The position numbers and the translations under genes were made by a program. This document shows positions 1-64,000 of a DNA stretch of 64,000 bases, one piece after another. The notes below the pieces were generated by a model, which made no database searches, had not been told where the DNA came from, and saw only the letters and a list, made by a program, of their open reading frames with translations. Positions within the stretch are counted from its first letter, which is position 1; the number at the start of each line of letters is the position of its first letter. Location: NCBI GenBank assembly GCA_012798435.1, contig JAAZNF010000084.1, positions 1 through 64,000 of the forward strand, written 5' to 3'. This stretch comes from Myxococcales bacterium. GTDB taxonomy: Bacteria > Myxococcota > B64-G9.

Positions 1-1
1 G

Positions 2-553
2 AAGGGCAAGGGCACCGGCCTGGGCCTGGCCACGGTGTACGGCATCGTCAAGCAGAGCGGCGGCAACATCTGGGTCTACAGCGAGCCGGGCCACGGCAGC
101 ACCTTCAAGATCTATCTTCCGCGGGTGAACGAGACACCTGACGAGATCCGGCCGAAGACGGCGGTGGTCAGCACCGGTGGTGGCGAGACCGTGCTGCTGG
201 TAGAAGACGACGAGGCGGTGCGCAGGCTGACCGAGCGCATCCTGCGCAGCGCAAAATACCAGGTGTTGGTCGCCGCCGACGGGGAGGAGGCGTTGGCGCT
301 GATGGCGCGCCATTCCGGCCCGGTGCACCTTCTGGTTACCGATGTGGTGATGCCGCGCATGAGCGGGCGCGAGCTGGCCGATCGGCTCCGGCAGGTGAAG
401 CCGCAGGTCAAGGTCCTGTTCATGTCCGGGTTCACCGACGACGCCATCATGCAACACGGGGTTCTGGAAAGGGGGGCGCAGTTCATCAACAAGCCTTTCT
501 CCGCTGCCGATCTCACCTGCAAGGTTCAAGAGGTCCTCGGCAAGGCCTCATGA
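2..553 (+). CDS. Hybrid sensor histidine kinase, C-terminal fragment (ATPase end plus receiver domain)
   Basis: The gene enters from the left edge, so only its 3' part is present. The first visible residues ([16 protein letters not shown]) are the G2 box and following helix of a HATPase_c domain. A strand ending in FKIYLPR closes that domain. After a linker of about 25 residues comes a complete receiver domain with the acidic pair EDD, the phosphoacceptor Asp in LLVTDVVMP, the switch Ser in MSGF and the conserved Lys in NKPF. This order (kinase then receiver) fits a hybrid kinase that passes phosphate internally or to a separate partner. The sensor and dimerisation regions lie outside the window, so the signal is unknown. 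An internal GTG at 35 is only an artefactual start. The gene converges on the glycosidase gene with a 63-base gap. Confidence 0.9.
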
Positions 554-616
554 TGGCCGGGAGAGGGCGAGCCGGCGCGGGGTGGGAGAACGCGGCGAGG
601 CGTTCATGGGCCCGGT

Positions 617-2311
617 TTACGGCGCCGCGGCCTTCTTGCGGCAGCCGCCAGCCTGGAGCATCAGACCGAAGCCGTTGGGGTAATTCTCGGACAGCGTCAC
701 CGGCAGCCGCCCGGTGAGCGAGCGCTCGCCGGCGATGGCCTCGGCGGCGGCCTGCTGGGCCTCGAGCTGGTAGGAGTAGGTGCACAGGTAGCCGGCCACC
801 CGGGGGAAGCTCTTCAGCCAGTAGGGCGAGCCGAAGGACACCACCAGCAGCGGGCGCTGGCTCTTCTGGTAGAACTCCTGCGCAAGCCGCGCCTGGTAGG
901 CGTTGGCCACGCCGATCACCACCACCTCGCTGTCGCCGGCAAGCTGCAGCAGGGCCTCCAGCTCCCGCTGGCGCTGGGCGGCCGAGGGGTTGCGGGTAAG
1001 GGTCAGGGTGCGGCTGTGCGGCAGCCGCTTCTGGAGCGCCGTAAGGAACGCCGGGTAGGGCGCCGCCGCCACCACCTTGCGCTCCGGGCACAGCGGCAGC
1101 AGGCCTTCGTTCCGGACCAGGGTCAGCCCGCGCGCGGCCGCCGCCATGGCCAGGCGCTGATGAAAGGGGTTCGGCAACGACGAGAGCCCGGTGCAGGCCG
1201 GCCGGGAGAGCGCTTCCAGGGTGCCGCGGCGAAGCTTCAGCGACAGGATGCGGCGCAGGGCCTGGCGCAGCCGCTCGCGAGGGAGGGTGCCGTCCTGAAC
1301 GGCGGCCAGCAGGGCCTGGAAGGCCTCCTCCTTCTTGCGCTGGGTCCACAGCACCATGACCTGGTCGGCGCCGGCGCGGATGGCCTGCACCGCCGCCGCG
1401 CCCACCCCGCCCCGATCGGTGATGGCGCGCATCTCGAGGTCGTCGGTCACCGCCAGGCCCTCGAACCCCATCTCGCGGCGCAGCAAGCCGTCGATCACCC
1501 GCGGCGACAGCGAGGCCGGCAGCCCATCCGGGTCGAGCGCCGGCACCTCCACATGGGCCAGCATCACCGCGTCGAGCTGGGAGGCGAACGCCAGGCGGAA
1601 GGGCGCGAGCTCGACCGTGCGCAACTCCTCCAGCGAGAGCTCGATGCGCGGCAGGTCGAAGTGCGAGTCCGAGCGGGTGGTGCCGTGGCCGGGGAAGTGC
1701 TTGGCCACGGTGATGGCGCCCCCGTGCTGCTGCCCGAGCAGGAAAGGCAGTCCCAGGCGGGAGACGTTCTCGGCCCGGTCGCCGAAGGCGCGCACGTTGA
1801 TCACCGGGTTCTCGGCGGCGCGGTTGATGTCCAGCACCGGCGCCAGGTTCATGTCGATGCCGATGAGCCCGAGGTCGATGGCGCTCCCCTGGCCGGCCAG
1901 GTAGGCCAGCACCGGGTCGCGGGTGGCCCCCAGGCTCATGGCCCCCGGCACCACCAGCACCTTCTCCCGCACCCGCACCACGTTGCCGCCCTCCTGGTCG
2001 ATGGCCACGAAGGGCTGCACCTCGTCCGCCATGGCCTCGCGCACCCCGCGGATGAGGGCGCACAGCTGGCGGTTGTTGCGCACGTTGCGGTCGAAGAGCA
2101 GCACCCCGCCGGGGTGCAGCGCGCGCAGCATCTTCTCGATCTCGGGCCCCATCTCGGTCCCGCCGAAGCCGACGATGAGCAGCTGGCCCACCTGCTGCGA
2201 GAGATCCAGCGAATCGATGAGCTCCTCCACCCGGGCGACCCGGTCCAGGTCCTGCTCGAGCGAGGCCTGCGGGGGCGCGCCCAGCAGCAGCCACAGCAAA
2301 AAAAAGATCAT
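617..2311 (-). CDS. Exported glycoside hydrolase family 3, NagZ-like beta-N-acetylhexosaminidase
   Basis: A 564-residue protein with a short hydrophobic N-terminus (MIFFLLWLLLGAPP) that looks like a signal peptide. The GH3 catalytic domain spans about residues 30-370. It carries the NagZ-type KHFPGHG loop followed by DSH, the His/Asp pair that supplies the acid/base function in this family, and the nucleophile Asp in VTDDLEM. The C-terminal 190 residues resemble the second domain of longer GH3 enzymes. NagZ-type enzymes remove N-acetylglucosamine from muropeptides. Escherichia coli NagZ is short and cytosolic; this longer form with a leader is more like exported NagZ-like enzymes. The start ATG overlaps the TGA of the upstream M23 peptidase gene (ATGA), so the two are translationally coupled and probably act together in peptidoglycan turnover. 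The open frame continues upstream to 3934 but is only a shadow of the peptidase gene. Confidence 0.85.
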   Translation of the reverse strand: MIFFLLWLLLGAPPQASLEQDLDRVARVEELIDSLDLSQQVGQLLIVGFGGTEMGPEIEKMLRALHPGGVLLFDRNVRNNRQLCALIRGVREAMADEVQPFVAIDQEGGNVVRVREKVLVVPGAMSLGATRDPVLAYLAGQGSAIDLGLIGIDMNLAPVLDINRAAENPVINVRAFGDRAENVSRLGLPFLLGQQHGGAITVAKHFPGHGTTRSDSHFDLPRIELSLEELRTVELAPFRLAFASQLDAVMLAHVEVPALDPDGLPASLSPRVIDGLLRREMGFEGLAVTDDLEMRAITDRGGVGAAAVQAIRAGADQVMVLWTQRKKEEAFQALLAAVQDGTLPRERLRQALRRILSLKLRRGTLEALSRPACTGLSSLPNPFHQRLAMAAAARGLTLVRNEGLLPLCPERKVVAAAPYPAFLTALQKRLPHSRTLTLTRNPSAAQRQRELEALLQLAGDSEVVVIGVANAYQARLAQEFYQKSQRPLLVVSFGSPYWLKSFPRVAGYLCTYSYQLEAQQAAAEAIAGERSLTGRLPVTLSENYPNGFGLMLQAGGCRKKAAAP

Positions 2312-3825
2312 CCCGAGGCCTTGTCGGGCTCGGCCGCGCGGGCGGCGCCGGCGTCGAGCGGCAGCGGGATGGACTTGAGGCGTTCGAGGATCGGCGCGAT
2401 GGTCTTGCGGTACTCGGCCAGGCGCGCGGGGGGGACCGGATCGGCCGGCGGGAACTTCTGCGTCAGCGGATTGATGAGCGCGCCGTTCTTGCGCATGGCG
2501 TAGTGCAGGTGCGGGCCGGTGGACATGCCGGTGTTGCCCACCCAGCCGATGACCTGCTTCTGGCGCACCCGCCCGCCGGGGCGCACCTCGCGGGCGATGG
2601 CCTGCAGGTGAGCGAAGGCGGTCTCGTAGCCGTTGGCGTGGCGCAGCATGATCAAGTTGCCGTTGGCCCCCTTGTAGCCGGCGAACAGCACCGTGCCGTC
2701 CGCGGGGGCCCAGATCGGCGTGCCCGCCGGCGCGCCGAAGTCGATGCCGGCGTGCATGGCCGAGTAACCCAGGATGGGGTGCACGCGCTGGCCATATCCC
2801 GAGGTGATGCGCACGAACTTGAGCGGCGACTTGAGGAATGCCTTGCGCAGCGAGCCGCCGTCCTCGTCGAAGTAGCCGTCCTGGCCCTCGCTCACGGTGA
2901 AGTGAAAGGCCCGGTGTACTCCCACGAAGCCGCGATACTCGGCGGCCAGGATTCGGCCGTAGCGCAGGAACTTCCCGTCCAGGCGGTGTTTCTCCACCAG
3001 CAGGCGGATGAAGTCGCCGCGCCGGGTGTCGGTGTAGAAGTCGATGTCCCAGGCGAAGATGTCCACGATCAGCATCACCAGCGCCGGCCGCTCGCCGGCC
3101 GCCTCGAGCGACTGGTACAGGGAGCCCTCGACCTGGATGGCGATGGGCTCGATCGAGACCTCCAGGCGCTCCACCTCGCGCCGGCCCAGAAGTTTTCCCT
3201 CGCGTCGCTCCACGAGGTACGTCACCTCGGGCTGGCGGGCCGGCTGGTAGGAGAAGCGCAAGAGCTTTCCGCGGGGGGTCTTCCACAGGGTGAAACCGTC
3301 GCCCTCCCGGCAGCGGCGAAAGTCCAGCACGGAGCGCAGCCCGGCCACCACCGCGTCGCGGATGGCTGGCTCCACGCCCTCGCGTTGCATGGCGAACGAC
3401 AGGCTCTCGTTCTGCTCCAGCCGGCCCTCGAGCTTGTGGCACCAGTCGGCGAGCGCGCGCAGGCCGGCCACGCCCGCGGCGGCCTCGAGGTCGAAGCGCT
3501 CTGTCGAGCGGGAAGCCTTCGGGGCCGGTTCGTTCGCCGGGAGGCGGATCCCGGCCACGCCCCGCATCTCGCCCAGGGCGCTTTTGAACCTCTCGAACGG
3601 GACGGACGCGCCGGCCGGCTCCGCAGGCCGCATGGCCGCGGCCGGGGGCAGGACCGGCGTCCCACCATCGAGCTTCTCTCCGCCGGATTTCTCGCCGCCG
3701 GGCAGCCCGCGGATGAAGAACAGGTAGCCGTTGACGAGCAGCAGGATACCGACCAGCAGCGGCCAGCCGGGCTTGAACTTCTTTCCCTGCGCGCGGCGCG
3801 CTCGTTGCGGGCGGAACGGCTCCAT
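2308..3825 (-). CDS. Membrane-anchored M23 peptidase (murein endopeptidase)
   Basis: A 505-residue protein. A basic N-terminus is followed by one transmembrane segment (about residues 18-38), so the rest is periplasmic. The middle part (about 60-330) resembles the Csd3/MepM-type N-terminal region, including the pattern of short beta-rich OapA/LysM-like modules. The M23 domain lies near residues 335-445 and has the zinc site His-x3-Asp in HAGIDF and the HLHY motif (here GPHLHYAM), so it should be an active metalloendopeptidase cutting peptide cross-links in murein. ATG at 3825 is preferred because the membrane segment follows at once. The downstream glycosidase overlaps by four bases. Upstream lies a 229-base spacer holding an intergenic repeat and the promoter of the divergent prenyltransferase gene. 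Confidence 0.9.
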   Translation of the reverse strand: MEPFRPQRARRAQGKKFKPGWPLLVGILLLVNGYLFFIRGLPGGEKSGGEKLDGGTPVLPPAAAMRPAEPAGASVPFERFKSALGEMRGVAGIRLPANEPAPKASRSTERFDLEAAAGVAGLRALADWCHKLEGRLEQNESLSFAMQREGVEPAIRDAVVAGLRSVLDFRRCREGDGFTLWKTPRGKLLRFSYQPARQPEVTYLVERREGKLLGRREVERLEVSIEPIAIQVEGSLYQSLEAAGERPALVMLIVDIFAWDIDFYTDTRRGDFIRLLVEKHRLDGKFLRYGRILAAEYRGFVGVHRAFHFTVSEGQDGYFDEDGGSLRKAFLKSPLKFVRITSGYGQRVHPILGYSAMHAGIDFGAPAGTPIWAPADGTVLFAGYKGANGNLIMLRHANGYETAFAHLQAIAREVRPGGRVRQKQVIGWVGNTGMSTGPHLHYAMRKNGALINPLTQKFPPADPVPPARLAEYRKTIAPILERLKSIPLPLDAGAARAAEPDKASG

Positions 3826-3867
3826 GAGGGGAGTGTACCTTCGGCCGCGGGGATGTCAAAGGGGTTT

Positions 3868-4001
3868 GCGCGCCGCGAACGGGTGGCCGGAGGCGCGGCT
3901 GCTGGCGATGAGTCCTCCCAACTGCTCGGCGCAAAGCCGCCTGCGCTGCGTGGAGGACTCATCTGGCGCGCCGCGAACAGGTGGCCGGAGGCGCGGCTGC
4001 T
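3868..4001. repeat. Small intergenic repeat: two 36-bp direct copies flanking a perfect 12-bp inverted repeat
   Basis: Two nearly identical 36-base copies (3868-3903 and 3966-4001) differ only at one base (gaacGgg versus gaacAgg). Between them a perfect 12-base inverted repeat, GATGAGTCCTCC at 3907-3918 and its complement at 3952-3963, encloses a 33-base loop. The layout is like a REP/BIME or MITE-type non-coding element rather than a gene. Conceptual translations through it give Arg/Ala-rich peptides, not a protein family. The second copy ends exactly where the -35 box of the ubiA-like promoter begins, so the element may influence that promoter or act as a transcription barrier between the divergent genes. 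Confidence 0.7.
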
Positions 4002-4028
4002 TGACCGGTCGCTCGGGTTGAATAGAAT
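4001..4028 (+). promoter_or_regulatory. Probable sigma-70 promoter of the UbiA-family gene
   Basis: TTGACC at 4001-4006 and TAGAAT at 4023-4028 with a 16-base spacer. It lies 27 bases upstream of the ATG at 4055, and its -35 box begins at the last base of the direct repeat. Confidence 0.5.
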
Positions 4029-4054
4029 GCGGCCGGTTTTTTCGGGAGGTGTCC

Positions 4055-4954
4055 ATGAGCCAGGAACCGTCTCGGTTGAAGGTGTGGCTGAACCAGATCC
4101 GCGCACCATTCCTCGTGCTTCCGGTGCTGTTGTGCCTGGTGGGCGGCGCCCTGGCCTGGCGCGACGGGGTGCTGGACGTGCCGCGCCTGCTCTTGTGCAT
4201 GTTGGGCACGCTGCTCGCGCACGTGGCCGTGAACCTCTTCAACGAGCACTCCGACCACCGCACCGGCATCGACTTTCGCACCCAGCGCACGCCGTTCTCC
4301 GGCGGCAGCGGCACCCTGCAGGCCGGCCTGAACACGCCCCGGGCGGTGTACCTCGCGGCGGTCGGGACGTTGCTCGCCGCCCTCGCTATCGGCGTCTACC
4401 TGGCGCTCACCTCGGGGCCGGAGCTGTTCGTGCTCATCGTCATCGGCGGGCTCGCCACGGTGTTCTACACCACCCACCTGACCCGTTTCATGCTCGGGGA
4501 ACTCACGGCGGGGATCTGCCTGGGGAGCTTCGTGGTGCTGGGGACCTACTTCGCCATGGCGGGTCGGTTCACCTCCGAGGCGGTGTTGCTGTCGGTGCCG
4601 CCCGGGATCCTCACCGCGTTGCTCTTGTTCCTCAACGAGTTTCCCGACGCGGAGGCGGATCGTAGCGCCGGGCGCCGGCACCTGGTCATCGTGCTCGGCC
4701 ACGGCAAGGCGGCCCGCCTGTACACCGCCGCCCTGGCCGTCATGTACCTGTGGATCGCCGCCGGGGTGATCGCGGGGCTCTTCCCGGGGATGGTGGCCAT
4801 CAGCTTGCTCACCCTGCCCATCGCGGCCATCGCGGTGCGCCAGGCGTTGTTCTTCGGCTCCGACGTCAAGGCCATGGTCCCGGGGCTCGCCGCCAACGTG
4901 CTCGTGGTGCTGGGCACCGACCTCTTGTTGGCGGTCGGGTATTTCGTGGGTTGA
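4055..4954 (+). CDS. UbiA-family membrane prenyltransferase (MenA-like)
   Basis: A 299-residue, highly hydrophobic protein with about nine membrane helices. The first aspartate-rich motif, NLFNEHSDHRTGID, sits near residues 68-81, and a second, NEFPDAEADRSAGRR, near 190-204. These bind the Mg-diphosphate of the isoprenoid donor in the UbiA superfamily. A MenA-like role (prenylation of 1,4-dihydroxy-2-naphthoate for menaquinone) fits the motif spacing best, but other aromatic acceptors cannot be excluded. ATG at 4055 is chosen over the in-frame GTG at 4049 because GGGAGG (4044-4049) is then a well-spaced ribosome-binding site. It appears to be a single-gene unit, convergent with the anti-sigma gene. 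Confidence 0.82.
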   Translation: MSQEPSRLKVWLNQIRAPFLVLPVLLCLVGGALAWRDGVLDVPRLLLCMLGTLLAHVAVNLFNEHSDHRTGIDFRTQRTPFSGGSGTLQAGLNTPRAVYLAAVGTLLAALAIGVYLALTSGPELFVLIVIGGLATVFYTTHLTRFMLGELTAGICLGSFVVLGTYFAMAGRFTSEAVLLSVPPGILTALLLFLNEFPDAEADRSAGRRHLVIVLGHGKAARLYTAALAVMYLWIAAGVIAGLFPGMVAISLLTLPIAAIAVRQALFFGSDVKAMVPGLAANVLVVLGTDLLLAVGYFVG

Positions 4955-4955
4955 T

Positions 4956-5636
4956 TCAGTCTGAGGCCGCGGGGCGGAGGCGGGCGCACACCGTCCGAGC
5001 GGGAGGTAGCGGCTCGCGGGCGAGGCATTGGCGCGACGGGGGATCGCCGACCACCAGGCACACCAGGGCCTCATCGTCGTCGTCGAGGGAAAACGCCCCC
5101 GGCAGGGCCACCTCGTTGCCGCAGGCGATCCGCTGGAGCGGAAGAGGGAAGAACACCTCGCCTCCCTGGAGGACCACCAGTTCGACTGCGGGCTCGCCGG
5201 GCGGCGGGCACGTGAGCAGGGCCTTGAAGCGATCGCCGGGGGCGAAGGTCTCGGGATTTTGCTGGGTCGCCCCGGCGCGTTCCCGCACAAGGACCACGGC
5301 CAACTCTCCGCCCTTCACGGCGATGCGTGATGGTAGCATTCCGTGGCCTCCCGGCGCGGCCGGCCACAGCAGCAAGACGAGCAGCACCGAGGCCAGCACC
5401 GCCGCCGCGGCCCCGAGCCACACGAAGCCGCGCCGCGCGGGCGCCCTGGTGGGGGAGGGGAGCGGGCGCAGGACGGGCGCGGGCTCGGCCCGGATGCTCT
5501 CCAGGCAGGCCTGACAGGCGGGGCAACGCTCCAGGTGATCGCGGACCCGAGAGCGCTCCTCGGCCGGCAGTTCGCCGAGGGCGAAGCGCTCCAGGCGGAG
5601 CCAGGACACGGGTTCGCCGATACATTCGAGTTTCAT
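4956..5636 (-). CDS. Anti-sigma factor-like membrane protein with zinc-finger N-terminus
   Basis: A 226-residue protein. The N-terminal 45 residues carry the zf-HC2-like pattern found in ECF anti-sigma factors: hydrophobic heptads, then H-x3-C-x2-C (HLERCPACQAC). A basic linker leads to one transmembrane helix at about residues 73-93. The remaining 130 residues would be periplasmic; they hold paired cysteines but no domain I recognise (the part around GDRFKALLTCPP resembles the DUF4384-like module seen with these systems). Its ATG overlaps the TGA of the sigma-factor gene (ATGA), the classic order for a cognate sigma/anti-sigma pair. It is the last gene of the caspase operon, so its periplasmic domain could sense a state of the envelope produced by those exported partners. 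Confidence 0.8.
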   Translation of the reverse strand: MKLECIGEPVSWLRLERFALGELPAEERSRVRDHLERCPACQACLESIRAEPAPVLRPLPSPTRAPARRGFVWLGAAAAVLASVLLVLLLWPAAPGGHGMLPSRIAVKGGELAVVLVRERAGATQQNPETFAPGDRFKALLTCPPPGEPAVELVVLQGGEVFFPLPLQRIACGNEVALPGAFSLDDDDEALVCLVVGDPPSRQCLAREPLPPARTVCARLRPAASD

Positions 5637-6106
5637 GGCCTCACCCCGCTCGTGGCGGCCAGCGCCCGCACCGTATCGTGGATGCGGGCCAGGCGCTTGG
5701 TCACGGTCTTGCGGCTGAGCGCGAGGGTGTGCGCGATCTCCTCCTGCGTCAGATCGTCGAAGTAGCGGCACACCAGGACCTCCAGATCTCGCTGTCCCAG
5801 GCGCTCGGCGAGCTTCTCCAATAGATCCAGTCCGATCACCATCTCATCGCAGCGGGTGCGCACCGGGCCGCGCAGGCTCTCGTCGTACCGCTCGCGCAGG
5901 CGCGCCCGGGTTCCCCGGTCGCGCAGCAGGCTCGCGCAGCGGTTGGTCACCGCGCGGTACAGGTACGGCAGGTCCGCCTCGGTCACGCCGCGCGACAAGA
6001 GCTCGACGAATATCCCGTGCACGACGTCCTCCGCGTCCTGGCGGTTGCCCAGGATGCGCTGCCCTTTCCGCAGCAGCGCCGGGGCGTATCGGTGGTAGAT
6101 CTCCAC
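5633..6106 (-). CDS. ECF-like RNA polymerase sigma factor
   Basis: A short sigma factor of 157 residues. Region 2 contains NRQDAEDVVHGIFVELL (2.1-2.2, core binding) followed by YRAVTNRCASLLRD (2.4-like). Region 4 has LGQRDLEVLVCRYFDDLT and the helix-turn-helix TQEEIAHTLALSRKTVTKRL. There is no region 3, as in ECF factors. GTG at 6106 is the likely start because a GGAGG-rich site precedes it directly and the upstream gene ends 11 bases before. The longer open frame upstream is a shadow of the cysteine-rich gene. The anti-sigma gene follows with a four-base overlap. Its target promoter could be that of its own operon (upstream of 8930), which is usual for ECF factors but not proven here. Confidence 0.85.
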   Translation of the reverse strand: MEIYHRYAPALLRKGQRILGNRQDAEDVVHGIFVELLSRGVTEADLPYLYRAVTNRCASLLRDRGTRARLRERYDESLRGPVRTRCDEMVIGLDLLEKLAERLGQRDLEVLVCRYFDDLTQEEIAHTLALSRKTVTKRLARIHDTVRALAATSGVRP

Positions 6107-6117
6107 GCCCCCTCCGG

Positions 6118-7242
6118 CTACTGGCAGCGCCCGTCGGACACACCGAGCGCGACGCAGTCGCCGCTGGCGTGGTCGGGCGGGCAGTCGCCGTCGCTCTGGC
6201 AGGAGCGCCCGTCGTACCAGCACAGGGTGAGCGCGCCGGACCCTACGCAGCGCCGGCTCTGGCAGTCCTCGTCGCGCAGGCAGGCGGCGCCGCTCTCGGC
6301 GCGTCCCTGGCCGGGGGCGCACTGCCACGGCCGGGGCTGCCACAGCCGATTTTGTTCGGCGGGCCATTCGGCCAGGGTGCAGAGGAGGCCGTCCGGGCAG
6401 GCGACTATATCGCAGCAGCTCGAGCACACCTCGCTACAGCACACCCCGCTTGCGCACTCGCGGTCCTGTAGGCAGCGTTCGCCCAAGTGGCGCGAACCCT
6501 CCGGGACGCAGGCGGCGTGCAGGCCGAATTCGTCGGGCACAAGGCCGCAGGTATCGCCGGAGCAGTCCGCGTCCTGCCGGCACTCCCCGCACGTCAGGTA
6601 CTGATCGTCGGCGTTGCGGTAGGGAAAGCCGCTCGGGCCGCACACCCCGGAGGCACACTGGCCGTCGCGCTCGCAGGTGGCGCCCAGCGGCCGCCCTTCG
6701 AGGGGCAGCGGCGCGCCGGAGCAATCGCCGGGGTCGCTGATGCGCAGGTGGGCCAGGCGGGCCCGCCCCGGGCCGGTCTTTCGCAGCGAGAAGCGGACCT
6801 TGGTATACCAGGTCGGCGTCCGGACCGTGTACATCACCGCGGCCCAGTCGTTGCCCGGCACCGGGGCGAAGTACTCCTCGGTGCCGTCGTCCTCGAAGTC
6901 CATGCCGAGCACCACCGAGGCGTCGCCCTCGACCTCGGCCAGGGTCTCGAAGCGAAAGCAGCGCACCCGCTCGCCGATGAGCTGCGAGATGCCGGCCGGG
7001 TCGCCCACAAGCTCCACCCCGTAGTCTCGCTCGTGCCAGGTGGGCACGCGCCGGACCGCCCCGGCGTCGGTGCGCCAGGCGCACAGGGACTCGCCGCACC
7101 ACAGGTCGAAGCTGGGATCCTGGTTGAGCGAGGGCTCGCAGCTCCCCCAGCCGCCGGCGACCAGCCCGCAGGCCATCAGGGCTGTGGCGACAGCGAGCGG
7201 GCGCGGCAACGGGCTCTGTCTCGATATGCGATTCGCTTTCAT
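6118..7242 (-). CDS. Exported cysteine-rich repeat protein (Dickkopf/EB-like modules)
   Basis: A 374-residue protein with a signal peptide ending near GGWGSC; that Cys could be lipidated, but the lipobox is not canonical. Residues about 40-180 form a beta-rich region without a recognised family. The C-terminal half contains repeated cysteine modules of the type C-x(n)-C-x3-C, each with a phrase like CERDGQCASGVC, CRQDADCSGDTC, CLQDRECASGVC or CLRDEDCQSRRC. Such disulfide-rich modules are frequent in surface proteins of myxobacteria and relatives. The second ATG (7242) is preferred because AGGAG lies seven bases before it; the first ATG at 7248 would be too close. It lies 32 bases after the caspase gene and 11 before the sigma gene, so all four belong to one transcript. 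Confidence 0.75.
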   Translation of the reverse strand: MKANRISRQSPLPRPLAVATALMACGLVAGGWGSCEPSLNQDPSFDLWCGESLCAWRTDAGAVRRVPTWHERDYGVELVGDPAGISQLIGERVRCFRFETLAEVEGDASVVLGMDFEDDGTEEYFAPVPGNDWAAVMYTVRTPTWYTKVRFSLRKTGPGRARLAHLRISDPGDCSGAPLPLEGRPLGATCERDGQCASGVCGPSGFPYRNADDQYLTCGECRQDADCSGDTCGLVPDEFGLHAACVPEGSRHLGERCLQDRECASGVCCSEVCSSCCDIVACPDGLLCTLAEWPAEQNRLWQPRPWQCAPGQGRAESGAACLRDEDCQSRRCVGSGALTLCWYDGRSCQSDGDCPPDHASGDCVALGVSDGRCQ

Positions 7243-7274
7243 AAACATTCTCCTCTCATTTTCTTCGGGGGCGG

Positions 7275-8930
7275 TTACAGCGCGCCGCGGATTCCGAGCG
7301 CGAACAAGAGGCCGCCGCTGTCGTGCTCGTCCCCCAGGCGGTTCTCGATGGCCCGGGCGTAGCTGTAGGACACCTGGCCGTAGAAGCCGAAGTGACGCCA
7401 GGGCATGACGAGCAGCCCGGCGGCGCAGCCGAGCTGAAAGCCGGCGTAGGATTCGTCGTCGTCCACCCCGGCCGCCTCGTCGCGGTAGTGGGTGAAGCCC
7501 AGTGCGAGCCCCCCACCCGCCTCCAGGTACGGCACCAGCCACCCCGAGAACAGCGGGAGCTGCCCGCGCGCGAACAGCATCAGGCCATAGCTCTCCCAGG
7601 AGAATTCCTGCTGCCGGGAGTCGCTGCCGCTGGAGACGTCGCGCTGGTAGACGTTCTGTTCGAGCAGGGAAAAGCGCAGCCCCAGCCCGAGGTAGCGGTT
7701 GCCGGTCCAGGTGAGGCTGGCCTGCACCACCGGGCTGAACAAGAACATGCCCTCGTCGAAACCGAAGTCGGTCAGGCGCCGGTTGTAACCGTCCGAGCGG
7801 CCGAACAGCACCCCGGCCCCCAGCTCGAAGCCGAAGACGTTGACCGCCTCCTCGGCCGCGCCCTTGGCCGTGACCTCCTCGACGGGCACGGTCCGGCAGC
7901 CGGCGCCGTCGAACGTCAGGGTGCTGTCGGGGTGCAGGGAAAGCTCGCAGCGAAAAAGCCCTCCGTCCCGGCGCAGCAGCAGGCTGAAGTCGCCGGCCGG
8001 CAGGGCCAGCGCGAACTCCTGGCCGGCCGCCTTGGAGATCTCGGCCACGATCACCCCGGCCGGCTGGCGCTCGACCAGGATGTCGCCGGCCAGGCTTTCG
8101 GGAAAACGGACCTGCGAGCCGGAGCGCTCGGGCTCGGTGAGGACCAGCTCGCCCCGGCCCTTGATGTCGTTCTCCAGCGTGACGTGCTGGCGGCCCAGCG
8201 CGGTTTCCGCGGTCCGGGCCAGGGTGCGGTGGTAGGCGTAGCGGTAGGCCTCGGAGAGCGTGACCCGCCCGTCGCGGTCCACGTCGGCCGCGCCGCGCAG
8301 CCCCACCGTGAGGTGGTGGGTGAAGAACGACGATGCCAGCGCCTCCGACTCCTGGCTGAGCTCGCTGCCGGTGCTGCTGGCCATGATGGCCACGCCGCTC
8401 GAGCCCAGGCCCTGGACCGAGTTGAACGAGAAGTCGGCCGCGGGCGAGGCCCCCTTCAGGCGCGACACCGCCCCCGACTGGCAGGCGTCGAGCACCACCA
8501 GGGTCACCTCGGCCGGTAGGGCGAGAAGCTCGCGACGCAGCTCGTCGAGGGGGATCTCCTCCGGGCCCAGGTTGAGGCTCCCGGCGCGGGCGTGGCCGGA
8601 GTAGTAGAACACGAACACCGCCGGGTTGCCCCGCGCCCGCTCCTGCGAAAGCCGCCGGGCCACGTCCGAAAGGGCCCCGAGCAGCTTGGCGCGGTCGGGG
8701 TTGTGCAGCGTTTGCACCTCGTTCGCCGCAAAGCCGCCGAGTTCCTGGAGCACCTCGGCGACCCGCAGGGCGTCGGCGAAGGCGTAGCGCAGCTCCTCCT
8801 GGCCCGGCCCGGGCCGGTTGCTCCCCACCAGGAGCGCGAGTTTGAGCGGCGATGCGGGCGGGGATTCCGGCGCGGCCGGGGCGAATCCGGCCGGGAGCAA
8901 CAGCAAGGCGATGGCGAGCAGGCGCGTCAT
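7275..8930 (-). CDS. Exported caspase-like peptidase (C14) with EF-hand-like loop and probable C-terminal beta-barrel
   Basis: A 551-residue protein with a signal peptide (about 1-20). The caspase fold follows: LALLVGSNRP at 31-40, the catalytic His in YYSGHARAG (His113) and the catalytic Cys in VVLDACQSGA (Cys150). Around residue 205 a DVDRDGRVTLSEAY stretch matches a calcium-binding EF-hand loop, common in bacterial caspase homologues. Residues about 370-551 are made of alternating hydrophobic/aromatic strands (for example LGLGLRFSLLEQ and GFQLGCAAGLLV) and end in LGIRGAL, which looks like an outer-membrane or transport-type beta-barrel. The ATG at 8930 has GAGGAGA six bases upstream. It is the first gene of a four-gene operon with a cysteine-rich protein, a sigma factor and an anti-sigma factor. 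The substrate is unknown. Confidence 0.82.
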   Translation of the reverse strand: MTRLLAIALLLLPAGFAPAAPESPPASPLKLALLVGSNRPGPGQEELRYAFADALRVAEVLQELGGFAANEVQTLHNPDRAKLLGALSDVARRLSQERARGNPAVFVFYYSGHARAGSLNLGPEEIPLDELRRELLALPAEVTLVVLDACQSGAVSRLKGASPAADFSFNSVQGLGSSGVAIMASSTGSELSQESEALASSFFTHHLTVGLRGAADVDRDGRVTLSEAYRYAYHRTLARTAETALGRQHVTLENDIKGRGELVLTEPERSGSQVRFPESLAGDILVERQPAGVIVAEISKAAGQEFALALPAGDFSLLLRRDGGLFRCELSLHPDSTLTFDGAGCRTVPVEEVTAKGAAEEAVNVFGFELGAGVLFGRSDGYNRRLTDFGFDEGMFLFSPVVQASLTWTGNRYLGLGLRFSLLEQNVYQRDVSSGSDSRQQEFSWESYGLMLFARGQLPLFSGWLVPYLEAGGGLALGFTHYRDEAAGVDDDESYAGFQLGCAAGLLVMPWRHFGFYGQVSYSYARAIENRLGDEHDSGGLLFALGIRGAL

Positions 8931-9416
8931 GATCGTCTCCTCGGTTATATCCATCATCTATTGTGCTTAACGCGCAAGTGGCGTTTGTTGTCACCCCCCC
9001 CGAAAAAAGTTCGAAGCAACCCTTGCAAGGCGTAACTTATCGCAGCCAGGAGCCTTGTCCTCTTGTACCCCGAGAGAAAACATTCCCGAGAAAAGCGCTA
9101 ATAATAGAGGGGATAATGCAGAAGCGAAGAATAGATGAAAACGAAAGAATCGCTGGCAGGGAACATTGCCTGGATTCTGAGCTTTTCCCCTACCAGTTTT
9201 TTTGCTCCAAACGCCATGCCTGGCGGTCGCGGTAGGATGGCTGTTCCGGCGGCCTGCACCCCGCGCGGAAAACTCCTTGACACGTCTTTTTCGTGGGCGA
9301 TATAGTCCGGCCCGCGGTTTGCCTCACCGACTGTCGGAGCGTCCGGCCTTCGACGGTTGACATCGTGATGCGGTCGGCCCGATCGCGCCGCCGCCCAGGG
9401 ACGCCCGGAGGCTTGC
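8931..9416. other. Divergent intergenic region between the caspase operon and mglBA
   Basis: 486 bases with no convincing gene. It is clearly more AT-rich than its surroundings between about 9085 and 9210 (A-runs, TAATAATAG, a T-run). A run of eight C (8994-9001) followed by A-runs lies about 65 bases before the caspase start. It should hold the promoter of the minus-strand caspase operon, but I cannot pick out one set of boxes; TATAAC on the minus strand near 8950 is a possible -10. The mglB promoter is listed separately. The 104-base leader before mglB shows no obvious riboswitch. Confidence 0.5.
9277..9306 (+). promoter_or_regulatory. Probable sigma-70 promoter of mglBA
   Basis: TTGACA at 9277-9282 (perfect -35) and TATAGT at 9301-9306 with an 18-base spacer. 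It would give a leader of about 105 bases before mglB. Confidence 0.65.
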
Positions 9417-9899
9417 ATGGTCAGTCCTCAGATGGTCATGTACGAGCGGGAATTCAATCAGATCACCGCCGTGTGTGATCGTTTGTGCCGTGAGTCCAAT
9501 GCCAAGGTCGTTTTCCTGGTGGACAAGAACGGCCAGCTCATCGCCAGCGCCGGCGCCTCCGAGAACATGGACACCACCTCGCTGGCCTCTCTCACCGCCG
9601 GCAACGTGGCGGCCATCGGGGGCCTGGCCAAGTTGATCGGCGAGAAAGAGTTCTCCTCCCTGTTCCTGGAGGGAGAGCACGACCACATCCACAAGTCGAT
9701 CGTTGGCGGCCGGGTGATCCTGGTGGTGATCTTCGACAATCGCTCGTCGCAGGGCCTGGTGCGCCTGCGGGTGAAGAAGGCGTCGGTGGAGCTTTCCACC
9801 ATCTTCGACGCCCTCATGCGCAAGATCGAGGAGCCGGGCGCTGGCTCCCCGTTCGCCGAGATCACCGACGAGGACATCGACAACCTCTTCAACGACTGA
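9417..9899 (+). CDS. mglB: MglB, Roadblock/LC7 GTPase-activating protein of the polarity switch
   Basis: A 160-residue Roadblock/LC7 protein whose sequence closely follows Myxococcus xanthus MglB as I remember it: VMYE..F..I.AVCDRL, NAKVVFLVDKNGQLI.SAG, MDTTSLASLTAGNVAA, the IFDNR strand and the tail SPFAEITDEDIDNLF. In the known family MglB forms a dimer that activates GTP hydrolysis by MglA at the lagging pole and restricts MglA-GTP to the leading pole; its C-terminal helix, preserved here, contacts MglA. The start ATG has GGAGG five bases upstream. It lies 18 bases before mglA in the usual mglB-mglA order. A consensus promoter is upstream. Confidence 0.95.
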   Translation: MVSPQMVMYEREFNQITAVCDRLCRESNAKVVFLVDKNGQLIASAGASENMDTTSLASLTAGNVAAIGGLAKLIGEKEFSSLFLEGEHDHIHKSIVGGRVILVVIFDNRSSQGLVRLRVKKASVELSTIFDALMRKIEEPGAGSPFAEITDEDIDNLFND

Positions 9900-9917
9900 G
9901 GCAGCCGAGGGCTATCC

Positions 9918-10505
9918 ATGTCCTTCATCAATTACTCGTCCCGCGAGATCAACTGCAAGATCGTCTACTACGGTCCTGGTCTGTGCGGAAAGACCACCAA
10001 CCTCCAGTACATCTACGCCAAGACCAACCCCGAGGCCAAGGGCAAGATGATCTCGCTGGCCACCGAGACCGAGCGCACCCTGTTCTTCGACTTTCTGCCG
10101 TTGTCGCTGGGCGAGATCCGAGGCTTCCGCACCCGCTTCCACCTCTACACCGTTCCCGGACAGGTGTTCTACGACGCCAGCCGCAAGCTCATCCTGAAGG
10201 GCGTGGACGGGGTGGTGTTCGTGGCCGACTCCCAGGTCGAGCGCATGGAGGCCAACCTGGAGAGCATGGAGAACCTGCGTGTCAACCTGGCCGAGCAGGG
10301 CTACGACCTCAAGACTGTGCCCTACGTCATCCAGTACAACAAGCGCGACCTGCCCAACGCCGCTCCCATCGAGGAGCTGCACCGCCTGCTGAACCCGGAC
10401 AACGTGCCGGAGTTCCAGGCCATCGCCGCCACCGGCTGGGGGGTGTTCGACACCCTCAAGGCCATCGCCAAGCTGGTGCTGCAGGAGCTGCGCAAGGGTC
10501 GCTAG
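9918..10505 (+). CDS. mglA: MglA, small Ras-like GTPase controlling cell polarity and motility
   Basis: 195 residues, the same length as Myxococcus xanthus MglA. The G1 P-loop is GPGLCGKTT (residues 19-27), Thr54 is in the switch I region, the G3 motif is TVPGQ (78-82) with Thr in place of the usual Asp, as is typical for MglA, and G4 is NKRD (141-144). All key positions, including Gln82, carry the same numbers as in the characterised protein. In the family MglA-GTP recruits the gliding machinery and type IV pili at the leading pole. It is co-transcribed with mglB and is followed, after a 321-base spacer, by the Agl/Glt-like envelope genes. Confidence 0.96.
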
Positions 10506-10826
10506 GCGGAAGTTCTTCCCGTGCGCTCGGGTCATTTCTGGTGAGTGCCGATCTTCTTTTGTGATGGGGGAGAGCGGGGTTCGCCCATGCCGTTCGCAGC
10601 ACTTTCAATTCTGGTGATGCCGGTTCGCACGCGACCGGCCGCGGGGCCCATCCGGCCGGCGCGGGCGAGCGCGAATCCCGTGACGCCGATCACACTCAGG
10701 GAGAAGGGAGAGGAATAGAAAACCGTTGACACCTGGAGGTGGTATGGGTTTTATTTTCAGCGACTCCGGTTCATGGCCGATCCGCAGGGTTGGCCCGATG
10801 CCGACCTTCCGGCGGGGAGGAAGAAC
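10506..10826. other. Spacer between mglA and the gliding-type cluster
   Basis: 321 bases without a gene. It contains a likely promoter (see 10726-10754) near its right end. Several GC-rich short palindromes occur around 10570-10680, but none is followed by a T-run, so I see no intrinsic terminator; read-through from mglBA is possible. Confidence 0.5.
10726..10754 (+). promoter_or_regulatory. Possible promoter of the gliding-type cluster
   Basis: TTGACA at 10726-10731 with TTTTAT at 10749-10754, spacer 17. It would drive the genes from 10827 onward independently of mglBA. Confidence 0.45.
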
Positions 10827-11549
10827 ATGACGCTCGGCAAGATGGTGTTTTCGGCTGGGATGGCCCTGTTCCTTTCGCCACTCCTTTCGTATGGTCAGGA
10901 CGAGCCGGCGCCGCAGCCCGCCTCGGGCGAGGTGACCCCGGCCCCTGCGGGCCAGGCCGCTCCCGCCGCGGCCGCCTCGGGGGACGCCACCTACGAGCTC
11001 AAGCTGCGCGGCCTGGAAGAAAGGGTCAACGAGCTCAAGGAGAAGATCTTCCGCACCAAGGCCCGCATCCTGCAACTCCAGGAGACGGTGGTGCGCGAGT
11101 CCATCGGGGTGGGCGCGCGGGTGGTGCTGGTGCACCGCAACGAGATGGGCGGCTCGTTCAAGCTGCTTTCGGTGCAGTACGCCCTGGATACCCAGCCGGT
11201 GTTCAAGAAGGTGGATGTGGATGGGGATCTCGACGGAATGCCGGAGAAGGAGATCTTCTCGGGCAACATCGTCCCCGGCAACCACAACATCGCGGTGCAG
11301 ATGGTGTACCAGGGGCAGGGCTACGGCTTCTTCTCGTACGTGAAGGGCTACAAGTTCAAGATCAACTCCAGCTACACCTTCACCGCCGAGGAGGGCAAGG
11401 TCATCACCATTAAGATCGTGGGCTTCGAGAAGGGTGGCATCACCACCAAGCTCGAGGAACGCCCCGCGGTGCGCTACGACATCCAGGTCGAGAAGCTCAC
11501 CCCGGAGAAGGCCAAGACTCTTCAGGAGAAGGCCGGGGAAAAGGTGTGA
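10827..11549 (+). CDS. Exported coiled-coil/beta-domain protein of a myxobacterial envelope family
   Basis: A 240-residue protein with a signal peptide (ending near LLSYGQ), an Ala/Pro-rich spacer, a short coiled coil (about 58-95: LEERVNELKEKIFRTKARIL) and a beta-rich domain (about 105-220). I recall similar proteins next to TolQ/TPR genes in Myxococcota, sometimes misannotated as dihydrolipoamide acetyltransferase; it has no lipoyl motif. The ATG at 10827 follows GGGGAGG; the open frame's earlier start at 10773 would bury the signal peptide. It ends in a GTGA overlap with the next TPR gene, so the products are probably made together as periplasmic parts of the same machine. Confidence 0.7.
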   Translation: MTLGKMVFSAGMALFLSPLLSYGQDEPAPQPASGEVTPAPAGQAAPAAAASGDATYELKLRGLEERVNELKEKIFRTKARILQLQETVVRESIGVGARVVLVHRNEMGGSFKLLSVQYALDTQPVFKKVDVDGDLDGMPEKEIFSGNIVPGNHNIAVQMVYQGQGYGFFSYVKGYKFKINSSYTFTAEEGKVITIKIVGFEKGGITTKLEERPAVRYDIQVEKLTPEKAKTLQEKAGEKV

Positions 11550-13927
11550 GCCGGTATCGCCCCATCGCGCAGCGGCTCGGGCGTTTTTGCCCGCTGGCCC
11601 TGGCGCTTGTCTTGCTGTGGCCGATCCCGGCCGTCCGAGGCGACGTTTCCGAGGACATCGACGGTGCCGAGCGGCAGGTGAAGCTGCTGGAGGACAAGGC
11701 CGCCCTCACCCGCCACGAGTACCTCATGTACGAGGACCGGGATTTCAACCTCGAGCGCTTCGAGTCGCGGCTGAACGACGGCCAGGCGCTCATGCTGCTC
11801 GAGGACTACGCCCGGGCGGCCATCATCTTCTTCGAGCTGGTGGAGAACGATCGCTTCCGCGACCAGCCCGGCTACGCCGACGCCATGTTCAACCTGGCCG
11901 AGTCGCTGTTCATGAACCGCAACTTCGTGGACGCCCGCGCCTACTACCAGAAGGTCATGGATCACCCCCGCGGCCGGCCCTTCCGCACCCGCTCGCTCAC
12001 TCGCATGATGCAGATCGCGCTCAACATCCGCAACTACGACCAGGTGGACGAGAGCATGCAGACCCTCCAGCGGGAGGGCGGAAGTGTCTCCAGCGAAGCC
12101 CAGTACCTCTTCGGCAAGACCCTGTTCGAGCGCGGGCGGCTGGAGGAGGCGCTGCAGGTCTTCGGCGCCATCCCGGCCGGGCAGGCCTACTACTTCCAGG
12201 CCCGTTACATGCTGGCGGTGCTGCTCATCCGGCAGGATAAATTGGAGCAGGCGCTGGAGCAGTTCACTGCGCTGTCGCGGCTCACCCCCAAGAGCGACGC
12301 CGAGAAGAACGTCACCGAGCTCGCCCACATGGCCCGCGGCCGCATCCTGTACGATCTGGGGCGGGAGGATCAGGCGCTGGATGCCTACCAGGCGGTGCCG
12401 CACACCTCCAAGAACTTCGATCGCACCCTGTTCGAGATCTGCATGACCTACCTGCAGCGTTCGGACCGGGCCGAGGACCCGGAGGCGCGCGCCAAGTGGC
12501 TGCAGGAGGCCGCGCGCACTGTGGAGATCCTCGAGGTGTCCACCCCCGACAGCACCCTGCTGCCGCGGGCCTACCTGCTGCAAGGGGCCATCCTGGAGAA
12601 GATGGGACGATTCGAGGACGCGGCGCAGGCCTTCCTCAAGGTGGGCCAGACCTACAACCAGGTGAAGCAGCAGCTCGACGATCTCGTCACCCGCCATTCG
12701 GATCCGGTCAGCTACTTCAACGAGGTGGCGGGCAAGAACCTCGACTCCTTCGATCTGTCCAGCTACCTGCCGCCGGTGGCGATCAAGTGGATGAGCGGCC
12801 AGGACGAGATGAACTCGGCCGTCGGCATCGTCAAGGAGATCGACACCGGCAAGCGCTTCGTGCGCGAGTCGCGCGCGCTGCTCGCCAAGCTCGACGAGCT
12901 CACCAACAGCCCGCAGGACCGCCTGGCGCTGTTCCCGCTGCTGGCCGAGGGCACCAAGCGTTGCCTGGAGATCGAGAACGCCCGGGTGGTGGTGGCGCGC
13001 ACCCTGGCCATGCTGGAGGAGCGGGTGATCGAGGAGCACGTCTCGCCGACGGAGCGTCGGGAGCTCCAAGAGGCCCGCGGCGAGCGCGAGCGGCTGGAGA
13101 GCGACCTCGAGCGCCTCCCGGTCACGAAAAAGGACTTTGACGGGCGCGAAAGCCGGGTGAAGGCCCGGGTCGAGGTGCTCGAACAGTCGGTGTTCCAGTC
13201 ATCCATCACCATCAAGGGCATGAAGGCCCAGCTCTCCGCCATGGAGGAATGGGTCAAGCAGAACGAGGGCCGCATGGTCGGGCGGGAGGAGGGGGTGCGA
13301 GAGTTCCGCGAAGAGATCCGGCGCGGCTGGGCGACCGCCAACCAACTGGAGAAGGAGATGGAGGACCTGGCCAACCTGCTGGCCACCGAGAAGGCCCGCA
13401 TCGGCATCTCCGGGGACGTGATGGCCGGCGAGGAGGCCCTGCGCGAGCGGTATCAAAAGGCGCTGGAGCGCGAGCGCGAGCTGGCCTCGCGCATCCACTC
13501 GCGCCTGGCGCCCGAGGGTAGCGCTCAGGTGACCCGTATCAACGGGCTGCGCCAGCGCCTGGAGAAGGTGAGCCAGGACACCGCCGGGGTGCGCCGCGAG
13601 CTCAACGCCCGTCTGGACCAGGAGATCGAGAAACTCAAGCGCCAGTCGCAGCAGGAGGCCGCCAACCTGGCCGAGTACGAGGCGGCGCTGCAGAAACTGG
13701 AGGCGGAAAGCCAGAACCTGGCCGGCGAGGTGGCCTACCGAGCGCTGGAGGAGGTGCGCCGGAAGTTCTACGATCTGGTGCTAGAGTCCGACGTGGGCAT
13801 CCTGGACGTGGCCTGGGGGCGGATGCAGGAGAAGAACCGCCTGATCAACGAGCTCACCCGGAAAAAGAACGCCGAGGCCCGCCAGTTGCAGAAGGAGTAC
13901 AAGAGTGTGCTGGAAGAGGTCCAGTAG
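11546..13927 (+). CDS. Exported TPR and coiled-coil protein of the Agl/Glt-like cluster
   Basis: A 793-residue protein starting with GTG at 11546, overlapping the previous stop (GTGA). A signal peptide (about 1-32, ending PAVRGDV) is followed by tetratricopeptide-like helical repeats (about 50-290; for example YARAAIIFFELVEND, YYFQARYMLAVLLIRQDKLEQALEQF) and then long coiled coils (about 420-790) rich in Glu, Arg and Lys. This fits a periplasmic scaffold. In Myxococcus several Glt proteins are large periplasmic TPR proteins, but I cannot assign this one to a single member. The last 23 bases overlap the start of the next TPR gene, showing tight coupling. Confidence 0.72.
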   Translation: MSRYRPIAQRLGRFCPLALALVLLWPIPAVRGDVSEDIDGAERQVKLLEDKAALTRHEYLMYEDRDFNLERFESRLNDGQALMLLEDYARAAIIFFELVENDRFRDQPGYADAMFNLAESLFMNRNFVDARAYYQKVMDHPRGRPFRTRSLTRMMQIALNIRNYDQVDESMQTLQREGGSVSSEAQYLFGKTLFERGRLEEALQVFGAIPAGQAYYFQARYMLAVLLIRQDKLEQALEQFTALSRLTPKSDAEKNVTELAHMARGRILYDLGREDQALDAYQAVPHTSKNFDRTLFEICMTYLQRSDRAEDPEARAKWLQEAARTVEILEVSTPDSTLLPRAYLLQGAILEKMGRFEDAAQAFLKVGQTYNQVKQQLDDLVTRHSDPVSYFNEVAGKNLDSFDLSSYLPPVAIKWMSGQDEMNSAVGIVKEIDTGKRFVRESRALLAKLDELTNSPQDRLALFPLLAEGTKRCLEIENARVVVARTLAMLEERVIEEHVSPTERRELQEARGERERLESDLERLPVTKKDFDGRESRVKARVEVLEQSVFQSSITIKGMKAQLSAMEEWVKQNEGRMVGREEGVREFREEIRRGWATANQLEKEMEDLANLLATEKARIGISGDVMAGEEALRERYQKALERERELASRIHSRLAPEGSAQVTRINGLRQRLEKVSQDTAGVRRELNARLDQEIEKLKRQSQQEAANLAEYEAALQKLEAESQNLAGEVAYRALEEVRRKFYDLVLESDVGILDVAWGRMQEKNRLINELTRKKNAEARQLQKEYKSVLEEVQ

Positions 13928-16900
13928 CCTCTGGCTGGTGCTGTGCCTGCTGCCGGCGCCTTCATCGGTGCGGGCCCAGCCGAGCGAACCGCCCAAGAAG
14001 GCCCAGGGGGCGGAGCCCACCCCGGCCATGCCGGCACCGCCGCAGCCCGCCGCCGCGCCGGAGACGAAACCAGCCGCGGCGGAGGCGGCGCCGCGCGAAC
14101 TCACCCCGCGCGAGCGAGAGATCGAGGAGATGCTGGCGCTGGAGAAGGCCTTCGAGGAGCAGGTGCGCGAATACAAGGAGGAAGTGCAACGGGTCATCGA
14201 GCGCCGCTACAACGAGAAGCAGGACGGGGTGGGCCATTCCTACGAGCGGGTGCTGGCCGACCTGGAGCGGGAGAAGGACGAGCTCAGGCTCGAGGCCATC
14301 GAGGTGTTCGAGCGCTTTCTGAAGAAGTATCCTTCCGAGCCCACCTACACCCCCCGCACCCTGTGGCGCCTGGCCGAGCTGCACTACGAGAAGTCGGAGA
14401 TGGAGTACAACCAGCTCCAGGACGCCTTCCAGCAGCAGCTGGCGGACTTCCAGGCCGGTCGGCTGAAGGTCGAACCCACCGAGCCCGCCCCCCACTACGA
14501 GCGCTCCATCGCGCTGCTGCAGCGGCTGGTGCACGAGTTCCCGGATTATCCGCTCAACGACGGCGCCCTGTACCTCCTCGGGTACTGCCTCAAGGAGCAA
14601 GGAGAGGAGGCCGAGGCGCAGGCCTCGTGGATGGCGCTCTTGCAGCGGTTCCCCAAGAGCAAGCTGCTGCCCGAAACCTGGACCCGCTTGGGCGAGTCGT
14701 ACTTCTGGGACCCGGACAAGCTGGACAAGGCCATCGATGCTTACCTCCGGGTGTTGGACTACCCGGACAGCCCCATGTACGACAAGGCGCTGTACAAGCT
14801 GGCCTGGACCTACTACCGGGTGGACCGTTTCGCCGAGGCGGTGGCCCGCTTCGATCAGCTCATCGTGTGGAGCGACCAGGCCGCGGGAGAGGGCGGCGAG
14901 GGCGAGCTGTCCCGCTCCGACCTGCGCAAGGAGGCCATGCAGTACCTGGCCATCTGCTTCGCCGAGGACGGCTGGGAAGGCGGGGGCGTGGAGAACGCCG
15001 CCGCTTTCCTGTCCCGCTCGGGGGGCCGCAAGTACGACGGCGAGTTCTTCAAGAAACTCGGTGAGGTGTACTTCCTCGAGGCCAAATACGAAAAGGCGGT
15101 GGCCGCCTACCGCGAGGTCATCCGGCGCTACCCGCTGGATCCCAAGAACCCGGAGCTGCTCTCCACCGTCATCGATGCGTTGAGCCGGCTGCAGAAGTTC
15201 GACGACGCCTCGCTGGTGGAAGAGGAGATGACCCGCAGCTTCGGCCCGGGCAGCCCCTGGCGCGAGGCGAACAAGGACAACCTGGAGGCGGTGCTCACCG
15301 CCGACCGTCTGGCCGAGCGCGCGCTGGCCAGCTCCGCCTACAAGCACCACATCCTGGCCCAGCGCTTCAAGAAGGACAACCGCGCCGAGGAGGCACGCCA
15401 GGAGTACCTCAAGGCGGCCGGCGCCTACCAGGCCTACCTCAAGCAGTTCCCGGACTCCAAGGACGCCTACAACCTGCGCTGGTACCTGGCCGAGTGCCTG
15501 TACTACTCGCAGCAGTTCGAGCAGGCTGCGGCAGCCTACACCGCGGTGCGCGACGACCCCGCCGGCAGCGAGCACACGGCCGAGGCGGCCAACTCGGTGA
15601 TCCAGGCCCTGCAGGAGTTGATCAAGGCCGAAGAGGCGGCGGGCAAGCTGGCCGCGCTGACCATCCCCACCAGCAAGGAGCACCCCGAGGACCTGTCGCC
15701 CCGGCCCCTCCCGGAGCTGTACCAGCGTCTGATCGCCGCCTGCGACGTCTACGTGCAAAAGCTCCCCGCCGACGAGCAGAGCGAGAACCTCTCCTTCACC
15801 GCGGCCAAGGTGCTGTACTCGCACCTGCATTTTGATGAGGCGCGCGAACGGTTCGCTCGCATCGTGTCCGAGAGCAAGAACGACGCGGTGGCCAGCAGCG
15901 CCACCAACCTCATCATCGAGAGCTACCTGATGACCCAGGACTGGGCCCAGGTGGAGGTGTGGTCCAAGAAGCTGGCCGCGCTGACCCGCGACCCGCAGAT
16001 GAAGCAGAGCCTTAAAACCTTCGAGTTGGGCGCGCGCTTCAAGCGGGCAGGGGAGATGATGGAGGCCGGCAACAAGGCCAAGGCCCAGGGGGATTCGGCG
16101 CAGGCCTCGCGGCACTACGAGGAGGCCGCCGCCGAGTTCGTGCGGCTGGTGGACGACGATCCCACGGGCAAGAACTCCGACAAGGCGCTGAACAACGCCG
16201 CGCTGTGTTTCACCTGGTCCAACCGCCCGGTCTCCGCCGGCAAGATCTACGAACGCATCATCAAGGAGTACCCGAAGAGCGAGTTCGCCGACCAGGCGCT
16301 CTTCTTGATGGCGACCAGCGCCGAGGCCAGCTACCAGTTCGACCGGGCCATCGAGAGCTACTTGAAACTCGTGGACAACTACAAGGACTCCAAATTCCGC
16401 GCCGACGCCCTCTACAACGCCGCGATCAACCTGGAGGGCGACCAGCAGTACGAGCGCGCCGCCCGCGCATACGAGCGCTACGCCCAGGAGTTCAAGGACC
16501 GGCCGGACGCCGCCGAGAACTTCTTCCGCGCCGGCGTGATGCTGGAGCGGGCCAAGGAGTACCGTGCGGCCATCGCCCTGTTCGAGCGTTTTTCAAAGGC
16601 CTTCAGCCGGGATCTTATGCAACGCGAGCGACTGGTGGAGGCCCGCATGAAGATCGCCGAGGCCTACCAGGCCCAGGGTGACGCGCGGCGCGCTCGTCAG
16701 GGGTACCAGGAGGTGTACGACCTGTTCGTGAAGAGCAAGCTTCCCGCCGGGGGAAGAGGTGCCGAGGCGGCCGCCAAGGCGCGCTTCCTCATCGCCGAGG
16801 ACGAGCTCAAACGCTACGAGGCCATCACCTTCGACGTTCCCGAGCGCATGCTGGGAAAGACCCTCACCGCCAAGGCCACGTCTCTGAAGGCCATGGAGGA

Positions 16901-17303
16901 GAAGTACAAGTCGGTGTTCGCGCTCAAGCGGGTGCAGTGGACCCTGGCGGCCTACTTCCGGCTGGGCTACCTGTACGAGAACTTCGCTGACGCCCTCATC
17001 AACGCGCCCTGCCCCAAGGGGTTCAACCAAGAGGAGTGCGACGTGTACAAGGGCAAGCTCGAGGAGCAGGCCGAAGCGCCCATCAAGAAGGCGGTGACCG
17101 CCTACAAGGAGTGCATGGACAAGTCACGGGAGTTCAAGGTGGTCAACTCCTGGATCCAGAAGACGCTGGAGAGCCTGAACCGCTTCGATCCGTTGAACTT
17201 CCCGCTGCAGAAGGAGGCGGACTCGGCGCTGATCATGGAGCGGTACTCGCCCCAGCCGATGGTGTTGCAGGTGGAGGCGGGCATCAAGCCTGCCGGGAAA
17301 TAG
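13905..17303 (+). CDS. Large exported TPR protein, GltD/AgmU-like
   Basis: 1132 residues from a GTG at 13905. The signal peptide (WLVLCLLPAPSSVRA) is followed by a Pro/Ala-rich spacer (25-65), a coiled coil (about 70-140) and then TPR repeats almost to the C-terminus. Typical units are DKALYKLAWTYYRVDRFAEA, YEKAVAAYREVIRRYPLDP and FADQALFLMATSAEASYQFD. Length and architecture resemble GltD (AgmU), a periplasmic TPR protein of the Myxococcus gliding complex, and the order of a giant TPR gene then a TPR lipoprotein gene is like gltD-gltE as I remember it. The start lies within the end of the preceding gene. Orthology is inferred from architecture, not alignment. Confidence 0.7.
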   Translation: MCWKRSSSLWLVLCLLPAPSSVRAQPSEPPKKAQGAEPTPAMPAPPQPAAAPETKPAAAEAAPRELTPREREIEEMLALEKAFEEQVREYKEEVQRVIERRYNEKQDGVGHSYERVLADLEREKDELRLEAIEVFERFLKKYPSEPTYTPRTLWRLAELHYEKSEMEYNQLQDAFQQQLADFQAGRLKVEPTEPAPHYERSIALLQRLVHEFPDYPLNDGALYLLGYCLKEQGEEAEAQASWMALLQRFPKSKLLPETWTRLGESYFWDPDKLDKAIDAYLRVLDYPDSPMYDKALYKLAWTYYRVDRFAEAVARFDQLIVWSDQAAGEGGEGELSRSDLRKEAMQYLAICFAEDGWEGGGVENAAAFLSRSGGRKYDGEFFKKLGEVYFLEAKYEKAVAAYREVIRRYPLDPKNPELLSTVIDALSRLQKFDDASLVEEEMTRSFGPGSPWREANKDNLEAVLTADRLAERALASSAYKHHILAQRFKKDNRAEEARQEYLKAAGAYQAYLKQFPDSKDAYNLRWYLAECLYYSQQFEQAAAAYTAVRDDPAGSEHTAEAANSVIQALQELIKAEEAAGKLAALTIPTSKEHPEDLSPRPLPELYQRLIAACDVYVQKLPADEQSENLSFTAAKVLYSHLHFDEARERFARIVSESKNDAVASSATNLIIESYLMTQDWAQVEVWSKKLAALTRDPQMKQSLKTFELGARFKRAGEMMEAGNKAKAQGDSAQASRHYEEAAAEFVRLVDDDPTGKNSDKALNNAALCFTWSNRPVSAGKIYERIIKEYPKSEFADQALFLMATSAEASYQFDRAIESYLKLVDNYKDSKFRADALYNAAINLEGDQQYERAARAYERYAQEFKDRPDAAENFFRAGVMLERAKEYRAAIALFERFSKAFSRDLMQRERLVEARMKIAEAYQAQGDARRARQGYQEVYDLFVKSKLPAGGRGAEAAAKARFLIAEDELKRYEAITFDVPERMLGKTLTAKATSLKAMEEKYKSVFALKRVQWTLAAYFRLGYLYENFADALINAPCPKGFNQEECDVYKGKLEEQAEAPIKKAVTAYKECMDKSREFKVVNSWIQKTLESLNRFDPLNFPLQKEADSALIMERYSPQPMVLQVEAGIKPAGK

Positions 17304-17306
17304 CCG

Positions 17307-19001
17307 ATGAAGCAGGCGGTGAAAAACTTGGCGCGGCATTTGTGGCACCTCGGCCTCTCTCTGGCGGTCGCCGTCTGCCTGGCGGTGGGGTGCAAGTCCG
17401 CTCCGGAACCGAAACCGGTGGAGCCACAGCCCGAGACCTCGCCAACTGCGGCCGAGGAGGTCAAGCCGCTGGGAGAAGAGGACCGGGAGAAGGTCGCCGC
17501 CGCGACACCGCCGCCGGCCGTGGGCGGCGGGGCGGAGAGCCCCACCGAGACACCGGCCGCCGCGCCGCCTTCCGAGCTCATCTCGGAGGACGCCGCGCGC
17601 CTGCTCTCCGAGGCGGCCGCCCGGGTCGATAGCGATCCGGCCGGGGCGCGGGAGCGCATCAACCAAGCGCTGTCGCAGAACAGCCGCTGCTTCCAGTGCG
17701 CCTACAACCTGGGCGTGCTCGAGGAGCGCCAGCGGAGGTTCGCCGAGGCCCGCGCCGCCTACCAGAAGGCCCTGGCCATCCACCCCACCCACCTCCCTTC
17801 GGTAGTGAACCTCTCCAACCTATTGCTGCGCCAGAAGCTCTACGCGGAGGCGCAAAACGTGGTTTCAGCCGCGGCCCGCGCCGCGCCCAAGGACACCGGG
17901 CTGCGCAACCAGTTGGCGGTGGTGTTGCTCGCCCAGCGCAAGGTCTCGGAGGCTGCCGAGCAGGTCAAGGGCGTGCTCATGGTGGACGAGAAGAACGTCA
18001 CCGCCATGATCCTGCTGGCCCAGGCCTACTTCGCGCAGGGCAAGTTCGAGCTCTCCGAACGCATCTTGCAGAAGGCCCAGGAGATCGATCCCACGAACGC
18101 CGTGGTGGCCAACCGGCTGGGGTTCGTCCATCTCGAGAGCGACAACCAGGTGTCCGCCATCGCCGCCTTCCGCAAGGCGGTGGAGCTGGACCCGAACCTG
18201 ATCGAGGCGCACAACAATCTGGGAGTGCTGTTTTTACGCGCCCACGACTACGCCGCGGCGGCGGAGGAGTTCCGCAAGGCCATCGCTCTGGCGCCGGATT
18301 TCGTGGAAGCCTACCTCAACCTGGGCAACGCCCTGCGCGGCGACCGTCAGTACGCGGAGGCCGAGCAGTCCTACCGAACGGTGCTCACGCTCGACAAGCG
18401 CGAGATCCGGGCCCACCTCAACCTGGGCCTCTTGTACCTCGACGACGAGGTGCCGGGCTACGAGAAGTCCCGTCGTTTCCAGATGGCGGTGGAGGAGCTG
18501 GAGAGTTTCCGGGCCGCTGGCGGCAGCCATCCGAAACTCGCCGCATATTTGGAAGAGGCCGGCAAGAAACGGGAGCGTGCGCTCAAGGACGAGCAGCGCA
18601 AGAAGCAGCAAGAAGAAGAAAAGAAACGCAAGGCCGAGGAAGAGGCGCGCAAGAAAGCCGAGGAAGAGGCCCGGATGAAAGCCGAGGCCGAGGCCAAGGC
18701 CAAGGCCGAGGAAGAGGCCCGCGTGAAAGCCGAGGCCGAGGCCAAGGCCAAGGCGGAGGAGGAAGCCCGCAAGAAGGCCGAGGCGGAGGCCAAGGCCAAG
18801 GCCAAGGCGGAGGAGGAAGCCCGCAAGAAGGCCGAGGCGGAGGCCAAGGCCAAGGCCAAGGCGGAGGAGGAAGCCCGCAAGAAGGCCGAGGCGGAAGCCA
18901 AGAAGAAACCCGCACCTGCGCCGGGAGGCAAACTCGGCGGCGGCAAGGATGATGACGAACCAGCGGGCGCCGGCAACAAGGTCGGCGGCGAGGAGAAGTG
19001 A
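17307..19001 (+). CDS. TPR lipoprotein with long Lys/Glu/Ala tail, GltE/AglT-like
   Basis: 564 residues. The N-terminal leader ends in LAVGC (Cys29), a plausible lipoprotein cleavage site. A low-complexity Pro/Glu/Ala region (30-95) is followed by about eight TPR units (about 95-400; for example IEAHNNLGVLFLRAHDYAAA and FVEAYLNLGNALRGDRQYAE). Residues about 425-545 are almost only Lys, Glu, Ala and Arg in 18-residue repeats, predicted to form one long rigid helix like the stalk of TolA, which could reach across the periplasm. It starts three bases after the stop of the 1132-residue TPR gene. By order and type it resembles GltE (AglT). The tail is encoded by near-identical 54-base repeats. Confidence 0.72.
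   Translation: MKQAVKNLARHLWHLGLSLAVAVCLAVGCKSAPEPKPVEPQPETSPTAAEEVKPLGEEDREKVAAATPPPAVGGGAESPTETPAAAPPSELISEDAARLLSEAAARVDSDPAGARERINQALSQNSRCFQCAYNLGVLEERQRRFAEARAAYQKALAIHPTHLPSVVNLSNLLLRQKLYAEAQNVVSAAARAAPKDTGLRNQLAVVLLAQRKVSEAAEQVKGVLMVDEKNVTAMILLAQAYFAQGKFELSERILQKAQEIDPTNAVVANRLGFVHLESDNQVSAIAAFRKAVELDPNLIEAHNNLGVLFLRAHDYAAAAEEFRKAIALAPDFVEAYLNLGNALRGDRQYAEAEQSYRTVLTLDKREIRAHLNLGLLYLDDEVPGYEKSRRFQMAVEELESFRAAGGSHPKLAAYLEEAGKKRERALKDEQRKKQQEEEKKRKAEEEARKKAEEEARMKAEAEAKAKAEEEARVKAEAEAKAKAEEEARKKAEAEAKAKAKAEEEARKKAEAEAKAKAKAEEEARKKAEAEAKKKPAPAPGGKLGGGKDDDEPAGAGNKVGGEEK
18753..18902 (+). repeat. In-frame 54-bp tandem repeat coding for a Lys/Glu/Ala helix
   Basis: Copies start at 18753, 18807 and 18861 and begin GCGGAGGAGGAAGCCC; the first two are identical over 54 bases and the third is shortened. 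More diverged copies lie upstream from about 18645. Each unit codes for 18 residues of the Ala/Lys/Glu helix in the TPR lipoprotein. Such identity suggests recent expansion by slippage or recombination, so helix length may vary between strains. Confidence 0.85.
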
Positions 19002-19021
19002 TTCGGCCTGTGCCGGACGGC

Positions 19022-19050
19022 TTGACCGGGCTGGCTTTTTTTCTTATAAG
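19022..19050 (+). promoter_or_regulatory. Possible internal promoter before the TolQR-like genes
   Basis: TTGACC at 19022-19027 and TATAAG at 19045-19050, spacer 17, about 10 bases before the ATG at 19061. The transcript would have almost no leader, so this may serve mainly the motor genes from 19343 on. Confidence 0.4.
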
Positions 19051-19060
19051 AAGGTGCGTT

Positions 19061-19300
19061 ATGAGAATGCCATGGGTCTTGCTGCTTTTGGTGGTTTGGT
19101 GCTTCCCGGGAGGGGTCTCGGCGAAGAAAAAAGAGCTGCGTCAGGTGGTGATCCAGGAGGCTACACGGGTGGAAGGCAAGGTGCACAAACCGGAGGTTTG
19201 GTACCTCTTGCCCCGCTCCAACTTGAACTTTGAAAGCCTGAACGTGCAACGCAAGCTCTCGCCGCGGATCGAGGAAGAGACTAAAAAGGCGCCTTTCTGA
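19061..19300 (+). CDS. Small exported protein of the motor cluster (GltF position)
   Basis: A 79-residue protein with a clear signal peptide (MRMPWVLLLLVVWCFPGGVSA) and a short basic mature part containing LRQVVIQEATRVEGKV and KPEVWYLLPRSNLNF. Related small proteins, as I recall, precede TolQ-like genes in Myxococcota clusters. Its place between a GltE-like lipoprotein gene and the TolQ-like gene is comparable to the gltF region of Myxococcus, but I do not recognise the sequence as GltF with certainty. AAGGTG five bases upstream of the ATG is a moderate ribosome-binding site. The longer open frame from 18998 adds residues without a signal-like pattern, so 19061 is preferred. Confidence 0.65.
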   Translation: MRMPWVLLLLVVWCFPGGVSAKKKELRQVVIQEATRVEGKVHKPEVWYLLPRSNLNFESLNVQRKLSPRIEEETKKAPF

Positions 19301-19342
19301 GCGCTCGAGCTGTTCGTGCGGTACACTACCGGAGGAACGACG

Positions 19343-20092
19343 ATGAAACGGACACCGGTTTCGCTTTGGATCACGCTCGCAGCCATGGGAGTGCCGGGCG
19401 TCGCCCTGGCCGCAGGTGGGGAGGACTCGGGCTTCATGGGGCAGATCGCCGAGTTCTTCCAGGCCGGCGGGCCGTTTTTGTATGTCAACTGCGTGATGCT
19501 GTGCTGGGGCGTGGCCACCATCATCGAGCGCATCATCTTCATCTTCTTCCGATATAACGTGAACGCCGAGGCCTTCATGGCCCAGGTACAGAAGCTGGTG
19601 CTGGCCAACAACATCGAGCGGGCCATCAAGTTGTGTAACGCGGCCCCGGCGGCGGCCTTGCCCAAGGTGGTCAAGGCTGGTCTCACTCGCGCGAATCGAG
19701 GCGAAGTGGAGATTCAGAACGCCGTCGAGGAGGCCACGCTGGAGATCGTTCCCATTCTCCAGAAGCGCACTCCCAACCTGGCCCAGATCGCCAACCTGGC
19801 CACCCTGATCGGACTGCTCGGCACCATCACCGGCCTCATCACCGCCTTCCGCGCGGTGGGCGCGGTGAGCCCCGAGCTCAAGGCCAAGGTGCTGTCACAG
19901 GGCATCTCGGAGGCCATGTACAACACGGCCTTCGGTCTCTCCATCGCCATCCTGTGCATGATCGGTCACCTGTTCCTTACCAACATGACCAAGAAGATCA
20001 TCGACGAGATCGATCAATACTCGGTGAAGTTGGTCAACCTGTTGATCTCGCGCCAAAAAGGCGCGGTGAGCGGGGTCGGCGAGCAGCCCTGA
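19343..20092 (+). CDS. TolQ/ExbB/MotA-family proton channel subunit, AglR-like
   Basis: 249 residues with hydrophobic segments at about 8-24, 45-69, 148-172 and 190-213. The conserved TolQ/ExbB segment NLATLIGLLGTITGLITAF is intact, and the large cytosolic loop (70-145) has the usual position. TolQ-family proteins form the pentameric channel of proton-driven motors. The gene is followed by two TolR-type genes, the same one-plus-two composition as AglR-AglQ-AglS, the gliding motor of Myxococcus. Context (mglBA, GltG-like protein) favours that role over TolQ or ExbB of the Tol-Pal and TonB systems, but without an alignment the paralogue is not certain. ATG at 19343 has GGAGG seven bases upstream. 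Confidence 0.8.
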   Translation: MKRTPVSLWITLAAMGVPGVALAAGGEDSGFMGQIAEFFQAGGPFLYVNCVMLCWGVATIIERIIFIFFRYNVNAEAFMAQVQKLVLANNIERAIKLCNAAPAAALPKVVKAGLTRANRGEVEIQNAVEEATLEIVPILQKRTPNLAQIANLATLIGLLGTITGLITAFRAVGAVSPELKAKVLSQGISEAMYNTAFGLSIAILCMIGHLFLTNMTKKIIDEIDQYSVKLVNLLISRQKGAVSGVGEQP

Positions 20093-20157
20093 TGTCGCTG
20101 GGAACCCGCTGGCGGCAACCGGTGTCCAGACCCGGGTGCCCCCGGGGCAGGTGAACC

Positions 20158-20748
20158 ATGGCTAGAAAACCTTCGCTACGCTCCAAGTCGGCTCAGAAGG
20201 CGGTGGACCTCAACCTGGTGCCCTACCTGGACATCGTGATCAACATCATCATGTTCATGCTGTTCACCTCGACGGGACTGCTGCAGATCGGCGCCATCAA
20301 CGTGAACGCGCCTCGCTACGCGGAGGACTCCGGCGGCGGCGCCACGCAGGATGATCCGAACCAGGAGAAAGAGAAGCAGCTCAACCTGACGGTGGGCATC
20401 ACCTACCAGGGGATCTTCGTGGCCGGGGTGGGAGGGGTGATCGGCGGAGAGGGCCAGCCCAGCGCCGACGCCTCCCAGGGGCCCACCATCCCGTTGCTGC
20501 AGAACGACAAGGTGTGCCAGGAGGCGCTGTCGCGCAAGGTGCCCCCCCCTCCCAGCTGCTACGATTACCCCCGGCTCACCCGAGAACTTATCAAGGTGAA
20601 GAACGTCTTTCCCAACGAGACCAAGATCATCATCTACGCACAGCCGGACGTGCCGTACGAGGTGCTGGTCAAGGTCATGGACGCGAGCCGAGAGGACGGC
20701 GAGCGCCCGCTGTTCTACGACGTGATCCTGAGCCCGGAGATCGCCTAG
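20158..20748 (+). CDS. TolR/ExbD-family stator subunit 1, AglQ/AglS-like
   Basis: 196 residues with a short cytosolic N-terminus, one transmembrane helix (about 22-40) and a periplasmic domain. Asp25 in the helix start (LVPYLDIVINIIMF) matches the proton-carrying Asp of ExbD/TolR/AglQ. The periplasmic part has an extended insertion with two Cys (KVCQEALS, PSCYDYP) before the final alpha/beta fold ending in YDVILSPEIA. With the next gene it makes a TolR pair downstream of one TolQ-like gene, as in AglRQS. The 65-base gap after the TolQ-like gene contains no obvious signal. Confidence 0.8.
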   Translation: MARKPSLRSKSAQKAVDLNLVPYLDIVINIIMFMLFTSTGLLQIGAINVNAPRYAEDSGGGATQDDPNQEKEKQLNLTVGITYQGIFVAGVGGVIGGEGQPSADASQGPTIPLLQNDKVCQEALSRKVPPPPSCYDYPRLTRELIKVKNVFPNETKIIIYAQPDVPYEVLVKVMDASREDGERPLFYDVILSPEIA

Positions 20749-20770
20749 GGCGGTCGAGCGGAGGCGAGAC

Positions 20771-21391
20771 ATGGTCGATGGCAACCTTCCCCCCGGCGCT
20801 CCCCCGCAGGCTCCCGAGCCGCCGCCGATCACCCTCTCGCCGGAGGAGCTGGAGCGCTTCCGGCAGCGCAAGGCTTTCAAGGCAGAGGAGCGAAAGCACC
20901 GGCGGCACGTGGAACCGGTGGAGCTGAACATCGTGGCCATGATGGACATGATGACCATCGTGCTGGTGTACCTGCTCAAGAGCTACGCCTCGGATCCGGT
21001 ACAGATCACCCCCTCGCCCGACACCTTGCTGCCCCAGTCGACCACGCAGCTCTCGCCGCAGGAGGCGGTCCAGGTGGCCATCTCCTCTCGGGTCATCCTG
21101 GTCAACGACAAGAAGGTGGCCGCCGTGAAGGACGGCCGGGTGGCGCCCGAGTTCAAGAAGGACAACAACCCGTCGTCCATGTACATCCTGCCGTTGTACG
21201 AGGCGCTCAAGTCCGAGAACTCCAAGCAAAAGATGTTCGCCGATTACAACAAGAGCCAGCAGTTCAAGGGTCTGCTCACGGTGATCGCCGACCGGCGCAT
21301 TCCCTTCCGGCTGCTGACCGAGGTATTGTACACCGCGGGGCAGGCGGAGTTCGGTTCGTACAAGTTCGCGGTGATCAAGCAGGGTACCTGA
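20771..21391 (+). CDS. TolR/ExbD-family stator subunit 2, AglQ/AglS-like
   Basis: 206 residues. A Pro-rich cytosolic segment of about 45 residues precedes the membrane helix (about 53-70), which holds the conserved Asp (Asp59 in ELNIVAMMDMMTIVLVYLL). The periplasmic domain (about 85-205) has the TolR-like strand/helix pattern (SSRVILVNDKKVAAV, LLTVIADRRIPFRLLTEVL). The longer N-terminus and different periplasmic domain from the previous gene suggest the two stators have distinct roles, as with AglQ and AglS. It begins 22 bases after the first TolR-like gene and 25 before the GltG-like gene. Confidence 0.8.
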   Translation: MVDGNLPPGAPPQAPEPPPITLSPEELERFRQRKAFKAEERKHRRHVEPVELNIVAMMDMMTIVLVYLLKSYASDPVQITPSPDTLLPQSTTQLSPQEAVQVAISSRVILVNDKKVAAVKDGRVAPEFKKDNNPSSMYILPLYEALKSENSKQKMFADYNKSQQFKGLLTVIADRRIPFRLLTEVLYTAGQAEFGSYKFAVIKQGT

Positions 21392-21416
21392 CGCGGGTTG
21401 AGCCGGGAGGCGGATC

Positions 21417-22793
21417 ATGGTGAAGTCAGACAAGAGTCCGATCCTGCGCATCGGCGTCATCCAGGGTGGCAAGATCATCGAGGAGAAACTCATCCGCGAG
21501 CGGACCACCGTGACCGTCGGCAGTGGCACCCGTAACACCATCGTGCTCCCCAGCGCCTCCGCCCCCAAGAGCATCGCCCTGTTCGAGCTTCAGTCCGGCG
21601 AGTACCATCTGTCCTTCACCGACTCCATGGAGGGCCGGGTTTCGGTGGGCGAGCAGGCAGCCGACCTCCAGTCGCTCAAGGCGCAAAACCTGGTACGGCG
21701 CACCAGCTCAGGCTATAGCTTCAAGCTGAACGAGAGCTCCCGTGGGCGGGTGTCGGTGGGGGAGTGCATCATCCTGTTCCAGTTCGTGACCCCCCAGCCG
21801 GAACCGATACGGCCGCAGCTCCCCTCGGTGGCCCGCGGGTACTGGCTGCACAACATGGACTGGCCGTACTCCTCGACCTTCGGCTCCTGCCTGCTGGCCA
21901 TGATCGTGGTGGTGGTGTGGGCCAACAACACTCCGTTGCCCAAGGAGATGGGCATCGAGGACATCCCGGACCGTTTCGCCAAGCTGGTCATGCCCGACAA
22001 GCCGTCGGACAACAAACCGGACGAAGGCGCCGGCCCGGCCGAAGACGAAAAACCCCAGCCCAAGAAGGACGACAAGAAGAAAGTCGAGACTCAGCCGGAG
22101 GAAGGTCCCGCGGGCGACAGCGAGGAGGCGCGCGCCGCCCGGGCCGCCATCCACCGCGAGAAAGTCGAAAAGAAGGTCGCCGGGCGCGGCCTGCTCAAGT
22201 TGCTGGGGGCCAAGGGCCCCGGGGGCATGGCCAGCGGAGCGGTGGCCGACGTGTTCAACGAGGGCTCCATCGGCGGCAGCGGTGAGGGCACCTTCGAGGG
22301 CATCGGTGGTCTGGACGTGGCCACGGCCGCCGGCCAGCGTGGCACCCGTGGCGGCGACGGCGCCGGTAGCGCGGCCTCCATCGAGGACCTGGGCACCCGC
22401 GGCGTGGAGAAGGGCGTCGGCGACGGCAGCGGCAAGCGCAAGGTCGAGGCCCAGGTGGTGGCCAAGGTCACCGCCACCAGCCTGCAGGAGTTCGACTCCG
22501 ATTCACGCAACCAGAAGGACATCATGGACACCCTGCGGCGGCGCATGGGCGGGGTGAAGGCCTGCTACGAAAAGCGACTCAAGCGAAACCCGGAGCTCAA
22601 GGGCAAGGTGGTGGTGCGCTTCGTGATCGCCGCGGGCGGCTCGGTGATCGAGGCCGAGGTGGTGGAGAACACCACCGGCGACTCCGATCTGGCCGCCTGC
22701 ATCGCCCAGAGCGTGCGCGTGATCCGTTTCCCGCCGGCGGAAGGGTCCGAGACCACCGTGACCTACCCCATCATTTTGGTGCCCGGTTCGTGA
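21417..22793 (+). CDS. GltG-like protein: cytosolic FHA-like domain, one membrane helix, AgmX/PglI C-terminal domain
   Basis: 458 residues. Residues about 8-125 form a beta-rich cytosolic domain of FHA type (LIRERTTVTVGSGTRNTIVL is the characteristic start). A membrane helix follows at about 153-171. Then comes a charged/Pro-rich linker with many Lys, Glu and Asp (175-255), a Gly-rich stretch (265-345) and a C-terminal TonB-like AgmX/PglI domain (about 362-458) with CYEKRLKRNPELKGKVVVRF and the paired Cys of that domain. In Myxococcus GltG has this architecture and is thought to span the periplasm, coupling the AglRQS motor to outer-membrane partners. The gene follows the TolQ/TolR/TolR genes immediately. 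Confidence 0.8.
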   Translation: MVKSDKSPILRIGVIQGGKIIEEKLIRERTTVTVGSGTRNTIVLPSASAPKSIALFELQSGEYHLSFTDSMEGRVSVGEQAADLQSLKAQNLVRRTSSGYSFKLNESSRGRVSVGECIILFQFVTPQPEPIRPQLPSVARGYWLHNMDWPYSSTFGSCLLAMIVVVVWANNTPLPKEMGIEDIPDRFAKLVMPDKPSDNKPDEGAGPAEDEKPQPKKDDKKKVETQPEEGPAGDSEEARAARAAIHREKVEKKVAGRGLLKLLGAKGPGGMASGAVADVFNEGSIGGSGEGTFEGIGGLDVATAAGQRGTRGGDGAGSAASIEDLGTRGVEKGVGDGSGKRKVEAQVVAKVTATSLQEFDSDSRNQKDIMDTLRRRMGGVKACYEKRLKRNPELKGKVVVRFVIAAGGSVIEAEVVENTTGDSDLAACIAQSVRVIRFPPAEGSETTVTYPIILVPGS

Positions 22794-22842
22794 GACACAC
22801 CGCGGGAGGGCCTGTCTTGCCGATCCGATCGAGGAACATCCG

Positions 22843-23850
22843 ATGAGAGCCATGTGGTTGCGGGACGTGCAGGCGATCCTGGCTCGCAGCGAGGTCGTCC
22901 AGTGGTGGGATGCCATGTCCAAGGGGCTTTCGCGCCTTGAGGCCATGAAGGCCCGCTGTGAGGAGCTGGAGCAGCAGGTGCGCTTGACGGAATTTCGCGC
23001 CGAGCAGACACAGAAGAACGCCGCCGACGCGTTGTACCAGGCCGGCGAGTACGAGGACACCGCCGCGCGCATCGAACGCGAGGCGGCGGAGATCGAGAAT
23101 CGCTCCTACGAGGCGGTGGCGCAGTTCGAGGCTCAACGCATCATGGCCTCCGACCTGTTCTCGCGTATGGGCGCCTGCGAGCACTCGCTGCTCACGCTGC
23201 AGTCCGAGGTGAAGACCCTCGAGGTGTCGCTGGCCGGCGCGAACGATGCGGCCCGAAGGGAGGAGCTCACCCGTGCGTTGCGGCGCAAGCAGGCCGAGGT
23301 GCAGCGGGCCGAGCACGAGCGGCGCGAGTCGGCCGCCAGCTACGAACGCGAGAACAGCCGCAAGCTGCGCCTGTGGGAGGAAGTGGAGCAGATGTGGTCC
23401 CGCTCGTTGGACCTGTCGCTGGCCGTGGCGGAGAAGCGGTTGCGCAGCCGGCGCTCGCGCCAACGTGCCGAGCAACTCTTTCGCGAGGCCGAGGAGCACA
23501 AGGCCCGCGTCGAGGCCCTGCGCCGCGAGCTGGAGGAGAACGCCAAACGGCGCGAGGAGATCGCCCACGCCCTGGAGGAGCTGCGCCGGCAAGCCCGCCA
23601 GCTCATGGGGTGTCTGGTCGGCGAGGAATTCTTGTACTGGCCGCGCCGAGACGACAACCAGCGTGCCTTCTGCGTGCCCATCTCCGATCATGCCGCCGGG
23701 TACAACATCGAGCTGCGTGCCCGCACCATCTACCAGGTCGGACGGCAGCGGGGTGTCCAATTCATCGAGCCGCTGGTCCAGGGGACCGGCCTGGCCGAAG
23801 AAGCGGACCAGCGACTGGACGACTTCTTTACGCTCGGCAGAAAACGCTAG
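22843..23850 (+). CDS. Cytosolic coiled-coil protein of unknown function
   Basis: 335 residues with no signal peptide or membrane helix. Residues about 25-250 are dominated by heptad-rich coiled coil (CEELEQQVRLTEFRAEQTQK, ELEENAKRREEIAHALEELR). The C-terminal 80 residues form a small mixed domain containing GEEFLYWPRRDDNQRAFCVP and YNIELRARTIYQVGRQRG. I do not recognise a family. It lies 49 bases after the GltG-like gene on the same strand, so it may be part of the same transcript. A cytosolic scaffold linked to the motor is possible but speculative. Confidence 0.7.
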   Translation: MRAMWLRDVQAILARSEVVQWWDAMSKGLSRLEAMKARCEELEQQVRLTEFRAEQTQKNAADALYQAGEYEDTAARIEREAAEIENRSYEAVAQFEAQRIMASDLFSRMGACEHSLLTLQSEVKTLEVSLAGANDAARREELTRALRRKQAEVQRAEHERRESAASYERENSRKLRLWEEVEQMWSRSLDLSLAVAEKRLRSRRSRQRAEQLFREAEEHKARVEALRRELEENAKRREEIAHALEELRRQARQLMGCLVGEEFLYWPRRDDNQRAFCVPISDHAAGYNIELRARTIYQVGRQRGVQFIEPLVQGTGLAEEADQRLDDFFTLGRKR

Positions 23851-23930
23851 GGTGCCACTGGTTCGCGCGGCTTGCTTCCAGGTGGAGCCTCTGCTACCGT
23901 GAATCGCGCGTTTTATACGAGGTGGGTGGT

Positions 23931-24377
23931 ATGAACAAGGCCGAAGTCCTGCAGAAGTCCAGGTTGTTCGAAGGGTTGCTCCCCGAAGAGATCGAGATGC
24001 TGGCCGAGCTCACCCAGCAGAAGAGCTTTCCGGCCGGTGGCGTGGTCTTCGAGCAGGGAGAAGTGGGGGATAGCCTGTACCTGATCGTCAGCGGGTCGGT
24101 GGAGGTGGTTCGCAAACGCGCCGATGGCTCCGCCCACGTCATCGCCACCTTGAAGGCTCCGGATTTCTTCGGCGAGATGTCGCTCATCGACAAGGAGTAC
24201 CGCTCGGCGACCATCCGTGCCGTCGAGGACACGGTGATGCTGTGCCTCACCACCGAGAATCTGCACAGCTTCCACCGGGTATATCGCAACGGTTTCACCC
24301 TGCTGGTGATCAACATCGCCCGCGTGCTGAGCGGCCGGCTGCGGGAGACAAACGAGAAGCTGGCGAACAAGATGTAG
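23931..24377 (+). CDS. Stand-alone cyclic-nucleotide-binding domain protein
   Basis: 148 residues that are almost entirely one CRP-type beta-barrel domain: the start FEGLLPEEIEMLAELTQQKS, the turn FEQGEVGDSLYLIVSGSVEV and the phosphate-binding cassette FFGEMSLIDKEYRSATIRAV. The Arg that contacts the cyclic phosphate sits in YRSATIRA. No DNA-binding helix-turn-helix follows; only a short C-terminal helix (ISIARVLSGRL-like). It must therefore act through a partner. The start ATG at 23931 follows a G-rich region (GAGGTGGGTGG); longer upstream frames overlap the coiled-coil gene. Position between motor genes and the giant exported protein suggests a regulatory role, not demonstrated. Confidence 0.8.
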   Translation: MNKAEVLQKSRLFEGLLPEEIEMLAELTQQKSFPAGGVVFEQGEVGDSLYLIVSGSVEVVRKRADGSAHVIATLKAPDFFGEMSLIDKEYRSATIRAVEDTVMLCLTTENLHSFHRVYRNGFTLLVINIARVLSGRLRETNEKLANKM

Positions 24378-24444
24378 CCTCAAGCCGCGTCCGGTCGATC
24401 CGATGAGAATCGTGGCCCTTGGCCCTGGGGGTACGGGGGTTCGA

Positions 24445-27400
24445 ATGATGACGAGAGCGTTCGGCAGCCTGCTGGTCCTGGCTCTCTCGCTCGGCGCCGG
24501 AACGGCGCGCGGAGCGACGGGGCTGCGCAACTTCCCCGTTCGGCTGGAGAGCGCCGCGGAGATCGCTCCGCCCTTGCTGGTGGATTTCGACGGCGACGGT
24601 CGGCCCGAGATCGTGGCCGCGGCCAGCTACCGCATCACGGCGCTGCGCCCGGACGGTACGCCGCTTCCCGGCTTCCCGCTGGAGCTGGCCCGGGGCGCCG
24701 GCGTGGCGACGCCGCTATGCGCCGGGTCTTTCGGGACCCAGAGCCGCGAAGTGATTTTCTTCGGCAGCGAAGACGGCGCCCTGTGGGCCGTGGACGGTTC
24801 CGGCAAGCCGCTGCCGCAGTTCCCGCTGAAGCTCCCCCGGCCGCTCTGCGCGGCGCCGACGCTCGGTGACGTGGACGGCGATGGCCAGGCCGAACTCGTG
24901 TTTGGCACGCAAGACGGACAGCTACATGCGCGCACCTTTCAAGGGACGGAGGCCGCCGGCTTCCCGGCGCGCCTCTCGTCACCGCTGGTCACGCCGGTCA
25001 CCGTCGGCCGCTTCGCGGTCAACGAGGGGGTGGTGCTGCTGTTCGGTGACGAGGCCGGCCGGCTCCACGCCTGGCACAAGCCCAACCAGGAGGCGCCAGG
25101 GTTCCCCACCGAGGCGCGTTTTCTTCTTTCCTCGCAGCCGGTACTGGGTGATCTCGACGACGACGGTCGCTTCGACATCGTGTTCGGGTCGCGCGACTAC
25201 AAGGTGTACGCGCTGCGAGCCGACGGCAGCGAGCTTGCGGGGTTTCCTTTCACCACCGGCTACCGGGTGTATGGGACGGTGGCGCTGGGGGACCTGGACG
25301 GGGATGGCGTGAGCGACGTGCTGGCGGCCTCCGGGGACGGAAAGCTCTACGCGCTCAAGGGGAGTGGCCAACCGGTCAGAGGGTTTCCGGTCGCCGTTGG
25401 ACAGCGTGTCCGTAGCGGCGTGGTCCTGGGCGACCTGGACGCGGACGGAAAACTGGAGATCGCTCTCGGAAGCGATCGCCAGGGATTGGTGGTGTTGCGC
25501 GCCGACGGATCGGCCTACCCGGGTTTTCCGTTGCCGCTACCCGAGGGGTCCTGGGTGACGCCCCTCATCGGCGACATCAACGGCGATGGCCTGGTGGAGG
25601 TCGTGGCCGTCTCCCGCAGCGGGAGCGTTTTCGCGGTCAAGCTGCTCAAGAAGGGAAAGCTCGCCTCCGAACCGGTCTGGCCGATGGATGGTCGGGACGC
25701 CCGGCGCAGCGCCGTGACCCGGCCCAACCCGCCCCGCTACAGCGCGTTGCGCATCACCCCCGAGTCGCCGAGCACCACCGATGTGTTACGGCTCGAGTAC
25801 CGCTTTCACGATCTCGACGGCGACCCGGAGCCGGCCACCGTCATCCGGTGGTGGAAGAACGGCAAGCACCTGCCCGAGTTGGACGGGGCGCGGGAGGTCC
25901 CTGCCGCGGCCACCCGCAAACACGAGCGCTTCAAGTTCACCCTCCAGGCGCAGGACGGCGCGCGTGCCTTCGAGAGCCCCGAGGTGGAGATCCGCAACAC
26001 GCCACCGGGCCCGCCACGGGTGCGGATCCTGCCCGAGGTGGCGCGGCGCGCGGACGATCTCAACATGAAGATCGAGCAAGAATCCGCCGATCCGGATGGC
26101 GATCGCATCCGCTACAGCATCACCTGGCTGCGCGATCGCGCTCCGCTCAAGGGGTTCGACAAGTCCACGGTGCCATCGGCGCAACTTCGCAAGGGGCAAC
26201 GTTTCACGGTGGTCGTGACTCCGCACGACGGCGAGGCCGCCGGCCCGCCGGGTCGGGACAGCCGGATCGTCTCCAACACCCCGCCCGGCGCGCCTCGCGT
26301 GCGCCTGGAGCCCGCCCGCTCCACCGTGACCCAGTCGATCTCGGTGGTCTTCGAGCAGCAAGCCGTGGACCCCGACGGGGACCCGGTCCGGTACCGGTTC
26401 GCCTGGGAGGCGGCCGGCGAGCGCCTCATGGTTCCTGAGGGCGCATCGGTGTTGCCGGCGGGTTTCGTCCGCAAGCGCCAGAGCGTTCGGGTCACGGTCA
26501 CCGCCAGCGACGGCGAGGAGGATGGAGGAGCCACCGACGCCAGCGCCGAGGTGCAGAACACGCCGCCCACCGCTCCCCTGATCCGTGTCCATCCGGTGGC
26601 ACCGCGCCGGGGGGACGATCTGCGGGTGCTGATCGAGAAGCCTTCGTTGGACGTGGATGGCGATGCGGTGGGCTATGCTTATCGCTGGCAGAAGAAGGGT
26701 GGCGCGGTACAGGCGAGTAGCGGGGCCATCCTGCCTGGAGCAGAGATCCGCAAGGGAGAAACCTGGATGGTGCAGGTTTCGCCCCAGGACGGCGAGCGCC
26801 AGGGGGCCCCGGCGACGGCCGAGGTCGTGATCGGAAACACCCCGCCGCAGCCGCCACGGGCGAAGCCCCAGAACCCGCGGCCCGGCACCGGCGAGGACCT
26901 GGTGGTCCAGCTCATCGAGCCAGCGCGCGATGCCGACGGCGACGCGCTCACCCTCGACGTCATCTGGCTGGAGGACGGTCGCGAGATCCAGCGAGGTCGA
27001 GACCTGCTGCGCCTGCCCGCGGCCCGCACGAGAAAGCACGGCCGCTACCTGGCGCGCCTCGTCTCGTCCGACGGATCCGCGGCAGCGCCGGCGGTCGAGG
27101 TGGGTTTCGAGGTTCAGAACACCCCTCCCGGCGCGTGCGAGGTGAAGATCGAACCGCCCGCTCCGGTCCATGGCAGCCCGCTCCTCGCTCGCCTGACGGG
27201 GCCGGTAGCCGACGCGGACGGCGACAGGGTTTCGATGCGATACCGCTGGTACCGCGACGGCGTGGCCATCGAGCCCGGTGCCCAGGCGGAGGCCGTGGCC
27301 GGCGGCGTGGTGAAGAGAGGCCAGGTCTGGACGGTGATCGGCGTACCCCATGACGGCGAGGCCGCAGGCCCGTCCTGCGAGACTTCCGTCACTGTGCAGA

Positions 27401-28263
27401 ACAGCCCGCCTCGACTCGGGCCTGTCTCTATTCAGCCGCCACGCCCGACGGTGGCGGACGCGTTGTCTTTCAAGCTGGAGGCGCAACCGACGGACCCGGA
27501 TGGCGATCCGGTGTCGCTGGACGTCCGCTGGTCGGTCGACGGGCAGCCGCTCCCGGCAGGAGACGGGGTGCGGATCCCGGCCGGGCTGTTGCGAAAACAC
27601 CAGCGAGTCAAGGTTCGAGTGGAGGCTTTTGATGGAGCACTGCCCAGCGGGCCGGTGGAGGCGGAGGTCGAACTGGCCAACTCGCCGCCCGCCGCGCCCC
27701 GGCCGACCATCGAGCCCTCTACTCCGCGGTCGCAAGACGATCTGCGATGCAGCCTGGCAGCGCCTACCCTGGACGCCGATGGCGACCAACTGCGGCACGA
27801 GTTCCGCTGGACACTCGAACGGCAGGGGGGAGCCGGTGCCCGGACAGTTGCTGGCCCGCTGCTCAAAGAGAGCGAGACAAACCGCGCCGAGCGATGGGTG
27901 TGCACGGCCCGCGCCCTGGATGGCGAGGCGGCCGGGCCCGACGGCTCGACCGTGGCGGAGATCGGCAACTCCGCCCCCTCGGCGCCGCAGGCCGAGATCC
28001 AACCGGCCTCCCCGTCGAAGGCCGATACCCTGCGGTGCGTGGTGACGGAGCCAGGCCGGGACCCGGATGGAGACCCGGTGAGCTACCGCTTCCGCTGGAC
28101 CAAGGACGGGGTGGTGCAGCCGTTCGCGTCCGAGACCGACACCGTGCCGGCGCGCTTGCTCAAGGAGAAGGACATCTGGCAGTGTTCGGTGGTGGCCAGC
28201 GATGGCAAGCTGGAGTCGCAACCGGCAGAGAGCCTCGACGTCGTGGTAGGACCAGGGTTGTGA
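24445..28263 (+). CDS. Very large exported protein: FG-GAP/VCBS beta-propeller plus nine Ig-like repeats
   Basis: 1272 residues. The likely start (24445) gives a clean signal peptide (MMTRAFGSLLVLALSLGAG); a longer form from 24403 is possible. Residues about 25-420 contain seven FG-GAP-type repeats with calcium-binding DxDxDG loops (DFDGDGRPEIV, DVDGDGQAELVFG, DLDDDGRFDIVFG, DLDGDGVSDVLAA, DLDADGKLEIALG, DINGDGLVEVVAV), expected to form a propeller. The rest consists of nine tandem beta-sandwich units of about 93 residues, each with a D-x-DGD loop, a Y/W strand and an N-[TS]-[PA]-P junction. No C-terminal anchor or sorting tag is visible. It could be an adhesin or a substrate-contact protein for the neighbouring motility genes. 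Confidence 0.8.
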   Translation: MMTRAFGSLLVLALSLGAGTARGATGLRNFPVRLESAAEIAPPLLVDFDGDGRPEIVAAASYRITALRPDGTPLPGFPLELARGAGVATPLCAGSFGTQSREVIFFGSEDGALWAVDGSGKPLPQFPLKLPRPLCAAPTLGDVDGDGQAELVFGTQDGQLHARTFQGTEAAGFPARLSSPLVTPVTVGRFAVNEGVVLLFGDEAGRLHAWHKPNQEAPGFPTEARFLLSSQPVLGDLDDDGRFDIVFGSRDYKVYALRADGSELAGFPFTTGYRVYGTVALGDLDGDGVSDVLAASGDGKLYALKGSGQPVRGFPVAVGQRVRSGVVLGDLDADGKLEIALGSDRQGLVVLRADGSAYPGFPLPLPEGSWVTPLIGDINGDGLVEVVAVSRSGSVFAVKLLKKGKLASEPVWPMDGRDARRSAVTRPNPPRYSALRITPESPSTTDVLRLEYRFHDLDGDPEPATVIRWWKNGKHLPELDGAREVPAAATRKHERFKFTLQAQDGARAFESPEVEIRNTPPGPPRVRILPEVARRADDLNMKIEQESADPDGDRIRYSITWLRDRAPLKGFDKSTVPSAQLRKGQRFTVVVTPHDGEAAGPPGRDSRIVSNTPPGAPRVRLEPARSTVTQSISVVFEQQAVDPDGDPVRYRFAWEAAGERLMVPEGASVLPAGFVRKRQSVRVTVTASDGEEDGGATDASAEVQNTPPTAPLIRVHPVAPRRGDDLRVLIEKPSLDVDGDAVGYAYRWQKKGGAVQASSGAILPGAEIRKGETWMVQVSPQDGERQGAPATAEVVIGNTPPQPPRAKPQNPRPGTGEDLVVQLIEPARDADGDALTLDVIWLEDGREIQRGRDLLRLPAARTRKHGRYLARLVSSDGSAAAPAVEVGFEVQNTPPGACEVKIEPPAPVHGSPLLARLTGPVADADGDRVSMRYRWYRDGVAIEPGAQAEAVAGGVVKRGQVWTVIGVPHDGEAAGPSCETSVTVQNSPPRLGPVSIQPPRPTVADALSFKLEAQPTDPDGDPVSLDVRWSVDGQPLPAGDGVRIPAGLLRKHQRVKVRVEAFDGALPSGPVEAEVELANSPPAAPRPTIEPSTPRSQDDLRCSLAAPTLDADGDQLRHEFRWTLERQGGAGARTVAGPLLKESETNRAERWVCTARALDGEAAGPDGSTVAEIGNSAPSAPQAEIQPASPSKADTLRCVVTEPGRDPDGDPVSYRFRWTKDGVVQPFASETDTVPARLLKEKDIWQCSVVASDGKLESQPAESLDVVVGPGL

Positions 28264-28294
28264 TCCTCGTCACTGCACCCTTTCGAAAAAAGCG

Positions 28295-28322
28295 TTGACA
28301 TCTCCAAGTGCTGTCTTATAAT
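28295..28322 (+). promoter_or_regulatory. Consensus sigma-70 promoter
   Basis: TTGACA at 28295-28300 and TATAAT at 28317-28322, both perfect, with a 16-base spacer. It lies 66 bases before the ATG at 28388 and probably drives the genes from 28388 to at least the export lipoprotein. Confidence 0.75.
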
Positions 28323-28387
28323 CCAACCTGCGTCGTCTGGTTTTCATCAATGTTCTTGGACGGTTGTAAGGAGCAGGAGGTGTGTGG

Positions 28388-28951
28388 ATGAACAAGGCGA
28401 CGGCGTTGCTTCTTGCCTTTGCGCTGGCGGCTCCGGCATGGGGCCAGCCTCAGTCCGAAGGGCAAGAAGGAGGAGGCATCGCCTCCGAGTTTGAACGCGC
28501 GGCGGCGCTGCCGGACGCGGAGAAGATCGAACGCTCGGCCCAGTACCTCGCCGAGATGAAACAGATCCTGGGCACGGTGCTGAAACTCCTCAAGGAAGCT
28601 CGTGACGAGAAGGACGTCATCAAGGTCAACTGCGTCAATGAGAAGCTCACCAGCATCAAGGGACTGATGAGAATTTCAGAGCAGGCGGACATGGCCCTCC
28701 AGGAAGCCGTGGCCAAAGGCGAGAGCGACACCAGCGCCCACGAGTTCCACAAGCTGGTCATCTCGCACCAGAAGATCAAAATCCTCAAAACCGAAGCCGA
28801 GCAGTGCGTCGGCGAGCTGGCGTTCGCGGTGGGCAAGACCAACGTGGAGATCGAGGTGGATCGGGATGTGGTCCCGCAAGAGGATCCGACCATGATCCCG
28901 CTGCCGGATACTCCGGTGGTGAGACCGCCCGCTGCCAGCCCGTACCAGTGA
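28388..28951 (+). CDS. Small exported helical protein of unknown function
   Basis: 187 residues: a signal peptide (MNKATALLLAFALAAPAWGQ), then an almost fully helical body (about 30-150) with charged heptads (YLAEMKQILGTVLKLLKEAR, HQKIKILKTEAEQCVGELAF) and a short Pro-rich end (VVRPPAASPYQ). Two Cys (in VNCVNE and EQCVGE) could form a disulfide. ATG at 28388 is chosen since AGGAGG lies seven bases before it; the GTG at 28382 is less good. I do not recognise a named family. The perfect consensus promoter just upstream suggests strong constitutive expression, and the genes that follow code for an outer-membrane barrel and a polysaccharide export lipoprotein, so an envelope role is likely. Confidence 0.7.
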   Translation: MNKATALLLAFALAAPAWGQPQSEGQEGGGIASEFERAAALPDAEKIERSAQYLAEMKQILGTVLKLLKEARDEKDVIKVNCVNEKLTSIKGLMRISEQADMALQEAVAKGESDTSAHEFHKLVISHQKIKILKTEAEQCVGELAFAVGKTNVEIEVDRDVVPQEDPTMIPLPDTPVVRPPAASPYQ

Positions 28952-29053
28952 GTGGAAAGGCCTTCGACCAGTGGAAGGCGGGGTTAGGGAATTGTTGTCT
29001 AAATAATGCGATCCGGATAAGGTGGGGCCGGTCGACATTCGAGACTGGCAGAT

Positions 29054-30286
29054 ATGAGAGCAACTTGGAAGACGACGTGGATGGTCCTGTGCGCGATCGC
29101 GGTTCTGGCCGCCGGCCAGCAGGGCTTCGCCAGGGGAAAGGGTATCAAGGCCGGGGAGGGCCGGCTGCACCTGCTTTTCAGCCTCGACTTGGTCTATGAC
29201 ACCAACCCGGGGTATTTCCCCGAGGACGCCACCGGGGATCTGGTGCTCAAGATCCGTCCCGGGTTCGCGCTCAACTTCCCCTCCGAGTCGGTTTCTTTCG
29301 ATATGAACGCCAAGGTCGGGTACGATCGCTACCTGGGCGTGCAGAAGGCCGCGATGCGGGATCTCTCCGCCGTGGCCGGCGAGGCCGATCTCAAACTGGG
29401 GATCAACCCCAACGGGACGGTGAGCTTCTTCCTCGAGGACGTCTTCTCGCGCACCGGTGACCCGCGCTACACCTCCTTCGCCGGCAAATTCAACCGCACC
29501 GACAACGAGGCCAAGGTCCACTTCCAGCTCAAACCCGGCGGCGGGGCCATGATGTTCGACCTGGCCTACGGTTTCTTCCTCGACTGGTTCGACGACAGCG
29601 GGGTGAACGCCACCGCCCTCTCGAGCTACGCCCACCGGGCGTACTTTTCGGGGAAGTGGAAGTTTTTACCCAAGACCGCCGTGGCCATCGATTTCGACGC
29701 CGACCTGCGCCGGTACCCCAACGCCTACCAGGACGGCAGCCAGAACATGGACGTCAATGCCATCCGCGCCACGGTGGGGCTCCTCGGTCAGATCACACCG
29801 ACCCTCTCGCTGGTGGTAAAGGCCGGCTACGGGGACTCGTTGCTACCGTCGCGCACCGGCTACACCGGGTCCGGTTACCGCTCGGCCATCGGCCAGGCGG
29901 AACTCAGCTACACCGCCGGGACCACCTTCCTGCAGTTCGGCTACAGCCGCAATTTCCAGCCGGTGGTGTTGTTCGTGTACTTCGGCCAGGACCGGATCTA
30001 CGGCCGCTTCCGGCAACAGATCGCGGGGAAGTTCGCCCTCTCGGCTGACGTCGGGTTCGACTTCCTCTCCTACGGCACCTCCATCCAGACCGCCAGCCCG
30101 TCCGATCGGACGGACTACTTCTTGACCGCGCGCGTGGCGGCCGACTATTACGCACTGGAGTGGCTGAATTTCGGCCTGGGCTACAGCTTCCAGGGCGTGT
30201 TCACCGACTACACCCAGCCGCTGAACGGCAGCGCCGCCGGCTACCAGAAGCACATGATCGATCTCCACGTCGGGATAGACTACTGA
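29054..30286 (+). CDS. Outer-membrane beta-barrel protein (candidate Wzp-type exopolysaccharide porin)
   Basis: 410 residues with a signal peptide (about 1-27) and then regular amphipathic strands to the end: LHLLFSLDLVYDTNPGYF, VSFDMNAKVGYDRYLG, TSLSYTAGTT-like segments, FLTARVAADYYALEWLNFGL. The chain ends in VGIDY, an aromatic end typical of proteins inserted by the Bam complex. About 16-18 strands can be traced by eye. Its neighbour 40 bases downstream codes for a short polysaccharide export lipoprotein that lacks a pore helix. In Myxococcus, such short Wza-type proteins have been proposed to work with separate 18-strand Wzp porins, so this protein could be the matching porin. That pairing is inference. 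Confidence 0.75.
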   Translation: MRATWKTTWMVLCAIAVLAAGQQGFARGKGIKAGEGRLHLLFSLDLVYDTNPGYFPEDATGDLVLKIRPGFALNFPSESVSFDMNAKVGYDRYLGVQKAAMRDLSAVAGEADLKLGINPNGTVSFFLEDVFSRTGDPRYTSFAGKFNRTDNEAKVHFQLKPGGGAMMFDLAYGFFLDWFDDSGVNATALSSYAHRAYFSGKWKFLPKTAVAIDFDADLRRYPNAYQDGSQNMDVNAIRATVGLLGQITPTLSLVVKAGYGDSLLPSRTGYTGSGYRSAIGQAELSYTAGTTFLQFGYSRNFQPVVLFVYFGQDRIYGRFRQQIAGKFALSADVGFDFLSYGTSIQTASPSDRTDYFLTARVAADYYALEWLNFGLGYSFQGVFTDYTQPLNGSAAGYQKHMIDLHVGIDY

Positions 30287-30325
30287 GCGCACCCCGAGTA
30301 GGATGATGCGGTGAGGTGCGGGATC

Positions 30326-30919
30326 ATGAAACGGCTCTTGGTTTGGTTCGCGCTCTCGTCGATGCTGGGGGCATGCTCGTGGAAGAAGATCCCCGAGACG
30401 CCCGTGGTTTCCGAGGGCGTGGCGGTGGCGGCCTCGACCCTGGGGCCAGGCGATGTGGTGGAGATCAAGGTGTACGACGAGGCCGAGCTCAGCGGCATCT
30501 TCGCGGTGGGCTCGGGCGGGACCGTCAACTACCCACTCATCGGAAGACTGGCGGTGGAGGGCATGACCAGCTCGGACCTGGCCGAGACGCTGCAGAAGAA
30601 GCTGGGCGAGAAGTTCCTGCGCAACCCCCAGGTGAGCATCATCATCCGCGAGTACAACTCCAAGAAGGTCTCGGTGTTCGGCGAGGTCAACAAGCCCGGC
30701 ACCTTCCGCTACGAGGACAACATGACCATCATCCAGGCGGTGAGCATGGCCGGCGGCTTCACCAAGATGGCGAGCAAGAACCAGACCAACGTCACCCGCC
30801 TGGAGAACGGCGAGGAGAGGAAATTCTTCGTCCCGGTGGAGGCCATCGCAGAGGGCAAGACGCGCAACTTCTTCCTCCGCCCGGGCGACATCGTGTACGT
30901 CCCCGAGAGCATCTGGTAG
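30326..30919 (+). CDS. Wza-type polysaccharide export lipoprotein (short OPX form)
   Basis: 197 residues. A lipoprotein signal ends in LGAC (Cys17). The polysaccharide export domain (PES, about 42-118) starts LGPGDVVEIKVYDEAELSG and includes GTVNYPLIGRLAVEG. One SLBB domain (about 120-190) contains KVSVFGEVNKPGTFRYEDNM and the end FFLRPGDIVYVPES. There is no C-terminal membrane helix of the kind that forms the Wza pore, so it would need a partner porin, plausibly the barrel gene just upstream. ATG at 30326 is preferred over the GTG at 30311 because the signal peptide begins there. No glycosyltransferase, flippase or chain-length kinase is adjacent. Confidence 0.88.
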   Translation: MKRLLVWFALSSMLGACSWKKIPETPVVSEGVAVAASTLGPGDVVEIKVYDEAELSGIFAVGSGGTVNYPLIGRLAVEGMTSSDLAETLQKKLGEKFLRNPQVSIIIREYNSKKVSVFGEVNKPGTFRYEDNMTIIQAVSMAGGFTKMASKNQTNVTRLENGEERKFFVPVEAIAEGKTRNFFLRPGDIVYVPESIW

Positions 30920-30931
30920 CACACCCCGCCC

Positions 30932-31966
30932 ATGACCCACCTCGACCGGGAGATCGCATCGCAGCCTGCGGTGCTGGAGCGGCTGCTCGCGTCCCAGTCG
31001 CGCGCGGTGGCAGATGTGGCCCGGCGCCTGCGAGCGGCCTCCCCGCGCGGGCTGCTGCTGGTGGCGCGGGGTTCCTCCGACAACGCAGCGCTGTACGCCA
31101 AGTACCTCCTCGGCGTGCGCAACCGCATGGTGGTGGCGCTGGCCGCGCCCTCCATGTTCACCCGCTACCGCCGCCCGCCGGATCTCTCGGGATACGCGGT
31201 GCTGGCCATCTCGCAGTCGGGCGCCTCGGAGGATCTGTGCGCGGTAACGCGTCAGGCCCGCCGCCAGGGCGCCTACAGCGTGGCGCTGGTGAACCAGGCG
31301 GGTCCGCTCGAGCGCGAGTCCGACGACGTGATCCGGCTCTGCGCCGGTCCCGAGCGCAGCGTGGCCGCCACCAAGAGCTACACCGCCGAGCTGGCGGCCC
31401 TGGCTATGCTCAGCCTGGCCCTGGACGGGACCGCCGCCGAGCGGCGGGAGCTTTCGCGGATCCCGCAGATGGCGGCGCGGGTCCTCTCGGCCAGCGCGGG
31501 CCTCGATGCGGCCGCGGCCCGTTACCGCTACGCGCAGCGACTGTCGGTCATCGGTCGGGGGTACAATTACGCCACGGCCTTCGAGATCGCGCTCAAGCTC
31601 AAGGAACTCGCCTACCTCACCGCCGATCCCTACTCCAGCGCCGATTTTCGACATGGCCCCATCGCCATGGTGGAGCGCGACTTCCCGGTGCTGCTGGTCA
31701 TGCCCGCGGGTCGGGTGTTCGCCGATACGTTCGGCCTGGCCCGCGAGCTGCGCCGCCGCGGTGCGGAGCTTGTGGTGATCTCCAACGAGCGGCGGGCGCT
31801 GCGTCTGGCGCGGGTCCCCGTGATTTTACCGGAGCGCGTACCGGAGTGGTTGAGCCCGATCTTGACCGTGCTGCCGGGACAACTCCTGGCACGACACCTG
31901 GCCGCTGCGCGCGGTTGCCCCCTGGACGCGCCCCGTGGACTGTCCAAGGTCACCCGCACCCGCTGA
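30932..31966 (+). CDS. SIS-domain sugar isomerase, GlmS C-terminal-like
   Basis: 344 residues with two sugar isomerase (SIS) domains and no glutaminase domain. The first domain shows LLLVARGSSDNAALYAKYLL and the phosphate-binding ISQSGASEDLCAV; the second has LSVIGRGYNYATAFEIALKL and DFRHGPIAMVERD. SVAATKSYTAE matches the conserved motif of GlmS-type isomerase domains. It is therefore of the AgaS/FrlB/GlmS-C type and should act on an amino-sugar phosphate. It starts 12 bases after the export lipoprotein gene and is probably co-transcribed; a role in supplying amino sugars for the exported polysaccharide is plausible. The exact substrate cannot be read from the sequence. Confidence 0.85.
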   Translation: MTHLDREIASQPAVLERLLASQSRAVADVARRLRAASPRGLLLVARGSSDNAALYAKYLLGVRNRMVVALAAPSMFTRYRRPPDLSGYAVLAISQSGASEDLCAVTRQARRQGAYSVALVNQAGPLERESDDVIRLCAGPERSVAATKSYTAELAALAMLSLALDGTAAERRELSRIPQMAARVLSASAGLDAAAARYRYAQRLSVIGRGYNYATAFEIALKLKELAYLTADPYSSADFRHGPIAMVERDFPVLLVMPAGRVFADTFGLARELRRRGAELVVISNERRALRLARVPVILPERVPEWLSPILTVLPGQLLARHLAAARGCPLDAPRGLSKVTRTR

Positions 31967-32263
31967 GCCATCAAGACAGAATCTCAACTGGATGGTTTGT
32001 GGTGAGAGCGGTGTGCGCGGTTGAAACCTCTGCGTACGGCGGGCATTTTGCCGTAGAGAAGAGTGGCGCGAGCCGCCAAGCGGCAACGTGAGCGTGAGCC
32101 GGCGCATTTGTCCAGCGGTCGAATGCACGGTCTTTTATGTAGAGCCGGGTTTTCTTTGGGGGCGTGCGTGCAGACGCATGTCCCTTCATGGTTCGGCCAC
32201 ACCCACCCTTTCGGTGTCGCGTCCCGCCGCAAAAGAAGAAAATACAGATCTGACCTGTGATAG
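31967..32263. other. Convergent spacer between the SIS gene and obgE
   Basis: 297 bases without a gene I can support. Short open frames on both strands here do not resemble any family. It holds a few short inverted repeats, such as ACCTG/CAGGT flanking TGATAGT near 32255-32271 (running into the end of obgE) and a TGCGTGCAGACGCAT palindrome-like stretch near 32166. None has the GC-stem plus T-run of an intrinsic terminator. Base composition is lower in GC than in the neighbours. A decayed repeat or an unrecognised small RNA cannot be excluded. Confidence 0.4.
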
Positions 32264-33406
<1,143 letters not shown>

Positions 33407-33676
33407 TCAGTTCGCGGCGCTCGGTGCCGGCTCGACCCAGGCCTGGTGCCGGTGGCGTCCCTGGCGCCGGTAGCGCACCACCCCGTCGCACTTGGCGAAC
33501 AATGTGAAGTCGCGGCCCATGCCGACGTTCTTGCCCGGGTAGATGAGGGTCCCCAGCTGCCGGATCAGGATGTTGCCCGCGCGCACCTTCTGGCCGGCGT
33601 AGATCTTGACGCCGCGCCGCTGGCCGTGGCTGTCACGCCCGTTGCGACACGCGCCCTGTCCTTTCTTGTGTGCCAT
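33407..33676 (-). CDS. rpmA: 50S ribosomal protein L27
   Basis: 89 residues. The start [20 protein letters not shown] is the L27 signature, although the third block, usually GGGS, reads GQGAC here. The basic core [19 protein letters not shown], the [21 protein letters not shown] segment and the overall length agree with the family. No removable N-terminal extension of the Firmicutes type is present. L27 sits at the peptidyl transferase centre. It is 12 bases downstream of rplU and is followed by a terminator. Confidence 0.96.
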
Positions 33677-33688
33677 GGCATCCTCCTC

Positions 33689-34006
33689 TCAGGCCCCGGT
33701 CGAGATGCCGGTGATCTCGATGCAGGTGAACGGCTGGCGGTGGCCGATGGTCTTGCGGTACTTCTTGCGCTTCTTGACCTTGTACACCAGCACCTTGGCC
33801 GCGCGGTCCTGCTCCAGGATCCTGGCGGTGACCGAGGCGCCGCTCACTCGCGGGGTGCCTACCTTGATGTCGGAGGTGCCGCCGATGAGCAGCACGTCGT
33901 CCAGTTTGATCTCCTCGCCTACCGAGCCGGAGAGCTTCTCGACCCTGACACGGGAGCCCTTCTCGACCCGGTACTGCTTGCCTCCGGTGCGAATCACGGC
34001 ATACAT
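33689..34006 (-). CDS. rplU: 50S ribosomal protein L21
   Basis: 105 residues, the normal length. It starts MYAVIRTGGKQYRVEKGSRV, the L21 signature, and contains the C-terminal YKVKKRKKYRKTIGHRQPFT segment with ITGI at the end. L21 binds 23S rRNA early in 50S assembly. It precedes rpmA in the conserved order. The 53-base leader after mtnA contains a short hairpin (CCCGG/CCGGG near 34034-34049) without a T-run, possibly part of an untranslated leader. Its promoter is not obvious; it could be co-transcribed with mtnA. Confidence 0.96.
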   Translation of the reverse strand: MYAVIRTGGKQYRVEKGSRVRVEKLSGSVGEEIKLDDVLLIGGTSDIKVGTPRVSGASVTARILEQDRAAKVLVYKVKKRKKYRKTIGHRQPFTCIEITGISTGA

Positions 34007-34059
34007 GGAACCGCTCCTTGCATTCCAGCACTGCCCGGACCTTGCCGGGGAGCCAGAAG

Positions 34060-35124
34060 CTATGAAATCCCGCCCGGATTGTCAAGGTTTTTCGCGGATA
34101 GCCGCTGTAGATCCCCGGCCAGGTCGGGAGCGCGGGCCACGCCACGCTCGGTGACGATGGCCTGGATGAGCGAGGCGGGGGTCACGTCGAAGGCCGGGTT
34201 GACCACCGGAACGGCGGGCGGCGCGCACATCGATCCCTGGAACGACCGGACCTCCTGGCCATCCCGCTCCTCAATGGGGATTCGCGAGCCATCGGGGAGC
34301 GCCATGTCCACGGTGGACCACGGCGCCGCTACCAGGATGGGGATGTTGTGGTGCCGGGCCAGTACCGCGACACCGTAGGTGCCGATCTTGTTGGCCGTGT
34401 CTCCGTTGCGGGCGATGCGGTCGGCGCCCACCACGCAGGCCTGGATGCGGCCCAGGCGCATGAGGTGCGCGGCCATGTTGTCGCAGATGAGCGTGACCGG
34501 GATGCCGTCTTGCAAAAGCTCCCAGGCAGTGAGCCGCGCGCCCTGGAGCAGCGGCCGGGTCTCGTCGGCGTAGACGTGGATGCGCTTTCCGGCTGCCACC
34601 GCCGCCCGGATCACTCCCAGGGCGGTGCCGAACCCGCCGGTGGCCAGCGCCCCGGCGTTGCAGTGGGTGAGGACGCCGCCCTCTTGGGGTAGAAGCTCGG
34701 CCCCCCGGCGGCCGATCTCCTCGCAGGCGGCGCGGTCCTCGGCGTGGATCTGCTCCGCCTCGCGCAGAAGGTCCATCGCCAGGTCGCCGCCGGCGGCCGC
34801 GATCTGCTCGGCCCGCTTCCGCATGCGTTCGAGCGCCCAAAACAGGTTGACGGCGGTCGGCCGGGTCCGGGCCAGACGTTCGGCGGCGGCGCGCACCGCG
34901 GCGAGCGCGCGCGCGGGCCCCACGGCGCCCGCCTGCCTCGCCGCCAGGGCGCAACCGTAGGCGGCGGCGATGCCGATGGCCGGGGCTCCGCGCACCGAGA
35001 GCGTCTCGATGGCCCGCGAGAGCTCCTCCACCGAGCCGATCTTCAACCAGACCTCCTCCTGCGGCAGGCGCCGCTGATCCAGGATGCGGACGTGGGCGTC
35101 TCGGAACTCCACCGGTGTCAGCAT
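34060..35124 (-). CDS. mtnA: S-methyl-5-thioribose-1-phosphate isomerase
   Basis: 354 residues of the eIF2B-related isomerase family. Diagnostic stretches are [39 protein letters not shown] (with the catalytic Cys), [40 protein letters not shown] (catalytic Asp) and FDVTPASLI near the end. The enzyme converts methylthioribose-1-phosphate to methylthioribulose-1-phosphate in the methionine salvage pathway. ATG at 35124 follows GGGAGG at a good distance. No other salvage genes (mtnB, mtnC, mtnD) are in the window. The gene lies just upstream of rplU on the same strand. Confidence 0.94.
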
Positions 35125-35255
35125 GGCGACCTCCCGCCCGCATGCTATCCGAGCGACGACGCGGAATCCAGTGGGCGGCGATGCCGGGTTGCTGCGCGGG
35201 GCCACGCGTGGTGGCACCCCTTGTGTTTGCGCCTCTGCGGCGATACAAACGGCTT

Positions 35256-35270
35256 GACCCCGAGGGGGTC
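35256..35270. promoter_or_regulatory. Short perfect inverted repeat upstream of the sigma-54 activator gene
   Basis: GACCCC-GAG-GGGGTC, a 6-bp perfect palindrome with a 3-base centre, ending 15 bases before the ATG at 35286. It could be an operator or a small hairpin near the ribosome-binding site; no function is proven. Confidence 0.3.
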
Positions 35271-35285
35271 GCATCGGGAGGCGGG

Positions 35286-37025
<1,740 letters not shown>

Positions 37026-37136
37026 ATCGAGAGGCGCGGCAGCTGCCAGTCGCACCGGCGGAGTTCACTCGGTTGCGAGGGCTCGCCATGACGTGGTAAG
37101 CATGCCATCGGAGGAGAGTCGAGGAGCAGCACGGAC

Positions 37137-37622
37137 ATGTCGCGACCAACAGTGCTCTTGGTTGAAGACGATCGGTTCTCCCGGACCACCACCGCACAGC
37201 TACTGACGGAGGCCGGCTTCGAGGTGCGCGTGGCCGCGGGCGCCGAGGACCTGGAGCGGAAGGTCCGCTCCGCGCCCGATTTCCTTCGTGGGCTATCGCT
37301 GCTCATCCTGGACATCGAGCTGTACGAGTCCCTCGGGCGCAGTCGCGAGGACAAGAGCGGCACCCACACCGGCATGGCCATGACCGGCAGTCAGCTCGGT
37401 GTCAGCCTGGGGTTGGCCTTTCCCGAGCTGCGCACGGTGCCCTTCTTGCTGTACTCGGCCCGCGACCCCCGTTCGGTGCAGGAGTCGCTGGAGGAGCTGA
37501 AATCTCTCGCCGAGGCCGAAGAGCTCATCCGCCGAAACTTCCGTGGTTTCGTCGCCAAGGACGAGCGCTTCCCGCAGCAGCTCCTCGAGAAGGTCCGCGC
37601 CATCCTGGCCTGTGTCGGATGA
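37137..37622 (+). CDS. Single-domain response regulator with an insertion after the phosphoacceptor
   Basis: 161 residues, all one receiver-like domain. The acidic pocket VEDDRF and the phosphoacceptor in LLILDIEL are intact, and a Lys is present in GFVAKD. Between the phosphoacceptor and the next strand there is an extra loop of about 16-20 residues (ESLGRSREDKSGTHTG). No output domain follows, so it probably acts by protein-protein contact. The stop overlaps the ATG of the next membrane-protein gene (ATGA). It lies 111 bases after the sigma-54 activator on the same strand; whether they are partners is unknown. Confidence 0.82.
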   Translation: MSRPTVLLVEDDRFSRTTTAQLLTEAGFEVRVAAGAEDLERKVRSAPDFLRGLSLLILDIELYESLGRSREDKSGTHTGMAMTGSQLGVSLGLAFPELRTVPFLLYSARDPRSVQESLEELKSLAEAEELIRRNFRGFVAKDERFPQQLLEKVRAILACVG

Positions 37623-38938
37623 GTCTTGTCGACATGCCGCCCGTTCATCCACCCGCGCCGCCCCCGTCCACCACGCGCAGCCTGCACAACTGGATGGGAC
37701 TGGTTGCGGCCGCTCTCGTGTTCGCCTGGCTTTCGGACTCTGGGCAACCCACCCTGCACCTCGAGCTGCTTCTGCTTTCGGTGCTGCTCTTGACCATCGG
37801 TGCGCTTGATCTCATACGCTGCAAGACACATCGCCGCGCCTCCGCCGGGCTCGACCTCGCCCAGGCGCGGCCGCCGGATTTACGTCGGGTGGCGGTGAAA
37901 TTGTTGGGACTGGCGGGGACACTGGGGCTGCTTGCGCTGTGGTACTGGCTCATCCCGGAGTACCACGGTGGCTTCTATCACCCGGCGGCCATGGCGCTGC
38001 GGCTGGTCGGGCTTCCGCTCCTGGTGCTGCTCGCCGGTGGTATCTTCTTCCTCGACGGGCGGCTGCGGCAACCGGAGGATGGCTTCTTCCAGGCGGGCCT
38101 CGCGCTGCTGGGCCGGTTCCGCCGTGTCGACCAGGAAGCGCTGCGGCTCCACCTGCTGGGCTGGGCGGTGAAGGGGTTCTTCACGCCCATCATGTTCGTC
38201 TACCTGTGTTGCGTGCTCGAAGACCTGCGGGGGTTCGCGATCGCGGCCTGGACCCCGGGCGAGGTGGTGCGCGCGGCCGTCCTGCTCACGCTGGGGGTGG
38301 ATCTGCTCTTCACCGTGGCGGGATACTTGTTCTCCACCCGCGTTCTCGACACCCACCTGCGCTCGGTCGATGCCACCCTGCTGGGCTGGCTGGTGACCCT
38401 GGTGTGTTACCGGCCGTTGTGGGACGGGTTGGAGCGGCCCTACTTCGCCTACCACGGCGACAACTGGGAAATCTGGGTCGGGCAGGGCGCGCTCGGCTGG
38501 GTGTGGGGTGGGGCCATCTGCCTGTGCCTGTTCGTTTACGCCTGGAGCACGCTCACTTTCGGGCTTCGTTTCTCGAACCTCACCCACCGCGGCATCCTCA
38601 CCAACGGGCCATATCGACTGACACGCCACCCCGCCTACCTGTCGAAGAACCTGTCCTGGTGGTTGATCTCGATGCCATTTCTGTCGAACGTCGGGGTGGG
38701 GGATGCGCTGCGCCGCTCGCTGCTTCTGCTCCTGGTGAACGGGATCTATTTCCTGCGGGCGCGGACCGAAGAGCGTCACCTGGGGCGGGATCCAGTGTAC
38801 CGGGCCTACGCCGATTGGATGGACCGGCATGGGCCGCTGCGGTTCTTGAGCCGGCGCCTGCTCTTTTTGCGCTTTCGGCCGCCACCGGGGACGAGTGCGC
38901 CGGTCGGGGAGGGCCCATGTGCGGCCGCTACGCTCTGA
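37619..38938 (+). CDS. Multi-pass membrane protein with ICMT-like (isoprenylcysteine methyltransferase) C-terminal domain
   Basis: 439 residues with roughly nine hydrophobic segments. The C-terminal 130 residues match the ICMT/PEMT-type membrane methyltransferase pattern: GILTNGPYRLTRHPAYLSKN, then a long helix, and ARTEERHLGRDPVYRAYADW, where the Arg-His-Pro and the Glu-Glu are the SAM-binding and catalytic features of the family. The N-terminal 250 residues are an additional hydrophobic region that I do not recognise. The methyl acceptor (lipid or prenylated substrate) is unknown. It is coupled to the receiver gene by a four-base overlap, and its last 22 bases overlap the SRAP gene. Confidence 0.75.
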   Translation: MSLVDMPPVHPPAPPPSTTRSLHNWMGLVAAALVFAWLSDSGQPTLHLELLLLSVLLLTIGALDLIRCKTHRRASAGLDLAQARPPDLRRVAVKLLGLAGTLGLLALWYWLIPEYHGGFYHPAAMALRLVGLPLLVLLAGGIFFLDGRLRQPEDGFFQAGLALLGRFRRVDQEALRLHLLGWAVKGFFTPIMFVYLCCVLEDLRGFAIAAWTPGEVVRAAVLLTLGVDLLFTVAGYLFSTRVLDTHLRSVDATLLGWLVTLVCYRPLWDGLERPYFAYHGDNWEIWVGQGALGWVWGGAICLCLFVYAWSTLTFGLRFSNLTHRGILTNGPYRLTRHPAYLSKNLSWWLISMPFLSNVGVGDALRRSLLLLLVNGIYFLRARTEERHLGRDPVYRAYADWMDRHGPLRFLSRRLLFLRFRPPPGTSAPVGEGPCAAATL

Positions 38939-39624
38939 TCACGGTCGGCGACGAGCTGGCGGCGGCGTTGGGTCTTGCCGACGTGACGGTCCACGCCCGC
39001 GCGCGCTACAACATCGCGCCCTCGCAGCCGGTGCCGGTGGTGACCGCCGCAGAGCCACGGCGACTGGTCCTCATGCGCTGGGGGCTCGCGCCTCCCTGGA
39101 AGACCAAGGACCAAAGCGGCGCGCGCCCCTTGATCAACGCCCGGGCCGAATCTTTGGCCGAGCGGCCAACCTTCCGGGAACCGCTGCGCCGCCATCGTTG
39201 CCTGGTACCGGCCGACGGCTTCTACGAGTGGCAGCGACAGGGGAACCGCCGCCAGGCGTGGTACTTCTACCGGCGTGACCGGCGTCCCTTCGTCTTCGCA
39301 GGTGTGTACGTCCCCGTCGCCGGAGGAGGGGAGGACGTCGGGACGGTGGCCATCGTGACCTGCGCCCCCAATTCTGTGCTCGCTCCCGTACATGACCGCA
39401 TGCCGGTGTTGCTCGCTGAAGGGGCGCGGCAGGTGTGGCTTTCAGCGGAGGACCGGGTCGCGGAGTTGCTGCGCCTTCTCCAGCCCTTCCCGTCGGCAGA
39501 GATGGCCGGCCATCCCGTCTCCGCGGCGGTGAACACCCCGCGGGCCGACGGCGCCGATCTGATCCGGCCGCTGCCGCAGAAAGAGCTTCAGTTCCAGAGC
39601 CCCAGCGGGGGGCCGATCAGATAG
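38917..39624 (+). CDS. SRAP-domain protein (YedK/HMCES family), abasic-site DNA-protein crosslinker
   Basis: 235 residues spanning the whole SRAP family. It begins MCGRYALI, so the catalytic Cys2 is exposed after removal of Met1. Family motifs are YNIAPSQPVPVV, MRWGLAPPW, NARAESLAERPTFREP, CLVPADGFYEWQ (with the Glu) and VHDRMPVLL (the His). The known role is to form a covalent link with abasic sites in single-stranded DNA and so protect them. The start lies inside the end of the membrane-protein gene. Its 3' end overlaps the convergent PycTM-like gene by 37 bases. Confidence 0.93.
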   Translation: MCGRYALITVGDELAAALGLADVTVHARARYNIAPSQPVPVVTAAEPRRLVLMRWGLAPPWKTKDQSGARPLINARAESLAERPTFREPLRRHRCLVPADGFYEWQRQGNRRQAWYFYRRDRRPFVFAGVYVPVAGGGEDVGTVAIVTCAPNSVLAPVHDRMPVLLAEGARQVWLSAEDRVAELLRLLQPFPSAEMAGHPVSAAVNTPRADGADLIRPLPQKELQFQSPSGGPIR

Positions 39625-40142
39625 AGCACCCACGAGGCGGCCGACAGGAAGGTCATGAACTGGGCCGCCTGGTAGGCCTTGAACTTGCGCTGCACCACCT
39701 GGCACAGATCGAAGGTCTGCCGCGCCAGGCTCTCCAGGATCTCCTGCGGCGCCACCGAGGCGAGATCGGCGGCGTAGTCCGCCTTGCTGCGCCGCTGGCA
39801 GACGTGGCCCCAGAAGAAGATCTTGGCCCGATCGCGCTTCATCTGACCCGGCAGGCGCGCGTAGATAACGGACAGCGACAACAGGATGGCGAGCCCGGCG
39901 GAGGCGGCCACCAGCGCGGCGGCGATCGACTGACCCAGCCGGCCGGCGGCGGTGGCCAGGAAGATCGAGTTCACCAGCAGTAGTGCGTTGGCCTTGCCGT
40001 CGGCGAAGGTCACGAAGGACTGGTTGTACTCCATGGCCGAGACCGCCAGCCGCAGCCGCTCGCCGATCGCCAGATCGGACCCGGCCGACATGCCGGTTCC
40101 TGCATCCGAGGCGTCGGGGACCGAAGGATGGGCCGTGGTCAT
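39588..40142 (-). CDS. PycTM-like (DUF5706) membrane protein
   Basis: 184 residues. After a polar N-terminus of about 40 residues comes the DUF5706/PycTM signature (FADGKANALLLVNSIFLATA), a second membrane helix with IAAALVAASAGLAILLSLSV, a cytosolic stretch beginning YARLPGQMKRDRAKIFFWGH, and a final helix with MTFLSAASWVLYLIGPP. PycTM effectors are membrane-disrupting partners of pyrimidine cyclases in Pycsar anti-phage systems, but the same fold occurs in many proteins of unknown role. No nucleotide cyclase or sensor gene lies within 10 kb, so a defence role is not supported here. The start ATG overlaps the stop of the B3/4 gene by four bases. Confidence 0.7.
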   Translation of the reverse strand: MTTAHPSVPDASDAGTGMSAGSDLAIGERLRLAVSAMEYNQSFVTFADGKANALLLVNSIFLATAAGRLGQSIAAALVAASAGLAILLSLSVIYARLPGQMKRDRAKIFFWGHVCQRRSKADYAADLASVAPQEILESLARQTFDLCQVVQRKFKAYQAAQFMTFLSAASWVLYLIGPPLGLWN

Positions 40143-40831
40143 GGCGTGCCTCCTTGAAGGACCAGCGCATACCCCACCCGCGCGGCGCCGCAGCGGGCGG
40201 AGAGCAGTTCGGCGAAGCGCTGGGCATGGTGTTCGAGACGCTCGGGGCTCTCATCGGCGGGCGCGAACAGCACCGCCAACACATCCTTCGTGCCGGGGTG
40301 CACCTTGGTCTCCTGGGAATCCTTGACCGGGTTGCCGCACGGTACCCAGGCAAGCCCCGCGCGCCGGCACACCAGCAACAGGTCGGTCAAATCGATGGCC
40401 TGGCCGGAGGCATTGAAGACGTAGCTCTCGCCCACGCGTCCGCGCCGCAGCAGAAGCTCGGGGCCGGTGCGCGCCGCGTCGAAGAGGCTACCGGGGTAGC
40501 CCGACTCGAGGCTCACCACGTTGTTGGCCAGCACCGGCGGCGGTAGGTTGGGGAACTCGCCGGCGAGGGCCGCCTGGAGCAAGAACTCGCTGGCCGGCTT
40601 GCCGCGCCCCGCCGGCCGGTACTTGCCGTGCCGCAGCATGGCGCGCACCCGCTCTTTGAGCCCGGCCGGCCAAATCGTCTCGCCCGCCGCCTGCACCCGC
40701 TCGGCCGCCTCGCGTGCCCACGCCGGGAGCTCCGGGGCGCCCTCGCAACAAGGAAGCCCTTCTGCCCAGATCAGCGCCACCATGGCGGGGGAGGGGTTCA
40801 GGGACGGATCGATGCGGATGGCATAGTTCAT
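40139..40831 (-). CDS. B3/B4 tRNA-binding-domain protein
   Basis: 230 residues resembling stand-alone B3/4 domain proteins (the domain that edits mischarged tRNA in the phenylalanyl-tRNA synthetase beta chain). Supporting segments are PASEFLLQAALAGEFPNLPP, VLANNVVSLESGYPGSLFDA, RVGESYVFNASGQAIDLTDL and the C-terminal FAELLSARCGAARVGYALVL. Such proteins are thought to bind or deacylate tRNA or amino acids; the exact role is unclear. It is the first gene of a two-gene unit with the PycTM-like protein (ATGA overlap). Confidence 0.75.
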   Translation of the reverse strand: MNYAIRIDPSLNPSPAMVALIWAEGLPCCEGAPELPAWAREAAERVQAAGETIWPAGLKERVRAMLRHGKYRPAGRGKPASEFLLQAALAGEFPNLPPPVLANNVVSLESGYPGSLFDAARTGPELLLRRGRVGESYVFNASGQAIDLTDLLLVCRRAGLAWVPCGNPVKDSQETKVHPGTKDVLAVLFAPADESPERLEHHAQRFAELLSARCGAARVGYALVLQGGTP

Positions 40832-40883
40832 GGGCTTGGTCGCGCCAGAACGCTACCAGCAGGGAGCCCGTGTTTCAACTCGC

Positions 40884-40911
40884 TTGCCAGAAGTTGAGAC
40901 GTGACTACATT
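40884..40911 (+). promoter_or_regulatory. Possible promoter of the msr fusion gene
   Basis: TTGCCA at 40884-40889 and TACATT at 40906-40911, spacer 16, with 28 bases to the ATG at 40940. A TAGAAT at 40923-40928 is an alternative -10 without a good -35. Confidence 0.35.
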
Positions 40912-40939
40912 GGCCTTGGGGGTAGAATGACGAGGTTCC

Positions 40940-41869
40940 ATGCGCCGCGCCGTGTTTTTTGTCTCTCTGGTGTCGGCGGTGGCCGTGCTTGCCTGGGCCG
41001 CGGCTGGCGACAAAGGAGGTAGACCCATGACCACGAATCCCCTCACGCCCGAGGAGGAGAGGATCATCCTGCACCGCGGCACCGAGCCGCCGTTCTCGGG
41101 GAAATACGACCAGCATTTCGAGGGCGGACTGTACCTGTGCAAACGTTGCGGAGTCGCCCTCTACCGCTCCGAGAGCAAGTTCAACTCGGGCTGCGGTTGG
41201 CCGGCCTTCGACGAGGAGATCCGCGGCGCGGTGGAGCGCCGCCCCGATCCGGACGGTCGGCGCACCGAGATCGTGTGCGCCCGCTGCGGTGGGCACCTGG
41301 GGCACGTCTTCACGGGTGAGAAGCTCACCCCGAAGGACACCCGGCACTGCGTGAACTCGCTCTCTCTGGACTTCGTGCCGCAGGAGCACGTCGGTCGGGC
41401 CGTGTTCGCCGGCGGTTGTTTCTGGGGCGTGGAGTATCACTTCTCCCGCGAACCGGGAGTGCTGCTGGCCACCTCGGGCTACATCGGGGGGCATACCGAG
41501 CGGCCGAGTTACCGCGAGGTGTGCTCCCACACCACCGGGCACGCGGAGGCGGTGGAAGTGTTGTTCGACCGGCGCAAGACCTCGTTCGAGACGCTTTCAC
41601 GCCTGTTCTTCGAGATCCACGATCCCACCCAGGTGGACCGCCAAGGGCCCGACGTCGGCGAGCAGTATCGTTCAGCGATCTTCCTCGTGGAGCCGGAGCA
41701 AGAAGCGGTGGCGAAGAAGCTCATCCGTATCCTCGAGCAGCAGGGCTTGAAAGTGGCAACGCGCCTGGAGCCTGCGGCGACCTTCTGGCCGGCGGAGGAT
41801 TACCACCAGGACTATTTCGAGAAGCAAGGCGCCTCTCCCTCCTGCCATGTGCGGACCCGCCGCTTCTGA
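40940..41869 (+). CDS. msrAB: MsrB-MsrA fusion, methionine sulfoxide reductase
   Basis: 309 residues. Residues 1-29 look like a signal sequence or membrane anchor (FFVSLVSAVAVLAWAAAG). The MsrB domain (about 38-150) has the structural zinc pairs CKRC and CARC and the catalytic Cys in RHCVNSLSLDF. The MsrA domain (about 153-305) follows with its catalytic GCFWGVEYHF motif and the YHQDYFEK segment. Together they reduce both R- and S-methionine sulfoxide. A second in-frame ATG at 41027 is preceded by a very strong ribosome-binding site (AAAGGAGGT, 41012-41020), so a cytosolic form of 280 residues may also or instead be made. Order B then A is the reverse of the PilB/MsrAB fusion order. Confidence 0.93.
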   Translation: MRRAVFFVSLVSAVAVLAWAAAGDKGGRPMTTNPLTPEEERIILHRGTEPPFSGKYDQHFEGGLYLCKRCGVALYRSESKFNSGCGWPAFDEEIRGAVERRPDPDGRRTEIVCARCGGHLGHVFTGEKLTPKDTRHCVNSLSLDFVPQEHVGRAVFAGGCFWGVEYHFSREPGVLLATSGYIGGHTERPSYREVCSHTTGHAEAVEVLFDRRKTSFETLSRLFFEIHDPTQVDRQGPDVGEQYRSAIFLVEPEQEAVAKKLIRILEQQGLKVATRLEPAATFWPAEDYHQDYFEKQGASPSCHVRTRRF

Positions 41870-41878
41870 ACTTGGCGG

Positions 41879-41908
41879 TTGATTTTCGCATCTTGCGGGG
41901 CCTAGAAT
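41879..41908 (+). promoter_or_regulatory. Possible promoter of the DUF58/BatA cluster
   Basis: TTGATT at 41879-41884 and TAGAAT at 41903-41908, spacer 18, 27 bases before the ATG at 41936. Confidence 0.45.
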
Positions 41909-41935
41909 CTTGCCGCCGGGGGCAGCGGAGAGCAG

Positions 41936-43663
41936 ATGGCCCGTAGCGACGCCGAGATCGAAGCCAAGCTCCTCGCCACGGTGCGGCGCAGCCGCCGCCG
42001 CCTGTGGCGCTCCCGTATGGGAGAGGGCGTGCTCCAGGCGCTGATGGTGTGGACCTTCGGCATGCTGCTGTTCGGCGCGCTGTGGGGAGGCGGCCCGCAG
42101 GAGTCCGGCGAGTGGCTCGCGGCCGGCGTCGGGGTGGGGCTGCTCGCCATCGTGGTGGCCGCCATCGGCGTGTTGCGAGGGACCTCGCTCTCGGCAGTGG
42201 CCGCCCGGATGGATCGCTCGCTGGGTTTCTTCGACCGTGTTTCCAGCGCGCTCGAGTTCCTCCAGACGCCGCGCCGCAGCCCCTTCATGCAGGCCCATAT
42301 GGAGGAGACCGCCGCCTTTCTGGAGGCGCACGCCTCCGCCTGCATCCCCACCCGACCGGGAAACACCCCGCGCGTGTTCACCGTATTCGTGGCTCTGTTG
42401 CTCATCGCCCTGCTGCCCCATGCCGATCGGCAATCGGTCGAGGCCCGCGACCGGAAGGATCGAGAGCAGGCGCGGCGTGAGCGCGGTCAAGAGTTGCTTG
42501 CGGATCTGAAGAACTTGCAAAAGGAGGCCGAGGTGCGCAACCTGCGGCGCCTGGCGGACGTCATCGCCGAGTCTGAGCGGGCGGTGCGCCGACGCCTGGA
42601 GCTGGCGCCGCGCGAGGAGCCGGCGCCGATACCGCCCCAGCCACCCAGCGAGGACGGGAGCCGCGGCACCGGTCGACGGGACACCGGCGAACCGGCGCGC
42701 AACGATCCAGCGGCTCTGGCCCGTTCCGGCGAGCCCCGAGACGGCGTGCGAGTGGCCAGCCGCGCCACCTACCAGGCGGTGGGGAAGTTCGACGCCTTCC
42801 CGGAGGAAGCCTACGCCGAGGTGTTCGCCGAGCTGGACGGGGTGGTGCTGGACGCGCCGCTGGACGCCCGCGAGATGCAGAACCTGGCCGAGCATGTGGA
42901 CAGCGTGGCCGGGAAGATCAACAACTATGCCTTCATCAACGACGCCGAGAGCTGCGGCGCCGAGGGCGCCCGGCGCGGCCCCCGCTCGGGCTCGATGCCC
43001 GACAACTCCATCGAGCAGGCCCTGGCGCCGTTGCAGTACAAGGCCTTCTCGGAGTTCCTCAAGCGCTACGCCGCGCACCTCTCGGACAAGGCCACCGGAA
43101 AGGCACACTGGGAGGCCAGCAGCAAGGCGGCGGACTCCCGCGAGGTGTTCAACGTCGCGGCCCCGCCGCCCAAGGACGGGCGCTTCTCGCTCCAGGGCGT
43201 CACCGACCAGCGCCCGGACATGCCCATCCTCCAGCCCAGCGAACAGGCGATGCGGGAGCTGGCGGCGCGTCTGCCGTCTCAGCCCGGCTCCGGCCCGCAA
43301 AAGGGCGGCCAGCGGGCTGGCACCGAGGTGGGCGGCAGCGGCGCGGGCAGCGGGGCTTCCGACCACAGCATGGCGGCGCCGGCCATCCTGCCGCGGGCCG
43401 AGGGCGGCGAATACCTTCGCCTGCAGGGGCGCCTGGGAGAAGGAGAGTCGGTGATCCAGCTCATCCAGGATCGCGGCCGGCACAACTTGGCTGGAGCCCG
43501 GTCGGAGAGCGGGGTGGGGTTCGACGACGTGTTTCGCGAATACGCCCACAGCGCCGAGGCGGATCTGAACGGCGAGGGGGTTCCCTGGTACATGCGGGAA
43601 TTCATCCGTGATTACTTCCGCTCGATCCGCCCGAGTGCCGAGGAAGGCTCCTCCAAGCCCTGA
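41936..43663 (+). CDS. DUF4175-like membrane protein at the head of the DUF58/BatA cluster
   Basis: 575 residues. Two membrane helices lie near residues 35-52 and 60-80, a third at about 142-160 (FTVFVALLLIALLP). The segment between (ARMDRSLGFFDRVSSALEFL) resembles the start of DUF4175 proteins. After residue 165 the protein is polar, with coiled coil (about 165-225), disorder and several Gly/Ser-rich stretches. The C-terminus ends VPWYMREFIRDYFRSIRPSA, similar to the conserved tail of cluster proteins of this type. It lies 14 bases before the DUF58 gene. No catalytic motif is visible; a structural role beside the VWA proteins is likely. Confidence 0.65.
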   Translation: MARSDAEIEAKLLATVRRSRRRLWRSRMGEGVLQALMVWTFGMLLFGALWGGGPQESGEWLAAGVGVGLLAIVVAAIGVLRGTSLSAVAARMDRSLGFFDRVSSALEFLQTPRRSPFMQAHMEETAAFLEAHASACIPTRPGNTPRVFTVFVALLLIALLPHADRQSVEARDRKDREQARRERGQELLADLKNLQKEAEVRNLRRLADVIAESERAVRRRLELAPREEPAPIPPQPPSEDGSRGTGRRDTGEPARNDPAALARSGEPRDGVRVASRATYQAVGKFDAFPEEAYAEVFAELDGVVLDAPLDAREMQNLAEHVDSVAGKINNYAFINDAESCGAEGARRGPRSGSMPDNSIEQALAPLQYKAFSEFLKRYAAHLSDKATGKAHWEASSKAADSREVFNVAAPPPKDGRFSLQGVTDQRPDMPILQPSEQAMRELAARLPSQPGSGPQKGGQRAGTEVGGSGAGSGASDHSMAAPAILPRAEGGEYLRLQGRLGEGESVIQLIQDRGRHNLAGARSESGVGFDDVFREYAHSAEADLNGEGVPWYMREFIRDYFRSIRPSAEEGSSKP

Positions 43664-43677
43664 GGGTTCGCGAATCC

Positions 43678-44580
43678 ATGTCCCAGGCCCCCGCCAGCGA
43701 TTTCTCCGAACCCTTCGACGCCGAATTCCTCTCCCGGCTTGAGCGGCTGCACCTGGCCTCGCGGCGCATCTTCTCCGGCAGGTTGCACGCCCTGCACGTC
43801 TCCCGCCGGCTCGGCACCGGGCTCGAATTCGCCGACCATCGCCCCTATGCGCCGGGCGATGATCTGCGGCTGCTGGACTGGAATCTCTACGCCCGCGGTG
43901 AACGCCTGTACACCAAGCTTTTTCGACAGGAGGAGGACCACAACCTGTTCTTCCTGGTGGACTGCAGCGCCTCCATGGCCACCGAGAAACAGAAATGGGA
44001 TTGTGCCCGCCGCCTGGCCGCGGCCCTGGCCTACATCGGCCTGTACGAGATGGACCGGGTGTACCTGTGCGGCTTCGCCGAAGGCTTGATCATGAGCCGG
44101 CGGGCGCTGCGCGGGCGGCGCGCGGTGATGGAGGCCCTGCACGCCCTGGCCTCCCTGCGCGCGGGCGGCAAGACCGACATGCGGCGTACCGCGCGGGACT
44201 TCGTGGGCCGTTTCGGCGCCCTGGAGGGCATGGTGCTGATCTTCTCCGACGGGATGGATCTGGAGGGGACGCCCCCGGCGCTGGACGTGCTGTTCCGTGC
44301 GGGCTTCGAAGTGTTGATGTTGCACGTGATCACACCCGCCGAGGCCAATCCTTCCCTGCTCGGGGAGTGGCGGCTGGCCGATCCCGAGGGCGGCCGGCCG
44401 CACACGGTCCACCTGACCCGGCGCCTGCTGGCCCGCTACCGGCAGGCGTTCGTGGAACACTCGGCGCGGCTCCGGCGGCACCTGGTGTCGCGGCACGGCG
44501 CCTACGTGCGGGTATCCAGCGACACTCCGCTCGAGGAGCTCATCCTGCGCGAATTGCGGGCCGGGCACCTGCTGGGATAG
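43678..44580 (+). CDS. DUF58 domain protein
   Basis: 300 residues. The DUF58 signature FADHRPYAPGDDLRLLDWNL is intact near residues 57-76. It is followed by a von Willebrand A-like fold starting FFLVDCSASMATEKQKWDCA, with the DxSxS-type metal site (D-C-S-A-S). It has no membrane helix. DUF58 proteins normally occur with MoxR ATPases and BatA/BatB proteins and are thought to act as adaptors in metal-dependent protein maturation or stress resistance. Here the MoxR gene is absent from the cluster. The next gene begins six bases after its stop. Confidence 0.9.
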   Translation: MSQAPASDFSEPFDAEFLSRLERLHLASRRIFSGRLHALHVSRRLGTGLEFADHRPYAPGDDLRLLDWNLYARGERLYTKLFRQEEDHNLFFLVDCSASMATEKQKWDCARRLAAALAYIGLYEMDRVYLCGFAEGLIMSRRALRGRRAVMEALHALASLRAGGKTDMRRTARDFVGRFGALEGMVLIFSDGMDLEGTPPALDVLFRAGFEVLMLHVITPAEANPSLLGEWRLADPEGGRPHTVHLTRRLLARYRQAFVEHSARLRRHLVSRHGAYVRVSSDTPLEELILRELRAGHLLG

Positions 44581-44586
44581 GGCGAC

Positions 44587-46476
44587 ATGCATCTGACCGG
44601 CCTGAGCGTGACCGAGTTTACCCTGATCTTCTCCGGGGCGGTGATCCTGTTGCTGCTGGCCTACCTGCTGTCGTTCCGCCGGCGCACGGCGGTCATGGCC
44701 ACCGATCCGCTGTGGCGGCGGGTGGTGGGCCGACGGCGGACGCCTTTCCGGAAGCTCCTCGCACTGCTGCTGCAGATCCTGATCGCACTCTTCTTCGCGC
44801 TGACTCTGGGCGATCCGCGGTTCCCGGCAGCGGGCGCTCGGCCCGCCGTGGCCCAGGTGATGGTACTGGATGCCTCGGCCAGCATGGAGGCCCGAGAAGG
44901 CAGCCGCACCCGATTCGAACGGGTGATCGATTTGGCGCGGCAGGTGATCGAGGCGTTGGGGCCACGGGATCGGATGATGCTCTTGCTACTGGCGGACGCG
45001 CCCCGGCCGCTAACGGAGTTTACCTCCGACAAGGGGCGTCTGCGCACACTGCTCGCGGGCCTCGAACCGGTACCGCTTTCCGATGACGTGCCGGAGGCGG
45101 TGCGGTTCGCCCGCTCCATCCTGCGCACCGCCGACCTCGCGACGGGTACCCATCGACGGGTGGTCGTGTTGTCGGATCGATTCCACGCCATCCCGGACGA
45201 AGAAGATGGCATTGAGGTCCGGCAGGTGGCGGTGGGTACGGTCACCGAAAACCTGGCCATCACTGCGCTAGAACTCCGCCCACTCCGGTCGGGTGCTCCC
45301 GGGGCCGAGGTGTACCTGGAGGTGGCCAACCGGGGTCGCGCGCCGCGCGCCGCGCGCCTTTCGTTGCACACGCCCGACAACCTCCTCGGTGGCGAGGAGA
45401 TCAACGTGCCGGCGGGTGGCCGCTTCTCCCGGGCCTGGGTGCTGCGCGGGCTGGCCGAGCGGCGCCTGATGGCCACGCTGTCCGCCCCGGGCATGGTGGG
45501 TCCGGCCGACGAGTTCGCCCTCGACGATCGAGCGTACGGGCTGGTACCCGAGGCGCGCCCCCACAAGGTTCTGCTGGTCACCTCGGGCAACCTTTTTCTG
45601 GAGAAAGTGCTCGAGCTGTACCCGGGGATCCAGGTGCGCCGCTTGAGCCCGGAGGCTTTCTCGCCGGCGGCCTTCGAGGACGTCCAGGCCGCGGTGTTCG
45701 ACGGCGTGTGTCCGCGCAGCCCGGTTCCGGCCCTGTACTTCGCGCCGGTGCCGGGCCCCGACTGCGAGTTCCAGGTCGGAGCCGAAGAACCGCTGCGCGC
45801 CTTGCAGCCGCTCCGGGGCGATCACCCGGTGAGCCGGGATCTGAACCTGGTGGACCTGCAGGCGGCCGGCGCTCGCCGCATCCAACCCAGCGCCACGGAC
45901 CGAGAGCTGCTCACCGACGCCGCCGGTCCGTTGATCCTGGCGCGGGAGGGAGGCGGGACGAAGCTGCTAGCGGTGGGATTCGACCTGGCGCGTAGCGATC
46001 TGCCGCTGCGAGTGGCCTTCCCCATGTTGGTGCACAACACCCTGCGCTGGTTCCTCGGCGAGGCCGACGAGGCCCAGGTCGGCCCGAACGTCAGCGGTCA
46101 GTTGGTTGAGATCGCCGGCGCCGGGCCCCGCCGCATCCATGATCCACGCGGGCAGGTCTTCTTGCCGTTCTCGCTCGGCGGGCGCCTGCGCTTCGTGCCG
46201 CGCGGACCGGGTTTCTACCGGGTAGGGGAGGGCCGGGCCGAGGAAATCCTGCCCGTCAACTTCTTTCTGGCGAAGGAGTCAGATCTGATCGGGGATCGCT
46301 CGCCGGGCGAGGCGCGGCTGCTTTGGGAGGACGGGCCGGCGCCTCCAGAGATCGTGGCGGGTTTCGATCCCACCGAGACGCACGATGCGCTGCCGCCCTG
46401 GCCGCGGGTGCTGCTGGCGGTGGTGTGGTTGCTCCTGTTCGACTGGCTGTTCTTCTGCTTCCGCATCCTGTTCTGA
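44587..46476 (+). CDS. BatA-type membrane VWA protein
   Basis: 629 residues. The N-terminus holds two membrane helices (about 9-27 and 55-75) separated by FRRRTAVMATDPLWRRVVGR, the BatA N-terminal (aerotolerance) domain. A VWA domain follows (about 85-250), with the MIDAS-like VLDASASMEAREG. The middle part (250-400) has a CARDB-like beta sandwich (VYLEVANRGRAPRAARLSL). The C-terminus returns to the membrane (LLAVVWLLLFDWLFFCFRIL). It is the second member of the DUF58-BatA-VWA series and starts six bases after the DUF58 gene. Confidence 0.85.
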   Translation: MHLTGLSVTEFTLIFSGAVILLLLAYLLSFRRRTAVMATDPLWRRVVGRRRTPFRKLLALLLQILIALFFALTLGDPRFPAAGARPAVAQVMVLDASASMEAREGSRTRFERVIDLARQVIEALGPRDRMMLLLLADAPRPLTEFTSDKGRLRTLLAGLEPVPLSDDVPEAVRFARSILRTADLATGTHRRVVVLSDRFHAIPDEEDGIEVRQVAVGTVTENLAITALELRPLRSGAPGAEVYLEVANRGRAPRAARLSLHTPDNLLGGEEINVPAGGRFSRAWVLRGLAERRLMATLSAPGMVGPADEFALDDRAYGLVPEARPHKVLLVTSGNLFLEKVLELYPGIQVRRLSPEAFSPAAFEDVQAAVFDGVCPRSPVPALYFAPVPGPDCEFQVGAEEPLRALQPLRGDHPVSRDLNLVDLQAAGARRIQPSATDRELLTDAAGPLILAREGGGTKLLAVGFDLARSDLPLRVAFPMLVHNTLRWFLGEADEAQVGPNVSGQLVEIAGAGPRRIHDPRGQVFLPFSLGGRLRFVPRGPGFYRVGEGRAEEILPVNFFLAKESDLIGDRSPGEARLLWEDGPAPPEIVAGFDPTETHDALPPWPRVLLAVVWLLLFDWLFFCFRILF

Positions 46477-46483
46477 GGACGCC

Positions 46484-49054
46484 ATGTTCGAGCCCCTCGG
46501 CGATGCCATCCTGTTCACCCTGGGCCAGCACCAGCTGACCTTGTTGAACCCCTCTGGCTTGTGGCTGCTGCTGCTGGTCCCCGCGCTGTGGATCGTCGGC
46601 CTGTGGATGGGACGCGACCTGCGCTGGTACCGGCGGCTGCTGATCTCGTTCTTGCGCTCGGTGGCGGTGGCGGCGCTGGCCATCGCCTGGGCGCACCCGG
46701 TCCAGATCGAGCGCGAGAATGCCCCGGCGGTGGCCTTGCTGGCCGATCTCTCCGATAGCCTGGATGCGCCTGCCAGAGCGCGCATGGAAGAGCGCGTGCG
46801 AGAGCTGTGGGAAGCCCGGGGCGCCGCGCCCACTTTCTTGGTGGGTTTCGGGCGGTTCCCGACGCTCCTGGCGGGCCCCCGCGAGCGGCGGGTATCCTTG
46901 AACGGGGCGCCGGTGCCGGGGAACGGGAGCGACATCGCCGCCGCGCTGCGCCTGACGTACGGCTTGTTCCCGCCCGGTTACGACCGGCGCGTGCTCATCT
47001 TTTCGGACGGCGAGCAGACACACGGTGACCTGGTGGCCGAAGCCTTGCGCGCGCGGGACCTGGGGTTGGAGCTCTCGACGGCGCCCATCCTGCCCGCCGC
47101 CGCCTACGACGCGCGAGTGGAGGAGATCCGGGCCCCGGCGCAGGTGCGGCTGCAGGATCCCTGGGAGGCGGAGGCCGTGGTGGTCTCCAGCGCCGCGCGG
47201 AGCGTGGAGGTGCGCTGGACCCGGGACGGAGAGGAGGTCGAGCGGCGCGTGGTGACACTCGGGGCGGGACAGAACCTGCTGCCACTGAAGCTCACCTTCG
47301 ACGCCGAGGGTTGGCACACCGTGTCGCTGCGCCTGCTGTCGCGACGCGATCGTTTCGCCCAGAACAACACCGGCGCGGCCCGGGTGTTCGTCTCGGGCTT
47401 CCCGCGGGTGCTGCTGGTGCGCACCGGATCCGAGCAGACCCCGTTGCACCAAGTTCTCCAGGGCCTGCGGGTGCGCTTGACGGCCAAGACGATCGAGGCG
47501 TTAGAAGACCGTGCGCTGCTGGCCGAGAGCGATCTCATCATCCTGGACGATCTCCCGCTGCCCAAGCTCTCCAAGACCATGGTGGAGAACCTGCGCGCCG
47601 TGGTGGAGGAGCTCGGCGCCGGGCTGCTTTTGACCACCGGGCCCGCCAGCTCGGAGCTGGCCGGTCCCGAGGACGCGCCCATCGAAGCCCTGCTGCCGGT
47701 CACCTTCCGGCAAGTGAAGAAGCGCGAGGAGATCCCGGCGGCGCTGGCCTTCGTGATGGACCGTTCGTCGAGCATGGCCCGCGGCGAGAAGTTCGTGATC
47801 CTGCTGCGGGCCGTGTCCGACACCCTGGACCGGCTGCGCGATACCGCCCAGGTGAGCCTGGTGATGTTCGACGACTACCCCGAGGTGGTGGTCCCGCTCA
47901 CCGAGGCGCGCAACCGCGACACCATCAAGAAGATGCTGATGGCGCAGCGGGTGGGGGGCGGCACCTCGATGTTCCCGGGCCTGGAGGCGGCGCACCGGGA
48001 GCTCAAGCGCTCGGCCGCGAAGTTGCGGCACGTGATCCTGCTCTCCGACGGCCAGAGCATCACCCTGTACGACCAGTTCGGCTACATCGTGGAGGCCATG
48101 GCCAAGGACCGCATCACCGTCTCGGTGGTGGCCCTGGGACAGGACGCGGATCAGGACGAGCTGCGCCGCATCAGCGGGGCCACCGGTGGCCGCTTCTATC
48201 ACACGGATTCCATCCGCAACGTGCCGCGCATCTTCACCGCCGAGACCGAGAACTTCACCCAGAGCAACGTGGTGGAGCAGCCGCTGCGGGCGGAGCCGGC
48301 CAAGATGGTGCAGGCGCTGGCCGGCATCGCCTTCGAGGGCGCCCCGGCGCTGGGTGGTTCGCTGGCGTCCGAGGCGCGACCCACGGCCGAGGTGCTCCTG
48401 CGCACCAGCGATCGCAAGGAGCCGCTGCTGGCGCGCTGGCGATTCGGGCTGGGTCGGGTGGCGCTTTTTACCAGCGACGCCCAGGGCACATGGAGCGGCG
48501 CCTGGACCGCTTGGGACGGGTTCGGCCGGCTGTGGTCCCAGATGGCCGAGGACACCCTGCGGCGCAGCCCGCCCGGTGACCTGCGCCTGCGCGTGGCCCG
48601 GGAAGGGGATCGCGCGGTGGTGACGGTGCGCACCAGCGAGGACATCGAGACGCCGGGCGCCGAACCGCGGGTGGTGTGCCTGGGGATGCTCGGCGCGGCC
48701 CGTCCGGTGCCCCTGGAGCGGCGGGGGCCGGGTTTCTTCCGCGGGGAAGTGCCCCTGGAGGACGGTGGGGGGCCCTACGCCTTCCAGGCCGAGCGCCCGG
48801 CCCGCCGCGGCGGTCGGGAAAGCGCCTATGCCTTTCTGAGCCGCACATTTGGCGAGGAGTACATTTCGGGCCCCGGCAACCAGAAGCTCCTGGAAGAAGC
48901 AGCCCGCGCCGGCGGCGGCCAGGTCGATCCCGACGCGCGGGTGATGTTCGCGCCTGGTCGGCTGGACCGGCGCACACAGCACGATCGTTGGGCGAGGTTC
49001 GTCTGGTTGGCCCTGGCCTTGTTCCTGGCCGAGGTGCTGGTCCGGCGCCTGTGA
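46484..49054 (+). CDS. Large membrane VWA/glutamine-amidotransferase-like protein
   Basis: 856 residues. Two N-terminal membrane helices (about 25-43 and 58-75), a first VWA-like unit (about 80-240, VALLADLSDSLDAPAR), a beta region, then a glutamine amidotransferase-like Rossmann unit (VENLRAVVEELGAGLLLTTG). A second, complete VWA domain (about 415-590) has LAFVMDRSSSMARGEKFVIL and the GGGTSMFPGL threonine of the MIDAS site. A short membrane helix ends the protein (FVWLALALFLAEVLV). Such proteins follow BatA genes in many deltaproteobacterial and planctomycete clusters. ATG at 46484 is seven bases after the BatA stop. Confidence 0.85.
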   Translation: MFEPLGDAILFTLGQHQLTLLNPSGLWLLLLVPALWIVGLWMGRDLRWYRRLLISFLRSVAVAALAIAWAHPVQIERENAPAVALLADLSDSLDAPARARMEERVRELWEARGAAPTFLVGFGRFPTLLAGPRERRVSLNGAPVPGNGSDIAAALRLTYGLFPPGYDRRVLIFSDGEQTHGDLVAEALRARDLGLELSTAPILPAAAYDARVEEIRAPAQVRLQDPWEAEAVVVSSAARSVEVRWTRDGEEVERRVVTLGAGQNLLPLKLTFDAEGWHTVSLRLLSRRDRFAQNNTGAARVFVSGFPRVLLVRTGSEQTPLHQVLQGLRVRLTAKTIEALEDRALLAESDLIILDDLPLPKLSKTMVENLRAVVEELGAGLLLTTGPASSELAGPEDAPIEALLPVTFRQVKKREEIPAALAFVMDRSSSMARGEKFVILLRAVSDTLDRLRDTAQVSLVMFDDYPEVVVPLTEARNRDTIKKMLMAQRVGGGTSMFPGLEAAHRELKRSAAKLRHVILLSDGQSITLYDQFGYIVEAMAKDRITVSVVALGQDADQDELRRISGATGGRFYHTDSIRNVPRIFTAETENFTQSNVVEQPLRAEPAKMVQALAGIAFEGAPALGGSLASEARPTAEVLLRTSDRKEPLLARWRFGLGRVALFTSDAQGTWSGAWTAWDGFGRLWSQMAEDTLRRSPPGDLRLRVAREGDRAVVTVRTSEDIETPGAEPRVVCLGMLGAARPVPLERRGPGFFRGEVPLEDGGGPYAFQAERPARRGGRESAYAFLSRTFGEEYISGPGNQKLLEEAARAGGGQVDPDARVMFAPGRLDRRTQHDRWARFVWLALALFLAEVLVRRL

Positions 49055-49091
49055 GCGGATCTCGCCAGCGCGGGAGTTGGGAGGCGCGTGC

Positions 49092-49586
49092 ATGATCCAC
49101 GTCGAAACGGCGAAGCCGGCCGATGTCTCCGCGGTGCGCGGCATCGCGGCCGAGGTATTCTCGCAGTACGGTGACTACGCCCGCATCCTGCCGCGCTTCT
49201 TCGCCTCTCCAGGCGTGCAGACCTACCTGGCCCGTGACGAGCAGCGCGTGCTGGGCTTCGTGATGATTGGCTTCATTCCGTGGTCAGGCAAGGACACGCG
49301 GTCCGATTCCTGGGTCGGAGATGTCCTGGCGTTGGCAGTGGTGCCCGAGGCCCGGCGTCAGGGGGTCGGCACCCGGCTCATGCAGCGCGCTCGTGAGCTG
49401 GCCCGAGATCTCGGCCGTGAGCGGGTGATCCGAGAGCTCCAGCTCACCTGCGCCCGGACCAACCACGCCGCCCTCGCTTTCTTCGCCCGGCTCGGGTTCC
49501 GAGTGGTCGATCCGGCCCACGGATGGTACTCGGGAGGACAACCGGCGCTGCGCATGGCGGGCTCGCTGGAGAGCGAAAAGGGCTAG
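49092..49586 (+). CDS. GNAT-family N-acetyltransferase
   Basis: 164 residues with the GNAT fold. Motif A reads VLALAVVPEARRQGVGTRLM (acetyl-CoA pyrophosphate loop Q/R-x-x-G-x-G/A: RRQGVG). The preceding strand VLGFVMIGFIPW and the later NHAALAFFARLGFRVV match motifs D and B. Start ATG at 49092 is preferred to 49077, which adds MGGAC only. It is similar in layout to RimI-like protein acetyltransferases, but the substrate is not predictable. Its last four bases overlap the end of the convergent TMTC-like gene. Confidence 0.88.
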   Translation: MIHVETAKPADVSAVRGIAAEVFSQYGDYARILPRFFASPGVQTYLARDEQRVLGFVMIGFIPWSGKDTRSDSWVGDVLALAVVPEARRQGVGTRLMQRARELARDLGRERVIRELQLTCARTNHAALAFFARLGFRVVDPAHGWYSGGQPALRMAGSLESEKG

Positions 49587-51526
49587 CCCGGATCCCGCCA
49601 CAGGCCAAACGGGTGGGGTGTGAGGGCGAATCCCTGGCGCCACGCCTGCAACGCTTCTTCGGACTTGCCAAGGCGTAGCAGTAGCCGGGCTCGTGTGAAG
49701 TGCAGCGTGCCCTCGCGGGGCAGGCGGAGCGCCAGCTCCTCCAACTGCTGTAGCGCCTCTCCCCATCGGCCTTGTGCCTCCAGCGCTCGGGCCAGCCAGA
49801 AGCGAGCCCCGGCGTCGAACTCCGGTTCCTCCCGGATGGCCTGCCGCAGGACCCTCTCGGCGCGCTCGAGGTCCGTATCCCGCGCTCGGCGAAGCAGCAG
49901 GCGGCCCAGGTTGAGCAGGGTATAGCTGCGGACGGAGTGCAGCGGTGAGGTCAGCGAGCGCTCCAGGTGCTCCACGCCAGCGTCGAGCTGGCCCATCTCG
50001 GCCAGGAGCAGACCGAGGGAGTTCAGGCTCTCGAAGTGATCCGGCTCGATGTCCAGCGCCTCTCGCAGCAGCCGCGCGGCGCCGTCGCGTTCCCCGCGCT
50101 CCCACAACAGGAGGGCCAGGTTGTTGCGTAGCGACGCCGAGCGAGGATCCAGAAGGAGCGCGCGGCGGTAGGTCTGTTCCGCATCGCCTGGTTTGCCGGC
50201 GCGTTCCTGGGCGAAGCCTAGCGAGAGCAACACCCGGGCGCTGTGCGGGGCGTGCTCTGCGTTTTTCTGCCACAGGCGCAACTCATCGCGGTACTCCAGA
50301 TTGCGCCGGACGCTGAGCACCGCAAGCAGCGCGGCGCCGAGAAAGAGAGCCGCCAGGCCCAGTCGCCGGATCATGGCCGTGCTCATCCAGGGGGAAAGGA
50401 GCGAGCCGAACCGGAAAGCGCAGAGCAGCACCACGGTGAGGGGCGCGATCAGCGGCAGGTACATCCGGTGCTCGGCGGCCACCTCGGTGACGATGGGGAC
50501 GAAGCTCGAAGAGGGGGCGAGAATCACGAAGAACCAGGCCCCGAGAAACCCCAGGGGCGAGCGGCGGGTCAGGCCCCACAGCGTGGCGAGGAGCAACGGC
50601 AGCACCACCAGGGCCGCTGGCATGAAGTCGGCGGGGCCATGGGCCAGGGGCCAGTCGAGATCAAGCACGAGCGGCCAGGGCCAGAACACGCGCCGCAGGT
50701 AGTACAACAACACGCCGGCCTGGGTGAGGGCGTAGTCGGTCGGGGAGACGCCCAAGGCAAACCCGATGGACGTGCGGTGGGGGTGACAAAGCACCAGCAG
50801 GGCGGCGGGCACCCAGGTCGCGGCCAGGGCCAGGTAGAACCAGCGCCGGCGACGCCACAGCTGGCGAGGTTGGGCACCGTCGAAGGTCAGTTCGTACAGC
50901 ACGATCAGCAATGGCGCCGTCGCGGCCGCCTCCTTGGCGCCCAGCCCCAACAGGCAGGCGATCACCGAGAGCGTCTGCCAGCGCCAGGGCCGCGGGTGCT
51001 CGAGCGAGCGCGAGGCCGCGTATAGCGCCAGGAGAAGGAACAGGCCCATCAGGGACTCGGCTCTGCCCATGACGTAGGTGACCGACTCGGTCTGTAGCGG
51101 GTGAAGCCCAAAAAGCAGCGCCACGGCGAAGGCCAGCCCTTCGGCATGCGAACCGAAGGCCGCGGCCAGGGGAGGGCGGCCCAGCGTCCGGCGCAACAGC
51201 CCGAAGAGCAGCAGGGTCGACAGCGCATGGATGAGGATGTTGCCGAGGTGGTAGCTCCAGGGTTCCAGCCCGGAGATGGCATAGTTCACGGCCAGACTGT
51301 ACGCCAGCAACGGCCGGTTGGCCGCGGTGCAGTCGACGCTGGGGAAAGCCACCGGACCGGGGGGCCACAGCGAGCGCAACCCTTTGTTCTGGACGATGGC
51401 GAGGCGATCGTCGAAGAGGAAGACGCCGCCGATCCCGCTCAGGAACACCGCTGTCACCGCGAGTGCCAGGAGAGCGCCCAACCTCGCCCGGCGCCGCTGG
51501 TCTGCCTCCGGCGTCCCCGGCATCAT
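49583..51526 (-). CDS. TMTC-like membrane protein: glycosyltransferase-39-like membrane part plus TPR tail
   Basis: 647 residues. About ten membrane helices occupy residues 15-400. Early loops carry GGVFLFDDRLAIVQNKGLRS and LHPLQTESVTYVMGRAESLM; the Asp-Asp and Glu pattern and this HPLQTE loop are characteristic of TMTC/PMT-type (GT-C) membrane proteins. The C-terminal 230 residues are TPR repeats (for example KPGDAEQTYRRALLLDPRSA, HFESLNSLGLLLAEMGQLDA). In animals TMTC proteins transfer mannose to protein; bacterial homologues are of unknown function. Translation is coupled to the upstream sigma-factor gene (ATGA). Confidence 0.82.
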   Translation of the reverse strand: MMPGTPEADQRRRARLGALLALAVTAVFLSGIGGVFLFDDRLAIVQNKGLRSLWPPGPVAFPSVDCTAANRPLLAYSLAVNYAISGLEPWSYHLGNILIHALSTLLLFGLLRRTLGRPPLAAAFGSHAEGLAFAVALLFGLHPLQTESVTYVMGRAESLMGLFLLLALYAASRSLEHPRPWRWQTLSVIACLLGLGAKEAAATAPLLIVLYELTFDGAQPRQLWRRRRWFYLALAATWVPAALLVLCHPHRTSIGFALGVSPTDYALTQAGVLLYYLRRVFWPWPLVLDLDWPLAHGPADFMPAALVVLPLLLATLWGLTRRSPLGFLGAWFFVILAPSSSFVPIVTEVAAEHRMYLPLIAPLTVVLLCAFRFGSLLSPWMSTAMIRRLGLAALFLGAALLAVLSVRRNLEYRDELRLWQKNAEHAPHSARVLLSLGFAQERAGKPGDAEQTYRRALLLDPRSASLRNNLALLLWERGERDGAARLLREALDIEPDHFESLNSLGLLLAEMGQLDAGVEHLERSLTSPLHSVRSYTLLNLGRLLLRRARDTDLERAERVLRQAIREEPEFDAGARFWLARALEAQGRWGEALQQLEELALRLPREGTLHFTRARLLLRLGKSEEALQAWRQGFALTPHPFGLWRDPG

Positions 51527-53163
51527 TGCTTCCCTTTCGGCTCGCGACGGCCATCGCGGACCAGGCGCCGCAGCAGATCGGCGCGGATGCGCTGACGGAG
51601 CCGGCGGATGGCCTGCTCCTGGAGCTGGCGGGTCCGTTCTCGAGTGAGCCCGAATTGTTCCCCCACCTCCTGCAACGTCAGGCCGTCGCGAAAGCGCCGC
51701 AACAAGATCTCGCGTTCGCGCGGATTGAGGGCCGACAGCGCGCCGCTCAGCGCTTCCAGGCGCACCGCGTGATCGGCCTCCTCGTCGGGTCCGGCGTGGG
51801 GGTCCGGTAAAAAGTCGAGCAGACTGGCGCCGTCGGGATCGTCTCCCTGCGGCGCGTCCACCGAGACCGGGCGGATCCCGGCGCCCAGGATCTCCCGGAC
51901 ACGCTCCGGCGACTTGTTCAGGCGCCGGGCCAGATCCTCCACGCCCGGTTCACGGCCGGTCTGTAGCACCACCCGGCGCGACAGGCGGTTGAGCTTGTGC
52001 AGCGCCTCCTGCACGTGGGGGGGGATGCGGACCGGCCCTCCCTGCTCCGCCAGCAGGCGCCCGATGCTCTGGCGCACCCACCAGGATGCGTAGGTGGCGA
52101 ACCGGAAGCCTCGTTCGGGATCGAAGCGGTCGGCGGCCCGGACCAGGCCCAGGTTGCCTTCCTGGACCAGGTCGAAGAAGTCGAGGCCGCGCGCGGGGTA
52201 GCGGCGGGCGATGGTCATCACCAGTTTCTGGTGGGCGGTGAGCAGGCGGTTGCGGGCCGCGGTGGCCTCCTCGCCTCCCGCGCGGATCTCTGCGCCCACG
52301 GCCGCGAGATCGCGGGGTGGCAGGCCGGCGCGCCGGCTGGCGCAACCGATGTCCCGCCGCGCCCGCTTGAACTGCGCCAGCCAGACCCGCCGGATCCCCG
52401 CCGGGCTGCGGGTGGCTTTCAGACGCCGCCGCACCATCCGTTCGGGCGCCTCCGCGAAGTCGCCCAGATCTCCCTGGGGGAGCTTGGCCTCGCGCTCGAT
52501 GTGACGCAGCCGCTCGCGCGCCACCTCGAGTCGCGCCGCGTCCGCCCGGAGCGGCCGCAACAGCCGGTCCAGGAATGTGTCCCGCAAGTCGAGATGCTGC
52601 AACTCGCGGGCGATCTCCTCCTCGATGCCGGCCAAGTCCTCGAACCGTTCGCGGGTGAGCAGCCGGGTGCGGCGATCCGGCCACAGCTCCCGGCGCCGCG
52701 CCTGCAGGGTGCGCAACAATTCGGCCAGCCCGCGGATCTTCTCCACGGCCTTGTCCTCATCCTGCTCCGGCTCGGAGGACTCGAAGTCATGCAGCAGGCT
52801 CCACGGCGAGCAGCTCCCGGCACGCACCTGATCGGCAGCGCGCAGCAGGCGCCGAATGGTGGCCGGCGCGCGGGCGGCCGCTCGCAGGCTGCGGTGACGT
52901 CCCCGCTGGATCCGGCGGGCCAGCTCGGCCTCTTCTTCGCGTCCCAGCGTCTGCTGAAGGCCCGGTGCCGAGGACACCGGGATGGGGGCCTGCGCGCGGA
53001 CAGGCAGGTGCTGTCGCTCCAGCGTGTCCAGGAGCGCCAGCGTGTCCTCCACCGTGCCATCACTGGGGAGCTGTTTCGCCAGGTCGTCCAGGGTCACGAA
53101 CCCCTGCCGTTGCGCCAGGTTCAGCAACCGCTGCTGCGAATCGGACAGTTGGACCGCCTTCAT
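51523..53163 (-). CDS. RpoD-like alternative sigma-70 factor with region 1.1-like N-terminus
   Basis: 546 residues. The first 60 residues resemble region 1.1 of primary sigma factors (LLNLAQRQGFVTLDDLAKQL). A short 1.2-like segment (LGREEEAELARRIQRGR) is followed by about 220 variable residues. Region 2 (about 305-375) has LVMTIARRYPARGLDFFDLV and FRFATYASWWVRQSIGRLLA, where promoter-contacting residues are altered from RpoD (WIRQAITR). Region 3 (385-455) and region 4 (465-530; TLQEVGEQFGLTRERTRQLQ) are complete. It is therefore probably not the main sigma factor but a second RpoD-type one. It lies between ThiF-like and TMTC-like genes with four-base overlaps on both sides, an unusual context. 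Confidence 0.88.
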   Translation of the reverse strand: MKAVQLSDSQQRLLNLAQRQGFVTLDDLAKQLPSDGTVEDTLALLDTLERQHLPVRAQAPIPVSSAPGLQQTLGREEEAELARRIQRGRHRSLRAAARAPATIRRLLRAADQVRAGSCSPWSLLHDFESSEPEQDEDKAVEKIRGLAELLRTLQARRRELWPDRRTRLLTRERFEDLAGIEEEIARELQHLDLRDTFLDRLLRPLRADAARLEVARERLRHIEREAKLPQGDLGDFAEAPERMVRRRLKATRSPAGIRRVWLAQFKRARRDIGCASRRAGLPPRDLAAVGAEIRAGGEEATAARNRLLTAHQKLVMTIARRYPARGLDFFDLVQEGNLGLVRAADRFDPERGFRFATYASWWVRQSIGRLLAEQGGPVRIPPHVQEALHKLNRLSRRVVLQTGREPGVEDLARRLNKSPERVREILGAGIRPVSVDAPQGDDPDGASLLDFLPDPHAGPDEEADHAVRLEALSGALSALNPREREILLRRFRDGLTLQEVGEQFGLTRERTRQLQEQAIRRLRQRIRADLLRRLVRDGRREPKGKQ

Positions 53164-53939
53164 GCCGGCTCCAGGAAGACGAAGTCTCTCCGTCCACAAC
53201 AGGGACACTGGGGATCGCGCTCGGCGAGCGGAAGCGACAGGAACTGGTCGTTCCACAGATCGACCGTGACCAGGCGGGGCCGAACCGCTTCGGGATGGCC
53301 GCTCAGGATCTTGAGGGCCTCCGCTCCCTGGATCGACGCTACCAGGTGGGCGATGGGCCCGATGATGCCGACCTGGTGGCAGGTCAGTTCGGTGTCGCCG
53401 GCGGGAGGTTCTGGGAACAGGCAGCGCAAGCAGGGGGTGCGCTCGGGGATCACGCTGAGCGAGGTACCGTAGGCCGCGGCGCAACCGCCGTAGATCCATG
53501 GCAATCCCTCGCGGACACAGTAGTCGTTGATCAGGTAGCGGGTCCGGAAGTTGTCAGTGGCGTCCAGGACCACCTGGGGCTTGCCGATGAGGTTCTCGAC
53601 GTTGCCGGCATTCAAGCGCTCCAGGCGGGCCGCGAGGCGTACCGTCGGGTTGATGCGCCCGAGAACGTCCAGGGCGGCCTCGGCCTTGAAACGGCCCTGG
53701 CGTACGTGCTCCTCCTCGAACAGGGTCTGGCGCTGGAGGTTGGACCACTCGAGCCGATCGTCGTCCACGATTTCCAACTCTCCAACGCCCGCGCGCACCA
53801 GGGCGTTGGCCAACGTGCTGCCCAGCGCGCCGCATCCGATCAGCACCACCCGCGCCGCGGCGATGCGACGCTGGCCCTCCGGCCCGATGGGGGCGAAAAG
53901 CTCCTGGCGGCTGAAGCGTTCCGAGGGGCTCTCACGCAT
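53160..53939 (-). CDS. ThiF/MoeB-family E1-like adenylyltransferase
   Basis: 259 residues. The nucleotide-binding loop is VVLIGCGALGSTLANALVRA, followed by the DDDRLEWSNLQRQ segment with the family's D-x-x-x-x-S-N-L-Q-R-Q and the catalytic DATDNFRTRYLINDYC. Zinc-binding Cys pairs are present: CLRC near the middle and CPCC near the C-terminus. ThiF and MoeB activate the C-terminal Gly-Gly of small sulfur-carrier proteins (ThiS, MoaD). No ThiS/MoaD-like gene lies in this operon. It is coupled to the downstream sigma-factor gene (ATGA) and overlaps the end of the upstream TPR gene by eight bases. Confidence 0.9.
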   Translation of the reverse strand: MRESPSERFSRQELFAPIGPEGQRRIAAARVVLIGCGALGSTLANALVRAGVGELEIVDDDRLEWSNLQRQTLFEEEHVRQGRFKAEAALDVLGRINPTVRLAARLERLNAGNVENLIGKPQVVLDATDNFRTRYLINDYCVREGLPWIYGGCAAAYGTSLSVIPERTPCLRCLFPEPPAGDTELTCHQVGIIGPIAHLVASIQGAEALKILSGHPEAVRPRLVTVDLWNDQFLSLPLAERDPQCPCCGRRDFVFLEPA

Positions 53940-54690
53940 GCCGGGTTCCCTCCGTTCCGACCATCTGCAGGAGGCGCTCGCGGGCGGCCGCCGCCTCAGG
54001 TTCTCGAAGCCGGCGCAGCAGGTGCGCTTCCAGCCGGATGAGCTCCGGGTTGGTCTCCTGCGCGGGCCTCTCCCGGAGTCGCTCGGACAAGATCAGGGCT
54101 CGCCGCGGCGGCAGATCCTGGAGCAACGGGAGCCAGAACGCGGCGAAATCATGCGGATCGGATGGTGACAACTCCAGAGCGCGCCGGAAGGCTTCCTTCT
54201 CCAGCGCGCTGTCGTCGCTCTGGCGCGCCGCCTCGGCCTGCAAGCGCAAGGAATCCCGGCTTACGCCGCCCAGGGTCTCGGCCCGACCCAACGCGGCCAG
54301 GGCCTGGGCCGGTTCGCGCAGGTCGAGATGACACCGGGCCAGACGCAGCCACAGGTAGTCGGTCTCCGCCACCTTGAGCGCCAGCTCGAAGTAGGACAAC
54401 GCCTCCCGCGGTTTGCGGCGCTCGCACAGCACGTTGCCCATCAGCACCAGGGCGCGGGGGTCGTTGGGATCCCGGCGCAGGATGGCCCCGGCCAGCGCCG
54501 CCGCCTCGCGGAAGCGCTGCTCCCGGTAGTGGAGGTCGGCCAGCGCCGCCATGAGCCGCCGGTTCTCGGGCGTTTTCTGCAAGGCTCGCTCCATGAGCCG
54601 GCGCGCCTCTGCGCTGCGCTCGGCGCGGACCAGCTCGCGCGCCTTGCTCAATACGTCGTCGAACATCTCCTGCTGGCGCATCTCGCTCAT
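53932..54690 (-). CDS. Cytosolic TPR protein
   Basis: 252 residues without a signal peptide. About six TPR-like helix pairs cover residues 8-245 (ARRLMERALQKTPENRRLMA, PREALSYFELALKVAETDYL, ALEKEAFRRALELSPSDPHD). The ATG at 54690 overlaps the stop of the upstream membrane-propeller gene by four bases, which supports this start over the longer frame from 54957. It is a probable protein-interaction module; its partner may be another product of this five-gene operon. Confidence 0.78.
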   Translation of the reverse strand: MSEMRQQEMFDDVLSKARELVRAERSAEARRLMERALQKTPENRRLMAALADLHYREQRFREAAALAGAILRRDPNDPRALVLMGNVLCERRKPREALSYFELALKVAETDYLWLRLARCHLDLREPAQALAALGRAETLGGVSRDSLRLQAEAARQSDDSALEKEAFRRALELSPSDPHDFAAFWLPLLQDLPPRRALILSERLRERPAQETNPELIRLEAHLLRRLREPEAAAARERLLQMVGTEGTRHA

Positions 54691-55682
54691 GGCTCGCCTC
54701 CAGGGTGCCAGGCGCCGACGCGGTCGCCGTCGCAGGCCACTTCGCCGGTGGGCGGACGGCAGGCGTTGCGTCGCCCGCGTACCCGGCCTGTGGTGCGTTC
54801 CAGGCGCCACACCTCGCCGCGCAGCGCCAGCAGCGCTTCCTCGGCTTCGAGGCGCGGCGGGATGTCTGGCGGGGCCGGCAGCGGAAGGATCCAGGCGGAC
54901 TCGGGGATCGGCCAGCGCAGGAGCCGCGCCGTCGCGGACGAGGGACGCACCGAGCACAGCAACAGGCCGTCCCTCTCCAGGATCGGTGGGAGCAGGCGAT
55001 CGCCGAGCCAGTGGTAGGCGAAGCGTTCCCGGCCGTCCTCCAGGGCGAAGCCGGCCACGACCAGATCGTCGGGGTAGTCGAGCCCAGGGCCGATCACCAG
55101 CACCTCGTCGCCGGATACCAGGAGGTGCGCTGGAGACTGCGCTGGACGCTCACGCACCCAGCGGAAGGTGCCGTCGGGCCTTTTGCGCGTCAGGGTGAAC
55201 CGATCCAGCGTGATGAAGTCCCCGTCCGGTAGAGCGTCGCTGGCCACCCCTGGTTCACTCTCCGACCAGCGGCCCAGGTTCGGGCCCACCGCCCCCGCCA
55301 GTGGGGATTCGTGAAGGATCCATTGGCCCTCGGTGCCGCGACGTTCGATGAGGCCATCGAAGGTGGTCACGGTCGCCAGGGTCCCGGCCGCGAGGAGTGG
55401 CGAGGCCAGCAACAGGACGCGGAAGGATGTCCCCAGCCAGCGGCGTCTTCGCAGCAGAAGCGCGCCCGATAGCCCAACCAGAACGCCTGCCGCCGCGGCC
55501 GACAACAGCGAGAGGCTCCACCGGTGCAGGTCATCCGAACGCTGCTGGAGCGCGAGGTAGGCGGTGTCGGCCGCCGGGGCGAGCCAGATCCCGACGCCCC
55601 AGGCGACCAGCGCCAACCCGAGAAAGACGATCGCCACCAGGACCCCGGACAGGCGGGTTCTCGAGGGCAGGCGGTCCACCAT
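54687..55682 (-). CDS. Membrane protein with PQQ-like beta-propeller-type domain
   Basis: 331 residues. Membrane helices lie at about 12-33, 55-75 and 88-108. The rest (about 110-325) is beta-rich with repeated WD/PQQ-like strand patterns (DGLIERRGTEGQWILHESPL, HLLVSGDEVLVIGPGLDYPD, LLALRGEVWRLERTTGRV). There are too few repeats for a complete propeller. The family is not known to me. It is the first gene of the minus-strand operon that continues with the TPR, ThiF-like, sigma and TMTC-like genes; its promoter should lie in the 98 bases before the divergent YrdC-like gene. Confidence 0.65.
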   Translation of the reverse strand: MVDRLPSRTRLSGVLVAIVFLGLALVAWGVGIWLAPAADTAYLALQQRSDDLHRWSLSLLSAAAAGVLVGLSGALLLRRRRWLGTSFRVLLLASPLLAAGTLATVTTFDGLIERRGTEGQWILHESPLAGAVGPNLGRWSESEPGVASDALPDGDFITLDRFTLTRKRPDGTFRWVRERPAQSPAHLLVSGDEVLVIGPGLDYPDDLVVAGFALEDGRERFAYHWLGDRLLPPILERDGLLLCSVRPSSATARLLRWPIPESAWILPLPAPPDIPPRLEAEEALLALRGEVWRLERTTGRVRGRRNACRPPTGEVACDGDRVGAWHPGGEP

Positions 55683-55780
55683 GGCCCGAGTATAGCCGCC
55701 CGGCCCTGGATGTCCACCCGCCGGGGCCCATTTGACAGATTCCGCAGGATCTGGTTCAAGTCGCCGTTCGGAGGAGCGAG

Positions 55781-56428
55781 ATGAAGATCTTTTCTTTCAA
55801 GGATCTGGCGGCGGACGATGCGGTGCTCGCGGCCATCTGTGAGGCGCTCCTCCGCGGCGGCCTGGTGTGCTTTCCGGTCGGGGGCAACTACCGGCTGTTG
55901 GCCGACGGGCTTTCCGAGAAGGCGGTCGAGCGGTTGCTGGTCTCGAAGCGGCGCACCACCCGTTCGCCCTCGTTGCTCCTGGTGGGGGATCCCCGCCTGC
56001 TGTCCCGGGTGGCCGCGGAGATCTGCCCGGTGCGGGAACGGTTGGTGCGAAAGTTCTGGCCGGGGCCGCTGACCATCCTGTTCCCGCCGCACCCCGAGTT
56101 GCCGCTGAACCTGCGGCGCTCCCTGACCGGTCGTTCAGGCCAGGTGGGAGTGCGCCAACCAGAGCACCCGGAGGTGCAGCGGTTGCTACGGCGGTTCGGC
56201 AGGCCGCTCTTGTGCTCCTCGGCCAACCCCGAGTCGCGGCGAGGGGCCTCCTCTCCGGCCCAGGTGCGCAAGAACTTCTTCGGCAAGGTGGAGATCTTCG
56301 TGGATGCGGGCGATCTTTCCGCGGCGCCGGTGTCCACCGTGGTGGACGTCAAGGACGGGCGGGTGGAGGTGACCCGGCCCGGAGCCGTGTCGGCCGAGCG
56401 GCTCGCCGAAGCCGCCGGCGCTGGATGA
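55781..56428 (+). CDS. Divergent YrdC/Sua5-family protein
   Basis: 215 residues. The central and C-terminal parts follow the YrdC fold: LVRKFWPGPLTILFPPHPEL, QVGVRQPEHPEVQRLLRRFG and LLCSSANPESRRGASSPAQV are close to the family's WPGPLTL, R-P-x-H and SANxSG motifs. The N-terminal ATP/threonine site is altered: the usual PTxTxYGL region reads FPVGGNYRLLADG and the KxR pair reads SKRRTTRSP. It may therefore not be the essential threonylcarbamoyl-AMP synthase for t6A in tRNA, and a separate TsaC/Sua5 is probable elsewhere. Its 3' end overlaps the convergent septation-protein-like gene by 80 bases. Confidence 0.8.
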   Translation: MKIFSFKDLAADDAVLAAICEALLRGGLVCFPVGGNYRLLADGLSEKAVERLLVSKRRTTRSPSLLLVGDPRLLSRVAAEICPVRERLVRKFWPGPLTILFPPHPELPLNLRRSLTGRSGQVGVRQPEHPEVQRLLRRFGRPLLCSSANPESRRGASSPAQVRKNFFGKVEIFVDAGDLSAAPVSTVVDVKDGRVEVTRPGAVSAERLAEAAGAG

Positions 56429-56972
56429 GCACCCAGACCACGAGGGGAAGCAGCAGGGCGTAAAATCCAGGCCCGGAGATCCAACCCCAGGCGGCGCGTG
56501 AGGCATGAAGCGCCGCGACCACCACCAGGCCGGCGTGGACCAGAACGAGCGCGGCCATCCATAGGAGCAACCGGCGCAACAGGGGCAGGGCGGCGGCCGG
56601 GAACTCCAGGCCTCCGAGGGCCCGGCGAAAGTACCCCTCGATGATGCGGGCCGGAGCCAGAGCCAGGAAGGCCAGGTACGGCACCATCAGACCCTCCAGG
56701 ATGGCCGGCTTGAGCTTGAAGAAGCGCTCGTCGTCGGTAAGGAGCGAGCCGGCCGCCAGGCCACCGATCAACAACACGTCCACCAGCACCAGTGGATCCA
56801 GCCGGCGGGTACGCCGGATGTCCAGCGCCGCCTGGGCGCCCACCAAAAGCAGCGCGGCGCCGATGGCCCAGGCCGGGTCCTCGACCAGCGCGTCCACCAA
56901 CAAGAATGCCAGGATGGGCAGGAGCTGGAACATCAGCAGCCGGGCGGGATTGGCGGGGCGCGGGTCGGCCAT
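56349..56972 (-). CDS. YciB/IspZ-like inner-membrane protein
   Basis: About 207 residues (213 if the ATG at 56990 is used). Five to six hydrophobic helices, beginning LLMFQLLPILAFLLVDALVE, with the YciB-like phrases DVLLIGGLAAGSLLTDDERF and FFKLKPAILEGLMVPYLAFL. YciB-family (septation protein A) members take part in envelope maintenance. The similarity is by overall pattern only, so another small membrane family is possible. The Arg-rich C-terminus lies within the region overlapping the YrdC-like gene, and neither start has a strong ribosome-binding site. Confidence 0.6.
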   Translation of the reverse strand: MADPRPANPARLLMFQLLPILAFLLVDALVEDPAWAIGAALLLVGAQAALDIRRTRRLDPLVLVDVLLIGGLAAGSLLTDDERFFKLKPAILEGLMVPYLAFLALAPARIIEGYFRRALGGLEFPAAALPLLRRLLLWMAALVLVHAGLVVVAALHASRAAWGWISGPGFYALLLPLVVWVLIQRRRLRRAARPTRLRAGSPPPARP

Positions 56973-57066
56973 CGAGGCGAAGCACAGCACATCCGCCGCC
57001 GCCGCTCAACGGATTTTCCGTTTGCGCTCGGCCTGCCGGCGCGGCACAATCGGCTCGGGAGGCACC

Positions 57067-57483
57067 ATGGCCGACGAACCCAAGCGTTGCCGGCGCTGCC
57101 AGACCGTCTTCGCCGCATCTCACTGGGCCCACGGGCGCACGGCGTGCCCGAGTTGCGGCGGTTCTCTGGAACCAGCCACCGCGCCGGTGTTGCGCTACGA
57201 GCATTACGACTCCAGCGCCGATATCCGGTTCGATCTCTCGGGCTTGCTCAGCCCGGAGCAGAAACGGGAAGCCTGGATCGTGTGTGGCCTGGGCGGAGCG
57301 CTCATCGTGCTGGCCTTCGCGGCGCGCCTGGCCTTCCTCATCCTGGGTGGGCTCAGGGGGTTCTGGGGTGTGCCGTGGTGGTTCGATGTGCTGGTGGGAG
57401 GCATGATCTTGTTGGGGGCGGCGATGGGGGTGTGGGCGACGGTGCGCCTGCTGCGCCACTGGCACACCCTGCGGCGGAGGTGA
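57067..57483 (+). CDS. Small membrane protein with N-terminal zinc ribbon
   Basis: 138 residues. The N-terminus has two Cys pairs, CRRCQTVF and CPSCGG, as in zinc-ribbon proteins of the MJ0042 type. Two membrane helices follow at about 77-98 and 105-128 (IVCGLGGALIVLAFAARLAF, VLVGGMILLGAAMGVWATVR). The ATG at 57067 is the first after the divergent septation-like gene. No known function; such zinc-ribbon/two-helix proteins are common in Myxococcota genomes. Confidence 0.7.
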   Translation: MADEPKRCRRCQTVFAASHWAHGRTACPSCGGSLEPATAPVLRYEHYDSSADIRFDLSGLLSPEQKREAWIVCGLGGALIVLAFAARLAFLILGGLRGFWGVPWWFDVLVGGMILLGAAMGVWATVRLLRHWHTLRRR

Positions 57484-57485
57484 GG

Positions 57486-57869
57486 CTAGGACGACGCGTC
57501 TGGCGCTTTCTTGGGGGGATGCTTGACCAGTTCGGTCAATTCGCTCCGGTATTTTTCGAGGTCGGGCGCCTGGGCAGCGCGCATCTGGCCGATGGCGAAC
57601 CGGGCCACTGCCCGGGCGAGGGCGTGGATGGCCTGGTGGCGTTCCCACCCTTGTTCTAGCAACGTCGCCAGGGCTGCGCTGGCCTCCGGTGGTTGGTGTT
57701 CGAAAAGCTGCTTTTCGACGATCTGGTGGAGCAGCAGGTGCACCTTGAGGGCCTGCCCATCCAGGTTCGGGTGGGGATGACGGGCGTGGTCCTCGATGAT
57801 TTCGAGAGCGAGCTTGGCGGTGCTGTTGGGGGGCTTCGTCTTCGGTCGCGACCGGGGTTTTCGGGCCAT
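57486..57869 (-). CDS. DUF1841-like small cytosolic protein
   Basis: 127 residues, helical, with the pattern LKVHLLLHQIVEKQLFEHQP then ERHQAIHALARAVARFAIGQ; the spaced His and Glu residues resemble DUF1841 proteins. A Lys/Pro-rich end (ELVKHPPKKAPD) follows. It is convergent with the zinc-ribbon gene (gap of two bases) and divergent from the GltJ-like gene. Function unknown. Confidence 0.6.
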   Translation of the reverse strand: MARKPRSRPKTKPPNSTAKLALEIIEDHARHPHPNLDGQALKVHLLLHQIVEKQLFEHQPPEASAALATLLEQGWERHQAIHALARAVARFAIGQMRAAQAPDLEKYRSELTELVKHPPKKAPDASS

Positions 57870-57913
57870 GCCGGTATTTTATGCGTGGTTGGGGGGGCGG
57901 GTCCAGCGATTAC

Positions 57914-57942
57914 TTGCCAAGGTCCGCAGCCGGTGCAATAAT
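57914..57942 (+). promoter_or_regulatory. Probable promoter of the GltJ-like gene
   Basis: TTGCCA at 57914-57919 and AATAAT at 57937-57942, spacer 17. It gives a leader of about 135 bases before the ATG at 58084. Confidence 0.5.
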
Positions 57943-58083
57943 TCACACTCGCGGAACAAGCCGCCCGTGCGCCGGATCCGCAGGATGAAATAGATCCGGC
58001 AGGAAGCCTGGGACGTCTGTACCGGAAGCGCCGGCAGGCGCGGCGAAGGTTGCTTGGCTGCGAAAGCGATCTCGAGGACGACC

Positions 58084-60345
58084 ATGAAATTCAGGTGCGA
58101 CAAGTGCAATGCGCAGTACGCCATCGCCGACGAGAAGGTGGGAAAGAAGGGCGTGCGGGTCAAGTGTAAGAAGTGCGCCAACGTGATCACCGTACGGCCG
58201 GCCCAGGAGCAAGCTGCCGCGGGAGCCGAGGAAGCACCGGCCGCGGTGAGTGGGGCACCGGCACCCGGCCCGACCGAGGGTGCGGATGTTCCCACCGAGG
58301 CCAATCAACGGGAGAGCACCGACGTTTCCGCGCCGCCGGCGCCGACGGACGGGGGTGGACCCAAGATCGGCGACGAGGATCTGGGCAATGCCTTCGATAA
58401 CATCCTGGGAGAGAGCGGGCTGCCCGACGACGGCGCCGCGTCTGGCGGAAACGAAGATCTCGGGGAGGGGGACCTGGATCGCCAGTCCACCCGGTTGTTC
58501 AGCGTAGAGGAGATGCAGAAGGTGCAGGCCGAGAAGGAGAAGGCCACCCGGCGGGAAGAGGAGAGTCGCCAGATCGGGGATCTGTACCGATTGGCGCGAG
58601 GGGAGGAGCCGGGTACCGCGCCGGCGAGCCCTGGCGATTCATCCCCAGGGGTCCCGGCGTCGGGCGAGGATCGGCTGGAGTGGTACCTGGCGGTGGACGA
58701 TCAGCAGATGGGTCCGCTCTCTCTGCGGGACGTGACCGAGCGGTTTCATCGTGGCGAGATCCGTCCGGACACCCTGGCATGGAAATCCGGGCTGGGGGAC
58801 TGGGCTCCGCTGCTGGAGGTGGCCGAGTTGCGGTTCCTGGTCCAGTCTTCGGCGAGCACCGCGGCCGATGTTGAAGAGCCAGCCGCTCCGGCGGAGCGGG
58901 CTTTTTCGCAGGAAGAGGACGAGGAGCCGGCCGGTGCCGCCCCGGACGGCGCCTCCATGGAATCGGAAGAAGCGCATAGCGGCGAGCAGGAATATTCCGA
59001 CACCTCGGTCACCGGAGCGGCATTCGCCGCGGACGTGGACTGGAAGCCGTCTGCGGTTTCGGCTCTGAGCTCGTTGGCCGAGGAGGAACTGGCGTCCCTC
59101 AAGCCGCCCGAGCCCGAGCCGTTGCCCGAGCCGTCCGACGTGATCCCGCCGCTGACGGATGAGAAGGCCGCGCCGGACACCGCGCCCATGGACGATGGCG
59201 ACAGCTCGATCATTGGCCAGATCCGGGCCGAGGAGGAGGCGGCCGCTCGCGAGGCGGAGCGCAAACGCCAGGAGGAAGAACGCCTGGCGGCCGAGGCGGC
59301 CGCGGCTCGTCGCAAGCAGGAGGAGGAGGCCCTGGCCGCACAAGAGGCGGCGCGCCGGGAACAATACCAGGAGAAAAAAGAGCGTGTGGTGCCCCCTCCC
59401 GAGGTCTCCGCGGCTCCCCATGCCGCGGTTCCGCGGTGGCTGATCGGGGTGCTCGCGGGTGGCGGCCTGCTCATCCTGGTGCTGCTGGGGTTCATCGCCT
59501 ACATCCTGGTGCGCGGCCAGGTTCCGCCGGAGCCCGGCCAGGGCGTGCCTCTCGGGCCTCCCGCTGCGATCGGAACCGCGCCCGCGGCGCCGCCGGCCAC
59601 CGCCGGCGGGGTTACGCCACCCGCGCCGCCTTCACCTCCCGACTCCGAGGGACCCGCGAGCCCGCCGGCCCCAGCCGCCGGCGCGGAAAGCGCTTCCCCT
59701 GCCGCCGGCGTGGCGGCGGCACCACCCCCTGCGCCCCCCTCGCCGGAGGAAAAACCGGCGACGCCGGGGAAAAAGGTCGCGCCGCCCCGCGAACCGAAGA
59801 AAGTCGTTCAGCCGCCGAAGCCGCCGCAGGAGAAGGACGAAACCCTGGCGCGGTTGCAGCGCGAGGAAAAGACTGACCGTGGCCGCAAGGAGCGCGAGGC
59901 CCCGCCCCCAGAGGAAGCCAAGCCCAAGAAGAAGATCGACAAGAACGACATCCTGAACTTCCGCGATGACGACGAGGACGACAAGGCGCTACAGAAGGAG
60001 ATGGGCGTGAAGCGGGCCGAGGCGGCCCCGGCGCCCAAGCCGGAAGAGAAGAAGGAGCTGCCCCCGCGCACCAACGCCGACGTGCTCGAGGTGATGAAGC
60101 AGCACCTGGCCGAGTTCCAGGCCTGCTCCCGCAAGCAGAAAGAAGTGGACGCCTCGGTGCAAGGCCGGATGGTGATCAAGTTCGTCATCACCCCCGAGGG
60201 GACGGTGACCAAGCTGGCCACCGACACGGCCGAGTTCAAGGGGACCTTCGTCTCGGATTGCATCGGCCGGGTGATCAACGGCATCCGCTTCCCCAAGGCG
60301 GGCGGCGGCCCCATGACCGTGCCCTTCCCGTTCACCGTGAAGTAA
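58084..60345 (+). CDS. gltJ: GltJ/AgmX-like protein: zinc ribbon, GYF domain, membrane helix, AgmX C-terminal domain
   Basis: 753 residues. A zinc ribbon at the start (CDKC at 5-8, CKKC at 28-31) is followed by a long acidic/Pro-rich region, a GYF-type domain at about 200-255 (WYLAVDDQQMGPLSLRDVTE), another disordered region with a charged helix (about 375-440), one membrane helix (about 452-473), a very Pro/Ala-rich periplasmic linker (480-640) and the TonB-like AgmX/PglI domain (about 663-753). This is the architecture of GltJ (AgmX) of Myxococcus, in which, as I recall, the zinc ribbon binds MglA-GTP and the GYF domain takes part in the switch with MglB. It stands alone here, about 48 kb from mglBA. 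Similar architectures occur as paralogues, so the ortholog call is provisional. Confidence 0.75.
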   Translation: MKFRCDKCNAQYAIADEKVGKKGVRVKCKKCANVITVRPAQEQAAAGAEEAPAAVSGAPAPGPTEGADVPTEANQRESTDVSAPPAPTDGGGPKIGDEDLGNAFDNILGESGLPDDGAASGGNEDLGEGDLDRQSTRLFSVEEMQKVQAEKEKATRREEESRQIGDLYRLARGEEPGTAPASPGDSSPGVPASGEDRLEWYLAVDDQQMGPLSLRDVTERFHRGEIRPDTLAWKSGLGDWAPLLEVAELRFLVQSSASTAADVEEPAAPAERAFSQEEDEEPAGAAPDGASMESEEAHSGEQEYSDTSVTGAAFAADVDWKPSAVSALSSLAEEELASLKPPEPEPLPEPSDVIPPLTDEKAAPDTAPMDDGDSSIIGQIRAEEEAAAREAERKRQEEERLAAEAAAARRKQEEEALAAQEAARREQYQEKKERVVPPPEVSAAPHAAVPRWLIGVLAGGGLLILVLLGFIAYILVRGQVPPEPGQGVPLGPPAAIGTAPAAPPATAGGVTPPAPPSPPDSEGPASPPAPAAGAESASPAAGVAAAPPPAPPSPEEKPATPGKKVAPPREPKKVVQPPKPPQEKDETLARLQREEKTDRGRKEREAPPPEEAKPKKKIDKNDILNFRDDDEDDKALQKEMGVKRAEAAPAPKPEEKKELPPRTNADVLEVMKQHLAEFQACSRKQKEVDASVQGRMVIKFVITPEGTVTKLATDTAEFKGTFVSDCIGRVINGIRFPKAGGGPMTVPFPFTVK

Positions 60346-60682
60346 CCATACACCGCGGCGTGGGATTCATTCGTGGTTGCCAATCTATGTTTGGGGGATA
60401 TCCGTGGCTGGGGATTGGCTGAACGGGGCGCAAAACACCCCTGGCGGTTGGTGGCGTTGGAGTGGAGCCTCGCCGTGTAGGATTCCTGGGTCCCGCGGTC
60501 GGTCGCTTGTCAGAACGCTCCTCACACAAGGTGGGTATTCTCGAAAGATCGAATGGCCTCCGGGTCAAAGCACCTGGCGAGCAGAGGGCGCTTGGCTTGA
60601 GCGCACTGGTTGCCATACGAGCCGCCGCAAGAAAATACTGTTGCCGTAGGGCGTTGAGGAGCCGGGGACCGGAACCGTTGCT
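60346..60682. other. Convergent spacer after the GltJ-like gene
   Basis: 337 bases between convergent genes with no supported gene. Small open frames on both strands do not resemble known proteins. I see no stem-loop with a T-run that would be an intrinsic terminator for either neighbour. Confidence 0.45.
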
Positions 60683-61984
60683 TCAGAACAGGATGGTGGC
60701 CTCGGGCGCCGGGGTGGCCGCCCGGCTCATCGCCTTGCGCTGGGCCTCCAGCCGCTCGGCGGAAAGGGACTTGAGCGACTCCAGGATTTGGGGCTCCTGA
60801 CGGGCGAGCTGCAAGAAGTCGGAACGGGACAAGAACAAGAACTCGCCGCCGCGAACGGCCCGCACGGTGGCGGTGGTGGGCGTGTCGTGGATCAGCGAGA
60901 TCTCACCGAACACCGAGCCCTCGCGCAGTGTGGCCAGCTGGATGCGGGAGCTGCCCTCGAACTTGGTGACTTCCACCTCGCCGCCCAGGATCATGTACAG
61001 GCCGGGCCCGGGCGTCCCTTCGCGGATGATCACCTCGTCGGTGGGGATGCCGATGGAGGTGAACATCTCCAGCAAGGCGCGCTTCTTCTCCCGGGGGAAC
61101 GGCGCGAACATCGGGTTGGTGGCGAGCAAAAAGTGCAAGAAGCGTTGGCGTACGAAACGGGCCAGCGCCAGGGTGAGATCGTCGATGTCGGAGGCAGCCG
61201 CCTCAATGTCCTCCCGGCGCAGCTCGAGCACGTCGCTCTCACGCAGCGCCACCGCCGAAGCGACGCGCGGGGCGTCGGTGATGAGCGCCATCTCGCCGAA
61301 CACCGAATTGGTGGAGAAACGGGCCAGGGCCCGGGACTCGCCACCGCGGCTCTCGCGGGCCTCGACCTCGCCGAAAGCCAGCAAGAACACCGAGGTCCCC
61401 GGGTCGCCCTCTCTCACCACCTCCTGCCCGGCCGGGAAGGTGCGCAGCTCCATGAGCTCCAAGATGGGGTAGATGGCCTCTGCGGAGAGCAATGAAAAGA
61501 AGGGTGCGGCCGGGACACTCCGCGGATAGCGGGCGTTCTCGAAGGACCGGGCCAGGCTGGATGCCGTGCTGACCAGCTTGTCCGCGGCCGGCGGGGGAGC
61601 GCTGACCTCCAGGTCTCCCCGCAGATCGGGGGGGACCGGCAGCTCCAGCTCCTGTTCGATTCGGTCCGACTCCAGCCCGTACATGTCGGCCAAGAGGCGC
61701 AGAGTCGATTCGAAGCCGGTCTGCAAACGTGCCGCGCGTTTGGTGGCGTCAAGCCCCAGCAGCGGGTAGCCCGCTCGCAGACAGTGCTCGGCGATGGCCT
61801 TGTAGATCTCGAAGGCGCGGTTGTACTCCTTGAGCCCTTCCAGAGCACGGGCGGCCAGGAAACGAGACCAGAGATGCGCCGGATCGGTCCGGATCACCTG
61901 GGTCAACTTGGCCAGGGCAGACTCGTGGCGGCCCTGCAGAAGCTCGGTTTCGGCCTCGCGATAGGTCTCAAGCAATGTAGGCAT
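60683..61984 (-). CDS. TPR protein with two cyclic-nucleotide-binding domains
   Basis: 433 residues. The N-terminal 100 residues are TPR-like (LLQGRHESALAKLTQVIRTD, GLKEYNRAFEIYKAIAEHCL). Two CRP-type domains follow, one at about 165-280 (VREGDPGTSVFLLAFGEVEA, FGEMALITDAPRVASAVALR) and one at about 300-415 (IREGTPGPGLYMILGGEVEV, FGEISLIHDTPTTATVRAVR). Both have the phosphate-binding cassette with the Arg in place. There is no DNA-binding or catalytic domain. AAGGAGA eight bases before the ATG at 61984 supports the start. It is a candidate second-messenger sensor that works through its TPR part. Confidence 0.85.
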   Translation of the reverse strand: MPTLLETYREAETELLQGRHESALAKLTQVIRTDPAHLWSRFLAARALEGLKEYNRAFEIYKAIAEHCLRAGYPLLGLDATKRAARLQTGFESTLRLLADMYGLESDRIEQELELPVPPDLRGDLEVSAPPPAADKLVSTASSLARSFENARYPRSVPAAPFFSLLSAEAIYPILELMELRTFPAGQEVVREGDPGTSVFLLAFGEVEARESRGGESRALARFSTNSVFGEMALITDAPRVASAVALRESDVLELRREDIEAAASDIDDLTLALARFVRQRFLHFLLATNPMFAPFPREKKRALLEMFTSIGIPTDEVIIREGTPGPGLYMILGGEVEVTKFEGSSRIQLATLREGSVFGEISLIHDTPTTATVRAVRGGEFLFLSRSDFLQLARQEPQILESLKSLSAERLEAQRKAMSRAATPAPEATILF

Positions 61985-62208
61985 CGACCGGTTCTCCTTG
62001 AACACGGGCCGCGCTGCCCGGGTATCCCACTCCCACGAGGGCAATGGACGCGGCGGGACGAAGGTTGGGTCGGTGGCGCCAGGACATAGAGGATCGTCGA
62101 TTGACCGGGAAACTACCAAAACGCTCGCACGCTGGCAAGAAAAACCGCCCGCCTCGCGCTTGACGAAGAACTATTCGGATATAACTTGTCCACATAAGGA
62201 GGTGCGCC

Positions 62209-62436
62209 ATGTCAAACCTGTTACGGAAGAATATCCATCCGATGGAACGGGTCGTTCGCTTCTTGCTGGGGTCTTTCTTGCTCAGCCTGATCTTCTGGGG
62301 CCCGCAAACGTGGTGGGGACTGATCGGCCTGGTCCCACTCGCCACGGCTTTCGTCGGGAGCTGCCCGCTGTACACTCTGCTGGGCCTCACCACCTGCCGC
62401 CGCTGCGAGAATCCCTCCCCGTCGGGAAGCGCCTGA
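62209..62436 (+). CDS. DUF2892-family small membrane protein
   Basis: 75 residues. The conserved start RKNIHPMERVVRFLLGSFLL is typical of the YgaP-type inner-membrane (DUF2892) family, with two short hydrophobic segments and the GSCPLYTLLGLTTCRRC end that carries paired Cys. AAGGAGGTG is well placed before the ATG. Members are often linked to sulfur or redox proteins; no such gene is adjacent. A possible promoter (TTGACG 62160, TATAAC 62180) has an unusually short spacer of 14. Confidence 0.85.
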   Translation: MSNLLRKNIHPMERVVRFLLGSFLLSLIFWGPQTWWGLIGLVPLATAFVGSCPLYTLLGLTTCRRCENPSPSGSA

Positions 62437-62458
62437 AGCCAGCCTCCGTCCGGGTGCT

Positions 62459-63967
62459 TCATTCCTCTCCCTTTTCCGCCGAGCCGCCCGTATTGGGCTG
62501 GTGGGGGCGGAACCCTCGGTACTCTCCGAAGGGCCGCGCGCGAAACCGGGCTCCCAACGAGCGCGCCAGCCGCTCGCAGGCGGCGAGGTCCACGCCGGGC
62601 AGGGCCACCGCCGTGGCCACGACCGTGGGGATCTCCTGGGCCGCGCGCCGGATGAAATCGCACATTGCATCGAAAGCCGCCTGCGGATCCGGGGGCTGAC
62701 ACAGGCGGGCGTAGCTTTTCACGTCTGGGGCGTTGAGGCTCACGGAGACGGTGTCCACCGCGCCGCGCAGCTCCGAGACGATGTCTCGCCCGAGGACCAG
62801 GCTGGCCAGGCCATCGGTGTTCACCCGTACCCGCTGTCCCTCGTCGCGGAGCTTCCGTCCCACTTCGATCACGACCTCCGCGCGCAGCAAGGGTTCGCCC
62901 ACGCCGCAGAAGACCGCCTCGGCGTAGCGCTCGCCCGACGCCTCCCGGTAGGCCGCCAGCACCTCCGCCGGGGTGGGTTCGCGCCGCAGCGCCAGCGGGA
63001 TGTCGCCCAGCAGGTGTCCCCCGCGTTTCAAGCAAAAGCGGCAGGCCAGGGTGCAGCGGTTGGTCACGTTGAGGTACAGCGCTTCCTTGACCTGGTAGGC
63101 GATCCGTCCGGGCGGTGCCGCTTCCCGCGCGTCGAGGCGAAGCACGCGGCGCACGGTGGCGCTGGTGACGCTGCCGATCTCCTCGGCGGAGAGGCCCCGC
63201 AGCTTTCCCAGCGCCTGCGCGATCTCGGCCACCCGCGCCGGCTCGTTGCGGCGCCCGCGGAAGGGCACCGGCGTGAGGTAGGGCGCGTCGGTCTCCAGCA
63301 CCAGCCGCTCCAGGGGAACGTCGCGGACCGAGCGGCGCAGCTTCTCGGCGTTCGGAAAGGTGAGAATCCCGTTGATCCCGAAGGCGAAACCCAGGTCCAG
63401 ACCCGTTCGCAGCAGGCTCTCTTCACCGGTGAAACAGTGGATGATGCCTCCTGTGAGACCCGCAGACTCCTCCGTCAAAATGCGGGCCACCTCGCCGTGA
63501 TCGTCGCGGGCATGGATGACCAGCGGCAGGCGCAGACGGCGGGCCAGGCGTACGAAATCCCGGAACAGGACCCGTTGCACCTCGCGGGGCGAGAGATCGT
63601 AGTGGAAGTCGAGCCCCACCTCGCCGATGGCCACCACCTTGGGGTGGAGGGCCTGCATGGAAAGCCGTCCCAACACCCGGCGGCGGCGCGCCTCCCAGAG
63701 CGATCGCTGGGGGGCGGGAATGGGCGCGGTCGGCGAGCCTTCGAATTTGAGTCCCAGGGAGGCGTCGTGGGGATGAACGCCGACGGTGGCCCACAGGCGC
63801 TCGTCCGCGGCGGCCAAGCGCAGCGCCTCCCGGACGCTGGTATCGCCATCGCCGGAGCCCACCAGCACGATGCCTTCCAGCCCGGCCTCCCAGGCGCGGG
63901 CGAGCACGTCGCCGCGATCGGCGGCGAAGTCGGAGAAGTCGAGGTGGGCGTGGGAGTCGAAGTACAT
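62459..63967 (-). CDS. tatD: TatD-family hydrolase fused to TatD-associated radical SAM domain
   Basis: 502 residues in one open frame. Residues about 1-275 form a TatD nuclease: the metal-binding DSHAHLDFSDF at the start, AIGEVGLDFHYD, IHARDDHGEV, IIHCFTGEE and LVLETDAPYLTP. Residues about 295-480 are a radical SAM domain with the cluster motif C-x3-C-x2-C in NRCTLACRFCLKRG, then FCGVGEPLLRAEVVIEVGRK. In many bacteria a separate small radical SAM gene sits next to tatD; here the two are one polypeptide. TatD proteins are 3'-5' DNases/hydrolases; the radical SAM partner's reaction is unknown. The start is near the right edge but complete. Confidence 0.92.
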   Translation of the reverse strand: MYFDSHAHLDFSDFAADRGDVLARAWEAGLEGIVLVGSGDGDTSVREALRLAAADERLWATVGVHPHDASLGLKFEGSPTAPIPAPQRSLWEARRRRVLGRLSMQALHPKVVAIGEVGLDFHYDLSPREVQRVLFRDFVRLARRLRLPLVIHARDDHGEVARILTEESAGLTGGIIHCFTGEESLLRTGLDLGFAFGINGILTFPNAEKLRRSVRDVPLERLVLETDAPYLTPVPFRGRRNEPARVAEIAQALGKLRGLSAEEIGSVTSATVRRVLRLDAREAAPPGRIAYQVKEALYLNVTNRCTLACRFCLKRGGHLLGDIPLALRREPTPAEVLAAYREASGERYAEAVFCGVGEPLLRAEVVIEVGRKLRDEGQRVRVNTDGLASLVLGRDIVSELRGAVDTVSVSLNAPDVKSYARLCQPPDPQAAFDAMCDFIRRAAQEIPTVVATAVALPGVDLAACERLARSLGARFRARPFGEYRGFRPHQPNTGGSAEKGEE

Positions 63968-64000
63968 GAGTGTCAGTCTGCCGCCTTTTCAGCGAGGAAC

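Follow-up and report, generated by a model that had tools for sequence, protein, structure and literature searches.

The four-gene operon described here lies on the minus strand of a 64-kb window of Myxococcales DNA (the window being the whole stretch analysed) and is, on balance, best read as a self-amplifying circuit that carries a signal from the cell envelope to the genes. From sequence comparison and structure prediction we infer every cleavage, which way the signal runs, that the protease faces the periplasm and that this sigma factor uses the promoter. In the proposed mechanism, an exported caspase would be anchored in the outer membrane by a C-terminal barrel, with its protease in the periplasm. 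On a surface or envelope signal it would cut itself at Lys159-Gly160, in the intersubunit loop, and at Lys356-Gly357, in the linker that leads into the barrel. The linker cut would free the protease from the outer membrane, and the freed protease would cut the inner-membrane anti-sigma factor at Lys108-Gly109, a site-1 cleavage. Intramembrane and cytosolic proteases of the cell would then degrade the anti-sigma stub, and the released ECF sigma factor would transcribe the operon from a single dedicated promoter, giving more caspase and more of a Cys-rich exported protein. We see about an even chance that the scheme is general, with exported outer-membrane caspases dedicated to site-1 cleavage in the ECF sigma pathways of Myxococcota and Spirochaetes and a common R-x-K/G code (the slash marking the scissile bond) serving both self-processing and the anti-sigma factor.

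Results

All four minus-strand genes are present and intact among the open reading frames of the window. The first, whose start at position 8930 agrees with a preliminary description of this DNA, encodes a caspase-like protease with a C-terminal outer-membrane barrel (7275..8930; 551 aa, ATG start, GAGGAG upstream), identified from Pfam (PF00656, Peptidase_C14, E 4e-12; OMP_b-brl, E 1.5e-5), an AF2 model and a 25-sequence alignment, A1. After a gap of 32 nt comes an exported protein with a conserved N-terminal beta-type domain and Cys-rich repeats (6118..7242; 374 aa), linked in core relatives, and after a further 11 nt an ECF sigma factor (5633..6106; 157 aa, GTG start; TIGR02937 E 4.5e-16, Sigma70_r2 E 2.6e-7, Sigma70_r4 E 1.1e-9). 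The sigma gene overlaps, in an ATGA, the gene for a transmembrane anti-sigma factor (4956..5636; 226 aa; zf-HC2 E 7.4e-8), which has a zinc-finger domain, one membrane helix and a periplasmic beta-domain.

This arrangement is conserved. Scanning GTDB genomes, we recovered 80 related loci, and the order caspase, Cys-rich protein, sigma, anti-sigma recurs in about 22 other Myxococcota MAGs, so that the linkage supposed in the preliminary description is found well beyond the window rather than being absent from its relatives. Loci L007-L016, L018, L019, L021-L027 and L030 have all four genes in this order on one strand; L017 and L020 are interrupted by contig ends, and L028 and L029 are divergent or partial. 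Because the same order and strand recur in relatives, the four genes are not a chance neighbourhood. In a tree, all loci that start with the caspase fall into a single clade (26 tips, full support). Outside it the order is sigma, anti-sigma, caspase, and this arrangement occurs in Myxococcota, in Spirochaetes including Treponema, and in Chitinivibrionales. Full-length barrel members occur in 7/193 sampled Myxococcota genomes and the general caspase part in 151/193, most matches ending near residue 360, at the linker.

The pairing of caspase and anti-sigma factor is close. A same-strand caspase lies next door to 151 of the 174 sampled anti-sigmas, and in the genome from which the window comes each of the six caspases has its own partner among the family's six full-length anti-sigmas. 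The other anti-sigma matches in that genome are largely confined to the N-terminal zinc finger and membrane segment, with no caspase match in the flanks fetched for them. Linkage alone does not prove function, and the tail of the Cys-rich protein varies among relatives, as would be expected if the genes were merely co-inherited neighbours with no functional link. We give that reading next to no weight, given two gene orders that are both linked across Myxococcota, Spirochaetes and Chitinivibrionales, and given the translational overlap and common promoter of the operon.

The preliminary description had also counted a disulfide-rich exported protein in the operon. Its gene linkage stands, yet the Cys-rich tail does not qualify as a conserved part: it is absent in L011, L018 and L019, which keep the N-terminal domain alone. 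On the alignment, the Cys-rich repeats are an accessory feature that varies, and only the N-terminal domain is constant. Searches of Pfam and NCBIfam gave no match for this protein. We considered it as a further caspase substrate and set the idea aside, its alignment holding no conserved K-G.

The caspase begins with a signal peptide, MTRLLAIALLLLPAGFAPAA (8871..8930, minus strand, as are all features given below), and a hydrophobic export signal is found in every relative examined. The caspase domain spans residues 30-240 (8211..8843), as supported by residues invariant in A1 and by Foldseek matches to MALT1, metacaspases and caspase-8. It is a Peptidase_C14 member with a caspase fold (PF00656 46.7 bits, cut-off 21.4) and an intact dyad of His113 (8592-8594) and Cys150 (8481-8483), which, with the signal peptide, bears out the earlier view of an exported caspase. 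The putative S1 residues, Ser111 and Asp148 (both within 8211..8843), are like the dyad invariant in A1, and all four are kept in 149-151 of 151 wider-family caspases. Asp at two residues before the catalytic Cys and Ser at two before the catalytic His place the protein with the C14B metacaspases and paracaspases. In the metacaspase AtMC4 the Lys-binding pocket includes Asp137 and Ser84 (PMC7206013), and by analogy Asp148 and Ser111 predict specificity for Lys or Arg at P1. The protein scores 64.9 bits against the caspase_w_EACC1 model (NF047832), below its curated cut-off of 140. A middle beta-domain follows (residues 245-352; 7875..8198), supported by invariant columns of A1 and by AF2 strands; its Cys328 and Cys345 are invariant in A1 and likely form a disulfide.

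The C-terminal region, residues 361-551 (7278..7850), is predicted to be an eight-stranded outer-membrane beta-barrel. In an AF2 model of the caspase built with 25 family members, the strands run at 365-377, 399-409, 414-434, 437-457, 465-484, 489-508, 514-529 and 540-550, with pLDDT mostly 90-98. The best Foldseek match is OmpA (E 9.5e-10), with further matches to Ail, OmpX, NspA and OmpW, and PF13505 (OMP_b-brl) scores 25.7 bits, slightly below its cut-off of 28.7. With a signal peptide and eight closed antiparallel strands, the region has the features of an OmpA-like barrel, membrane insertion being predicted. The structure prediction proposed in the preliminary description thus returned the barrel it had suggested, and no soluble domain. 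An even number of strands should leave the two barrel termini on the periplasmic side, and the protease domain probably faces the periplasm.

The preliminary description called a barrel in the same polypeptide as a caspase unusual. That view is not supported for the sigma-linked family, in which a surface or membrane C-terminal domain looks like the rule. Parts beyond the linker have a median length of 182 aa, and barrel-like strand alternation, well above that of shuffled sequences, is seen in 61 loci with C-termini of 130-240 aa. Among the C-terminal domains of ten wider-family caspases, four carry LA_2272 surface repeats (NCBIfam) and none has a Pfam barrel match; an hhalign comparison of the core barrel with the other C-termini of about 180 aa reached 60% probability only.

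The earlier proposal of a sigma/anti-sigma pair, the latter partly periplasmic, is likewise borne out by domain matches and by the AF2 model. The sigma factor scores 58.9 bits against TIGR02937 (cut-off 42.9) and has regions 2 and 4 only, as an ECF sigma factor should. The anti-sigma factor matches zf-HC2 (32.8 bits, cut-off 22.2) and belongs with the ZAS proteins; its zinc finger reads H34-x3-C38-x2-C41, all three ligands being invariant in a second alignment, A2, and the AF2 model has a transmembrane helix at 77-90 and strands from 104 to 222.

Upstream of the caspase gene, core relatives carry the motif GGTTCCCA-N13-GCGTGTCA, with a spacer of exactly 13 in 23/25. The window has a divergent copy, the putative ECF promoter GGGTGACA-N13-GCGCGTTA (8968..8996), 37 nt before the caspase ATG; it is a weak match to the relatives' motif (12/16, null maximum 13), and nowhere in the genome but at the operon is this exact version found. 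A strict search for the relatives' motif found a single site in most core-relative genomes, and a reversed-pattern control found zero. One strict site per genome suggests that the caspase operon is likely the main target of its own ECF sigma factor, in a closed positive loop.

A motif, R-x-K-G, is common to caspase and anti-sigma factor, and we take it to suggest a shared protease recognition site. In the caspase it lies ten residues after the catalytic cysteine, in the intersubunit loop, where Lys159-Gly160 (SRLK/GASP; 8451..8456) is a predicted autoprocessing site (K 146/151, G 150/151). In the anti-sigma factor, Lys108-Gly109 (5310..5315) is the predicted caspase cleavage site (K 169/174, G 172/174). 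These are the two most conserved columns among 174 anti-sigmas, and in the window's protein they stand some 14-20 aa beyond the membrane, with a family median of about 14 residues past the membrane helix. Over 89 loci with less than 60% caspase identity, the frequencies of R, K and G are 0.70, 0.94 and 0.99 in the caspase loop and 0.64, 0.94 and 0.98 in the anti-sigma factor. The pattern holds in Spirochaetes and other Myxococcota, which rules out a quirk of the core family.

A third site, Lys356-Gly357 (7860..7865), is the predicted release site in the linker before the barrel. Here [KR]G is present in 134/151 loci and in 77/81 non-redundant ones, amid hypervariable neighbours, none of whose columns exceeds 0.44. 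Counting any [KR]G, 79/89 linkers have one, and shuffling gives a mean of 24. Both caspase sites fall in the only long segments that AF2 models with pLDDT below 50, the loop at 156-174 and the linker at 353-360.

Release of a protease at the linker [KR]G would also suit a lethal or antagonistic device, in which a sigma-induced caspase kills the cell or harms neighbours or prey, the barrel displays or secretes it, and the linker K-G is a surface release site. Links between caspase homologues and cell death are common, and predatory and social lineages are among these genomes. We nonetheless think such a device improbable: the conserved unit holds no toxin, immunity or secretion genes, an N-terminal passenger on an eight-stranded barrel suggests a periplasmic rather than a surface protease, and a dedicated anti-sigma factor whose site matches speaks for a regulatory role.

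The loop and anti-sigma sites covary. At P3, two residues before the Lys, the presence or absence of Arg in the caspase loop goes with that in the anti-sigma factor (Fisher p 5e-6; 43 loci under 50% identity with K/R-G at both sites). In a column-rank test (48 loci at less than 50% identity), the anti-sigma P3 column ranks 1/205 for loci less than 50% identical and 1/209 below 45%. In the reverse test the caspase P3 column ties for 1/314 below 50% and ranks 1/308 outright below 45%. At a 60% identity threshold the ranks fall to 3/207 and 7/319, and the column-rank test controls for ancestry only in part. The caspase column tied with P3 adjoins the small subunit's conserved QES motif (Glu196 in the window) and is plausibly part of substrate recognition. 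L090 and L091, which are paralogues, show joint changes from K to R, and L058 shows them in part. Covariation of K/R identity over the three sites was tried as a further measure and dropped, R cases being too few (Fisher p 0.04 for anti-sigma against loop, none for the linker); the choice of K or R in the linker does not follow that at the loop or anti-sigma sites.

Nature also offers anti-sigmas without a local caspase. Myxococcota loci of this kind, L148, L150, L152-L154, L157-L159, L164 and L166, lie in a Myxococcus-like clade and keep the anti-sigma K-G. In several caspase-less loci the next gene encodes a signal peptide followed by the ~150 C-terminal residues of the caspase found in relatives, with the protease part missing. 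By sequence, then, the sigma/anti-sigma pair can persist without a caspase beside it. Since K-G is kept there, the motif may be structural, or it may be cut in trans by other caspases; these loci were accordingly rejected as a clean negative control, as they do not separate cleavage from a structural role.

They are what one would expect if the caspase were only an output, with the sigma/anti-sigma pair sensing envelope stress by other means and driving the operon, the caspase acting on other envelope or foreign proteins, and the anti-sigma K-G serving as a structural turn in its periplasmic domain. The AF2 model agrees: Lys108-Gly109 is flanked there by two short strands of high confidence, at a folded domain's edge and not in a disordered linker, and a promoter in front of the caspase is where an output gene would have it. 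This account, which we hold to be rather unlikely, leaves unexplained the R-x-K-G in a disordered caspase loop, the top-ranked P3 covariation across two proteins, and the caspase beside nearly every such anti-sigma. The preliminary description had suggested that the caspase might control release of the sigma factor. A motif common to both proteins and covarying between them supports that suggestion; the cleavage itself is a prediction.

Discussion

Linkage of sigma factors and caspases is not in itself new. In 2012, Asplund-Samuelsson et al. (PMC3501461) noted sigma-70-linked metacaspase operons for 4/5 M. xanthus metacaspases, and also in Anaeromyxobacter, Haliangium, Sorangium, Ralstonia and Fibrobacter; as in the operon studied here, these place a caspase homologue and a sigma factor together. 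The operon section of that paper deals with linkage only; the anti-sigma pairing, the barrel, the cleavage motif, the covariation, the promoter and the caspase-first order with a Cys-rich gene are described here.

In its proposed working the operon resembles Craspase, the type III-E CRISPR system in which the caspase Csx29 cleaves the anti-sigma factor Csx30 and relieves inhibition of CASP-sigma, an ECF sigma factor with autoregulated sites (PMC10028731). Common to both is a caspase-fold protease acting on the anti-sigma factor of an ECF sigma, the cleavage being predicted in our case. Craspase is a cytosolic, RNA-guided TPR-CHAT protease with a soluble Csx30, whereas the operon has an exported caspase anchored in the outer membrane, a transmembrane zinc-finger anti-sigma factor and no CRISPR. 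The ORFs flanking the operon include no Cas7-11 or Csx30, and the operon pairs a PF00656 caspase with a zf-HC2 anti-sigma factor instead.

In E. coli, periplasmic site-1 cleavage of the transmembrane anti-sigma factor RseA, in the DegS/RseP pathway, releases the ECF sigma factor RpoE. From the motif and its covariation we propose the same kind of cleavage here. DegS, however, is an inner-membrane serine protease with a PDZ domain, whereas this enzyme is a caspase with a catalytic cysteine, predicted to sit in the outer membrane, and has conserved putative self-processing sites of its own. With AtMC4, CgMCA-I and the paracaspase MALT1 the operon caspase has in common the fold, the His/Cys dyad, a predicted Lys/Arg specificity and, as a further prediction, self-processing at a loop Lys; it differs from them in being exported and in its C-terminal OmpA-like barrel. 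In the open literature that we searched we found no paper tying exported caspases to anti-sigma cleavage; the main ECF classification may mention such cases. What appears new is the R-x-K-G common to caspase loop and anti-sigma factor, and an exported outer-membrane caspase as the predicted site-1 protease, with a matching self-processing code.

To our knowledge, the roles of bacterial caspases outside phage defence and CRISPR are largely open, and most sigma-linked caspases have no assigned substrate. Our analysis names a candidate substrate, the neighbouring anti-sigma factor, together with candidate scissile bonds (K108/G109, K159/G160 and K356/G357) and a promoter as read-out. If the proposal is true, Craspase would be joined by a second, independent example of sigma-factor control by a caspase, one that is moreover widespread. 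It would provide a route for a signal from the outer membrane to the cytoplasm, and it would give a large class of bacterial caspases a regulatory role distinct from cell death.

At the related loci that are caspase-less (L148, L150, L152–L154, L157–L159, L164, L166, L240, L241 and L243), the gene 3′ of the anti-sigma gene encodes a signal peptide followed by the final ~150 residues of the caspase found at related loci. The C-terminal part is thus retained without the protease part, and the K-G of the anti-sigma factor is retained as well.

The window's own genome carries a caspase paralogue of 888 residues (L089, G000:C37), in which the K-G sites are changed and the C-terminal part combines a Cys-rich segment with a TolB-like propeller. 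At another related locus (L019:2104–4148), three tandem copies of the Cys-rich protein, each in the short form that lacks the repeats, are flanked by the caspase on one side and the sigma factor on the other.

Upstream of the operon in the window, and divergent from it, lie plus-strand genes identified by Pfam as a Roadblock/LC7 (MglB-like) protein (9417–9899) and an Arf/MglA-like small GTPase (9918–10505).

Treponema loci L061–L073 share an ECF-like promoter 5′ of the sigma gene (GTGACA-N17/18-TGTCT) that differs from the operon promoter motif; its −35 element resembles the GTGACA of the window promoter. Extra sites of the operon motif occur in two relatives. The one at L262 (genome G188) has a shorter spacer; that at L263 (genome G187), a second strict copy, lies 7 nt upstream of the gene for a 267-residue predicted exported lipoprotein-like protein, which is possibly a further target of the sigma factor.

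Follow-up and report, generated by a model that had tools for sequence, protein, structure and literature searches.

In a 64,000-nucleotide stretch of the genome of a Myxococcales bacterium (called the window here), a gene for an outer-membrane barrel and a gene for a short Wza-type protein (OPX protein), a putative lipoprotein, stand at the end of a block of genes resembling a gliding motor. What do the two proteins form together, where would their polymer come from, and does the neighbouring motor have any part in its export?

The barrel gene lies at 29054-30286 on the plus strand and encodes 410 residues ending in HVGIDY, with a hydrophobic N-terminus, read by eye, as its export signal. A chance open reading frame is ruled out because 140 of the phylum's 190 genomes have a homologue, which is a single gene apart from a few split cases. 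An alignment of 34 of 44 closed ORFs together with the window sequence was used for an AlphaFold2 model (35 sequences; pLDDT 90.2, pTM 0.84). The model has a short N-terminal stretch followed by 18 strands, with outer loops of 3-13 residues and periplasmic turns of 2-6 residues, and no plug domain is seen in it; the last residue is Tyr. The initial annotation had read roughly 16-18 strands and an aromatic end from the sequence and had named structure prediction as a check, and the model agrees on each point, giving a large barrel. When 994 chains were aligned, the closest VIA fold match was the alginate exporter AlgE (Z 20.4, rmsd 4.6, 311 residues), with OprD/Occ porins tied with it near Z 20.1. 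Sequence families are less telling: the single barrel gave only sub-threshold matches in Pfam and NCBIfam (BBP2_2 at E 0.02, EpsL at E 0.009), BBP2_2 was matched at E <=0.01 by 14 of 35 family members, and PDB sequences searched with the alignment profile gave nothing meaningful. Two periplasmic turns, PGGGA and FLPKTA, are almost invariant. A special conservation of the periplasmic strand ends is unsupported (0.564 vs 0.572).

The OPX gene starts at GTG 30311 or, likelier, at ATG 30326 and stops at 30919 on the plus strand; the latter start gives 197 residues, with a lipobox LGAC read by eye (Cys17 counted from that ATG). The domain PF02563 is matched at E 8.4e-21 and SLBB_2 extends to residue 197/202. 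In the PDB the protein comes closest to chain A of 9n9a, which has 186 aa and scores 191.7 bits; Wza stays at or below about 72 bits. We take 9n9a to be Myxococcus WzaB, its residues agreeing with those of the M. xanthus locus L086. As the alignment to 9n9a covers query residues 27-196/197, no sequence is left that could make a pore helix. The protein is therefore a short OPX of the WzaB type, class 3 in the terms of Saidi 2022, made of D1 and D2 (<=280 aa, PES motif, SLBB/D2, without C-terminal membrane helix). A canonical Wza, or class 1 OPX, is rejected, with zero residues beyond the SLBB domain for an amphipathic pore helix; that the Wza-type protein lacks this helix had been noticed from the start.

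Is the pair new? In M. xanthus AM003 (locus L086) a barrel of 421 aa and an OPX of 204 aa are encoded 23 bp apart. By the published description MXAN_1916 ends at residue 421 and 23 bp separates it from wzaB (PMC9603273), and the length of WzaB is given as 204 aa (PMC9601211). On this agreement the window pair is orthologous to M. xanthus WzpB/WzaB, with barrel identity to the Myxococcus homologues of about 30%. In the family holding Myxococcus (f13) nearly every genome gave a single match to the barrel, so the other Myxococcus pairs, EpsY/EpsX and ExoA/ExoB, are not its closest kin. We named 80 loci from a scan of genome contigs, of which 4 were too short and were excluded from the OPX count. 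An OPX gene lies directly 3' of the barrel in 65 of the remaining 76, and none was found behind it in 11 (tblastn, E 1e-6). Composite OPX/barrel export was proposed by two groups in 2022 (PMC9601211, PMC9603273). It is thus already known, and the window pair adds another example; the split pore and the comparison with Myxococcus Wzp porins in the initial annotation are sharpened to WzaB/WzpB orthology.

The 11 loci without a neighbouring OPX bear on a different reading of the barrel, namely that it belongs to the Glt-like machine as an outer-membrane component comparable to GltA, GltB or GltH and is not a polysaccharide porin. The barrel does stand inside a Glt-like locus and co-occurs with one of its proteins, w189, described below. 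However, its orthology to WzpB, its AlgE-like 18-strand fold and the OPX adjacency in most loci all count against this, as do the barrel-OPX-Wzc blocks that occur without Glt genes in some genomes, and we consider it highly improbable.

Very probably, then, the two proteins together make a WzaB/WzpB-type composite translocon in the outer membrane, in which polymer would pass from Wzc through an OPX ring to the barrel. The D1D2-only OPX protein would form a periplasmic ring, presumably octameric, which would receive the polymer from a Wzc-type co-polymerase and hand it to the 18-strand barrel and so to the cell exterior. WzpB-WzaB contacts are unsupported by the coevolution analysis reported in PMC9603273. 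The M. xanthus WzaB/WzpB translocon is described as exporting a secreted biosurfactant polysaccharide, BPS (PMC7310880), and the polymer here might be BPS-like and anionic. The suggestion of the initial annotation that the pair exports a slime or adhesion polymer tied to motility is not borne out, given the BPS export by the M. xanthus translocon and the normal movement of a polar MXAN_1922 mutant.

Where is the partner pathway? The source genome comprises 5.05 Mb in 129 contigs and is 97.3% complete. It encodes a single OPX, a single Wzz-family protein, which is a 731-aa Wzc-type kinase on contig C70, and two Wzy_C proteins, on contigs C28 and C8. A partner polymer pathway is thus present in the genome, outside five genes of the barrel-OPX pair. 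A pathway gene within five genes was the search filter of Schwabe 2022, and MXAN_1915 fails it likewise by its published description. A full Wzx/Wzy cluster was not found in this genome, the pathway genes being on separate contigs; a search for the PF01943 flippase (Wzx) gave no match in the genome above the cut-off and a single one below it, MurJ-like by eye. The polymer cluster elsewhere in the genome, which had been named as a check, was accordingly found in part: Wzc and Wzy are there, but scattered and not as one cluster. No glycosyltransferase was found beside the pair, as had been noted before, and the nearest candidate is 19 kb off, a TPR protein at 49583-51526 whose PMT_2 match is marginal, at 26.0 bits for a cut-off of 26.1. 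The sugar gene nearest to the pair is that of a SIS-domain isomerase/deaminase (30932-31966, plus strand; GlmS/NagB-II-like; PF01380 E 4.1e-31, NF046059 E 1.6e-65, below cut-off), which begins 12 bp past the OPX gene and is conserved near OPX in the own family. In one family relative (L045) sugar-nucleotide genes gather downstream of OPX, with a DegT-type aminotransferase between OPX and the SIS isomerase (L045:11981-13063).

Relatives connect the pair with Wzc more directly. Counted by eye among the matches listed, 9 of the 140 barrel genomes, from seven families, have their best Wzc match on the strand of the barrel and no more than about 4.1 kb away from it (G012, G162, G166, G173, G175, G176, G177, G178 and G180). 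In G162 the OPX gene is followed by genes for a Wzy_C protein, Wzc, a glycosyltransferase and a DegT aminotransferase; the Wzc of the source genome is 50% identical to the G162 Wzc beside OPX, and its C28 Wzy matches the G162 Wzy at 29% (2e-64). Across the 80 named loci, Wzc was found in 7 and Wzy in 1. Directly 3' of Wzc in one locus lies a NusG-domain gene for an RfaH-like antiterminator (L004:14695-15261), and L047 and L049 look similar by eye. Among the matches listed, a single OPX is found in each of the nine family members, the source genome among them, and the eight relatives have a Wzc 66-74% identical to that of the source genome, on a contig other than that of the barrel, as in the source genome itself.

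The polymer could come from another pathway type, since the only PF02397 transferase of the genome belongs to an ABC-2 transporter cluster on contig C102, where it is accompanied by the permease and the ATPase of the ABC-2 transporter and by a glycosyltransferase. Could the pair export the product of that cluster and not a Wzc/Wzy polymer? The sole transferase and the lack of a PF01943 match above the cut-off would fit. Yet the partners that relatives carry beside the pair are Wzc genes and not ABC genes, and the Wzc orthologue is kept in all eight family relatives, in both cases among the matches listed. We therefore regard export of the ABC-2 product as improbable and the Wzc-fed translocon as the better reading.

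What, then, is the motor block upstream? It begins with an MglB-like roadblock GAP (9417-9899; PF03259 E 1.3e-15; NCBIfam MglB 81.7 bits, cut-off 200) and an MglA-like small GTPase (9918-10505; PF00025 E 1.5e-7, small_GTP domain) that is 84-85% identical in finished Myxococcus loci; these and the following genes of the block are all on the plus strand. They are followed by GltC-like (11546-13927; NCBIfam GltC E 4.9e-14), GltD-like (13905-17303), GltE-like (17307-19001; NCBIfam GltE E 1.4e-25) and GltF-like (18998-19300) genes, GltD and GltF being named by synteny and size. A proton-motor module comes next, with one AglR/TolQ-like gene (19316-20092; PF01618 E 2.5e-24) and two ExbD/TolR-like genes (20158-20748 and 20771-21391; PF02472 E 2.2e-10 and 4.4e-8), and then a GltG-like gene with a TonB-like C-terminus (21417-22793; NF033760 E 1.9e-45). 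Genes for a coiled-coil protein (22843-23850) and a cNMP-binding protein (23910-24377) hold their positions in several loci. A 1286-aa FG-GAP/Ig-like protein (24403-28263; PF13517 E 5.8e-26) is not confined to the own family, being present in some others too, and is absent from Myxococcus loci. The last gene before the barrel encodes w189, an exported protein of 189 aa (28382-28951). With its AglRQS-like motor and its GltC, D, E, G core the window locus is an Agl/Glt-type envelope machine. It is not the gliding machine proper: the NCBIfam equivalog scores are far below their cut-offs (GltG 155.6 bits against 650, GltC 52 against 450, GltE 90.1 against 225), which makes the window Glt genes those of a paralogue. 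Just upstream of mglBA, on the minus strand, lies a gene for a caspase-domain protein (7275-8957; PF00656 E 4.2e-12), whose C-terminal part weakly matches the barrel domain PF13505, below cut-off.

Is this arrangement an accident of one genome? We inspected the gene order in 20 stretches, where gene calling missed genes in L042 and L048 (the latter of low GC) and the OPX of L046, and in the 80 named loci. The order mglB-mglA-GltC-D-E-F-(AglRQS)-GltG-w189-barrel-OPX recurs across Myxococcota. For named loci with enough sequence, w189 is 5' of the barrel in 64 of 69 and GltG is upstream in 43 of 53. In the set of 190 genomes, w189 and barrel occur together in 132, the barrel alone in 8 and w189 alone in 10; they adjoin in 113 of the 132 and are on different contigs in 19, where draft breaks are indistinguishable from true separation. 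In 95 of 126 genomes the best GltG match is upstream of the barrel by no more than 15 kb and on its strand, while in 30 it is on another contig and in 1 elsewhere; these counts take one best match per genome for the 136 genomes listed, 126 of them with a barrel, and here too draft contig breaks mimic separation. The placement after a motor locus that the initial annotation pointed out is thus real and phylum-wide, even though the motility-linked polymer it hinted at is not borne out. In L067, L128, L135 and L137, barrel and w189 are neighbours and OPX or GltG was not found nearby. L091, titled Comamonas sp. KCTC 72670, carries a myxobacterial locus and is probably mislabelled or contaminated.

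Six finished genomes of group g51 show the row mglB-mglA-w258-GltC-GltD-GltE-GltF-GltG-w189-barrel-OPX, with a cNMP gene detected between GltG and w189 in four of them. We took g51 as Myxococcus because G134 (g51) and M. xanthus AM003 (G190) share the GltG match C186:1116-2444; for M. xanthus itself the whole row is deduced, as in AM003 a contig break falls between w189 and barrel. The twelve genes of the Myxococcus row fit the twelve tags MXAN_1926 to MXAN_1915, among which MglB is given as MXAN_1926 and MglA as MXAN_1925 (PMC3441718) and the gltD homologue of the G4 cluster as MXAN_1922 (PMC3169522). To judge from gene order, the Myxococcus locus is the one at MXAN_1926-1915, i.e. the "G4" Glt paralogue, and the window locus would best be called G4-type. 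A GltG tree (32 rows, IQ-TREE) joins 23 further locus-linked GltG with the one from the window (support 99/95), and five other GltG-like proteins of the source genome and three of AM003 fall outside this group; the deep order of the tree is unsure, with several long branches. The grouping implies that the genome has other Glt-like clusters, on contigs C92 and C59. These two clusters (L153 and L155) have a GltG of about 640 aa, the published length of the gliding GltG. In the account of Luciano 2011 the function of G4 is stated as unknown, and a motility phenotype is reported absent in a polar MXAN_1922 mutant (PMC3169522). MXAN_1915 is placed outside any polysaccharide cluster in PMC7484181, and is described as orphan-like, 1.016 Mb away, in PMC7310880. 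The titles, abstract openings and passages that we consulted do not state the linkage of mgl, G4, wzpB and wzaB, which may be known already. What seems new is the pair at the end of a gliding-type motor block across much of the phylum.

The protein between motor and barrel, w189, is shared by 132 of the 140 genomes that have the barrel. A signal peptide was read by eye, the two cysteines C82 and C140 are invariant, and the tail mostly ends in RPPxASP. From an alignment of 44 (43 of 64 sequences plus the window) a three-helix bundle is predicted (pLDDT 85.7). Pfam and NCBIfam gave zero family matches above cut-off, and a fold search with the model gave generic helical bundles, none at E <=0.001. 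Its gene is preceded by a promoter-like site at 28295-28322 (plus strand), TTGACA-16-TATAAT, which matches 12 of 12 sigma-70 consensus positions and stands ahead of w189-barrel-OPX. Only one other site in the window has at least 11 of 12, TTGACA-18-TATAGT at 9277-9306 (plus strand) upstream of MglB (11/12, consensus match only). Two near-perfect sigma-70-like sites thus bracket the locus, and the 12/12 one is unusual at about 67% GC. In 300 shuffles of the 250 bases 5' of w189 the top score was 10, reached in 6 of them; the survey covered 59 of 64 w189 loci, and 37 of these 59 have an exact TTGACA in their best site. This site suggests that w189-barrel-OPX may be its own transcription unit. 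If so, operon arguments for a coupling to the Glt genes are weakened, and wzpB/wzaB may have stayed active in the polar MXAN_1922 mutant of the literature.

Does the motor then act on the translocon? By analogy with Agl-Nfs, we give a roughly even chance that the G4-type machine, with w189, positions or pulls the translocon or the polymer. Such a coupling is supported by the conserved gene order and by the Agl-Nfs/Exo precedent as described in PMC3858216; G4 would stand to a BPS-type exporter as Nfs stands to spore-coat export. The opposite reading, whose chances we put slightly below even, is that an ordinary translocon merely sits beside a Glt-like machine, the linkage reflecting shared regulation or history. 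The promoter-like site ahead of w189 speaks for mere neighbourhood, as do several relatives with the barrel by Wzc and w189 and GltG on other contigs, and so does the normal motility reported for the polar MXAN_1922 mutation though wzpB/wzaB lie downstream (PMC3169522). On the other hand, the order has been kept despite great divergence, as the w189 and GltG counts and the six finished Myxococcus genomes show, and Agl-Nfs acting on Exo is, in the same description (PMC3858216), a precedent for coupling.

A bolder form of the coupling is unlikely, though not far-fetched: G4, MglBA, the AglRQS-type motor and w189 would be a dedicated polysaccharide-export machine, with the Ras-like GTPase MglA setting its position. 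A proton-driven trans-envelope motor would move, gate or pull the polymer through WzaB/WzpB, and w189 would be the adaptor between Glt proteins and barrel, a role that is conjecture. If this were true, Agl-Nfs-Exo and the gliding Agl-Glt would be derived uses of a machine whose original task was polymer export. More modestly, the motor of the G4-type locus may serve polymer export; work on surface polymers, already demonstrated for the spore coat, may be a general feature of Glt-type motors. In any case gene order across much of the phylum places wzaB, which had been called an orphan lying 1 Mb away from its pathway, in one locus with G4 and mglBA, and gives wzaB and G4 each a testable partner.

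How does the window compare with known systems? AlgE shares the 18-strand barrel, but its sequence relation to the window barrel is undetectable, its pathway is synthase-dependent, and its loops are described as folding into the pore (PMC9601211). EpsY/EpsX and ExoA/ExoB (Schwabe 2022, Saidi 2022) combine a D1D2 OPX with an 18-strand barrel as the window pair does, but they are described as lying inside or near their own biosynthesis clusters. In Agl-Nfs/Exo (Wartel 2013), as in the window, a Glt-paralogous complex is found with an AglRQS motor and an OPX-exported polymer; there the coupling was shown by imaging, while in the window locus it is gene linkage that points to it, and the tree separates the window GltG from the three other AM003 paralogues. 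The nearest system is WzaB/WzpB (MXAN_1915/MXAN_1916), which has in common with the window the order of the pair, the short OPX, the 18-strand barrel, the lack of an adjoining glycosyltransferase and, in finished Myxococcus genomes, the same upstream locus, while the AglRQS-like motor genes, the FG-GAP protein and the SIS isomerase belong to the window locus.
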